Shown: in pieces, positions 1 to 38,520 of the stretch
How positions within the stretch are numbered: position 1 is the stretch's first letter
Layout of the letters: each line of letters starts with the position of its first letter
DNA from: Akkermansia muciniphila
Lineage (GTDB): Bacteria > Verrucomicrobiota > Verrucomicrobiia > Limisphaerales > BJHT01
Length of the DNA: 38,520 nt
Direction: 5' to 3'
Assembly (NCBI GenBank): GCA_945861535.1
Contig: CAMAUZ010000077.1
Span: 1-38,520 of the forward strand
Translations under genes and position numbers: made by a program
Notes under the pieces: generated by a model
Told to the model about the DNA's origin: nothing
The model's input: the letters and a program-made list of their open reading frames with translations, nothing else
Databases searched by the model: none

Positions 1-333
1 GGTGATTTCGCTCGTGCGCAGATGCACCGGCGCGCCCTCGGCAATCCACGTGTAAACGCCGTTCCGATGCGGCGTGCGCCCCGTGAGCAGCGACGACCGC
101 GACGGCGAGCACACCGCGCTCGCTGAGTAACACTGCGTCAGCCGCACGCCCTGCTTTGCGAACGCGTCGAGGTTCGGCGTCTTGATAATGGGATGGCCGT
201 AACACGCGAGGTCGCCCCAGCCGAGGTCGTCGGCGAGGAAGAGGATGAGGTTGGGCTGGGCGGGAGCGGCGGACAGCCGGTGCGTGCCGATGCCGACGCA
301 AAGCAACGCGAGGACGAGTATGCGGTGAACCAT
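1..333 (-). CDS. Sulfatase, N-terminal part (gene runs off the left edge)
   Basis: The 111 residues visible are the start of a type I sulfatase (alkaline phosphatase superfamily), which hydrolyses sulfate esters, probably on polysaccharides outside the cytoplasm. A signal peptide (about residues 1-23) is followed by the metal-binding DD pair (35-36) in LFLADDLGWGD. The formylglycine motif C-S-P-S-R is at residues 75-79, so the catalytic Cys is intact. The ATG at 333 is chosen because the signal peptide starts there. Positions 1-52 are almost identical to 23472-23523 inside a dead sulfatase copy, so the two are paralogues. The remaining three quarters of the protein lie outside the window. Confidence 0.93.
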   Translation of the reverse strand, partial: MVHRILVLALLCVGIGTHRLSAAPAQPNLILFLADDLGWGDLACYGHPIIKTPNLDAFAKQGVRLTQCYSASAVCSPSRSSLLTGRTPHRNGVYTWIAEGAPVHLRTSEIT

Positions 334-399
334 GGCGGCGAGAATGCGCCAAAGGCGGACCACCTTCAACCGCCCAGTGAGGCGGGACGAGGTCGCCGT

Positions 400-798
400 T
401 CAGAGCGATTTGAGAAACCTCACCAGCGCCGTGCGGTCGGCCTTGTTCATCGTGCGAAAGGCTTCCTTGGCGCGCTCGGCTTCGCCGCCGTGCCAGAGGA
501 TGGCTTCCTCCAGCGTGCGCGCGCGGCCATCGTGCAGATACGCCTCGCCGCCGCTCACGCCGGCGGTGAGTCCGAAGCTCCAAAGCGGCGGGGTGCGCCA
601 CTCGGCTCCGGTGGCTTTGTGTTCGCCGAGGTTGTCGGCGAGGCCGGGGCCCATGTCGTGCAGCAACAGGTCGGTGAAGGGCCGAATCTTTTGGGCGCGC
701 AACTCGGCGAGGGAATGGTGCTTGCTCGTGGTGACGCTCGGCAGGTGACAGGCGGTGCAGTTGGCTTTGGCAAAAAGCTGTTCGCCGCGCTGCGGCAA
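400..798 (-). pseudogene. C-terminal remnant of a di-haem cytochrome c / DHOR-type oxidoreductase
   Basis: The open frame has one haem c site, C-T-A-C-H, near residues 14-18. It then matches the last domain of di-haem oxidoreductase/peroxidase-like proteins (phrases PFTDLLLHDMGPGLADN, EWRTPPLWSFGL and YLHDGRARTLEEAILWHGGE, ending LVRFLKSL). Family members are usually several hundred residues with two or more haem sites; only about 130 residues remain. Reading upstream in frame gives nine more plausible residues and then a TGA near 826, with no signal peptide and no first haem domain. The only start codon in frame is a TTG. I read it as a 5'-truncated gene. A small monohaem protein is possible but unlikely without an export signal. 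Confidence 0.75.
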
Positions 799-927
799 AG
801 CATGAGTGAAAGCGAAAGAGGGAGGTCATGGCTGTCTGGTAGGAAATTGCTCTTTTGGGGGCCGGGTCGAGTTGGCCCTGGACGTGGCGCGGGGACGGGG
901 TGTGAGGGGGGGCTGGCCGGTATGTCA

Positions 928-1431
928 TTATTGCAGATCTTTCAGGGTAATGTCGCTCTTGGAAAGGGCGTCGAGACCCTTGCCGTATTGGATCTGGGCG
1001 GCTTCCCTGATGGCCTTCATGTCCGCCTGCGGCGGCGCCGCCCTGACAGAGGTCACCAGAGCGCGTTGCCAGAGGGGCTCCAGCACGTTGCTGACGTAGG
1101 CAACCTTCTCCCTGGCGGCGAAGGCCTCGGCCGTCTCGAACTGTCGCACGGTCATCTCGCGCCACACCAAGACGTCCGTGCGGTAGGGGGCGTCTGGCGA
1201 TTTCTCCTTGGCCGTGGAAACATCACCTTCCAGAAGGGCGTCGAGGTCTTTGCCGAATTGGATCTGTGTGGCTTCTCGGAGGGTCTTCAGATCCGCCTGT
1301 GGTGGCGTCGTCTTGGCGGCGGTCGTCAACGCACGTTCCCAGAAGGACTCCAGCGCGGTTTTGACGCTATCCATTTTCTCCCTGGCGGTGAAGGCCAGCA
1401 GGGCGGTGAGGAGTGTGAGCGTGTGTTTCAT
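928..1431 (-). CDS. Small exported protein with two copies of a ~57-residue repeat; function unknown
   Basis: From the ATG at 1431 the product is 167 residues. It starts with a leader (MKHTLTLLTALLAFTA), followed by two copies of an alanine-rich, probably helical unit. Copy one begins near residue 13 (AFTAREKMDSV...) and ends LDALLEGD; copy two begins AFAAREKVAYV and ends LDALSKSD. They share REK, the W-x-RAL core, TPPQAD/APPQAD and IQFGK/IQYGK. The frame stays open 21 codons upstream, but the leader decides the start. I do not recognise the family. The first repeat is fused directly to the leader, while the second is preceded by about 35 residues ending QFETAEAFAA, which suggests the leader replaced part of copy one. 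Confidence 0.75.
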   Translation of the reverse strand: MKHTLTLLTALLAFTAREKMDSVKTALESFWERALTTAAKTTPPQADLKTLREATQIQFGKDLDALLEGDVSTAKEKSPDAPYRTDVLVWREMTVRQFETAEAFAAREKVAYVSNVLEPLWQRALVTSVRAAPPQADMKAIREAAQIQYGKGLDALSKSDITLKDLQ

Positions 1432-1503
1432 GGATGATGTGTCGCTTTCGTTTCTGGCGAGTCCAATTGTTCTGCGAGCTGGCTTACTGGACATCGAACG
1501 GCG

Positions 1504-3471
1504 TCACGGCGACACCGCGTGGCGCAGAGGGAGCTTCTCGAACTCGACGCCCGCCAGAAGCGTCTGCACGGCTTCCGCACGCGTCGAAGGTGTCTTGGTG
1601 CGCAGAGTTTCGCGTGCGGAAGCGGGAGCGCGTTCAATGACACGGTGCCACTCGTCTGGAGACACGCCCTTGCCAGGCTCGAAGAACACACTCTCCGCAT
1701 CCGCCCGCCAGATGCCGGCAAGCGTCATAAGATTGGCGGCCTCGAAGGCTGGATGATCCGGCGCAAGATCGTGATATGGCCACAACAGAACGCCGAGGCC
1801 GTTCTTTCCACGCGTCAGGATGCGCTGCAAATCCCGCACACGCCTTCCATCCACGGCGAGTGCTCGCGGCTCGATGCCGTCGCGCAGGCATAGCCACGCC
1901 ACCGTTGCCCCCGCCTGCCCGCACAGCATCATCTGCCCGTGAAGTCGCAACGCAGCCTGCACGATGCTGGTCACGCCGATGTTTTTCGAAATGCCGATCA
2001 AGCCATCGCGTTCGACCGGCACAAGCCCGCGCAGTGGAAACATTGCGCGGTCCGTGTGCGTGTGCCAGTTGCGACTTTTCGTATGTTCCGGAATCCATGG
2101 CCCGTCATTCCGCCCGGTGAGGTATTTTCGGCGCGTAGGATGAAAGTCGATATGGAACTGGAAACCGAAGACGGCATCGTCAGGCATAAACGTCGCCCAA
2201 CGCGACTCCTTACCGACGGCACGGATGTCCTGCTCACGCAGGACGTAAAGTGCATCGAGACGCAGTCCCTCTCGCACGTAAGGCTTGGGCGGCAGCCGGT
2301 CTGGGGTGCCGAACTCGTCGCTCAGCTCAAAATTCCGGAAGTTGGGCGGAGTGTCGCCACGAGTATCCGGCGTCACCGTCTGCAGGTAATGCAAGAACCC
2401 GAGCGAGCGCTGTTTCGCATCATCGAAGACGATCCGCCGCTGAGCTGGTGTCAGATCCACGATGTTCTTGCTCGAAGCGCCCTTCTCCGTGGCTTCGAGC
2501 GCGTTCACGATATGCTGCGGCAGTTGGCACAGCGGATAGTCCTGGACCGTCGTATTGAGCTGAAGGCACTCCGTGCCTGGCTTTAGTCCGAGGTGTCGCC
2601 GATCCACCAGTCGGCGCTGGGTGTAAATGCTGAATCCGGCTCCGTAGATCCCCTCGCGCATGGCGCTATCCACCCATACGCGATCGCGAGTCGCGAATGC
2701 ACGCTCGTCATAACCGGGCGGACGCGGAATGGTCGCGTCGCGCTCCGTTTCACGCAGCGTGATGGCCCAGGTGATGGAGTTCATTTCCTGGGGTGCGACA
2801 TCATCAAACAGTTCGGGCGCGCTCGGTTCGCTAAAACGTGACTTCAGGTCGGCTCCGGCGCTGTATTTTGCACCGCTCAAGCGAATCACATCACCCCAGT
2901 CCGAGGAGTCCATGGTCAACCGCGCCGACACAGTCAGCGGTTCCTGGCCACCGTTCGTTCGCTCGAAGGTCACGCCGCTGACTCGCTTGCCTTCGAGCAG
3001 GACTTTCGTCGGTTGCCAGCCGCGCAAGAGTTGGACCTGCTTGCTCCCTTTGTCCGTGTAGGGGGCGAGCATCTCTTCAAACAAACGGGCTGCCGCTGCC
3101 GGCTCAATGGTATCGGTGCCCGACCAGCAGTTTCCCGGCGCAGGAACGCCGTAGGTTCTTTGGTTGTGAGCGCGGATACGCTCGACCATTTCAAGGAACA
3201 GACCGGAGCGCGGGAAGTTCACAGACTTGCCACCGACGATTGTCCTTTCGTCCAGAGGCCCAACACTCTCCGCGCTGAATTGCCCGCCGAGCCATTCGAT
3301 GTCGTTCACGAGCACGATGCGCTTCACCCCAAGTCGCGCCGCCTGCACCGCCGCAGCACACGCAGACTCATTGCCCCCCACGATGAGCAAATCGGTCGCG
3401 ATGTCCCCGGCATCAGCTTCGAGCACGGCCAGCGGCGCAAGCAGCAGGGCGGTGAGAAAAGTGAGTTTCAT
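1504..3471 (-). CDS. Exported FAD-dependent oxidoreductase (FAD_oxidored, PF12831-like)
   Basis: A 655-residue protein with a signal peptide (about 1-21) and then a Rossmann-type dinucleotide-binding start, LLIVGGNESACAAAVQAAR (about 28-46), where GGNESA takes the place of the usual GxGxxA/G. The next landmark, NDIEWLGGQFSAESVG, is typical of this family, whose members bind FAD. Length is normal for the family. The substrate is unknown; in related bacteria such genes sit in carbohydrate-utilisation loci. The ATG at 3471 overlaps the TGA of the upstream frameshifted gene by 4 bases (ATGA). An AACCAAGAAC-type repeat lies just upstream of the start. Confidence 0.85.
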   Translation of the reverse strand: MKLTFLTALLLAPLAVLEADAGDIATDLLIVGGNESACAAAVQAARLGVKRIVLVNDIEWLGGQFSAESVGPLDERTIVGGKSVNFPRSGLFLEMVERIRAHNQRTYGVPAPGNCWSGTDTIEPAAAARLFEEMLAPYTDKGSKQVQLLRGWQPTKVLLEGKRVSGVTFERTNGGQEPLTVSARLTMDSSDWGDVIRLSGAKYSAGADLKSRFSEPSAPELFDDVAPQEMNSITWAITLRETERDATIPRPPGYDERAFATRDRVWVDSAMREGIYGAGFSIYTQRRLVDRRHLGLKPGTECLQLNTTVQDYPLCQLPQHIVNALEATEKGASSKNIVDLTPAQRRIVFDDAKQRSLGFLHYLQTVTPDTRGDTPPNFRNFELSDEFGTPDRLPPKPYVREGLRLDALYVLREQDIRAVGKESRWATFMPDDAVFGFQFHIDFHPTRRKYLTGRNDGPWIPEHTKSRNWHTHTDRAMFPLRGLVPVERDGLIGISKNIGVTSIVQAALRLHGQMMLCGQAGATVAWLCLRDGIEPRALAVDGRRVRDLQRILTRGKNGLGVLLWPYHDLAPDHPAFEAANLMTLAGIWRADAESVFFEPGKGVSPDEWHRVIERAPASARETLRTKTPSTRAEAVQTLLAGVEFEKLPLRHAVSP

Positions 3472-4063
3472 GTTCTTGGTGCTTTGTTCTTGGTTCCTGG
3501 TCTATTTGAATTCGAGTTTGGTCTTCGGGGGTTTCCATAGACATGGTGCGACGCAAATCGCGTGGTCGATCCGCCGGAGATCGCGCTGTAGTCTTCGGCG
3601 GAGAAACCGCTGCCATGCAGCCACACATAACCGGCGCGTGGCCGTCCAGCGGCGTTGTTGCCAAGGAAGTGGCGATTACCCTCGGTGCCGAGATCTGTCC
3701 CTTTGCTGTGCAGGTAATCGGCGATGGCTTGTCGAAGCTTCCTGCGCGGAATGTCGCGCGATTCCAATCGGGCCAAAGCCCATCCCAGTTCCACGGTCCC
3801 GGATGATCGTGGCCTATTAGTCCGTTCACGATCGTAATCTGCGGGATGGATTGATCGAGGAGGTTGGCAACGATGGCATGGCCTTTCTCCAATCGCGGCA
3901 AAACATCGTCGGTATCAGGCGTTGAGACGCGAAAGGCGTAGGCTCCTTTCTCCACCCAGGCAGGCGGATGAGCTTTCTCTTGCGCTAAGAGGCAGGTTGG
4001 CAGGACGAGGCCCGCCAGCGACGTGAGCAGCAGGGCGTTGTGGAGTGTGTGGGTGGGTTTCAC
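3468..4063 (-). pseudogene. Exported protein of unknown family, interrupted by a frameshift
   Basis: From a GTG at 4063 there is a clear signal peptide (leucine-rich, ending LPTCLLAQ) and about 80 plausible residues (AFRVSTPDTDDVLPRLEKGH, DQSIPQITIVNGLIG). Plausible coding then moves to another frame between about 3775 and 3830. That frame continues with RKLRQAIADYLHSKGTDLG, EGNRHFLGNNAAG and GYVWLHGSGFSAEDYSAISG, and stops at the TGA at 3468-3470, which overlaps the next gene's ATG. Neither frame alone gives a natural protein along the whole length. I cannot name the family; a secreted carbohydrate-active or binding protein would fit the neighbours, but that is only a guess. A single-base indel or a sequencing error would explain it. 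Confidence 0.6.
3472..3502 (-). repeat. Short AACCAAG/AAGAAC repeat just upstream of a start codon
   Basis: On the minus strand this reads as near-repeats of ACCAAGAAC directly before the ATG of the FAD oxidoreductase. It also encodes the last residues of the upstream frame. The same word occurs before the lactonase start (5215-5233) and near 4085-4097, upstream of the GTG at 4063. Confidence 0.6.
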
Positions 4064-4131
4064 GGGTGAGGCGCATTTCTTCCTTATTCTTGGTTCTTCG
4101 AAAGCTAAGATTGGCCCAACAACTAAGAAGT

Positions 4132-5214
4132 TCAGCGGGCGACGATATCGGTGATGTTCTTGTCGCAGGGGATTGAAGCGGCTTTCTCGAGGGAGCCATC
4201 CTTGCCGACCTTGTAGGCGGTGATGGTGCCTCCGTTGAACGCGGTCACAAAGAGGAACTCCGCTTTCGGGGAGAGCGTGAAACCCCATGGGATCTTGTCC
4301 GCGGGTGTGCGGCCGATGAGGGAAATGTCGCCATTTTCTGCGATCCGGTAACGGGTGATCCAATCGAAGTCTCGCTGATGTCCGCGGATTCCCGCGAAGA
4401 GGAAGCGACCGTCTGGGGTGATGACGATATCCGAGGAGGAGATGCCTTCCTTGGGTTCGTCGGCTGTCACGGCGTCGCAGACTTTCCGGAACTTCAACCG
4501 GCCATCGGTGTCGCGGTCGTAAACGGAGACGCCGAGGTTTTGCTCGTTGCTGAAGTAAACCACGGGAAGCGTGGGGTGGTAGGCCATGTGCCGCGGCCCC
4601 GTGCCGGCAGGAGGGAGCGCATTCGCGGGTTCCATCGGCTCAAGGCTGCCCGTCTTCGAGTCGAAGCGGTATTGGAGGATGGCGTTGTTCCCCTTCACTT
4701 AGGGGATGTAAATGTTCCGGTTGTCGGGCGGGGGAAGGATGCAGTGGGCCTCCTTCCGCCCTTCGTCGCGTCCTGCGACCCATTTTGTCGGGGCGCCGTT
4801 GTCGTCGAGACCGTAAACATCCACCGCACCGCTGCCATAGTCCGCGCTCAGCAGGAAGCGGCTCGAGCGATCCGTGCTGAGATAGGCGGTGCCATGTCTC
4901 AGTTTGAAGCTCTGTTGGCTGGCGACGCCTCCGGAGGAGTCGAGGGAGACGGTCGCAGCCGGGACGCTGTCGAGCGCGCCGCCGCCTGCCCCGACATAGA
5001 GGGTCGGCTTGGAGGGATGCAGGGTGATGGTGCTGGCCGGGAAGCCAAGGTCCACTTTGGACTCCACGGCGAGCTCGATGCCAGAAGGGGATGGTTTCGC
5101 GGCGATGACCCATAGTTGTTTGCTTCCCGGGCTCGGGGCGTAAACGTGGAAGGGCGGCTCGCCATTCGCGATGGCGGTGAAGGCCAGCAGGGCGGCGAGG
5201 AATGTCAGTTTCAT
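4132..5214 (-). pseudogene. Lactonase-family beta-propeller protein (YbhE/6-phosphogluconolactonase-like, PF10282), split by one in-frame TAA
   Basis: The gene starts at the ATG at 5214 with a signal peptide (MKLTFLAALLAFTAIANG) and runs 171 residues to ...DNRNIYIP. It then meets TAA at 4699-4701, and in the same frame continues with GTG-AAG (VKGNNAILQYRFDSKTG) for 188 residues to 4132. The joined product of about 360 residues is the normal length for this propeller family, and the stop sits where the family usually has a Tyr-Val-Lys-type stretch. One base change (TAC or TAT to TAA) is enough to explain it. The GTG immediately after the stop could permit re-initiation, but the second half would lack an export signal. 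The gene lies 72 bp downstream of the propeller/CBM9 gene. Confidence 0.85.
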
Positions 5215-5233
5215 GTTCTTGGTTCTTGGTTCG
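5215..5233 (-). repeat. Tandem 7-mer (AACCAAG) upstream of the lactonase start
   Basis: The plus strand shows GTTCTTG twice and then GTTC, a 7-bp period, ending directly at the start codon. It is related to 3472-3502. It may be a dispersed intergenic repeat rather than a specific control site. Confidence 0.6.
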
Positions 5234-5285
5234 GCAGAGTGATCGAGGTGCGGATGTGTTTCAAAGGTCGTGGCGGTATCCCACG

Positions 5286-8200
5286 TCATTTTGCGGCGGG
5301 AGCGAACTTGAGGGTGCCCCAGGTGCGGGGCAGGAGTTCGGCGCTGCCGGGACGGTCAACCACGCGGCTTTCACTCAGGCCGGCCCAATGGGCGGCGCGT
5401 TCGCGAGTATCTCCGGCGGCGTTAGCGGTGCCGACGGAAACATCGAAACCGATCGTCTTCCCAGCGACATCCTTCAGACCGAGGCTGGCCAGCGGAACGG
5501 AAACCTCGACCGTGTAGCGGATGTCGCCGGTCTTTTCGTCCCGCTTGGGGTCCACTTTGTAGGCGGCTTGCAGGCCAGGGACGGTGCTGATTTGGTCAAA
5601 GTGAACTTTGGCGGCGGGTGAGGTGATGGTCTGCGAGTTGGTGCCGTCCGTCTTCTTCTGCCAGAAGCCCTGGTGAAAATCGGACTCTGCTGATGCAGCA
5701 TTGCGGACTCGGGCGAGCAGGACACGGACGTCGCCTTCGCGCACATCAGGACGTTGTGGCTGGGACCAGTCGGGGGCAATGGAGAAGTCCACATACGCGC
5801 CGCTGACAAAGGGCGCATACGGTAGTTCGCTGCCGCTATTCGCCGGGCCGCCAGGGTGGCTGACCCTGTAGCCGAGGTAAAGGTTCTCGGCGTCATACAT
5901 CACGCGCACGCTGGCGAACGACTGGCCGTCGAGCAGGACGAGCAGGGGGCGACTTCGGACGCCGTTCTCGACCACTCCGTCCCAGCCTTCACGACCATCA
6001 AGCTCGCCATTCACTTTCACCTTGTAAGTGCCGGGAGTGTTTGCGGCGGGGGTGGGCCAGGCGATGTGGGTGGGCTTCTCGGTGGGTGCGATGCCATCGG
6101 GATCCCAGGGCTTCGCGCGTTCCGCATCCGCTTTCGAGAGAGAGACCTTGGCGGCGGCGATCGGCTTGAAAGTGGGAACGGTGACTTCGTGAACGGCGCA
6201 GGCGGTGTCGTTGACGAGGGTGTAGAGCTTGCCATCGGCCTCGTGGATGCCGTTGCCCATCATTTCGACATAGATGCCATTCTCGTCCATGGTGCTATCG
6301 CCGGCGTCGTGAAACAGGCGGCCGACATAGAAGCCGTCCTTGTGCCAGACCCAGGTCATGCCCATCGCGTCGGAGGCAAAGAGGCAGTCGCGGGCAACGC
6401 CGCTGAGATGCATCGGGTTATACATCTGGCCGGGCTGGGCGCGGCCAGGAGCGCGGCGTCCGACGGCCCACTTGATTGTGCCGTCAGAGTTCCAGGCGGC
6501 GAGTTTCTTCCGCCAGTTGCGACTGGCCCACCAGCCTTCGCCATCAATTCCCGGCAACCGCAAGCCTGTCGGAGCTGCGGGGTCGAGGAGCGCGTAGCGC
6601 GTAGCATCCCTGGTCACAGATCCCAGGACCGAGACGTGGCCGGGTGTCTTGGTGCCGTCGCCGCCGAGGAAGTTGGGGATTTGGTCTGCACCAAGGATTT
6701 CGACATCAGACCAATCGAAGACGGGAGCCCCGCTCGGCAACCACTCGCGCGGGGCGAGGCGAGCCGGCGCACCCGCAATGGAAAGGCTAACCGAGCCATC
6801 TGGTTGAAGCGAGCCGCGGAAGACGCGACTGAAGGGCGCAAGCTTGGGGTTGTTCTCGGTGATCTTGATTTCATCGGGCTGCATCTTACCATCACCGTTG
6901 CGGTCAGCCCAGGTCATCCAGCGATTGGGGCCGGTCTGGTCATAATTGGCGAGCCATTCGCCCTCGGCGTTCTTCTCCTGAAGGTGGTGGTAGCCGATCA
7001 TGGCGACCGGCTTCGGCGGCGCGTCGGGAGTGACAAGATAGATCGCGCCCTCGCCGCTGGTTTGCATCATGTAGAGGCGACCTTTGATGGCGGCCAGACT
7101 GTCGGAATAGCTGAAGACCGGCCAGCGACCCTTCTTTTCGGGATAGGCTTTCTCCAGCGGAAATCCGCCGTGAGTAAAGCTTTGATAGGTGCCTTTGGCG
7201 GGGTCGTAACTGCGCTCGATTGTGAGTTCGTAAAACCATGACGGCTTCCAGGTTCCGCTCACGAAATCGACTTCATAGGCATAGATGCCGGGAGGCGCAT
7301 CATCGAAGGTGTCGAGGACAGAGAGCAGTTCGTGCGGGTTGGCGGGATTGACCACGTCGGAGGTGTGCTGGATTTTCCGGCAGAACCACTGTTTGACGAG
7401 CTTGCCATCGGGCGACCAGAGGCTGTTCCGTTTGAAACCCGTGGCGACGTCATTAACCCAGACGCGCCCGCTGGAATCGACGGCGATGCCGGAGATGTCG
7501 CCGAAGCCATCCGGATTGAAGCGACCTTCCAACGGCGATCCGCCCGCGACGCCGATGCGACGCAGCGGTTTCCCTGCGGGACTGAAGACGTGAATCTGTT
7601 GCGTGCCTGCATCGGCCACGCGGGTTCCGCCAACCAGAGTTCCTTCGCGATAAATGTCGGCCCCGGAATCGCCGATATAGAAGTTCCCCTGCGCATCCAC
7701 GGCGAGCGAGCTTGGTTTCTTTAATCCGCCGCCGTCGATCACCGTGGCCTCAACCTTGCCTTCCGCTGAGAGTCGAAGGAGTTTTGTTCCACTCACGGCG
7801 AGTAAATTTCCATCGCGGAAGGCGAGCCCTCGGGGAGTCGGCATCTCGATTTTCGTCACCTTGCCATCGGCGCGGCTCACGAGGCACAACGCGTTGTCAT
7901 GGGGAACGGACACGTAAACCGTGGTGTCGGAGAGCGCCATGCCTTCGGTGTAGGCGACGGAGCGGTGACGCCAGCGGCCGTGCTGCGTGGTCGTCGGTGT
8001 GATGGGCAGGGCGGCGAGGATCTTGCCGCGGGGCTCGGCGATGTTGTAGGCGGCGACTTCCAGCTTTTCGTTGTAGTAGATGGCGACATAGATCTGCTTG
8101 TCATCCATCGCGGCGGAACTACGCTGATCCCAGGGATAAAAGGAGAAGTAGCGGCGGAGGATGTTGCCCTCCAGGTCAACTCGCTGAAGTCCAGTGATGT

Positions 8201-8657
8201 TGTTGTCCTCGACGCAACCGAAGACCATCATCACGGAGTCGTGGTTGGCGGCGATTCCGGTTCCGGACCCAAGGTTCGCACCCCAGTCCCCTTTCCCATC
8301 AGGCGTTCGGTAAGGCGGGTTCCCGGAGCGCCCGACGGTCATGCGATATTTGAGCGAGGGCGGCGTGTCGAAGAACAAGCCCTTCACGCTGTAATCGCCG
8401 GGCGGACAAACGCGACCGAGGTCATCGGTGCCGTCCCAGGTGACCGAACTCTTGCCCGCCTTCACCGGCAACGCAGACAGCAAGCTGCGCACGAGTTGTC
8501 CCTTCTCGTCCGAAAGCGTGAGACTGAGGAAGCCATCAGCCGGAGCGGAGTAAGCCACCGGGATGGCAACATCCGGCGGCGGAGCCGCGCAGGTCATGGT
8601 GGCCGAAAACCAAAGCGCGGCCAAGGCGGTGGAGAGGAGTGTGAGATTGCGTTTCAT
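5286..8657 (-). CDS. Large secreted beta-propeller (NHL-like) protein with FlgD-like N-terminus and CBM9-like C-terminus
   Basis: From the ATG at 8657 the product is about 1,123 residues, with a signal peptide ending near TMTCAA. The first ~100 residues resemble a FlgD-type Ig fold (SLTLSDEKGQLVRSLL ... VTWDGTDDLGRVCPPGDY). A long NHL-like propeller follows (GLKKPSSLAVDAQGNFYIGD, DGFGDISGIAVDSSGRVWVND). An EF-hand/dockerin-like calcium loop, DRNGDGKMQPDE, lies in the middle. The last ~230 residues resemble a CBM9-like domain (VMYDAENLYLGYRVS ... YTVEVSVPLASLGL). A binding or scaffold role on polysaccharide outside the cell is likely; no catalytic residues can be named. The frame is open 14 codons upstream, but the leader fixes the start. 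The GH16 gene lies 95 bp upstream. Confidence 0.85.
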   Translation of the reverse strand: MKRNLTLLSTALAALWFSATMTCAAPPPDVAIPVAYSAPADGFLSLTLSDEKGQLVRSLLSALPVKAGKSSVTWDGTDDLGRVCPPGDYSVKGLFFDTPPSLKYRMTVGRSGNPPYRTPDGKGDWGANLGSGTGIAANHDSVMMVFGCVEDNNITGLQRVDLEGNILRRYFSFYPWDQRSSAAMDDKQIYVAIYYNEKLEVAAYNIAEPRGKILAALPITPTTTQHGRWRHRSVAYTEGMALSDTTVYVSVPHDNALCLVSRADGKVTKIEMPTPRGLAFRDGNLLAVSGTKLLRLSAEGKVEATVIDGGGLKKPSSLAVDAQGNFYIGDSGADIYREGTLVGGTRVADAGTQQIHVFSPAGKPLRRIGVAGGSPLEGRFNPDGFGDISGIAVDSSGRVWVNDVATGFKRNSLWSPDGKLVKQWFCRKIQHTSDVVNPANPHELLSVLDTFDDAPPGIYAYEVDFVSGTWKPSWFYELTIERSYDPAKGTYQSFTHGGFPLEKAYPEKKGRWPVFSYSDSLAAIKGRLYMMQTSGEGAIYLVTPDAPPKPVAMIGYHHLQEKNAEGEWLANYDQTGPNRWMTWADRNGDGKMQPDEIKITENNPKLAPFSRVFRGSLQPDGSVSLSIAGAPARLAPREWLPSGAPVFDWSDVEILGADQIPNFLGGDGTKTPGHVSVLGSVTRDATRYALLDPAAPTGLRLPGIDGEGWWASRNWRKKLAAWNSDGTIKWAVGRRAPGRAQPGQMYNPMHLSGVARDCLFASDAMGMTWVWHKDGFYVGRLFHDAGDSTMDENGIYVEMMGNGIHEADGKLYTLVNDTACAVHEVTVPTFKPIAAAKVSLSKADAERAKPWDPDGIAPTEKPTHIAWPTPAANTPGTYKVKVNGELDGREGWDGVVENGVRSRPLLVLLDGQSFASVRVMYDAENLYLGYRVSHPGGPANSGSELPYAPFVSGAYVDFSIAPDWSQPQRPDVREGDVRVLLARVRNAASAESDFHQGFWQKKTDGTNSQTITSPAAKVHFDQISTVPGLQAAYKVDPKRDEKTGDIRYTVEVSVPLASLGLKDVAGKTIGFDVSVGTANAAGDTRERAAHWAGLSESRVVDRPGSAELLPRTWGTLKFAPAAK

Positions 8658-8752
8658 GGTCCGACAGTCGATCAGCCAGGATTGGGAGAGACAGCTCATG
8701 GTTTTTCCTTGAGTTGGTAGTTTTGGCTTTTGGGGGCTTATGAGTTGAGGGT

Positions 8753-10915
8753 CTATTTTGCCCGGTAAGTCGCGGTGATGGTGGCGTCTTCAGCGGGCAT
8801 TGTCACGGTGGCCGTGGGGTTGGCAGCGTCGCTGATAGTCGCTTTTCCCTGCACAATCCATTTGTCGAACGCGTAGCCGGCGGGCGGCATATTGGCGGTA
8901 ACCGACGCTTTAGTGCTGCTGACGTAGGGGCCGCTGCCGGTGCCGCCGTTGACGGTCAGCGTGTAAGCGGCTTCGTCGCTCCAGGTATGGACGCGCATCC
9001 AATCAACGCGCAGTTCAAACGGCGCGTCTTTTGGATTCAGAATGCCGCCCCAGGTGCCGCCAAGCGCCTGATTGATAACTATTTTTTTCGTCTCCGGATT
9101 GCGATAGGGATTGACGCCGTGGCGGCCGGTGCCGTTGGCGGTGTCGAGCGGATAATGGTTCATCAGCACGCCGTCGAGATAGAGATCAATTTTGTCGGCG
9201 TCCCAGTCCATCGTCCAGACGTGAAACTCCGTGCCCCAGCGCGGCCCGCCCAGGGCGCTGACTTTCTTGCGCTTGGTGGCGAAAATACCGTTGCCGTCGA
9301 TCACGTTGAAATTCAATTTGCCGGTGTAATATTCCATCATGTCAATCTCGCCTTCTTTGGGCCAGCCGCCCTTGTCGGGACGGCTCCAAATCCACCACGC
9401 CGGCCAACTGCCAGAGCGAAGGTCGATTTTGGCGCGCAGTTCGTAGCGGCCATAAGTCAGCGTCACTTTGTTTTCGGTCGAGACGCTGGCCGAGGTGTAG
9501 GCGTGGCCATTCCAGTTGTCGTGCAGGCCCTGAATGAGCAGGTTGCCGTTATCAATGCGCGAGTTTTCGGGGCGGTCGGAGTAATATTGCGCCTCGCTGT
9601 TGCGCACGTAGCCGATTTCATAGCCCCAGATCGAATCGTCAATTTTTGGCCCCTCGAATTCGTCGCCCCACGAATATTTCCAGCCGCCTTTCAGCCTATT
9701 GGCGGTTGGTTCCAGCTTGCCGATTTTGACGAAGCGTGCGCTGTTCACCGGGCTGGCATCGCGGCCAGCCGCAAAGGCCTGCGCCGTGATGATGCTTGAT
9801 GCGTCCAAACTGAACGGCGCGGTGTAGAGCGGCGAAGTTAGGCCCGGCTCGCTGCCGTCGGTGGTGAAGCGAATCTCGCTGCCGGCGGTCGGCGCGTTCA
9901 TCTGCACCGTGACGGTATCGTGAAACCAAAACGTGCCAGCGGTGAGAGTCGGCGCGATGACGACCGGCGCGGCGGGCAGGCGCTTCACGGCTTCCTGAAG
10001 CTGATATTTGGCGCGCAGGTAGGAAAGGACTTTGTCCTGATCGGCGACCGTAAGTTCGGTGTTGAACAGGATGATTTCGGCGATGTCGCCCTTGAAAACG
10101 TCGCGCGTGCCAGCAGCGGCGATCTGCAATTTGTTGCCGCCATTCATGGCCTGTAGGCTAATCCACGGCGCCGGCACGACCGAAGAAGCGGTGCCGTTGG
10201 CGGCCACCGAAACCGCGAGAGTGCAATCCCATGCGTTGGCGGTTTTGTTCTTTTTGCCTTCAGCGGAGGCGAATGCGAACGCGTAGAACTTGCGCGCTTC
10301 GATGCGCAAATCGCTGGATTGCTCGTTTGGATAAGGCGGATCGAACGCGGTTTGGGGGTCGGCTTTGCTAATTCCGGCGGCGATGCCGGGACGACCGTTC
10401 CAGTTCAGCCCCAGCGCAAGGCCGGCAACGCCGCCGTCGGAGAGCAGCGCTTTGCCCGGCGTATCAATGATATAAGTCGGGCTGTCGCGCAGCGCGGGGT
10501 TTGTGGCGATGCTGTCGTAAGCGGCCACGATAAATGCGGTGAAGCCACCGGCACTCCAATGGTTTCCCTCGTCCAGCAGCGGCGATTCGTTGCCGCTGAA
10601 ACGCAGCACAGGCTTGCCGTTCAGCACGTTGTCCACCACCAGCGGCGCTTTGGCACCGGGAACGATGGTGCGCGCTTTGCCCGAACTATCGTTCAGCGCC
10701 GTCGCCGCGTTGGCGTCGTTTTTGGCGACGTTATCGGCGCGATACCACGCGGCAAGCCCCGCAATGGCCGCCACATCCTCCCTGCCCGGCGGCTTCTCGG
10801 CTTTGGCGCTCAAAGCGAATATGGCCACGAAAAAAGTGATACAGCGAAGGGAAAATTTGCTGCTAGGAGTTTGCTTTCGAAGGTGACGGGCCGGAGTGAT
10901 TTCGAGTTTGGACAT
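8753..10915 (-). CDS. Secreted GH16 endo-glycanase with LamG-like, chitobiase-C-like and Bacon/InlB-like accessory domains
   Basis: The product is 720 residues. A hydrophobic export segment lies at about 24-38 after an unusually long basic N-terminus. Residues ~50-310 resemble a LamG/concanavalin-type domain (AGLAAWYRADNV ... FKGDIAEIILFNTELT). Residues ~320-395 resemble the chitobiase/beta-hexosaminidase C-terminal domain (IRFTTDGSEPGLTSPLY). Residues ~410-645 are glycoside hydrolase family 16, with the catalytic signature E-I-D-M-M-E at 523-528 (nucleophile E523, acid/base E528). Residues ~650-720 resemble an InlB-type repeat domain (YAFDKWIVQGKATI). GH16 enzymes cleave beta-1,3/1,4-glucans or galactans; the exact substrate cannot be read here. 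Part of the N-terminus is encoded by a piece of the 33-bp repeat (10864-10878). Confidence 0.93.
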   Translation of the reverse strand: MSKLEITPARHLRKQTPSSKFSLRCITFFVAIFALSAKAEKPPGREDVAAIAGLAAWYRADNVAKNDANAATALNDSSGKARTIVPGAKAPLVVDNVLNGKPVLRFSGNESPLLDEGNHWSAGGFTAFIVAAYDSIATNPALRDSPTYIIDTPGKALLSDGGVAGLALGLNWNGRPGIAAGISKADPQTAFDPPYPNEQSSDLRIEARKFYAFAFASAEGKKNKTANAWDCTLAVSVAANGTASSVVPAPWISLQAMNGGNKLQIAAAGTRDVFKGDIAEIILFNTELTVADQDKVLSYLRAKYQLQEAVKRLPAAPVVIAPTLTAGTFWFHDTVTVQMNAPTAGSEIRFTTDGSEPGLTSPLYTAPFSLDASSIITAQAFAAGRDASPVNSARFVKIGKLEPTANRLKGGWKYSWGDEFEGPKIDDSIWGYEIGYVRNSEAQYYSDRPENSRIDNGNLLIQGLHDNWNGHAYTSASVSTENKVTLTYGRYELRAKIDLRSGSWPAWWIWSRPDKGGWPKEGEIDMMEYYTGKLNFNVIDGNGIFATKRKKVSALGGPRWGTEFHVWTMDWDADKIDLYLDGVLMNHYPLDTANGTGRHGVNPYRNPETKKIVINQALGGTWGGILNPKDAPFELRVDWMRVHTWSDEAAYTLTVNGGTGSGPYVSSTKASVTANMPPAGYAFDKWIVQGKATISDAANPTATVTMPAEDATITATYRAK

Positions 10916-10972
10916 AGTGCTTGGTTTTCTTATGTTTTTGTTTGTGGATCGCCGTCTATATGACGAAAAGGA

Positions 10973-12580
10973 TTACTTTTTCGGCAGGTAGATGGCTCGG
11001 CCCCAGGTCGCACCGTGTTGGAAAAACATTGGCGGCGACATACCGGGCTTGGAACGGGTTTGCGGGTTCGTCACCTCGACAAGTTGCCCGCGGCAGAGAC
11101 GGCCATCGGCATCGCTCCAATGCACCATCCACAGCGCCGCCATCACGTCGCCTGCGCGGGGCGGGTCGTTTTCGCAATGCAGCAGCCGCCAGGGAATCGC
11201 ATACTCCAGCGTGTAGCCACGGCCATCGGCATCCTTGCGAAACGCGCCGCGCCAGCCGGGCGGATTGGCGCTGTCGAGAAAGCTGAATCCGTATTGCAGC
11301 CGCATGCGCGCCTCGTTGGACTGCGCGTCATGGGACATGATGATGCTCACGACGCGATCGCTGAGTGAGTCCGGCAGGGGTCGCTCCCTCGGGTTTTTGG
11401 AGTTGGCATTCGCAAACGTGCCCTTCAGCGGCCAGCCCAGCTTGCGGTCCGTGGAGACGCGCACGATCACGCTGCCGCCCGCGAAGTCCATGATGTCCCG
11501 CGCCACGTTGCGCATCGGCTCAGGGTCGCCGACATGCGCACCGATGTAGAGGTTCTCAGCATCATACGACATCATCCCTTCGACGAAATAAGTGGCGCTG
11601 TAAGGCGGCAGGCACGCGCTGCGGAAGGCATTCGCGCGATTCCACTCCGAGAGATCCCCGTCAATGGTCACCGGGGTGATCGGCGCTGCGATGCGAACGG
11701 CGTCCACCGTGCTTCGGCTGTAGAGCGCACCACCCGGCCCGTCGCTGGACGAGCGGGGCGGGAAGCGGCGAACGAACCGATCCTCGCGGGACTTCTCAGA
11801 TGACAGCGTGCCATCCGCCTTGCACACCACCGACTCCCCGACGGTCAGCTCCTTCCGCCCCGGCACCGAGTGGGATTCCGCGCTCACTTTGCCCTCGAAG
11901 ACCTGCACCCGCGACTCGCCATTCAGCGACACACTCACGCCAAACTCCGTGCCCAGATCCGTCACCCGCATCTGCGGCAGGTCCATGACAAAGCCCGATT
12001 TCCCCTTCAGCATCCGCACCACCACATTCCCGGCCATCAAGCGCCCGTGCAGGGCATCAACGAGTTCAAACCGCGCCGGAGCCTCCACCATCAAGGTCGT
12101 GCCCGACGTCGTCTCGATCTCCACCAACCCGTTCTGCAAGTCCCAGACACCCGAGAGCAGCAGCGCACCCACCGCCACTTCGCGCCCATCCGCCCACTGC
12201 CCATGCAAGCTCGCCTTCACCACCGCAAGCGCACTCGCCGACGACACCGCCGAAGGACGATTCGGCAACCACATCTGCGCAATCCCCAGCAGCACCACCA
12301 CCGCCGCGGCGAGCGGCAGCGCCCAGCGCACGGCCCTAGAAATCGTCCCGCCAACGCGCAAGGAAACCGGCGGGAGCGCCGCAGGGGCGAACGCCTCGGC
12401 TCCGTCTTGTGTGGCCCGCGCCGTGACCGCCGAGCAGATTTCCTGGTCGAAGAGCACGGCGGCGGTGAACTCGCGCAGGTGGGCTGGGTCCGCCTTGAGC
12501 CACTGCTGCAACTCGGCGCGCTCGGCCTCCGTGAGCGTGTCGTCCAGATAACCGGTGAAGAGCGCCTCGTGCGAGTTCAT
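10973..12580 (-). CDS. FecR-type anti-sigma/sensor protein with CBM9-like C-terminal domain
   Basis: The product is 535 residues. A cytoplasmic N-terminus (1-80) of anti-sigma type (LFTGYLDDTLTEAERAELQQWL) is followed by one membrane segment (about 85-105). A FecR domain (about 120-250) contains GVWDLQNGLVEIETTSGTTL, MRVTDLGTEFGVSV and VQVFEGKV. A ~240-residue extracytoplasmic region then resembles CBM9 (TIDGDLSEWNRANAF, MSYDAENLYIGAHVGD). The start overlaps the sigma gene's stop by 4 bases (ATGA), so the two are translationally coupled. The inferred role is to hold the ECF sigma factor and release it on a cell-surface signal; the CBM9-like end suggests that signal may be a carbohydrate. The same YDAENLY phrase occurs in the neighbouring propeller protein. 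Confidence 0.88.
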   Translation of the reverse strand: MNSHEALFTGYLDDTLTEAERAELQQWLKADPAHLREFTAAVLFDQEICSAVTARATQDGAEAFAPAALPPVSLRVGGTISRAVRWALPLAAAVVVLLGIAQMWLPNRPSAVSSASALAVVKASLHGQWADGREVAVGALLLSGVWDLQNGLVEIETTSGTTLMVEAPARFELVDALHGRLMAGNVVVRMLKGKSGFVMDLPQMRVTDLGTEFGVSVSLNGESRVQVFEGKVSAESHSVPGRKELTVGESVVCKADGTLSSEKSREDRFVRRFPPRSSSDGPGGALYSRSTVDAVRIAAPITPVTIDGDLSEWNRANAFRSACLPPYSATYFVEGMMSYDAENLYIGAHVGDPEPMRNVARDIMDFAGGSVIVRVSTDRKLGWPLKGTFANANSKNPRERPLPDSLSDRVVSIIMSHDAQSNEARMRLQYGFSFLDSANPPGWRGAFRKDADGRGYTLEYAIPWRLLHCENDPPRAGDVMAALWMVHWSDADGRLCRGQLVEVTNPQTRSKPGMSPPMFFQHGATWGRAIYLPKK

Positions 12581-13107
12581 GGGAGGCTCTGTTCCAGCCG
12601 GACTTGGCGTTCCACACAGGCGCGCAATTGCTCGCGGATGCGCTGGAGATTCACGCGCACGGCCGGCGCGTTCCGGCCAAGCTGGCGGGCGATGGCCTCG
12701 GCGGATTGCCCCTCGAAATAGCGGAGCCGCACCAACTCACGGGCGTGTCGGGCCAGTTCGTCCAGACAGCCTTGCAACGCCGCGCCGCGCGCTGAGGAGG
12801 CGGGGGCCAGTTCGACCCAAGTATCGGTGAACCGCGCGAGCAAGTCGTCATCGAAGGCCACCCGACTGCGCGCGGCATCGCGCTGCCAGCCGAGCACCTG
12901 AAAGCGCGCGATGCCCAGCGCCCACGCGAGAAAGGGTCGCGCGCCGTCGTATTCCGGGAACCGGCGGAAGAGCACCAGCGCCGTCTCCTGCAACACATCC
13001 TGCGCCGCGCCGTGGTCCCGCACGAGCGCATGGACGTAGTTCGCCACCGCCGGCTGGGTGGAGGTCCACAAGCGCATGAAGCGTTCCTGGTCCTGTGCGT
13101 TGAGCAT
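12577..13107 (-). CDS. ECF-family RNA polymerase sigma factor
   Basis: About 176 residues from the ATG at 13107. Region 2 includes DVLQETALVLFRRFPEYDG and RPFLAWALGIARFQVLGW. Region 4 includes LVRLRYFEGQSAEAIARQLG followed by the recognition helix (APAVRVNLQRIREQLRACV). It belongs to the sigma-70 family often seen beside FecR proteins in Verrucomicrobiota and Planctomycetota. An alternative TTG start at 13146 adds 13 residues; I prefer the ATG because the family's homology begins there. It overlaps the FecR gene by 4 bp and probably controls the GH16 and propeller genes downstream, which is inference from position only. Confidence 0.93.
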   Translation of the reverse strand: MLNAQDQERFMRLWTSTQPAVANYVHALVRDHGAAQDVLQETALVLFRRFPEYDGARPFLAWALGIARFQVLGWQRDAARSRVAFDDDLLARFTDTWVELAPASSARGAALQGCLDELARHARELVRLRYFEGQSAEAIARQLGRNAPAVRVNLQRIREQLRACVERQVRLEQSLP

Positions 13108-13273
13108 GTCGGCGGGTATTTCCGCGACGCTGGCGGAGTGTAACAAGCAATCTTGAATGCTTGATGGCGTGTCTTACTCCCGGGCTCGTCCACTTGCGGT
13201 CGCGACGGGCGGCGGCCGCGAGCGAAGTCAACAAAGTGAGTGGGGGGGAAACCGTTTCTTCATGGTGTGCAAT

Positions 13274-14758
13274 TCATTTTCCATCGGCAGCCCATTTCTT
13301 CATGAGCGCGATGTTCTTCTCGACGTCCGGGTTGCCCTTGCCGAGGTAGGCGGCCATGTCGCTGTCATACATTTTCTCGGACTCGGGGCCTCGGTCCTTT
13401 GTCTCGACCATCCAGCGGTCGAGACGTGCGCGCAGGGTTTCGAGCGTGGCTTTGTGCGCGGGGTCGGCGGCGAGGTTCTTCACCTGCCAGCGGTCGGTGG
13501 TCCATTCGTAGAGTTCCTCCGGCGGGCGGGTGGGGCTGAAAAGGATTTTTTCCATTTTCGGGTCGAGCATCCCGGCCGCATCAAGAAACCGCAGCATGTC
13601 CACGATGTCCTTGCCGTCCTTGTAAGCATTCGGCTGCAAGTGCGGGCGTTGCGGGTGGAAGTTGCGGATGTAGAGGAAGCGGTCGGTGCGCACGCTGCGG
13701 ATGCGCTCCACCGTTTCGTCGCAGCGGTCGCGGGCGGCGAACACGGCGTCGCGCGGCTGATAAGTCTTCGCGAACACATCGCGCGCCTGCATCGCCGGCG
13801 GCAGCGGCTGGCCTGCGGCGGCGAGCGAAATGGCCGCGAGGTCAATGTGCTCGACGAGGTCGTCGCGCACCTTGCCCTTGGCGATGCCCGGTCCGCGCAC
13901 CACGAGCGGAACGTGCGTGCCCTCGTCGTAAAGGAACTGCTTCCCGCGCGCGTGGCTGATGCCGTGGTCGGTCATGAAGATGACGAGTGTCTGGTCGAGA
14001 ATGCCCTCCTGCTCCAGCCGCGCGAGGACTTCGCCCACGTGCTTGTCCGTGAAGCGCACCGCGTCGAGATACGCCGCCCAGTCGTGCAGCAACACCTCGT
14101 CGCGCGGGTAATACGGCGGGAGCGTCACCTTCTCCGGGTCCGTCGCGCCGCCGAATTCCTTCTCCGCCCGCGCGAGCAGTTGCTTCGCGCTGTCGTCGGT
14201 GCCGCCGCGCAGTTTGCCGCCTGCGAGTTGCACCTGCATGAAGAACGGCTGGCCCGGTTTGCGCCCGGCCCAGTCGTTGGCGTCATACATCTTCGCGTCC
14301 CACTCGAAGTTGTAGTCCGTCTTGCCGAGGCCGCCGCCGGCGTCGGCCTTGCCCTGCTTGCCCGCGCGCCTCGCGCCGGGCAGGCCGCTGCCAATGCAGG
14401 TGAAATAGCCAGCTTGCTGAAACAGCACCGGCACCGGCAGCACGCCGGTGGGCAGGTGAATCTTCTCCGTGCCGCGCCCGCTGCGGTGATGATGCGCCCC
14501 GATGGTGGTCTGATACATCCCCGTGATGAGCGCCGAGCGGCACGGCGAACACACCGGCGCCGTCACAAACGCGCGGCTGAAGCGCGTCCCCTCGCGCGCA
14601 AGCCGGTCCACGTGCGGCGTCTGGATGAGTTTCTCGCCGTAGCACGAGAAGTTCGCCGACATGTCATCCACGATGAACCAAAGGATGTTGGGTGGCGCTG
14701 CCCGGCAGACGGTCGAGGTGAACAGGAGGAGAAAGAAGCATGTGAGCAGTGGTTTCAT
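13274..14758 (-). CDS. Secreted sulfatase (heparan N-sulfatase-like)
   Basis: The product is 494 residues with a signal peptide (1-20), the metal site DD (31-32) in WFIVDDMSANFSCYG, and the formylglycine motif C-S-P-C-R at 70-74 (APVCSPCRSALITGMY). The later metal/active-site block reads VIFMTDHGISHARGKQFLYD, typical of the sulfatase subgroup acting on glycosaminoglycan-like N- or O-sulfates. The length is normal. The start is placed at the signal peptide; the frame is open 25 codons upstream without homology. It lies 166 bp downstream of the sigma factor start region, on the same strand. Confidence 0.93.
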   Translation of the reverse strand: MKPLLTCFFLLLFTSTVCRAAPPNILWFIVDDMSANFSCYGEKLIQTPHVDRLAREGTRFSRAFVTAPVCSPCRSALITGMYQTTIGAHHHRSGRGTEKIHLPTGVLPVPVLFQQAGYFTCIGSGLPGARRAGKQGKADAGGGLGKTDYNFEWDAKMYDANDWAGRKPGQPFFMQVQLAGGKLRGGTDDSAKQLLARAEKEFGGATDPEKVTLPPYYPRDEVLLHDWAAYLDAVRFTDKHVGEVLARLEQEGILDQTLVIFMTDHGISHARGKQFLYDEGTHVPLVVRGPGIAKGKVRDDLVEHIDLAAISLAAAGQPLPPAMQARDVFAKTYQPRDAVFAARDRCDETVERIRSVRTDRFLYIRNFHPQRPHLQPNAYKDGKDIVDMLRFLDAAGMLDPKMEKILFSPTRPPEELYEWTTDRWQVKNLAADPAHKATLETLRARLDRWMVETKDRGPESEKMYDSDMAAYLGKGNPDVEKNIALMKKWAADGK

Positions 14759-14825
14759 GGCGGGAAGGATTTCGGAAAATCTTGTGCAAGGCCAGCCCTC
14801 ACCTCGCCGCCGTGACCCGCCCCAG

Positions 14826-15000
14826 CTAGTCACGGGCTGAGTCGCGCACCGGACTAGGCCGGAGTGTCCAAGCGTCGTTGTGATTGCGGAAGCCGGTGCT
14901 GGCGAAGGTGAGATTCGGCGCGCCAGGCAGCAGGGGGTTCAGATACTTCTCTGCCTCCGCCGCACCCCGCTTCACCACGTATTTTCGGAGTCTCCGGAAC
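14826..15000 (-). other. Short open coding-like tail, identity unknown
   Basis: Directly after the stop of the DUF1552-like remnant, the same frame stays open and reads natural-looking residues (KYLNPLLPGAPNLTFAST, GFRNHNDAWTL) to a TAG at 14826-14828. I cannot assign a family. It may be the 3' end of yet another truncated gene or a chance open frame; confidence is low. Confidence 0.3.
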
Positions 15001-15008
15001 ACAGCGGT

Positions 15009-15299
15009 TCAGGCGAGCAGTTCCTTGACCATCCCGGTGCTATCACCGTGGCGCTCGGAATTGACACCCGGGCCGAGCAACATAGTGAGCCAAGCGTTGC
15101 AGAGCGGTGTGTCCTTCAACACAACGAGGTGGTGGCCGAGCTTGAGGTTCGCCGCGCCGCCGATGATGAACTCGCCGGTGTTCGTTTCCGCCGCGCCGGA
15201 TGGGAGGCTGTTCGTGTCGAGCGAGCCGAACGGCAGCGTGCGCACTACGCGCGGCGTCGGACGCATTGTGCAGCTGCGTGGCACGGATGGCGATGGCAT
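15009..15299 (-). pseudogene. C-terminal remnant resembling DUF1552 proteins
   Basis: Only the last ~75 residues look coding: LPFGSLDTNSLPSGAAETN, then FIIGGAANLKLGHHLVV, TPLCNAWLTMLLGPGVNSER and HGDSTGMVKEL. This matches the end of DUF1552-type exported proteins, which normally finish with a G-x-x-L/R-K-x-G-x-H loop and a GDSTG-like tail. The intact gene at 23825-25141 ends GSSTGTGVKDFELI at the corresponding place. The rest of the protein (some 350 residues) is missing. It lies beside a DUF1501 remnant, so two paralogues appear to have been fused by deletion. Confidence 0.6.
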
Positions 15300-15317
15300 C
15301 GCGGATGCCGCGAACGA

Positions 15318-15545
15318 TTATGCAAGAGTGGAACTGATAGGAGTTTGCTTTCTGGACGCTGCGCGGTTCAGCGTGTCGTCGAGCAGGCCGCGTTGGTGCA
15401 AGTCATCAAGCAGCGCGGCAACCGGCACGTCGGTGGATGCGCGGTTCGCAGCGAGGTCGCGGCGGTGGTCGGTGTGCTGGTCCCAACGGCCGTGGTTAAC
15501 CTCGATGAAGCACACGCCAGCGATACTCGGCGCAGAACCGCCCGC
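15318..15545 (-). pseudogene. Internal fragment of a DUF1501 protein, cut at a 33-bp repeat
   Basis: The frame reads [22 protein letters not shown] and [19 protein letters not shown]. The intact neighbour has GVRFIQLFHPDWDHHS and LIRDLKQRGLLDQTLVIWGGEFGR. The fragment stops matching exactly after DDTL, where the sequence enters the repeat at 15338-15370, reads [16 protein letters not shown] and terminates. It begins at the base next to the intact DUF1501 gene's stop codon. Both ends are missing, so it is non-functional debris. Confidence 0.75.
15338..15370. repeat. 33-bp dispersed repeat, copy 1
   Basis: On the plus strand it begins TAGGAGTTTGCTTTCTGG and ends GCGCGGTTCA. It differs from the copy at 20111-20143 at 3 of 33 positions. 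The first 15 bases also occur at 10864-10878 inside the GH16 gene. On the minus strand the DUF1501 fragment ends precisely where the repeat (TGAACCGCG...) begins. Confidence 0.8.
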
Positions 15546-16979
15546 TCAGGCAATGAGTTCTTTCACCACGCGGCTCGGCTCCACGCCCGTGAGCCGGAAA
15601 TCCAAACCTTGGTGCCGGTAGGTGAGCCGCTCGTGGTCCATGCCGAGCAAGTGCAAGGCCGTCGCGTGCAGGTCGTGAACGTGGACGGGGTTTTCCGCGA
15701 CACTGAAGCTGAAGTCATCCGTCGCGCCATAGGTGAGACCGGCCTTCACGCCGCCGCCGGCCATCCACATCGTGAAGCAACGCGGGTGGTGGTCGCGCCC
15801 GGCTTCGATGCTGTCCCACTTGCCTTGTCCAACGGGACTGCGCCCAAACTCGCCGCCCCAGATAACGAGCGTTTGGTCGAGCAAGCCGCGTTGTTTGAGG
15901 TCACGGATAAGGCCGGCGGTCGGCTGGTCGGTGTCGCGACAGCGCGCAACGCACCAACTCGGCAGACGGCTATGATGGTCCCAGTCGGGATGGAAGAGCT
16001 GGATGAAACGCACGCCGCGCTCGACGAGGCGACGGGCCTGAATGCAGTTCGCCGCGTAGCTGCCGGCACGACGCGAGTCGGGACCGTAAAGCTCGAAGGT
16101 AGATTCCGCTTCACCACTCATGTCGGTGAGTTCCGGCACGCTGGTCTGCATCCGGTAAGCCATTTCATATTGGCGGATGCGCGTGGCGATTTCGGGGTCG
16201 CCGGTTTCCGCAAGGCGCATCTGGTTCAACTCGCCGAGGCCGTCGAGCATCCCGCGCCGCAGCTCGCGCGGCAGGCCGTCCGGGTCGCGGAGGTAAAGAA
16301 CCGGGTCGCGGGAGTTGCGGAGCTTGACGCCTTGGAACCGCGACGGCAGGAAGCCGCTGCCCCAGTAATGGTCGTAGAGCGGCTGGTCGCTCGGCCGCTG
16401 CATCTTCGAGATGAGCACGAGGTATTCGGGCAGGTTTTTGTTCTCACTGCCGAGGCCGTAGCTGGCCCACGCGCCCATGCTGGGTCGGCCGGGAATTTGA
16501 TGACCGGTCAGCATCTTGGTCATCGCCGGCGCGTGGTTGATTTGGTCGCTGTGCATGGACTTGATGAAGCACAGGTCATCCGCCACGCCGCGCAAGTGCG
16601 GTAGCCACTCGCCAATGGTCGCGCCGCTGCGCCCGCATCGCTCGAACTTCGTCCGCCCCGGCATCAGCAGTTGCTTCTGGCTCGAAGTCATCGTGGTGAC
16701 GCGCTGGCCCTGCCGCACCGAGTCGGGAATCTCGATGCCCGCCCACTTCTCCAACTGCGGCTTGTAGTCATACAGCTCCAACTGCGACGGCCCGCCGGAC
16801 TGCGTGAGGAAGATGACGTGCCTGGCCTTTGCGGCGAAGTGCGGCAGGCCGGCGGGCACCGCAGTCGATGGTGCGGCAGAAACGCGCTGGAGCAATTGCG
16901 ACAATGCCATCGCGCCAAGGCTCACGCCCGCACCGCGCCCGAGGAAGTATCGGCGGGTGATGTTCAGCGGCTCATTCAT
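15546..16979 (-). CDS. DUF1501 exported protein (sulfatase-fold, Tat-type leader)
   Basis: A 477-residue protein with a twin-arginine leader (NITRRYFLGRGAGVSLGAMALSQLL) and the full DUF1501 pattern: HVIFLTQSGGPSQLELYDYK near the start, LCFIKSMHSDQINHAPAMTKMLTG, SYAANCIQARRLVERGVRF, and LVIWGGEFGRSPVGQGKWDS. DUF1501 proteins share the alkaline phosphatase/sulfatase fold, lack a formylglycine site, and are nearly always encoded next to DUF1549/DUF1553 cytochromes. Here the start overlaps the end of that gene by 8 bp (16972-16979), so they form a coupled pair. The exact reaction is not established. The start is set by the Tat leader; the open frame upstream is a shadow of the cytochrome gene. 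Confidence 0.92.
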   Translation of the reverse strand: MNEPLNITRRYFLGRGAGVSLGAMALSQLLQRVSAAPSTAVPAGLPHFAAKARHVIFLTQSGGPSQLELYDYKPQLEKWAGIEIPDSVRQGQRVTTMTSSQKQLLMPGRTKFERCGRSGATIGEWLPHLRGVADDLCFIKSMHSDQINHAPAMTKMLTGHQIPGRPSMGAWASYGLGSENKNLPEYLVLISKMQRPSDQPLYDHYWGSGFLPSRFQGVKLRNSRDPVLYLRDPDGLPRELRRGMLDGLGELNQMRLAETGDPEIATRIRQYEMAYRMQTSVPELTDMSGEAESTFELYGPDSRRAGSYAANCIQARRLVERGVRFIQLFHPDWDHHSRLPSWCVARCRDTDQPTAGLIRDLKQRGLLDQTLVIWGGEFGRSPVGQGKWDSIEAGRDHHPRCFTMWMAGGGVKAGLTYGATDDFSFSVAENPVHVHDLHATALHLLGMDHERLTYRHQGLDFRLTGVEPSRVVKELIA

Positions 16980-19900
16980 GGGTGATGGCTTCATCGAGGT
17001 TGAGGGCGAGGCTGGCAACGACGGTGTAGGCGGCCAGTTCGGCGGCGTTGAGTTTGGAATCAATCCTGAACTGCGCGCCAGCCAGCAGCTTGGTCGCTTC
17101 GTCGGGCTTGGTGCGATACAACGCAAGCGCCCGGTCGAACTCACGCTGTAGCACGGCGGCTTCCTTTGCGCTGGGCCGACGGGCGACGACGCGGCGGTAG
17201 ATTTCAGCGAGGCGGTCTTCGGGCTTGATGGCGGCTCGGAGAATTCCAGCAGCCAAGGCCCGCGAGGCTTCGAGGAAGGTCTCGTCGTTGAGCAAGGTGA
17301 GCGCCTGGAGCGGCGTGTTCGTGCGCGGCGTGCGGACTTCGCAGACACGGCGCTGGGCCGAATCGAAGAGAAAGGTCGGCGCGATGCTGCGACGCCAAAA
17401 GGCGTAGAGCGACCGGCGATACTGCGCCGCACCCTCGCTCGGCTCGTATTTGAAGCGGCCCATGAAGATTTCCTCCCACACGCCTTCGGGCTGATGCGGG
17501 CGCACGGGCGGGCCGCCGAGCGCGGCGTTCATCAAGCCGCTGCTGCGGAGCGCGCCGTCCCTGAGCATCCACGCCGGCAGGCGGAAGCGCGGCGCGCGAG
17601 CAAGCAGGCGGTTCTCCGGGTCGCGGGCGAGCAGGGCTGGAGAAGCGACGGAGCTTTGGCGATACGTGGCGCTCGTCGCCATGACTTGGAGGATGTGCTT
17701 CACGTCCCAGCCGCTCTCCATGAAATCGACCGCCAGCCAGTCGAGCAACTCCGGGTGAGTCGGCCGCTCGCCTTGCAGGCCGAAGTCCTCGGGCGTTCGC
17801 ACCAAGCCATTGCCAAACAGCATCGCCCACAGATTGTTCACGACGACGCGGGCGGTGAGCGGATTGTCGCGAGCAGTCAGCCAGTTCGCGAGGCCCAGGC
17901 GGGTTTTGTCGGCAGCAGCCGGCCACGGCGCGACGGCAGCAGGCACGCCGCGCTCGACCTTTTCGCCATGCTTATCCCACACGCCGCGCAGCAGGATGTG
18001 GGTGGTGCGCGGCTCCTTGCGTTCGGCGAGGACCATCACGTTGAGCTTTTGCGCGGCGGCTTTCACTTCGCCCAACTGCCGGTTCGCACGGTCCAGTGCG
18101 GCTTTTTCCACTTGGTAAGGCGCGTGGTCGGCGAGGAACTGGTTGAACAACTTTGCTCGCAGTTTGGTGTCCAGCGCGGTGAGGTCGGTCAACTTCGCGG
18201 CGGCGAGTTGTTCCAGCGGAACTGGCCCGACACTGCGAATCGCGTCGCCCGCCTGGTCCGTCACCGACACACGGAAGCGGCCGATGTTCGCGTCACCCAG
18301 CGTCGAGCGATGGCGCAACTCAAAAATGAGTTCCTCGTCCGCGTCGAGCAGGAGCGGTTCGGCCAGCGCGAAGACCGCGGTGCGCGGCTGCTTCGGGTCG
18401 AGGCCCTTGGTCGTCCAGCCGTTGCGCGGGTCGTCGTCGAGCACACCCTTGATGTCGCCGTATTCACGGGCGCCCTTCCGGTCAGCGGCGGCGTCAGCGA
18501 CCGCACCGGTCACGAGCACATCGCGAATCTGCGAACTGCCCCGCCGCCGCACCTGCACCTTGATGTCGGTGAGGATGAACTCGCCGGACTTCCCGCGCGA
18601 CAGGCCCCCGCCGGTGTGCGACGCGTGCGGGAGCACTTCCAGCTTCAGCCCGGTCACGCGCGTTAGCTTCACCGGACCGGCGACGCGGTAGTCCTCGTGA
18701 TTCGGATTCGGCCCGCTGGCTTGCACGATGGCGTCCGCCTCCTGCACAAGGCGTGTTCCCTCGATGCTCTCCAGCTCGCTTGCACGCAGTGGATGCCACG
18801 CTGAAAAGCCCGGTGCCACAGCCTTCGCTTGGGCCGCGAGCCAGTCGGCGAATGGAGTCTCCGCCGCCTTGCGCGCCTCGGCTTCGCGCGGCTTGCGCTC
18901 GTCCACCAATGCCTGAGCCTCGGTCACGCTGCGGCTCGCGAGCGGAGATTGGTAACTGAGGTAAGGCTTCGCGCCGCCGCCGGCCTTGCCGTCCTCGTCA
19001 ATCGAGTTGAAGAACGCCGCGAGCCGGTAGAAGTCCGCGTGTGGGAGCGGGTCGTATTTGTGCGCGTGGCACTGGACACAGTTGAGCGTGAGGCCGAGCC
19101 AGACCGTGCCGACGGTGTTCACGCGGTCAATCACGTAGTCCACGCGCGACTCCTCGGGGTCGCGACCTCCCTCGCCGTTGGTCATGTGGTTGCGATGGAA
19201 GCACGTCGCGAGCCGCTGCTCGGGCGTCGCGTTCGGCAGGAGGTCGCCGGCGAACTGCTCGCGCGTAAACTGGTCGAACTTCATGTTCGCGTTGAAGGCG
19301 GCGACGACCCAGTCGCGCCACGGCCAGTTCGAGCGCGTGGCGTCGGCCTGATAGCCATCCGTGTCCGCGTAGCGCGCGGCGTCGAGCCACCACATCGCCA
19401 TGCGTTCGCCGAAATGGTCGGACTTCAGAAGCCGGGCGACGACTTTCTCAAGCGCATCAGGCGAACGGTCGGCCAGAAAGGCGTCCAAGTCCGCCGTTGT
19501 CGGCGGCAGGCCGGTGAGGTCATAGGAGACGCGGCGAATCAACGTGTGCTTCGCGGCCTCGGGCGAGGGCTTTAACTTTTCCTGCGCGAGCCGGGCGAGA
19601 ATGAAGCGGTCAATCGGGTGCGTGGCTCCAGCGACTGCCGGCGGTGGAGCCTTGACCGGCGGCACGAAGGCCCAGTGCGCCTCATACTTCGCCCCGGTGG
19701 TAATCCACTGCTTCAGCACGTCCTTCTGCACGGAGGTGAGTTGTTTGTGCGAATCGGCTGGCGGCATCAGTTGGTCGGCGTCCTTGGTCTCAATGCGCTT
19801 CACCAGCGCGCTGGCAGCAGGCTTGCCGGGGACGATGGCGGTTTCGCCGGACTTCGCAGGCTTCATCGCGCTGTCGCGGAGGTCGAGGCGCAGACCGCCC

Positions 19901-20064
19901 TTCGCCTGCTTCGCATCCGGACCGTGGCAGGCAAAACAGTTGTCCGAGAGTATGGGCAGGACGTCGCGATTGAAGCTGGGCGCGTCGGCGGCGCGCGCGG
20001 CGAGGCTGGCGGAGACGCACAAGCCGACCAGCGCGGTGCGACGGATGAAAAGGCACGCGGTCAT
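16972..20064 (-). CDS. PSCyt1/DUF1549/DUF1553 planctomycete-type cytochrome c protein
   Basis: The product is 1,030 residues with a signal peptide (1-26). A PSCyt1 haem domain carries C-F-A-C-H at 43-47 and a distal LMPP methionine near residue 100. DUF1549 (about 145-350) includes HPIDRFILARLAQEKLKPSP, WWLDAARYADTDGY and a second haem-type motif, C-V-Q-C-H, in LNCVQCHAHKYDPL. The middle has a beta-rich insert of unclear type. DUF1553 (about 690-990) includes ARVVVNNLWAMLFGNGLV, DWLAVDFMESGWDVKHIL and TPLQALTLLNDETFLEASR. The length is normal. It is thought to be an exported electron-transfer or oxidoreductase partner of the DUF1501 protein. Confidence 0.93.
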   Translation of the reverse strand: MTACLFIRRTALVGLCVSASLAARAADAPSFNRDVLPILSDNCFACHGPDAKQAKGGLRLDLRDSAMKPAKSGETAIVPGKPAASALVKRIETKDADQLMPPADSHKQLTSVQKDVLKQWITTGAKYEAHWAFVPPVKAPPPAVAGATHPIDRFILARLAQEKLKPSPEAAKHTLIRRVSYDLTGLPPTTADLDAFLADRSPDALEKVVARLLKSDHFGERMAMWWLDAARYADTDGYQADATRSNWPWRDWVVAAFNANMKFDQFTREQFAGDLLPNATPEQRLATCFHRNHMTNGEGGRDPEESRVDYVIDRVNTVGTVWLGLTLNCVQCHAHKYDPLPHADFYRLAAFFNSIDEDGKAGGGAKPYLSYQSPLASRSVTEAQALVDERKPREAEARKAAETPFADWLAAQAKAVAPGFSAWHPLRASELESIEGTRLVQEADAIVQASGPNPNHEDYRVAGPVKLTRVTGLKLEVLPHASHTGGGLSRGKSGEFILTDIKVQVRRRGSSQIRDVLVTGAVADAAADRKGAREYGDIKGVLDDDPRNGWTTKGLDPKQPRTAVFALAEPLLLDADEELIFELRHRSTLGDANIGRFRVSVTDQAGDAIRSVGPVPLEQLAAAKLTDLTALDTKLRAKLFNQFLADHAPYQVEKAALDRANRQLGEVKAAAQKLNVMVLAERKEPRTTHILLRGVWDKHGEKVERGVPAAVAPWPAAADKTRLGLANWLTARDNPLTARVVVNNLWAMLFGNGLVRTPEDFGLQGERPTHPELLDWLAVDFMESGWDVKHILQVMATSATYRQSSVASPALLARDPENRLLARAPRFRLPAWMLRDGALRSSGLMNAALGGPPVRPHQPEGVWEEIFMGRFKYEPSEGAAQYRRSLYAFWRRSIAPTFLFDSAQRRVCEVRTPRTNTPLQALTLLNDETFLEASRALAAGILRAAIKPEDRLAEIYRRVVARRPSAKEAAVLQREFDRALALYRTKPDEATKLLAGAQFRIDSKLNAAELAAYTVVASLALNLDEAITHE

Positions 20065-20109
20065 GAGCGGCAGTTTGACGTGGGACGGGCGGCATTCCCA
20101 TGAAAACTG

Positions 20110-20445
20110 CTAGGATTTTGCTATCTGGACGCTCCGCGGTTCAATGCCCGACTTCACAAAAAGCACCGCGAGCGCTTCCTCCGCGCAGGCCCGGCGGACC
20201 AGCGGATCGCGCACCAGTTCCCGCTCGGCCAAGGTCATTCCAGCCACGAGGACGCCACGGACTCTTTCGGCCAGCGGCGGAATCCAGAGGCAGCCTTCCT
20301 TCAGCCCCGGCTTTGTCTGAACCGGCACGACATATTGAAACACGGCGCGAGCGGACGAGAACGCCGGTGCGGGCGCAACGTCATCGCCCGCGGCGCGGGC
20401 GGCCGACATCAACAGGTTCAGGAGGAAGACGCTTGCTCGGCACAA
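20110..20445 (-). pseudogene. N-terminal remnant of a secreted alpha/beta-hydrolase-type esterase, cut at a 33-bp repeat
   Basis: Starting at a TTG (20445), 7 bases after the previous gene's stop, the frame gives a leader (VFLLNLLMSAARAAG). It continues with FQYVVPVQTKPGLKEGCLWI, PPLAERVRGVLVAGMTLAER and RRACAEEALAVLFVKSGI. This resembles the first ~95 residues of exported carbohydrate-esterase/hydrolase proteins common in Verrucomicrobiota. The catalytic Ser, Asp and His would come later and are absent. The match ends after KSGI, exactly where the repeat at 20111-20143 begins, and a TAG in the repeat closes the frame. Confidence 0.65.
20111..20143. repeat. 33-bp dispersed repeat, copy 2
   Basis: It begins TAGGATTTTGCTATCTGG and ends CCGCGGTTCA, 30 of 33 identical to 15338-15370. 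It lies 46 bp upstream of the DUF1549/DUF1553 start and marks the 3' truncation point of the esterase remnant. Confidence 0.8.
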
Positions 20446-20452
20446 AGCGCGA

Positions 20453-21301
20453 TCAGTGGGAGGCCGCCTTGGCGAACCGCCCTGGGGTGCGGACGCCGTC
20501 GAGGCTGGGGAGATACCTTTCCTTCCACACCGGCTCGTTATCGGGCAGATGGTCGGGGCCTTGGTAAGGGCGCACGGGAATTTTGTCCGGGTCGGTGAGC
20601 TTCTCGTCGGCGGCCAGCACGCGGCCGTCGGCGAGCGATACTCGCACCACCCGCGGCGGCATCCGCCGGGCTGCGCGCGAGGGGGTCGCCTGAAACTCGA
20701 AGATCGTGTGGTCCGGGCTGAGGCGGAAGAAGGCATAGCCGGGCCGCGGGGTTTGCTTGAACTTGAGGCCTGGATATTCGACGAGCCAATGGACGCGATT
20801 GAAGACCGGCAGCACCGTTTCCCACTCCTCGGGCAGCAGCAGATCGGCCACCGCGAGCGATTTCACGATGCTGCCATCCTTGCGATAGAGCACGAGCCGG
20901 CCGGAGAAAACTTCCTGTCGTCGCCAGGCGTCCTTCTCCTCGCGCGGCGGCAGTTTCTGACTCGCGTGCATGAACGAGTTCTCCGCCCAGAACAGGGTCA
21001 CATGGTTCCAGAGGGCGAAGGTCTCACCGTCGGGCGCGACGAAGAGGTGGGCGTAGATTTGTCCCTTCTGTATGCCCTGGGCGGGGAAGGTGACGCTCTT
21101 GTCCTGCTGCGTGTCTTTCCACGTGAAGGTCCATTCGTGGGGGCCGTGGACGGTCTTGCCTTTCACCGTCTGCTGGGCCGTGACGACGAAGCGGCCGTCG
21201 GCGGATTGGCCGCCATCGATGAAGCAAGGCTGCTCATAGCCCGCTCGCGCTGCGGCGGAGGCGAGCAGCAACAACGAAGCGCAAAGGATCAAGCGAGGCA
21301 T
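20453..21301 (-). CDS. Exported protein of unknown family
   Basis: A 282-residue product with a clear signal peptide (MPRLILCASLLLLASAAARA). The rest looks beta-rich: GGQSADGRFVVTAQQTVKG, HEWTFTWKDTQQDKSVTFP, LFVAPDGETFALWNHVTLF, RLVLYRKDGSIVKSLAVADL and FFRLSPDHTIFEFQATPS. The recurring pattern of short strands around DG turns suggests a propeller-like fold of the kind seen in exported WD40/lactonase-type proteins. I cannot name a family or role. The esterase remnant starts 7 bases after its stop, so they were probably one transcript. Confidence 0.75.
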   Translation of the reverse strand: MPRLILCASLLLLASAAARAGYEQPCFIDGGQSADGRFVVTAQQTVKGKTVHGPHEWTFTWKDTQQDKSVTFPAQGIQKGQIYAHLFVAPDGETFALWNHVTLFWAENSFMHASQKLPPREEKDAWRRQEVFSGRLVLYRKDGSIVKSLAVADLLLPEEWETVLPVFNRVHWLVEYPGLKFKQTPRPGYAFFRLSPDHTIFEFQATPSRAARRMPPRVVRVSLADGRVLAADEKLTDPDKIPVRPYQGPDHLPDNEPVWKERYLPSLDGVRTPGRFAKAASH

Positions 21302-21416
21302 GGAAGGTTACGGCGTGGCCGGGTCAAAGGCATACAGGGCAGTAAAGGTCGTGAGATAGAGCATCTTCCCGGCGGGGCGCGGGCCGGGGCCAGCGGCGGG
21401 GTGCCGTTCCACTGGG

Positions 21417-22568
21417 CTAGTGGGACGAAGGAACGGGCAGCTCCCCGCACAGGTCGAAGGCCTTCAACGCCTGCGCGGTGGCGATGTAGGTGATGTAGTG
21501 GTAATTGCCGCGATACAACGAGTGCATCCACCAGCGGCCGGTCTCGCGCTGCTCGCGGCGCAGCCAAGCCAGTGCGCGCTGGATGCGTGGGTCAGAAGTG
21601 GGGACGTTACTTTGCCGCAGGAGCACGACGGCGAACGCAGTCATGTAGGCGTCGCTCTCCGGGTTCGCGGCGTCGGGCAGCCCCTTGATGAGGTTCACGA
21701 CGTTCGTGCTGATCTCGAAGTGCCAGTCGTTGAGCGCCGAGAAGTCGCGCACGCACCAACCGCCGTCGGCGTGCTGCTTGGCGGAGAGCAGCTTTAACGC
21801 GGCCTCGCGCCCGGCGGCCGGGACCAACTCGGGCAGGTAGTGCGCGAGTTGGAGTTTCAGCACGCGGTCGAAGTCGTTCTTGGGCGCGCCGGTGCGGAGG
21901 TAGTCTTGCAGCTTCGCGACGCGCGCCAGCAACACCTCGTCCTTCAAACCAGCCAGCCAGCCGGGCGCCGCGGTGATGGCACGCGCGGCTTGCAGCGACA
22001 ACTCGAAGTCCGTGGTGATGTGCGGAATTTCGACCTCGCCGTGGCTTACGAATGCGCCATTTGCGGACTGCCGCTCGAACAGATCGCGCAGCGAGCGCTC
22101 CGTCGGCTCGGAGAGCTTGCCCGAGATGTTCTTGTCCCACTCGGCCAGCCCGAGGCTGCGCCACACGGTGAAGAACGTGTTGGGGTAATGCTTGTGACCT
22201 TTCGTGGCCGTCTCCTTCACCGGCTTCACCTCCTTGGGAACGGAGCCGACGAAGTCTTGGTGCACCTCCGCGCTGGCCGGGCCGAACTGCTTCGTCCACG
22301 CCGTGCGCTCGGCCAGGTAAGGGCCGGTGGTGTGGCAGTTGACGCAGGACTTCTCGCGCACCCAGCTCACCGCGCCGTCTTCCAGATACTTGGCGGCCAG
22401 CTTGAGCGACGCGGGACCAAACTGCTTCACGCGCGGCTCATCCGCCGTGGGGATGCTCACACGGATATCGCCGGAGGAGTATTGCAGGGTGGGCTTGGGT
22501 TTCGTTTGAGCGAAGGCGGTGGGCGTCAGGCCGGAGAGGACGATGGCTGCGAGCAGTAGGTAGTTCAT
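21417..22568 (-). CDS. Exported squalene-hopene-cyclase-like repeat protein with one haem c motif
   Basis: From the ATG at 22568 the product is 383 residues, with a signal peptide (1-20, ending TAFA). A single CXXCH haem c motif, C-V-N-C-H, lies at 75-79. The rest is an alpha/alpha-toroid repeat protein of the prenyltransferase/squalene cyclase type (LLSAKQHADGGWCVRDFSALN; IQRALAWLRREQRETGRWW). The cyclase DXDD acid motif is not visible, so terpene cyclisation is unlikely; such proteins are annotated only by fold. Export and the haem motif place it with the other c-type cytochrome proteins here. The frame is open 18 codons upstream, through the repeat at 22581-22605, but the leader sets the start. 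Confidence 0.82.
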   Translation of the reverse strand: MNYLLLAAIVLSGLTPTAFAQTKPKPTLQYSSGDIRVSIPTADEPRVKQFGPASLKLAAKYLEDGAVSWVREKSCVNCHTTGPYLAERTAWTKQFGPASAEVHQDFVGSVPKEVKPVKETATKGHKHYPNTFFTVWRSLGLAEWDKNISGKLSEPTERSLRDLFERQSANGAFVSHGEVEIPHITTDFELSLQAARAITAAPGWLAGLKDEVLLARVAKLQDYLRTGAPKNDFDRVLKLQLAHYLPELVPAAGREAALKLLSAKQHADGGWCVRDFSALNDWHFEISTNVVNLIKGLPDAANPESDAYMTAFAVVLLRQSNVPTSDPRIQRALAWLRREQRETGRWWMHSLYRGNYHYITYIATAQALKAFDLCGELPVPSSH

Positions 22569-22580
22569 GGTGGATGATGA

Positions 22581-22605
22581 CGAATGACGAAGGTCGAATG
22601 ACGAA
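22581..22605. repeat. Tandem 11-mer (CGAATGACGAA) with 14-bp period
   Basis: CGAATGACGAA occurs at 22581-22591 and 22595-22605, so the period is 14 bp. It sits 13 bp upstream of the haem/cyclase-like gene's start. I see no inverted partner within the adjacent spacer. Confidence 0.75.
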
Positions 22606-22740
22606 AGAAACCGTACTGCCATGCCGCAGGGTGCCCGAGAAACGCACGCAGCCGCTTTGGCCGTAGGGGAACAGCATGGGTAGCCGTGGGTGTTATCCGC
22701 GGCAGGCTCGCAACCGGCGACGCGACCCGCAGGGGGCGAA

Positions 22741-23199
22741 TCACCCGCATGTCACTCCGAAATGCTGTTCATCGAATTCGATTCCGGCCTCGGTCAGCAG
22801 ACACCTGGATTCATCCATGAACGCCTCGTGCTGATGGTGCTCTTCCTACCCGTTCATGTAGTCAATCAAGCCGTCCTTCTCGCGGATGGAATGTGTGAAG
22901 GTCCCGTAGCCGTCCGGCCAATGACCGAACCCGGGGAACACGCGCTCATCCTTTATCCACAGGGCGCTCGCGACCTTGATGGCTTTTACGAAGTCAGCCA
23001 AAGCCACCGGTGGGTGCAAACTCGACAAGATGTGAACGTGGTCATCCACGCCACCGATGCGATTGAGGTGCCCCTGCTGGATCTTGATGACGCCCCAGAT
23101 GTAACGGAACAAATCATCGCGCCGGGTGGGCGCGAGGACGCGCTCCCAATGCGTCGTCGAGAAGACGATGTGGCAGATGATTCGTGTGTAGGTGCCCAT
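22741..23199 (-). pseudogene. Y1 (IS200/REP-associated type) transposase with an in-frame TAG
   Basis: The ATG at 23199 starts a 117-residue frame with the HUH metal motif H-V-H at 54-56 (GGVDDHVHILSSLHPP), preceded by CHIVFSTTHWERVL. It ends GLIDYMNG at a TAG (22846-22848), with the family's nucleophile region (Y114) just before. Beyond the stop, the same frame continues with E-E-H-H and DESRCLLTEAGIEFDEQHFG to a TGA at 22741. Family members read a Gln at the stop position (NQEEHH type), so one CAG-to-TAG change broke the gene. Y1 transposases move single-stranded DNA or REP elements. I see no clear IS200 ends or REP hairpins beside it. Confidence 0.85.
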
Positions 23200-23224
23200 C
23201 CAGCGTGAGTTCGCAATTGGCTCA

Positions 23225-23587
23225 TGGGCGCGACTTGCTGCTGCTTCCCCTTCTTCGGCGTGGCCTCGTCACCCTTCGCCTTTCCGCCGTTCGGATTGGA
23301 GGTCTTCCGTCAGTCAGGCCCGTCGGCATCCACGGCGGCATTGTGTTTCACGAGTTGCTCGCGCAGCGCGCCGAAGCGCTGCGGCTGCGCGGGGTTGTTG
23401 AACAGGCCGTTCAACTGCCACTTGCCGCTGTGGCAGGTCGCGTAGCCCGCGCCTTTGAGCAGCTTGCTCAGGGTGATTTCGCTCGCGCGCAGATGCACCG
23501 GCGCGCCCTCGGCAATTCACGTGAACACGCCATTGCGAGCGGCGTGCGCCCCGTGAGCAGCGCGGACCGCGACGGACTGCGCACCGA
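23225..23587 (-). pseudogene. Decayed sulfatase with lost catalytic Cys, frameshift, two nonsense codons and internal deletion
   Basis: It is a close paralogue of the sulfatase at 1-333. The motif region reads SVRSPSRSALLTGRTP, so the catalytic Cys is now Arg (codon 23579-23581). One base is missing just after this, compared with the copy at the left edge. TGA at 23517-23519 replaces the Trp of the T-W-I-A-E-G stretch. The frame then reads LSKLLKGAGYATCHSGKW and GLFNNPAQPQ, but jumps directly to C-terminal sequence (LREQLVKHNAAVDADGPD). There a second TGA (23310-23312) again stands where a Trp is expected, followed by a lysine-rich tail. Most of the central catalytic domain is gone. Confidence 0.85.
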
Positions 23588-23824
23588 CTTCTCGCCCTTC
23601 AAGCCGGGCCAGCCCTGCTTCGGATTCACCTCCGGCGCGGCATCGAGGCCCTCGCGCGTGGCGGTTTTCAGAATCATGGCGAGGTCCGTCGGATGCAGCG
23701 AACGTTGCGCGGCTAGCGCCCAGCCGCAGCAGCATGCGAAGTGCGGGATGCCGAGTCTTGGCGGCAACAGCGTGCTGGCAAGTTTGTGGTGCCAAGGTTT
23801 TCTCCGGCGCGATTTCGCTCCGGA
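23588..23824 (-). other. Spacer with an unassigned coding-like stretch
   Basis: Between the dead sulfatase and the DUF1552 stop, a minus-strand frame from 23767 reads DLAMILKTATREGLDAAPEV and KQGWPGLKGEK before running into the sulfatase motif region. It looks like residue of another gene, but I do not recognise it. No repeat or terminator is evident. Confidence 0.3.
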
Positions 23825-25141
23825 TCAAATCAACTCGAAGTCCTTCACGCCTGTGCCCGTGCTGCTGCCAAAGCGGTCGGCGTTGACGCCGAGGCGGTGG
23901 GCAATCTGGACAAACAGATTGCAGAAGCGGGCGTTGTCGTTGCCCGGGCCACCCGCAATGACGTGCTGGCCGTGCTTGAAACCACCGCCGGCGACGAGCA
24001 CGGGGATGTCGCGCCAACTGTGCGCGCTGGCATTGCCGAGATTGGAGCCCGCCACGACGATCGTCTGATCGAGCAAGGAGCGATTCCCTTCCTTCACGCC
24101 CTTGAGCAGGCCGAGGAACCGGCTGATCTCGCGGAACTCCGCCAATTCAATGAGTTTCAGTTCCGAGATTTTCTGGGCCTCCTGGCCGTGGTGCGACAGG
24201 TTGTGCCAGTCCTGATCCACGCCTTCGATTTTCGGCACGGCGTTCATGCCGCCGGCTTTGTAGGTGATGAAGCGCGTCGAGTCGGTCTGCAACGCGAGCG
24301 CCATCAGGTCGTGCATCAGGCGCGTGCGCGCGATGATGTCCGTGCGGTCCTGGATGTCGGCCGGCCACTTGGCGTCCACGGCGGGTTTGGGGCGCTGCAC
24401 CCATTTCTCGGAGGACTGCAGGCGCGTTTCGAGCTCGCGAACGCTGGTGAGGTATTGGTCGAGCTTCTCCTGGTCGCGCGCGCCGAGGTCGCGGTGAAGT
24501 TTCTTCGCCTCGGCGTTGACGGTGTCGAGGATGCTGCGGCCGCGTTTCAATTCGCGCATCTGGTTCTGCAGTTCGGCGGGCGTGCCCTTGCCGAAGAGCA
24601 GGCCGAAAATTTTCGACGGCGAACTTTCCGCGGGCAGATTCACCCCGTTGGAGGTCCACGACATGGAATCGTTCCCACCAACGTTCAGAATCAGCGATGG
24701 GTATCGGGTGTCGGGCGACAGTTTCTCGATGAGGAACTGGTCGAGCGAGATGCTGTTCTTGAAGCCGGGCAGGCCGGGATGCTTCGCCGAGGTGAGCCAG
24801 GTAAGCTCGGAGGTGTGGCCGTTGGCACCGTTCTGCTCCACGTGCGAAAGGCCGGAGATGATTGAGAAATCGGAGCGATGCTCCTTGAGCGGTTCGAGGT
24901 AGGGAGTCAGTTCGAAATCGCGCCCGGCTTGCTTGGGGAAAAGATGCGGCCCGTGGAAGCCGAGGCCGTAGTTCATCGCGATGAACCGGCGCGGGGGTGT
25001 GGTCGCAGCGGCGGCCTGCGCCCGGGTGGCGAAGGCGGGCAGCATGGCGTCGAGCCACGGCAGCGCGAGCAGCGTGCCGGTGCCACGCAGAAAGGCGCGA
25101 CGGCTGAGGGCGGGCTTGGCGGAGAGATGGGGCGCTTTCAT
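23825..25141 (-). CDS. DUF1552 exported protein (Tat-type leader)
   Basis: The product is 438 residues. A twin-arginine leader (ALSRRAFLRGTGTLLALPWL) is followed by the standard DUF1552 pattern: RRFIAMNYGLGFHGPHLFPK, DFSIISGLSHVEQNGANGH, SISLDQFLIEKL, a helical middle (ELKRGRSILDTVNAEAKKLH), and the C-terminal IPVLVAGGGFKHGQHVIAGG. The function is not established. These genes normally sit directly downstream of a DUF1592-type cytochrome gene. Here that partner (26202-28637) is present but separated by a repeat-bounded cassette. The start lies 3 bp from the cassette's left end. Confidence 0.92.
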   Translation of the reverse strand: MKAPHLSAKPALSRRAFLRGTGTLLALPWLDAMLPAFATRAQAAAATTPPRRFIAMNYGLGFHGPHLFPKQAGRDFELTPYLEPLKEHRSDFSIISGLSHVEQNGANGHTSELTWLTSAKHPGLPGFKNSISLDQFLIEKLSPDTRYPSLILNVGGNDSMSWTSNGVNLPAESSPSKIFGLLFGKGTPAELQNQMRELKRGRSILDTVNAEAKKLHRDLGARDQEKLDQYLTSVRELETRLQSSEKWVQRPKPAVDAKWPADIQDRTDIIARTRLMHDLMALALQTDSTRFITYKAGGMNAVPKIEGVDQDWHNLSHHGQEAQKISELKLIELAEFREISRFLGLLKGVKEGNRSLLDQTIVVAGSNLGNASAHSWRDIPVLVAGGGFKHGQHVIAGGPGNDNARFCNLFVQIAHRLGVNADRFGSSTGTGVKDFELI

Positions 25142-25144
25142 AGA

Positions 25145-25292
25145 GGCAGAATGATGGGGGCAAAATGATTTTGAGGGAGAAGGGAAATGGTTTTCGGGCG
25201 ATGCAGTGAGTCGACGCGCTGCGATCTGCGCGGTGCATGCAACGGAATTGCCTGAAAAAATGCCTTCATAATTTTGCCGCCATCATTTTGCC
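25145..25292. repeat. Inverted repeat pair A (left end of the GxxExxY cassette)
   Basis: The left arm, 25145-25170, has GGCA at 25145 and 25159. The right arm, 25267-25292, is its near reverse complement, with TGCC at 25275 and 25289. A 96-bp spacer separates them. The right arm contains the TGA stop (25283-25285) of the GxxExxY gene. The pair could form a stem of about 25 bp. Confidence 0.8.
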
Positions 25293-26089
25293 TTCCGCAG
25301 CGTGGTGAAAGTGATGTCGGCGTGGTGGAGGTTGATCCAGGCGATGGCTTCGAGTCGTGTGTGATTCAGGAATCGTTGGAGATGGCCTTCCATCTGTTGC
25401 GGCGAACGCGTCACGGCGGTGACGCTGAAGGCCACGTCGTCGGTCAGGAGATTGACCGGTTGCACGCCGATGACGGATTCGCCAGAGAACACTTCCACCC
25501 GGCGGCCGACTTTCTCCTGCCCGTTGATCAGAAACGCCAGCGCCTCGCGATACAGGGGCACCTCCAGATAGGCGCCCCAGTCGTGGAGCAGTTCGAGCAT
25601 CAACTTCTGGAGCGACTGCATCTCCGGGTGGGCACGCTCCCATCGATCATCGTGAACGCGAATGCGGCGGCGTTCCTTGGTGTTCAGGCGCGTGGAAACG
25701 AACTCGTGCTCGACCTTGGGCGGACGGAAGTTGAGCAGCGTGCCGTGTTCAAGGTCGCAAGCGAACAGGTAGCCGAGCGTCTGAGCGGTGTTGGCGCCGA
25801 CCAGTTGCTCGGTCGCCTTGGCTTCGACCGGCAGGCCGGAACGGATCATCAGGTCGGCAAAATAATCCTTCCGGAAACCCGCGTGGGTGAAAGTCACCTG
25901 CATCTCGCGCACCACCGGCAAACCCGCCTGCTCGCAGCGTCGCGCCAGTTCGCACTTATAAATCTCCTCATCCAGCAGCCGGCCATACTCGTTGTGAATC
26001 TGGAACGCGAAGCCGGTCACGCGATGGTCAAGCTCGTAGAACTCCTGTTCCGTCGGCTTGATGATCGGGATGGCAGTGCGGATGGGCAT
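25283..26089 (-). CDS. GxxExxY family protein (PD-(D/E)XK nuclease-like)
   Basis: The product is 268 residues. The N-terminal ~125 residues match the GxxExxY family (PF13366-like): HRVTGFAFQIHNEYGRLLDEE IYKCEL carries the name-giving region in a variant form (G-R-L-L-D-E-E-x-Y), then MQVTFTHAGFRKDYFADLMI and GLPVEAKATEQLVGANTAQT (D and E-x-K of a PD-(D/E)XK-like core), then LGYLFACDLEHGTLLNFR. About 110 further residues (SLQKLMLELLHDWGAYLEVP, HLQRFLNHTRLEAIAWINLHH) are longer than the common single-domain form and unassigned. No signal peptide, so cytoplasmic. The role is unknown. It is enclosed by the repeat pairs A and B. Confidence 0.85.
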   Translation of the reverse strand: MPIRTAIPIIKPTEQEFYELDHRVTGFAFQIHNEYGRLLDEEIYKCELARRCEQAGLPVVREMQVTFTHAGFRKDYFADLMIRSGLPVEAKATEQLVGANTAQTLGYLFACDLEHGTLLNFRPPKVEHEFVSTRLNTKERRRIRVHDDRWERAHPEMQSLQKLMLELLHDWGAYLEVPLYREALAFLINGQEKVGRRVEVFSGESVIGVQPVNLLTDDVAFSVTAVTRSPQQMEGHLQRFLNHTRLEAIAWINLHHADITFTTLRKAK

Positions 26090-26098
26090 GGGGCTAAT

Positions 26099-26190
26099 GG
26101 CAGAATAATGGGGGCAAAATCAGGTGGAGAAAAGTCTGCGCCGGACTGCGTTCTTCCGCTGCTTCATCATTCTGCCGCCATTATTATGCC
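26099..26190. repeat. Inverted repeat pair B (right end of the GxxExxY cassette)
   Basis: The left arm, 26099-26124, has GGCA at 26099 and 26113. The right arm, 26165-26190, has TGCC at 26173 and 26187. The spacer is 40 bp. It lies between the GxxExxY start (26089) and the cytochrome stop (26202). Confidence 0.8.
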
Positions 26191-26201
26191 TCTCTCCGGT
26201 T

Positions 26202-28637
26202 TCACTTCGTTCGGAACAACTCGCTCTGCACGACTTCGTGCACGAGGTCGCGGAAGCCGTTGCCCTTTGCGGCGACGGCTTTGGCGATGCGGTCGAGTTC
26301 GGCGCGGTCGGAGAAGCCCATGCCGCGGCCGGTGCCGTAGGTGGCGAGTTTGCCGGCGAGCGCGTGGGTGAATTTCTCCGGCGTCGCGAGCAGGTGGCGC
26401 TTGTAGTCGGCGAGACTGGCGAATTCCTTGCCCTCCGGGGTCACGCCCGCAGCGTCCACTTTCGGCCCGACGCGCCATTGCACGTTCTTCACGCCGGCGA
26501 GGAGTTCGGCGGGCGGTCTGGGAAAATCCTTTCCGAGCGAGCGATAGTTTTCGCGCCAGCCGCCGGTCGCGTCGTAGTTCTCCAGCGCGAAGCCGGGCGG
26601 GTCGATGACGCGATGGCAGCCGTTGCAGGTTTCCAGGTTGCGATGCTTGTCGAGTTGCTGGCGCAACGTCTGTGCGCCACGGATGTCCGGCTCGACGCCG
26701 GGCACGCCGGGGGGCGGCGGGGGCGGCGGCGTGCCGAGCATCCGTTCGAGCACATACGCGCCGCGCACCACGGGCGACGTGCTGGTGCCGTTGGCCGACA
26801 CTTTCAAAACGCTGCTGTGCGTGAGCACGCCGCCGCGATGATGCTCCGGCTGGAGCGCGACTTTCCTGAACTCCACACCCTTCACGCCGGGGATGCGGTA
26901 GTGGGCTGCGAGCCGCTCGTTGAGCATCGTCCAGTCGGAGTGAACGAAGCTCAGCGCGCTCAGGTTGCCGCGCAGCACCTCGTCGAAGAACAGCTCCGTC
27001 TCGCGCACCAGCGAGCTTTTGAGCACGTCGTCGAACTCCGGGTAGAGCTGCCGGTCCGGCGCGGTGAAATCAATCTCGCGCAGGTTCAACCACTGGCCGG
27101 TGAAATTTTTCGTGAACCGCTCCGCGCGCGGGTCCTTGAGCAGGCGCTCGGTCTGCGCGTGCAACTTGTCGGCTTGCGACAACTCGCGTCGGCCCGCAGT
27201 GGCGAGCAGTTCGGCATCGGGTGCGGAACTCCACAGCAGGTAACTCAGCCGCGACGCGAGCGCGTAATCGTCGAGCTTGCCCGCCGGCTCGCGCAGGTAG
27301 AGGAAGTCCGGCGAGGTCAGCACCGCGATGTAGGCCGTGCGCAGGGCGGTCTCGAAGTTCGCACCGCCCTGCAACTCCGCTTGGGCGAGTTGGAGATACG
27401 GAATGATTTTCTCCGAGCCGACCGGCCGGCGGAACGCGGCGGGAACGAAGGCTTGCAGCAACTTGCCGGCGTCCATCGTGGGATTCGCCGAGACGATTTC
27501 ACCGCCGCTGTTGGCGGACGCCTTCTGGAATTTCCTATTCCCGCCCTCGGTGTTGCCGGCGGTGCCGCCCTGCACGGGCAAAGTCCCGAACAGCAACCGA
27601 TGCCCGCGCCCGGGCCACTCACTGAAAATCGGCCCCTCGACCTGTAGCGACTGAATCGCCAGGCCCGGCCCTTGGTAACCTGCGGGGCCATTTTCTTTGA
27701 TCCCCTGAAACGGGTTCGGCATTCCATGGGGCAGCACGCGGAATGTCTGACCGCGCCGCAGATACACCGTGGCCGCGACGGTCGTGGGCTTGTTCGGCGG
27801 CACGCTGAACAGGCCGGCGAGTTCGGAATCGGCGTTGCGCCCGAAGGTGCCTTGATACAACTGAAACGAAACCGGCTCGGCGATCTGGTAACCGTAAGCC
27901 GTGAGCCGCAGCCGATAGGTGCCCTCGGCCGGCGCGCGAAACGCATCGAACTGCGGCGACGGAAAGCCACCGTTGTTGAACACCACCACCGCGCCGTCCG
28001 CGCGCTTGAGCCACTGCTTGCCGACGTTGTCGGCGCCTTTTCCCTGATCGAGCGTGAACGACTTGGTCTCGTTCACCGGCTGGGGAGATTTCCTCACCGC
28101 GTCCGTGATCGCTTTGTCCGCAGCCTCCATGTAGCGCTGGAGTTGCACTGCCGAAAGGTCGAGTGCCTCGCCGATGTTATCAAAGCCGTGCGCCTTCCCA
28201 TCCTCGGGCAGCAGCTCCGCCAGATCAGTGCGCACGCCGAGCAAATCGCGGATCGTGTTTTCATACTCCACACGATTGAGCCGGCGCAGCACCGTGCCCT
28301 TCTGCGCGAGATCGGCCTTGGTCAAATCGCCGGCGAGCGCGCTGAGGAAAGTCTGTTTGTCCGTCGCGACCGGCGGCTGCTTCTTCGGCGGCGGCATCTC
28401 GCCATCGCGCACGCGATCGTGAATGCGCGTCCAGACGCGCCGCGAGTCGGCGGGCGCAAGGTCGCCGCTCAACGCCGTCAGATCCAGGCCCCCTTTCTTG
28501 GCGTCGGCATCGTGGCAATCGAGGCAATGTGCCCGAAAGAATGTCGTCGCTCCGGGGGGCGCGGCATCGCCGGTTCGCGGCACCAGCGCGGCCGCGATCA
28601 TAAGAACCAAAGCGCCAGGTAAATGGGGAATCGTCAT
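26202..28637 (-). CDS. Planctomycete-type cytochrome c protein (PSCyt1, DUF1587, DUF1592, DUF1588, DUF1585)
   Basis: From the ATG at 28637 the product is 811 residues with a signal peptide (1-25). The haem c motif C-L-D-C-H is at 38-42 and the distal methionine in DGEMPPPKK. DUF1587 follows (GTVLRRLNRVEYENTIRDLL). DUF1595/DUF1592 cover the middle (YLRLREPAGKLDDYALASRL-type helices; LTSPDFLYLREPAGKLDDYA). DUF1588 includes a second C-N-G-C-H with HRVIDPPGFALENYDATGGW. DUF1585 ends the protein (YGTGRGMGFSDRAELDRIAK). Thought to be an exported electron-transfer enzyme partnered with the DUF1552 protein downstream. The 72 codons open upstream of the ATG lack homology; the leader fixes the start. 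Confidence 0.93.
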   Translation of the reverse strand: MTIPHLPGALVLMIAAALVPRTGDAAPPGATTFFRAHCLDCHDADAKKGGLDLTALSGDLAPADSRRVWTRIHDRVRDGEMPPPKKQPPVATDKQTFLSALAGDLTKADLAQKGTVLRRLNRVEYENTIRDLLGVRTDLAELLPEDGKAHGFDNIGEALDLSAVQLQRYMEAADKAITDAVRKSPQPVNETKSFTLDQGKGADNVGKQWLKRADGAVVVFNNGGFPSPQFDAFRAPAEGTYRLRLTAYGYQIAEPVSFQLYQGTFGRNADSELAGLFSVPPNKPTTVAATVYLRRGQTFRVLPHGMPNPFQGIKENGPAGYQGPGLAIQSLQVEGPIFSEWPGRGHRLLFGTLPVQGGTAGNTEGGNRKFQKASANSGGEIVSANPTMDAGKLLQAFVPAAFRRPVGSEKIIPYLQLAQAELQGGANFETALRTAYIAVLTSPDFLYLREPAGKLDDYALASRLSYLLWSSAPDAELLATAGRRELSQADKLHAQTERLLKDPRAERFTKNFTGQWLNLREIDFTAPDRQLYPEFDDVLKSSLVRETELFFDEVLRGNLSALSFVHSDWTMLNERLAAHYRIPGVKGVEFRKVALQPEHHRGGVLTHSSVLKVSANGTSTSPVVRGAYVLERMLGTPPPPPPPGVPGVEPDIRGAQTLRQQLDKHRNLETCNGCHRVIDPPGFALENYDATGGWRENYRSLGKDFPRPPAELLAGVKNVQWRVGPKVDAAGVTPEGKEFASLADYKRHLLATPEKFTHALAGKLATYGTGRGMGFSDRAELDRIAKAVAAKGNGFRDLVHEVVQSELFRTK

Positions 28638-28722
28638 ACCATCGGGGGGTGGTGCGGTGTGCCGTGATTCTCGGCTGCTGGCAAGCAGGGCAAGGTTGAA
28701 TGTCTGGTTGAACGAGGGCGAT

Positions 28723-29517
28723 TCAATATCCGCCCGCACCGATCGCTGCGGACGTGCCTTCGACCTTTTGCCCTGCCTGCTCCGCCGCTTCACGTCGGCG
28801 ATACTCGTCCAGCATCGCGGCGGTCGCGGTGGCCCCGCAGCGGGAGACCCCAAGCTCGCGGACCTTGATGAGGCCGTCGAGATCGCGCACGCCGCCGGCG
28901 GCTTTGACCTGCACCTTTGCCGAGACGCTCGCGCGCATCAGGGCAAGGTCGTGCTCGGTCGCGCCCTTGTAGTTGTAACTGCCGTCGGGTTGCTTCACGA
29001 AGCCGTAGCCGCTGGAGGTCTTCACCCAATCCGCCCCGGCGCGTTCACAGAGCTCACAGAGCTGCTTCTTGAAATCATCGCTGCTCAATCCGGCGCCGCC
29101 TTTGGTCAGGTAATCATTTTCAAAAATCACCTTCACCTTCGCGCCGTGCCGGTGGGCCTCATCGCAGACGGCTTTTACGTCGCGCTCGACGTAGGGCCAG
29201 TCGCCGCTGAGCGCTTTGCCGAGGTTGACGACCATGTCGATCTCGACCGCGCCGTCGCGGCAGGCGAGTTCGGTCTCGTAACGCTTGGACTCGGTGGTGG
29301 AATTGCCGTGGGGAAAGCCAATCACCGCGCCGACGAACACGCCGGTGCCCTTGAGCAATTCCGCGGCGCGCTTCACGGCGTAGGGTTTGATGCAGACCGA
29401 GGCGACGCTGTATTTCGCGGCAAGCTGGCAGCCAGCCTCCAGCTCCTGATCCGTCATGGTCGGGTGCAGGAGGGAGTGGTCAATCATCTTGGCGAGCTGT
29501 TCGTAGGTGTATTTCAT
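28723..29517 (-). CDS. deoC: Deoxyribose-phosphate aldolase
   Basis: A 264-residue cytoplasmic enzyme cleaving 2-deoxyribose-5-phosphate to glyceraldehyde-3-phosphate and acetaldehyde in deoxynucleoside breakdown. The class I aldolase residues are all present: the Schiff-base lysine K166 in DWVKTSSGYGF, the second lysine K205 in VQVKAAGGVRDLDG, and the aspartate D94 in AVEIDMVVNLG. The start reads MKYTYEQLAKMIDHSLLHPT, typical of the family. An internal loop (FVKQPDGSYNYKGATEHDL) is slightly longer than in the E. coli protein. It is the only core-metabolism gene in the window and sits between a cytochrome gene and the defence remnant. Confidence 0.96.
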   Translation of the reverse strand: MKYTYEQLAKMIDHSLLHPTMTDQELEAGCQLAAKYSVASVCIKPYAVKRAAELLKGTGVFVGAVIGFPHGNSTTESKRYETELACRDGAVEIDMVVNLGKALSGDWPYVERDVKAVCDEAHRHGAKVKVIFENDYLTKGGAGLSSDDFKKQLCELCERAGADWVKTSSGYGFVKQPDGSYNYKGATEHDLALMRASVSAKVQVKAAGGVRDLDGLIKVRELGVSRCGATATAAMLDEYRRREAAEQAGQKVEGTSAAIGAGGY

Positions 29518-29609
29518 GATGGAGGGTGCCGGGATCGTTTCGGGATCGTTGGCGATGTGGTGAATGTTTTTCGGGCGGAGGCTTGGGCGCTGGAATCTCT
29601 TAGATGGTC

Positions 29610-30662
29610 TTACTCCTGGGGCTGGTCCTTGTCACGTTTCTCCAGCGCCGCGAAGGTGTCGAAATCGCTTTGGAAAAGTCTGTCCTGGATCACGCGGTAT
29701 CTCTCGAACTCGCCCTCGGCGTGCTCCCGGGCGATTTCGGCGCTGATGCGTCCGGCGTCTTGCAGCACTTCCCGCTCATCCGCCGAGAGGAAGATGTCGA
29801 GCCGCTTGGCCCAGTCTTCCATCGTCATGGGCACGCGGCGTTTGGCGCGGCTTTCCGCCAGTTCCAGATAGGCGTTCACGATGCGCCCAAGGTCCGCGAG
29901 TTCCGCCTCGGTCAGGTAATTTTTGGCCACCACCACGTCGCTTTTGAGAATTTTGCCGCCGGGGGCTTTGGCCCAGGTCGTCAACCCCATGCGTTCCTTC
30001 GTGTGGTCGGCGCGCCGGACGATTAACTCAGCGGCGGTGTGGCCGTGAACGGCGTAGTGCATTTTATTCTGTACTTTGGCGAAGAACGCCTGGGTGATCG
30101 GCGCATCCCGGTCGTAATCCAGCGCCGTGGAATAGATATCGGCGATCTTTTGATAAAAGCGGCGCTCGGACAGGCGGATCTCCCGGATTTCCTCCAGCAG
30201 GCGCTCGAAGTAATCCTCGCCGAGGAACGCGCCGTTCTCCATGCGCTTCCGGTCCATCACATAGCCCCGGAGCGTATAGTCCCGCAGGACGCCCGTGGCC
30301 CATTGCCGGAAGGCCGTGGCGCGCTTGGAATTTACGCGGTAGCCCACCGCGATGATCGCATCCAGGTTGTAATGCAGGATGCTGCGCTGAACCTGGCGCT
30401 TCCCCTCGGTTTGAACTGCTAAGAATTCTTTAGCAGTTGCCGGCTCAGGCAGTTCGTTTTCGTCGTAGATTCTCTTGAGGTGCATCAGCACGTTTTCCGG
30501 GGTCGTCTCAAAAAGGAGCCCGAGGTTTTTCTGCGACAGCCAGATCGTGCCGTTCTGCACCCGCACTTCCACGCCGTCGCCGCCGGTCTGGTAGGCGAAG
30601 GTGAGAAATTCCGCCGTGCTGTTGCGGATGCGCACGCTGTTCGGTGATTTCTTTTTAGGCAT
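29610..30662 (-). CDS. RhuM family protein
   Basis: A 350-residue product matching the virulence RhuM family: EVRVQNGTIWLSQKNLGLLF (an N-terminal helix-turn-helix-like region where the family reads LSQ-x-x-x-A/G-x-LF), VQRSILHYNLDAIIAVGYRV, ATAFRQWATGVLRDYTLRGY, and a helical C-terminus (YLTEAELADLGRIVNAYLEL). The name comes from a Salmonella pathogenicity island, but most members sit in restriction-modification or defence islands, as here beside methylase remnants. The biochemical role is unknown. The gene appears intact. Confidence 0.9.
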   Translation of the reverse strand: MPKKKSPNSVRIRNSTAEFLTFAYQTGGDGVEVRVQNGTIWLSQKNLGLLFETTPENVLMHLKRIYDENELPEPATAKEFLAVQTEGKRQVQRSILHYNLDAIIAVGYRVNSKRATAFRQWATGVLRDYTLRGYVMDRKRMENGAFLGEDYFERLLEEIREIRLSERRFYQKIADIYSTALDYDRDAPITQAFFAKVQNKMHYAVHGHTAAELIVRRADHTKERMGLTTWAKAPGGKILKSDVVVAKNYLTEAELADLGRIVNAYLELAESRAKRRVPMTMEDWAKRLDIFLSADEREVLQDAGRISAEIAREHAEGEFERYRVIQDRLFQSDFDTFAALEKRDKDQPQE

Positions 30663-30710
30663 GGGGGTCTCCCTGTCGGTGGCTTGGGTGAAAGGATTCC
30701 TGCGATGGTC

Positions 30711-31192
30711 TTACTCGCCGTCGCTCGCGAAGGATTTGGCGATGGAATGCTGGCCGGTGGCGTGCTTGAAGCAATACACGCTGCGCCGCGCGAGCCGGCC
30801 GGTTATTTGCGGGATGCCGAAGCCGAACACCCCCTGGGTCAGGATGTGGTTCACGCGCTTTTCCAGTTCCGGAATCTGTTTCTCCAGTTCCGTGGTGAGG
30901 CGGCGGGTGAGCTCGCGCAGGAACACGCCGGATTTCGTGCCGGGGTCCAGGAACTTCACCGCCTGGTTGGTCCAGAGGTTCGCGCCGCCGTGGTTGGCGG
31001 CCACGCCGCGGCCAGCGTGTCCAGCAGCCGGTTGGCGAACCCCGGCCGGGTGAACACCTCGTCGTTGGAGAGGTTCGCAATGCACGTCAGCACATCCGGG
31101 TTGCGGCCGCGCAGGGCAAAGTTGTCATGGTTGTTCGACTCCTTCCGGACGCGGCCAATCGAGGATGGGGCGCATTGGCGTCGAATTGGAGT
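30711..31192 (-). pseudogene. Truncated, frameshifted adenine-specific DNA methylase
   Basis: The first frame (open from 31192) reads ALRGRNPDVLTCIANLSNDE and RLLDTLAAAW. Coding then shifts at about 31000 into a second frame: NHGGANLWTNQAVKFLDPG, TKSGVFLRELTRRLTTELEK, RVNHILTQGVFGFGIPQITG, and RSVYCFKHATGQHSIAKSF, ending at 30711. The AdoMet-binding motif I (DPGTKSG) and surrounding phrases match N6-adenine methylases of restriction systems with a CIANLSNDEVFTP start. The catalytic NPPY block and the rest are missing. One deleted G (TGGGCC to TGGCC) would explain the shift. No good start codon is visible. Confidence 0.75.
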
Positions 31193-31400
31193 TCATAGGG
31201 AGTGAATTGAGGCGGAATGGGGCAGCCTCATTGGCGCGAACAAGACAGAATAAGCCCCAATTGGCCCGAATAAGCCCAAAGGCATAAACCACTCTGGTGC
31301 AGCGCTCTGAGCGCCTGCCGCGGTGCGTTTTGGCGATTTGGAATCGAGTTGGAGGTCATTGGGAATGAATAAGACAGAATAAGACAGAATAAGACATTCC
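31182..31400. repeat. Intergenic repeat block with tandem AATAAGACAG units
   Basis: The spacer between the methylase remnant and the Schlafen stop holds AATAAGACAG twice plus a partial third unit (31368-31395, 10-bp period), bracketed by GGAATG at 31362 and CATTCC at 31395-31400. A related ACAAGACAGAATAAGCCC lies near 31240. The 26 bp at 31182-31207 recur at 31345-31370 with 22 of 26 identical, as a direct repeat 163 bp away. I see no gene here. Confidence 0.65.
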
Positions 31401-31404
31401 ATTG

Positions 31405-32802
31405 CTACCCGAGCCGCCACCGCGACCCTGCGCCATGGCCAGACGACGACGCCAATCCGAGCACGCGCAGCGCAGCGAGTTCCACCCGCACCTGCCTCTC
31501 ATTGATCGTGTTGCCGAGTGCCCGGCAGACTTCCCGCAAGGCCATCCCCTCCGCCGACATGCTCAGCACCGCCAGCACGCGTTGCTGCCGCTCCGTGACA
31601 TTCTGCGCCACCCGCAGCGGCGGCACATAACGCGTGGGGCTGAACCGCACCGTGACGCAGCCGGCCGCTTCGATAATTTCCGGGCTGGGCAAGCCCGCCC
31701 GCACCGACAGTTCCTCCATCTTGATGGTCCCGCGTCCCCATGCCTCGATCACGCCCCGCCGATAAAACACCCGCGCAATGAGCGGATTCCACGGCAGCGA
31801 TTCGTGCGGGAGATAGAGCGCCGCCGGCGTCAGGCCGAAGTGCAGGGTGCCGGTGGAGGAAATTTCCAGCCGGTCGTCGTAAACGCCGAGCGAGATGGAG
31901 CCACCGCCAATGCTGTAGTCGCGATGGCAAAACGCGTTGGCCAGCGCCTCCCGCAGCGCCACCGGCGGGTAGAGCGGATCATCAATGCGCTCGAAGACAT
32001 TCGGCTGAATGCGGCCGGCGACCGGCAGGTACTCCCGGAGAAAACGCTCGGCTTTGAGCAGCAGATCAAAGGCGTTGCCATGGAACTGGCGGTTGTCGAG
32101 GAACTCCGTCTTGTCTGTCCCCCGGAAACGCGCCACCCGCAGCAGACCTTGCGGCAGTTCCGCTTCGATCCGTTCCGCCCGGCCGAACAACACCACCGCC
32201 GCGCGAAGCAGCTCACCGTCTTTCAGCAAGCCGAATCCGCGCAGCATCTCCGCCGCGTCGCGGGTGCCGGGATCATCCGCCCGCCCGCGCCGGATGGATT
32301 CCTCCAGGGTGCGGGTGATCTCCACCCCGTCGAGATCGGCCACGCTCCAGCCGGTCGCCGGTTGATTCTCCCAGCGCTGGTCGCCATGCAGCCGTTCGAG
32401 CAGGATGCGGTTGTATTCCGCCCGCGAAAGTTGCCGGCTGGTGTTGCCCACGCGCCGGTATGCGTGCCCCCGGTGGCTGTAAGGCTGGCCACTCCCCGGT
32501 TGCGCCGTCACCACCAGAAGCTGCCGCCCGTCGGGGAGATTCACCCGCTCGAGGCTCGGGAAGGTCGGCGGTTCGATCTCACCCAACTCCTGCGCGACCT
32601 CCTCCACGGTCCGGTCGGAAACCATCTGGCCCACGATCCGACCGTCCGGCTCCACGCCGAAGATCACCCGCCCGCCGCGGTGATTGAGCATCGCGCAAAT
32701 GGTCCGCGCCGCTTCCCGGCGTTCGCCCGTCGTCCGCTTGAGTTCCAGCGTCTCGGATTCGCCGCCGCGCACCCAGGACGCGATGTCCGAAAGGGAGATC
32801 AT
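31405..32802 (-). CDS. Schlafen AlbA_2-domain putative ATP-binding/DNA-binding protein
   Basis: The product is 465 residues. The AlbA_2 (Schlafen) domain spans about 10-125: ESETLELKRTTGERREAART, CAMLNHRGGRVIFGVEPDGR and SHRGHAYRRVGNTSRQLSR. An HATPase_c_4/RecG-like region (about 280-385) carries VALREALANAFCHRDYSIGG, SLGVYDDRLEISSTGTLHFG and GVIEAWGRGTIKM. A C-terminal winged helix follows (AEGMALREVCRALGNTINER). Such proteins are common in defence islands and restriction loci and are thought to be regulators or effectors. The start overlaps the upstream methylase remnant's stop by 4 bp. Confidence 0.92.
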   Translation of the reverse strand: MISLSDIASWVRGGESETLELKRTTGERREAARTICAMLNHRGGRVIFGVEPDGRIVGQMVSDRTVEEVAQELGEIEPPTFPSLERVNLPDGRQLLVVTAQPGSGQPYSHRGHAYRRVGNTSRQLSRAEYNRILLERLHGDQRWENQPATGWSVADLDGVEITRTLEESIRRGRADDPGTRDAAEMLRGFGLLKDGELLRAAVVLFGRAERIEAELPQGLLRVARFRGTDKTEFLDNRQFHGNAFDLLLKAERFLREYLPVAGRIQPNVFERIDDPLYPPVALREALANAFCHRDYSIGGGSISLGVYDDRLEISSTGTLHFGLTPAALYLPHESLPWNPLIARVFYRRGVIEAWGRGTIKMEELSVRAGLPSPEIIEAAGCVTVRFSPTRYVPPLRVAQNVTERQQRVLAVLSMSAEGMALREVCRALGNTINERQVRVELAALRVLGLASSSGHGAGSRWRLG

Positions 32803-33254
32803 GGCCGGACCTCCGGGCGGGAGGAGGATGGTTCGGCGCCGCCGGACGCAACAGCGGCCAGCTCCCCCACCGTCATCGGCGGGTAGTTGGGTTTGGTAGG
32901 CGTGAAGAGCTCGTGTTTGCCGAGATGCGCGACGAGCGAACCTGCGGCGCTGTAGGCCGATGATTGGGTGAGGCTGTCGAAGCGGAAGTCGCGCCGCTGG
33001 AACCGGCCTTTGCCCAGATAGCCCCGCTCGGCGAAGGTGTTGGGCAGGTTGCCTTGGGTGCGCATCGTCAGGGCGTCGCCGTGGACGAGGTTCTCAGAAG
33101 GCACGTAGCACGCGGCGCGGCCGCCGCAAGTTCGCCGCGCGCCGCAGCGAGGTCCAAACAGCGAAGCCGGGAAGTCAGCCGCTGGCGTCGCGGTGAGGAG
33201 CTGTCCTAGCTCCTCCGGGTGACGGTCGGAGTTTTCGAGGGCCGCGTTTTTCAT
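32799..33254 (-). pseudogene. C-terminal remnant, probably of a DNA methylase
   Basis: A 151-residue frame. The last ~90 residues (PSENLVHGDALTMRTQG, GKGRFQRRDFRFDSLTQS, LGKHELFTPTKPNYPPMTVGE) resemble the tail of N6-adenine methylases, which carry a GDALT phrase and an RRDF block. The first ~60 residues, rich in Arg, Cys and Pro, look like a rearranged junction. None of the methylase AdoMet or NPPY motifs is present. It overlaps the Schlafen gene by 4 bp (ATGA), implying they were one operon. The family call is tentative. Confidence 0.45.
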
Positions 33255-33463
33255 GGCGTGACGCTACCAAAGCGGAGTTCCGTTCCGCCATTCAACAAAC
33301 GGGCGTGGGTCGCAGAACTGATCGTCATTTTCACCGCACAAACGGGGGCGTGCGTTGGTTGGAAAAACGACACTGGGCTTGGATGCGTCAGCGGCGCGGG
33401 CGCCGATGCACGGCACCGGAAGAGACGAGGATGGAGATCGGCGAGTGTTTCATGGGTTGGGCA

Positions 33464-35002
33464 TCAGGGTTTTGCCGGGTGGGCGCGTTCGCTGGCTTTG
33501 GCGGCCGCGAGCAGGGTCTGGAGTTCCTTCACGATTTCCGGGCGCTCGAAGAATAGGTTCTTCGTTTCGCCCGGGTCGGCTTCGAGGTTGTAGAGCTGCC
33601 CCGGCGCGTCGGGTGCGGTGTCGGGCAGGATGAAGGACTTGAGGCCGGGGCTGCTCTCGTAGCGATTGCCGCCGGAGCCGGTGTGATCGAGGTATTTCCA
33701 CGGGCCGCGGCGGATGGAAAGGGTGCGCGCACCGCCGAAGGCTTGCATGAGCAGATAGGGGCGGATGGGGGCTTTGTCTTCGCTGCGCCAGGCGGGCAGC
33801 AGGTTGAAGCTGTCTTCGGCGGCGTTGTCGGGCAGGCGCGCGCCGATGATGGCGGCGACGGTCGCCATCACGTCGGTGAGGCTGGTGAGCTGCGCGCTGG
33901 TGGTGCCGGGCTTTACCCTGCCGGGCCAGCGGACGAGGAAGGGCACGCGATGGCCGCCTTCCCAACTGTCGCGCTTCACGCCGCGCCACGGGCGCGCACC
34001 GTCGTGGCCGTGGTCCGCGCGCATGTGGACGACGCTGGTGGTCTCGGGGCCGTTGTCGCTGGTGAAAATGACGAGCGTGTTGTCGGCGACGCCGAGTTTT
34101 TCCAGCGTGGTCATGAGTTCGCCGACGACCCAGTCGAGCTGATGAATGAAATCCCCGTGCGGGCCGGCGCTGGTCTTGCCTTGGAACTGCGGCGCGGCGA
34201 ACGACGGCAGATGCACCGCCTGCGCGGAGTGGAAGAGGAAGAACGGTCTGCCCGGCGACTGGCGGACGTGCTGTTCGAGGAACTCGCGGCTCTTGTTCAA
34301 AAAGACGAGGTCCACTTCCTCCATCGGGAAATTCGTGGCGATCAGCCCGGCGCGGCAGTCGTTCGCATACGGGTGATTGGGCAGCCGCGATTTGTCGAGC
34401 GGGCCGGCGGGCGGCACCGGCACGCGGTCGTTTTCGATGAAGGCGTAGAGCCAGTCGGTCGTGGGACAGCACGCCGTGCCGAAGAAACGGTCGAAGCCGT
34501 GGTCCATCGGCCCACCTTCGATGCGCCGGGAAAAATCCACGCGCTGCACGGCCTCGACACCGTTGCCGCGCACGGGCTGCCCGGCCCGGTCGAAGAACGT
34601 CAGGCCCACGTGCCACTTGCCGACGCACGCAGTGGCGTAGCCGTTGGCACGGAGCATCGCGGGCAGCGTGAGGCGTCCCGGCGCGATGAGCGACGGCCCC
34701 CCAATGCCATCGAAAACCCGGCCGCCATTCGGCACGCGGAACGCCATCTGCCCGGTCATCAAACTGTAGCGCGTGGGCGTGCAAACCGTGGCCGGACTGT
34801 GCGCGTCGGTGAACCTCATGCCGTCGCGCGCGAGCCGGTCAATGTTCGGCGTGGCGACTTTCGACCGGTCGTTGTAGCACCGCACGTCGCCATAGCCGAG
34901 GTCGTCGGCGAGGATGAGGAGGATGTTCGGTTTCTCCGCGGCGAGGGAAGGGCCGCAAAGCAACACCGAGACCGCAAGGAGAAGGCTGGTGGCGCGTGTC
35001 AT
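33464..35002 (-). CDS. Secreted arylsulfatase-type sulfatase
   Basis: The product is 512 residues with a signal peptide (1-22), the metal site DD (33-34) in LLILADDLGYGDVRCYND, and the formylglycine motif C-T-P-T-R at 74-78 (ATVCTPTRYSLMTG). The conserved K-W-H is in ATACVGKWHVGL and the second metal block is TLVIFTSDNGPET. The domain ends with YNLEADPGETKNLFFERPEI, typical of arylsulfatase A-like enzymes. Full length. It starts 7 bp downstream of a C-terminal scrap of another sulfatase, so it may have replaced part of a former tandem array. Confidence 0.94.
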   Translation of the reverse strand: MTRATSLLLAVSVLLCGPSLAAEKPNILLILADDLGYGDVRCYNDRSKVATPNIDRLARDGMRFTDAHSPATVCTPTRYSLMTGQMAFRVPNGGRVFDGIGGPSLIAPGRLTLPAMLRANGYATACVGKWHVGLTFFDRAGQPVRGNGVEAVQRVDFSRRIEGGPMDHGFDRFFGTACCPTTDWLYAFIENDRVPVPPAGPLDKSRLPNHPYANDCRAGLIATNFPMEEVDLVFLNKSREFLEQHVRQSPGRPFFLFHSAQAVHLPSFAAPQFQGKTSAGPHGDFIHQLDWVVGELMTTLEKLGVADNTLVIFTSDNGPETTSVVHMRADHGHDGARPWRGVKRDSWEGGHRVPFLVRWPGRVKPGTTSAQLTSLTDVMATVAAIIGARLPDNAAEDSFNLLPAWRSEDKAPIRPYLLMQAFGGARTLSIRRGPWKYLDHTGSGGNRYESSPGLKSFILPDTAPDAPGQLYNLEADPGETKNLFFERPEIVKELQTLLAAAKASERAHPAKP

Positions 35003-35009
35003 GGCCGCT

Positions 35010-35162
35010 TCAATCCTGTTGGTCGCCGGTTTTGAGATATTCCTTGGGCAGCGTGGCGACCCAGGCCGCCACTTTTGCGGAAAGCTTTTTCACGATGGCG
35101 GGATGCGCGGCGACGAGGTGCTTCGACGCGGCGGGGTCGGCGAGGACGAGGATGGGTTTCAT
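35010..35162 (-). pseudogene. C-terminal scrap of a sulfatase
   Basis: From the ATG at 35162 the 50 residues read MKPILVLADPAASKHLVAAH, PAIVKKLSAKVAAWVATLPKEY and end KTGDQQD. This matches the usual sulfatase tail, where a DP-x-E-x-x-N-L-A phrase is followed by a helix and a terminal proline-containing stretch. No catalytic part remains. The ATG may be chance; the frame is open 64 codons further upstream without any homology. Confidence 0.65.
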
Positions 35163-35340
35163 GGTCCCAGTTTTGAGCGGTGTGCGGTTAAGACCGCGCG
35201 TCAGCTTTGGATGGTACAGGGATTTCCGTCGGCACCCAGAACCGCCGGCAGGAGCACATTTTTTGCAAAGAGTTTTTCCAGCCGCGTTCAACCGGGTGAC
35301 TTGCGACTCTGGTTCAACCCGGCAGCCGCGACTGTGATGA

Positions 35341-35477
35341 ACCACGAAACACACGAACTACACGAAAACAAAGGCTGAAAATAAATTTCCTCTGGCTCCG
35401 ATAAACCTCACCACCGGCGCAGTCATCCCTTCGCTGCCGCGCCCTCCCGCTTCGTGTCGTTCGTGCCTTCTGTGGTT
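35341..35477. repeat. Inverted pair of 9-bp-period CACGAA repeats
   Basis: The left arm has CACGAA at 35343, 35352 and 35361 (three units, 9-bp period). The right arm has the reverse complement TTCGTG at 35451 and 35460, and a degenerate third unit (TTCTGTGG) at 35468. Both arms begin with ACCAC when read inward. The 77 bp between arms shows no gene. The unit is the widespread intergenic repeat whose translation reads N-H-E-x-H-E-x-H-E. Confidence 0.8.
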
Positions 35478-35478
35478 C

Positions 35479-35713
35479 CAACCGCTTTTTCTCAGGATGG
35501 ATCGCCGCCGTGCCCGAGGAGCCGCGCTTGATCCGGCGGCTTCGGTCTGGCGATCACGACGCCTGATTTCGGAATACCAGACCGCAGCGCGTCGGTGCTG
35601 CAGCGCCCCCACTGTTGGGGAACAAATCCCGCGCGAGCAATCGCGGTGACGCCGCCCGCTTGGCGCGTCGAGCGGTATCGGGCAGCGCCGGGCCGTGAAG
35701 ATGGGACGGCGCT
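35479..35713. other. Spacer with no recognisable gene
   Basis: No frame reads as a known protein and there is no clear terminator or promoter. With the repeat pair to the left, the whole gap from 35163 to 35713 is about 550 bp, the longest gene-free stretch in the window. Confidence 0.5.
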
Positions 35714-36967
35714 TCAACGTGTGAGACCGGCCTTCACCACCCGCATTGTCTCCGCCTGCTTTTCACGGACGAATGCCATCGCGGTCCGCACCTTCGCGAG
35801 CGCGGCCGGGTAGTCCTGGTGAATCGCCACCAGCGCCGCGGTGACATCACCCGCCGGCTGCGCATCGAGATCGAGCAGCCATTCGGGCAGGCCGATGTCC
35901 GCGAACATTCCGCGCTTCGGCCCATGCTGGAGCGAGCTCGGATGGAGAACCGGCGTGCCCATCGCCAGCGCGATGATGCAACTGTGCGGCTCGTGGCACA
36001 CGACCACGCGGGCCTTGGCGAAGACCGCCGCCGCTTCGTCCGGCAGCCAGAACGTGTCGCGCAGGACGACCTTCGCCTTCACCGCGTCTGGCAGCGGGTC
36101 GAACAGCAGGCGCCGATTGTGCGCGATCTCTTTGTCCACCTCGGGCGCGAGGACAATCTTCAGGCCGGTGTTGCGCACCCAGCGGATCATCACCTCGCGG
36201 AACTTCGCCGCGCGCGTTTCGTCGTCGCGCCGCTGTTGGTCCGTCGGGCGCTGCGGGTTCAGCGGATCGTCATTCGTCGGATGCTTCGGCGTGTTTGTGC
36301 GCAGCATGAGCGTGATGAACTCGCGGTCTTTCAGTCCCCGCGCCGCGAGCCACGCGTCCGCCTTCGCGTCATCCCGCACATCAATGCCGAAACAGCCGTC
36401 CGGCCCGAAGGCGACGTGCCGCGCCGTGATGCCCGCCTGCCGCACGGTGGCGAGCGTCTGCGTGTCGCGGCAGAAGATGAATGCGGCGGAATTGAACAGC
36501 GGCACCAGTTCCGGCCGTTTCGTGAACGTGTCGGCCTCATACGAATGGCCGTAGGCGCCCCACGGTTTGTTGAAGCGGCCGGCGACCCGCAGCATCGCCG
36601 AGAACAAGCCCGGCTTGGAATTCGCGATGAGGAGCGACGCGCGCCGCACCGCCTCGCGCAGCTCCGGCGTGCTCGGTTCGCCCTGTTCATCCACGGTTCC
36701 CTGCACGATCCGCACCGTGGGAAAACGCCGCGCGTGCAGCCGGCGCACGTCCTCGTTCAGGCTCGCCGCCCACCACGCCACGTCCGCGTCCGGCAGGTCG
36801 CGCTCGAGGATGCGCAGCGTTCCCAGCGTGTGCCCCATGTCGCCGATGTTGATCGTCTGCCAGCCGGAGTACAGCAGGATTTGCGGACGCGCCTGTTCAG
36901 CAGCGCGGGGCATCGCCAGCGGGGTGAACAGCAGGAGCAAAGCGAGGAGTGTACGACCGGGTTTCAT
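35714..36967 (-). CDS. Polysaccharide pyruvyl transferase family protein with an export signal
   Basis: From the ATG at 36967 the product is 417 residues. It matches the PF04230 family: ILLYSGWQTINIGDMGHTLG near the start, LLIANSKPGLFSAMLRVAG, WGAYGHSYE, CRDTQTLATVRQAGITARHV (the family's R-D/E-x-x-S/T block), FGPDGCFGID, and near the end VVVCHEPHSCIIALAMGTPVLH. Members transfer pyruvate from phosphoenolpyruvate to sugars of surface polysaccharides, normally in the cytoplasm. This one begins with an apparent signal peptide (RTLLALLLLFTPLAMPRAAE), which is odd for a PEP-dependent enzyme. The frame is open 29 codons upstream, through the repeat at 36983-37053. Confidence 0.82.
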   Translation of the reverse strand: MKPGRTLLALLLLFTPLAMPRAAEQARPQILLYSGWQTINIGDMGHTLGTLRILERDLPDADVAWWAASLNEDVRRLHARRFPTVRIVQGTVDEQGEPSTPELREAVRRASLLIANSKPGLFSAMLRVAGRFNKPWGAYGHSYEADTFTKRPELVPLFNSAAFIFCRDTQTLATVRQAGITARHVAFGPDGCFGIDVRDDAKADAWLAARGLKDREFITLMLRTNTPKHPTNDDPLNPQRPTDQQRRDDETRAAKFREVMIRWVRNTGLKIVLAPEVDKEIAHNRRLLFDPLPDAVKAKVVLRDTFWLPDEAAAVFAKARVVVCHEPHSCIIALAMGTPVLHPSSLQHGPKRGMFADIGLPEWLLDLDAQPAGDVTAALVAIHQDYPAALAKVRTAMAFVREKQAETMRVVKAGLTR

Positions 36968-36982
36968 GAGCGGGATCGTTGC

Positions 36983-37053
36983 TGGTAAAAGCTGGGGGGT
37001 AAAAGATAAATGCCTCGGCGAGTCCCCATCTTTTACCCCCTCATCTTTTACCA
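36983..37053. repeat. Inverted pair of GGTAAAAG tandem units, 14-bp period
   Basis: The left arm (36983-37007) has GGTAAAAG at 36984 and 36998. The right arm (37028-37053) is the near reverse complement, with two CTTTTACC units 14 bp apart. The loop is only 20 bp, so a strong hairpin is possible. It lies 16 bp upstream of the pyruvyl-transferase-like start. Confidence 0.85.
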
Positions 37054-37107
37054 TAAATTCGTGCCCCGAATTTGGCGCTGCTCAGGACGGCATCCTGCCT
37101 TTCGCCT

Positions 37108-38520
37108 TCACTGGCCCGCCCGTTTCCGGTTCACGTAATCAATCGCATCCAGCACGAACGCTTCGAGGCCTTCAGTCAGTTCGGGATGAGGACTGAAGCA
37201 GAGGACGCGTCCTTGTCCAAAGCGGCCCCGGGCAATCGCGGTGGTTCCCATCATCACGCCTGCAGGCGCACCGTTCTTGGCGATCTCCGTCTTGAAGGTG
37301 GCCATCTCCTCATAGGCTTCGATCCCCGGATGGTTGGCCGGGGCCAGCAACGGTCCCTGGGCGTAGTGGATCGGGAGTTTCTGGTTCGTCGTGCGCAAGA
37401 CCTCGCGTCCCGCCGGAGTCAGTTCGATGTCCACGGTTCCGGTGCCGCGATTCCAGTGCCGGGTATCGATGACTTTTGCGGCGAGAAGGTTGAGCGACCA
37501 GGGGTAGTGCGCGGAGGCGAGATAGGCTCCGGCGCAGATGCCAATGAAACCGCCACCTTCCCGGACAAACCCGCGGATTTTCTCGCGTCCCGGCGCCTCC
37601 AGATTCCGCCCCTGTTCGCCGCCGCTGCCGCCGGGATGAATCAAGACATCCAGACCCGTCAGCCCACCGGCACGGATTTGTTCGGCGGTCAGCTTGGTCA
37701 CCGAAACCTGCTTGAATTTGCCCAGCACGCGCAGGAGGTCGTTCACGCTGGGGCCGGCTCCTTTGTCGAGATAGACGCCGACTGCGATCGTTCCGGTTCG
37801 CTTCGACCCATCGCCAGCCGGCGGCTTTTGTTTCGTGGCGGGGAGATGGCTTTTCGCGGATGCGGTGATGGCGGCGGCCAGTTTGTCCGCCACGTCTTCG
37901 ATGGCTTGGGAGTCGCGATAGTTCGTGCCCAGCTCCAGTTGCAGGGCGTCGATGGTTCCGCCGGAACTGCTGCCGTGAATGCCGACGGTGTGGCCGCCGG
38001 AGAAGGTGGGACTCTCGGGTTCGCTCGATCCGACTTCTGGAAACACAGTGAAGCCCTGCTTGGCCAGTTGCCCAAACAGGCTCGTCTCGCCATAGACCGC
38101 CGCACGGCCAGCCTGCTTGAGCAGATGAGTGACCGTCTTGCCGTTCTGAGTGCCACGAAACACCACGCCCGGCTGCGCGGCCTGCCCGTGAATATCGAGC
38201 AACACACCGCGCCCCCATCGCGCTGTGACTTCCTTGCCAGCCGCGGTGATCGCCGCATGGTAGGCCTCGTAAGTCGCCTTTGCCTCCGCCGATTCGTAGG
38301 CATCCTGCGGGCGACGATTGGCGTCGAGGTATTTCCGGTGAGAGCGCGCAATCACCACGTAGGGCCGTTGACCCAACTTCCGCTCCAGGGCGCCGGCCAC
38401 CACGCGCACAATTTTGTGCGCACTCATCCTGCTCTCCACCGCTGTGCGCGCCCACGCGCTCTGGCACTGCCGGGCTTCCTCGACGAAGGCCAGTATCTGC
38501 GCTGGGCAGCTGAAGTCTGG
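37108..38520 (-). CDS. Fusion of an N-formylglutamate-amidohydrolase-like domain and a glutamine-amidotransferase-like (BPL_N) domain; 5' end off the window
   Basis: The frame is open to the right edge. A GTG at 38439 and an ATG four codons later are possible starts, but in-frame sequence before them (PDFSCPAQILAFVEEARQC) also looks coding, so the start is probably outside. The first ~215 residues resemble N-formylglutamate amidohydrolases: VVIARSHRKYLDANRRPQDA, GVLLDIHGQAAQPGVVFRGT, GIHGSSSGGTIDALQLELG. The last ~220 resemble BPL_N/type 1 glutamine amidotransferases: GLDVLIHPGGSGGEQGRNLE, FVREGGGFIGICAGAYLAS (with the Cys nucleophile in GICAG), and the late His in CFSPHPELTEGLE. Substrates are unknown; hydrolysis of a peptide- or amide-like bond is inference. 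Confidence 0.8.
   Translation of the reverse strand, partial: PDFSCPAQILAFVEEARQCQSAWARTAVESRMSAHKIVRVVAGALERKLGQRPYVVIARSHRKYLDANRRPQDAYESAEAKATYEAYHAAITAAGKEVTARWGRGVLLDIHGQAAQPGVVFRGTQNGKTVTHLLKQAGRAAVYGETSLFGQLAKQGFTVFPEVGSSEPESPTFSGGHTVGIHGSSSGGTIDALQLELGTNYRDSQAIEDVADKLAAAITASAKSHLPATKQKPPAGDGSKRTGTIAVGVYLDKGAGPSVNDLLRVLGKFKQVSVTKLTAEQIRAGGLTGLDVLIHPGGSGGEQGRNLEAPGREKIRGFVREGGGFIGICAGAYLASAHYPWSLNLLAAKVIDTRHWNRGTGTVDIELTPAGREVLRTTNQKLPIHYAQGPLLAPANHPGIEAYEEMATFKTEIAKNGAPAGVMMGTTAIARGRFGQGRVLCFSPHPELTEGLEAFVLDAIDYVNRKRAGQ

Follow-up and report, generated by a model that had tools for sequence, protein, structure and literature searches.

A predicted glycan-responsive sigma factor operon of Verrucomicrobiota with a chimeric FecR-type anti-sigma protein, read from sequence

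Here, we report a minus-strand locus (in order, genes for an ECF sigma factor, a FecR-type anti-sigma protein, a GH16 enzyme and a FlgD-Ig/propeller/CBM9 protein) in a 38,520-nucleotide stretch of DNA (the window) from a verrucomicrobial draft genome (169 contigs, 7.9 Mb). We read it, with somewhat better than even confidence, as a self-contained, autoregulated cell-surface signalling operon with a glycan-responsive CBM9 domain, whose sensor half would come from another sigma/anti-sigma system. By identity and tree comparisons, the FecR-type protein is a natural chimera: residues 1-82 belong with the sigma factor to one lineage, and everything between them and the stop codon, transmembrane helix included, belongs to another. 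We are evenly divided over the broader claim of a TonB-independent glycan-sensing ECF/FecR system in Verrucomicrobiota, with a sensor related to propeller-protein CBM9 domains and traded as a cassette running from transmembrane helix to stop codon.

The predicted operon and its promoter-like element

The gene order given in the earlier note (sigma, FecR, GH16, then propeller protein) and its coordinates were correct (Table 1). The sigma protein belongs to TIGR02989 (163.5 bits; curated cut-off, 124.55), with sigma regions 2 and 4 present (Sigma70_r2 and r4_2; Pfam/NCBIfam). Its open reading frame opens at 13146; all sister genes begin at the ATG of 'MLNAQDQERF', here 13107. The stop codon of the sigma gene and the start codon of the FecR gene overlap (ATGA), and gaps of 57 nt (FecR/GH16) and 53 nt (GH16/propeller) follow, neither with a sigma-70-like site on its coding strand. 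A lactonase-family propeller gene, broken by an in-frame TAA (4699-4701), overlaps the propeller-gene stop. We infer co-transcription of the sigma, FecR, GH16 and propeller genes. The GH16 protein was assigned by profile (PF00722, 45 bits) and by an ExDxxE-type catalytic motif (EIDMME within EGEIDMMEYY), and it also has an Fn3-associated/CHB_HEX_C_1 domain and a C-terminal InlB-type repeat. In the propeller protein, FlgD_ig, NHL and CBM9_1 (23.7 bits; cut-off, 23.4) were found (Pfam/NCBIfam). No TonB receptor was found in the window, in line with the contrast that the earlier note had drawn with the TonB-linked FecR scheme; the genome's nine Plug-domain matches are all on other contigs.

Table 1. 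Features of the locus (window positions)
Feature	Position	Strand	Basis or remark
Promoter-like element of the sigma lineage, TGTTACACT-N13-GGAAATAC	13116..13145	-	8 nt 5' of sigma ATG
ECF sigma factor, Rhodopirellula/Verrucomicrobium family (TIGR02989), clade A	12577..13107	-	Profile, tree, start from sister genes
FecR-type anti-sigma protein, 535 aa	10973..12580	-	Profile match
Residues 1-82, cytoplasmic anti-sigma-type helical domain (DUF4880-like), clade A	12335..12580	-	Identity, model
Residues 83-105, single transmembrane helix; swap junction at helix start (~12331)	12266..12334	-	Hydropathy, DNA identity jump
Residues 118-265, beta-rich FecR domain	11786..12229	-	PF04773; model pLDDT about 80
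Residues 300-535, CBM9-fold sensor domain	10976..11683	-	Profile and fold searches
Swapped cassette, codon 84 to stop codon	10973..12331	-	82% protein, 87% DNA identity to clade B sensor L036
Secreted GH16 enzyme	8753..10915	-	Profile match
Secreted FlgD-Ig + propeller + C-terminal CBM9 protein, 1137 aa	5286..8699	-	Profile match
Lactonase-family propeller gene, probable last operon gene	4132..5289	-	Profile match

The promoter-like element is conserved at nearly all sister sigma genes (consensus, TGTTACRYT-N13-GGMAATAC) and present in 12 of the 14 genomes with this sigma factor, nearly always at the sigma gene itself. The exact element was matched once in the window and once in the whole 7.9-Mb genome. 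Allowing up to two mismatches, a genome scan gave two further sites versus one in the control, and a broader regulon was rejected, these matches being at control level. Clade B sigma factors have a different upstream block (GGCCACTTT...TGACCAAT), which is absent from the window. Because the genome holds a single element, the regulon is predicted to be the sigma factor's own operon only, and since the lineage's promoter stands solely at the operon head, sigma control of the downstream enzyme genes is likely. Switching of these enzymes had been proposed in the earlier note; the conserved promoter and recurrent propeller neighbours (see below) speak for it, and the simple pairing of sensor with enzyme is weakened by the genes after the close sensor relatives L036 and L038, whose openings resemble (by eye) planctomycete-type cytochrome/DUF1501 proteins, not glycoside hydrolases. 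Downstream genes vary between relatives of the locus.

The putative sensor domain and the swapped half of the FecR-type protein

The FecR-type protein has an N-terminal DUF4880/ASD domain (28.8 bits), one transmembrane helix and a FecR domain (25.2 bits; both above cut-off, Pfam/NCBIfam), and its gene adjoins that of an ECF sigma factor, as expected of a FecR-type anti-sigma protein. Within residues 1-82, helices were modelled at 3-12, 18-30 and 32-58; the FecR domain is presumably periplasmic.

On profile and model evidence, the C-terminus is a real CBM9 fold. A family profile of it matched the Thermotoga CBM9 structure PDB 1i82 (1.2e-6) and 7nwn (1e-3); a profile of the full FecR alignment had no match in the PDB, and a C-terminal profile with distant members was required. 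The window sensor C-terminus alone gave 18.7 bits to CBM9_1 (PF06452), below the Pfam cut-off of 23.4, and 11 of 12 sensor-family members matched this profile. In the full-protein AlphaFold model the C-terminus was poor (mean pLDDT, 52.9), so the sensor domain was modelled separately; CBM9 structures were its best matches (1i82, VIA Z 14.6, Foldseek 5.3e-8), and it also matched the haem-binding DOMON protein 2ivf (Z 11.3) and cytochrome domains (Z 7-8). The CBM9-like end that the earlier note had read in FecR is thus borne out, and structure prediction of this C-terminus, which it had proposed, recovered the fold whose lack would have counted against its reading. The CBM9 aromatic clamp is formed by Trp71/Trp175 in TmCBM9-2 and Tyr89/Trp191 in CBM9.3 (PMC8280721). 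At the Trp71 position the window sensor has Phe and clade A sensors have Trp; with pLDDT under 50, the C-terminal part of the model gave no placement for the Trp175 position, so the clamp is only half traceable.

A link between the FecR and propeller proteins had been drawn from the phrase YDAENLY (FecR residue 339, propeller residue 935). Direct BLASTP matched the two over 22 residues only (E=0.007). The counterpart of the phrase in 1i82 is WDENYLY, a conserved strand of CBM9 domains generally; the phrase alone therefore proves only common family, and it was dropped as a sign of a special link. The shared domain itself stood: judged by sequence comparison, the link is real, and stronger via relatives than within the window. 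All 15 of the non-FecR proteins with a sensor-type CBM9 that were checked are CBM9-FlgD_Ig-propeller fusions, and the window propeller protein has the same core. In the search for the same architecture elsewhere, also proposed earlier, propeller-core genes lay beside 10 of 17 CBM9-FecR loci (versus 0 of 19 control loci). L101 was removed as a FecR locus, as it reads as a secreted CBM9-propeller protein, and the viral contigs searched gave no match to the sensor.

DNA identity to L036 leaps from about 30-40% to 90% at the start of the transmembrane helix. Residues 1-82 are 39-52% identical to most clade A sigma partners (34% for L131) and 15-29% identical to those of clade B. In the sigma tree the window falls within clade A (78% to L126), set apart by a 100/99 branch with a length of 2.22, and in the sensor tree its sensor is nested in clade B; the reverse placements were both rejected in AU tests (p=1.8e-5, delta lnL 287; p=8e-4, delta lnL 307). 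The clade B sensors' own sigma factor is unrelated to that of the window and has a different promoter. The genomes searched for the same junction gave no second case, making this the single chimera of its kind seen; other sigma/sensor mismatches occur (L072/L073, L100). The window genome has no other copy of the sensor, and the G+C of the swapped segment is 0.65 (flanks, 0.68 and 0.60). Because homology also stops at the FecR stop codon, movement of the sensor into a clade A operon is preferred over movement of a clade A sigma/ASD to a position before a clade B sensor. This natural swap suggests that sensors of such switches are exchangeable cassettes; trade from helix to stop would rewire inputs to outputs and leave the sigma-binding part untouched.

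Proposed mechanism, known systems and rival explanations

In Clostridium (Acetivibrio) thermocellum, the autoregulated SigI is co-transcribed with a single-pass anti-sigma protein, RsgI, that carries an extracellular CBM, and the regulon consists of secreted glycan enzymes, with parallel pairs bearing CBM3, PA14 and GH10 sensors (PMC4711584). The window locus resembles this system, as far as genes can tell, in its sigma factor, single-pass anti-sigma protein with a CBM-type end, and secreted enzyme genes. It differs in having a TIGR02989 ECF sigma factor, a DUF4880/FecR protein with no match to the RsgI_N profile, a CBM9-fold sensor, a verrucomicrobial host, a predicted regulon of one operon and, where output meets input, a recombination junction; by analogy it may work like SigI/RsgI, yet it is not a member. 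As in FecI/FecR/FecA (E. coli, with FecR beside PULs in Bacteroidota), the ECF sigma gene is followed by that of a single-pass FecR-domain partner, but no cognate TonB-dependent receptor adjoins fecR in the window, and an extra CBM9 stands at the periplasmic end. FecR-LamG proteins of related genomes (L029, L131) share the sigma family, FecR core and lectin-like C-terminus, whereas the window has CBM9 in place of LamG and different downstream genes. In fold and sequence profile, the sensor is like the CBM9 modules found in bacterial xylanases (1i82, 7nwn); unlike them, it sits on a membrane anti-sigma protein, with one clamp aromatic replaced by Phe, and its sugar binding is putative. The literature searched contained no description of FecR with CBM9 or LamG, nor of FecR in Verrucomicrobiota.

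In the mechanism that we propose, by analogy for ligand, signal transfer and sigma release, the cytoplasmic N-terminus of the FecR-type partner would hold the ECF sigma factor, and the protein would cross the inner membrane once, displaying its FecR and CBM9-fold domains in the periplasm. Ligand at the CBM9, probably an oligosaccharide chain end freed by basal secreted enzyme, would make the anti-sigma protein free the sigma factor, via conformational change or proteolysis. The freed sigma factor would then fire the single recognised promoter ahead of its own gene, and sigma, FecR, GH16 and propeller protein would rise together. With the sensor half acquired from a different system, and the junction at the transmembrane helix, an old output would answer a new input.

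The CBM9-like domain might instead bind haem, a peptide or the propeller protein, and so sense redox state or the operon's own secreted product. Related DOMON-fold members bind haem, the fold is common to them and the sensor (2ivf and the cytochrome domains above), two sensor relatives adjoin genes with cytochrome/DUF1501-like openings, and one clamp aromatic is Phe; but CBM9 proper is clearly top in profile and fold, a GH16 gene lies downstream, and elsewhere the sensor-type CBM9 is fused to secreted propeller proteins, so we consider a non-sugar ligand unlikely. It is distinctly unlikely that the GH16 and propeller genes merely follow the sigma gene and are regulated on their own. Their 57- and 53-nt gaps could house a promoter, and relatives have different downstream genes; yet, on the coding strand, neither gap has a sigma-70-like site, and the lineage element is nowhere else in the genome, so with the operon excluded the ECF sigma factor would regulate just itself.

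More doubtful still is a classical FecA/FecR arrangement, in which a TonB-dependent receptor encoded elsewhere reads the FecR C-terminus and the CBM9 merely modifies the contact. Receptor contact by E. coli FecR C-termini is established, and the genome does have Plug-domain matches, but none of the nine is in the window, no receptor was found among the profiled window genes and the neighbours of CBM9-FecR genes, a CBM9 of 235 residues stands after the FecR domain, and the adjoining genes encode a secreted hydrolase and a propeller protein. We give very little credence to an assembly error, with a relative's sensor reads joined into the contig. The draft state of the genome and the lack of the same junction in a second genome among those searched would fit it; against it, two misjoins spaced by 1.36 kb would be needed, the one in frame at a domain border, the other at a stop codon, the segment DNA differs by 13% from the nearest known donor, the sensor has no other copy in the genome, the segment's G+C fits its flanks, and further sigma/sensor mismatches exist.

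Significance

To our knowledge, the regulation of the large enzyme sets of Verrucomicrobiota is little worked out. The autoregulated operon proposed here would be a minimal case, with one sigma factor, one sensor, one promoter and one set of secreted proteins, and its ligand question is testable because secreted propeller proteins have the same CBM9 subfamily as the sensor domain. The natural chimera marks a cut-and-join point in anti-sigma proteins, information that the design of ECF switches requires. From it, we expect the periplasmic half to be exchangeable with no need for the sigma contact to evolve anew.

Gene order and promoter-like element

The window is one whole contig of a 7.9-Mb draft genome (169 contigs). 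On its minus strand we found the row of genes that the earlier note had read there, namely, an extracytoplasmic function (ECF) sigma factor, a FecR protein, a GH16 enzyme, and a propeller protein, in that order; co-transcription and protein location are inferred. The sigma and FecR genes are joined by an ATGA overlap, as in nearly all relatives, and both secreted proteins (GH16 and propeller) have hydrophobic, signal-like N termini. Genome G492, which falls in the window genome's own class, shares this locus with a member of the Chthoniobacteraceae (L097 and L039 agree in their genes), placing the organism in the Verrucomicrobiota. At the operon end, a single in-frame stop splits one lactonase-family reading frame into two halves; the gene may be a pseudogene or be read through, or the stop may be a sequencing error. 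The window is not alone in having the sigma-FecR-glycosidase order; a second operon in the same genome (L027) has a TIGR02989-like sigma, FecR, and then a large GH26/CBM_4_9 protein. Elsewhere in this genome, one protein (L026) combines a FecR domain with a WD40 propeller and adjoins a TIGR02989 sigma gene and a planctomycete-type cytochrome (PSCyt3/PSD) gene.

Features of the window and of related loci
Feature	Sequence	Coordinates	Strand	Remark
Sulfatase	window	14833-13274	minus	first in row; 166-nt gap to sigma
Promoter-like element	window	13116-13145	minus	
ECF sigma	window	13107-12577	minus	
FecR protein	window	12580-10973	minus	
GH16 enzyme	window	10915-8753	minus	
FlgD-Ig/propeller/CBM9 protein	window	8699-5286	minus	
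Lactonase-family gene	window	5289-4132	minus	in-frame TAA, 4699-4701
PSCyt1/PSD1 gene	window	16972-20064	minus	planctomycete-type cytochrome
DUF1552 + PSD3/PSD4 pair	window	23825-28853	minus	
RhuM-family gene	window	29610-30662	minus	accessory-looking
Schlafen/AlbA_2 + recG-like HATPase_c_4 gene	window	31405-32802	minus	accessory-looking
Second operon	L027 (G000:C100)	3956-10722		
FecR-WD40 fusion	L026 (G000:C26)	4879-9256		
Free-standing CBM9 protein	L076	10479-11459	plus	326 aa

The 160 nt 5' of sister sigma genes were compared by eye, giving a single strong block (TGTTACRYT-N13-GGMAATAC) about 8 nt 5' of the ATG. It occurs once in the window (none in shuffled sequence) and once in the whole genome; a longer form with two mismatches allowed added two genomic sites (reversed control, 1). 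The element was found in 12 of the 14 genomes having the window-type sigma, nearly always adjoining the sigma gene itself. The regulon is thus predicted to be the operon. The window sigma belongs to clade A of the TIGR02989-type sigmas; those of clade B have a different upstream block by eye, GGCCACTTT(T)CCG...TGACCAAT, which was absent from the window. At L036 to L039, L071, and L099, this promoter-like block is common to the clade B sigma genes near the start codon (GGCCACTTT(T)CCG-N-TGACCAAT).

CBM9 sensor and propeller proteins

By itself, the FecR C terminus scores under the Pfam cutoff for CBM9; however, CBM9_1 was matched by 11 of 12 family members, and the family profile hit TmXyn10A CBM9-2 (1i82, 1.2e-6) and Caldicellulosiruptor CBM9 (7nwn, 1e-3) best in the PDB. 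An AlphaFold model of the domain alone (pLDDT, 64.7; pTM, 0.70) had the same two best matches with Foldseek (7nwn, 5.3e-8; 1i82, 9.2e-8) and VIA (Z of 14.6 for 1i82 and 14.4 for 7nwn), with haem-binding relatives of the fold lower (Z of 11 and less). Because profile and model agree, we assign the domain to CBM9, as the earlier note had proposed from the sequence. In CBM9 modules, two aromatics clamp the end of a glycan chain (PMC8280721). At the first clamp position the window sensor has Phe and clade A sensors have Trp; the C-terminal second position could not be placed. Family membership makes sugar binding likely.

Fifteen large non-FecR proteins across the phylum were found to carry the CBM9 subfamily of the sensor, and all fuse it to the very FlgD-Ig/propeller core that the window protein has. 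A propeller-core gene lay in the fetched flanks of 10/17 CBM9-FecR loci (264 kb) versus 0/19 FecR or sigma loci that served as controls (207 kb); the Fisher P of 7.7e-5 is a guide only, the loci being mutually related. The adjoining propeller protein also bears sensor-type CBM9 at L037, L071, and L098; at other loci, including the window, only FecR does. As the two are fused in some genomes and adjacent in others, we argue that sensor and propeller protein would act on one common ligand. The FecR/propeller cluster of L076 holds four propeller-matching open reading frames and a free-standing protein with sensor-type CBM9.

Working model

In SigI/RsgI systems, polysaccharide is the cue to which CBM-sensor anti-sigmas respond, and the sigma factors that they govern are autoregulated (PMC4711584); PMC12203970 deals with a proteolytic step of RsgI signaling. 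By analogy, the CBM9-FecR anti-sigma would control an autoregulated sigma, its CBM9 end sensing polysaccharide directly and the sigma being released. In Escherichia coli, the FecR N terminus is also needed for sigma activity (PMC7406223), and regulation at the window locus may thus differ in sign. The earlier note's interpretation gains partial support: direct sensing through CBM9, as first suggested, is still the best reading; a tie to one enzyme set did not hold, because at L036 and L038 the same sensor precedes genes resembling cytochrome/DUF1501 types.

Sensor exchange

The FecR protein is a chimera, which the earlier note had missed. A contig search of genomes gave five relatives, four aligning only from residue 82 to 90 on. 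DNA identity with L036, the closest clade B sensor, was about 30 to 40% ahead of the transmembrane helix, climbed to about 90% where the first helix codons begin, and returned to about 40% at the FecR stop codon. Residues 1 to 83 share 39 to 52% identity with partners of clade A sigmas (L131, 34%) and 15 to 29% with clade B partners. In contrast, the FecR domain and CBM9 share 82% with L036 versus 29 to 31% and 42 to 48%, respectively, with clade A CBM9 sensors. The sigma tree placed the window in clade A (nearest, L126 to L128, 78%; branch 100/99, length 2.22), and the sensor tree grouped it with L036, L037, and L038. Forcing the sensor into clade A cost 287 log units (p-AU, 1.8e-5), and forcing the sigma into clade B cost 307 (p-AU, 8e-4); constraint groups were picked after similarity was seen, and the margins are very large. 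An assembly error is unlikely, as it would require two misjoins, one in frame at a domain border and one at a stop codon, and the segment is 13% divergent, with no second copy in the genome.

Among the cases seen, this exchange is the freshest. Clade A sigmas are partnered by CBM9 sensors (L074 to L077), a LamG sensor (L131), other FecR sensors (L132 to L134), or short proteins without a FecR match (L126 to L130), and at L072/L073 and L100 sensors close to the clade A ones accompany other sigmas, a lineage mismatch suggesting repeated exchange. Given these varied partners and mismatches, input and output have probably been exchanged more than once.
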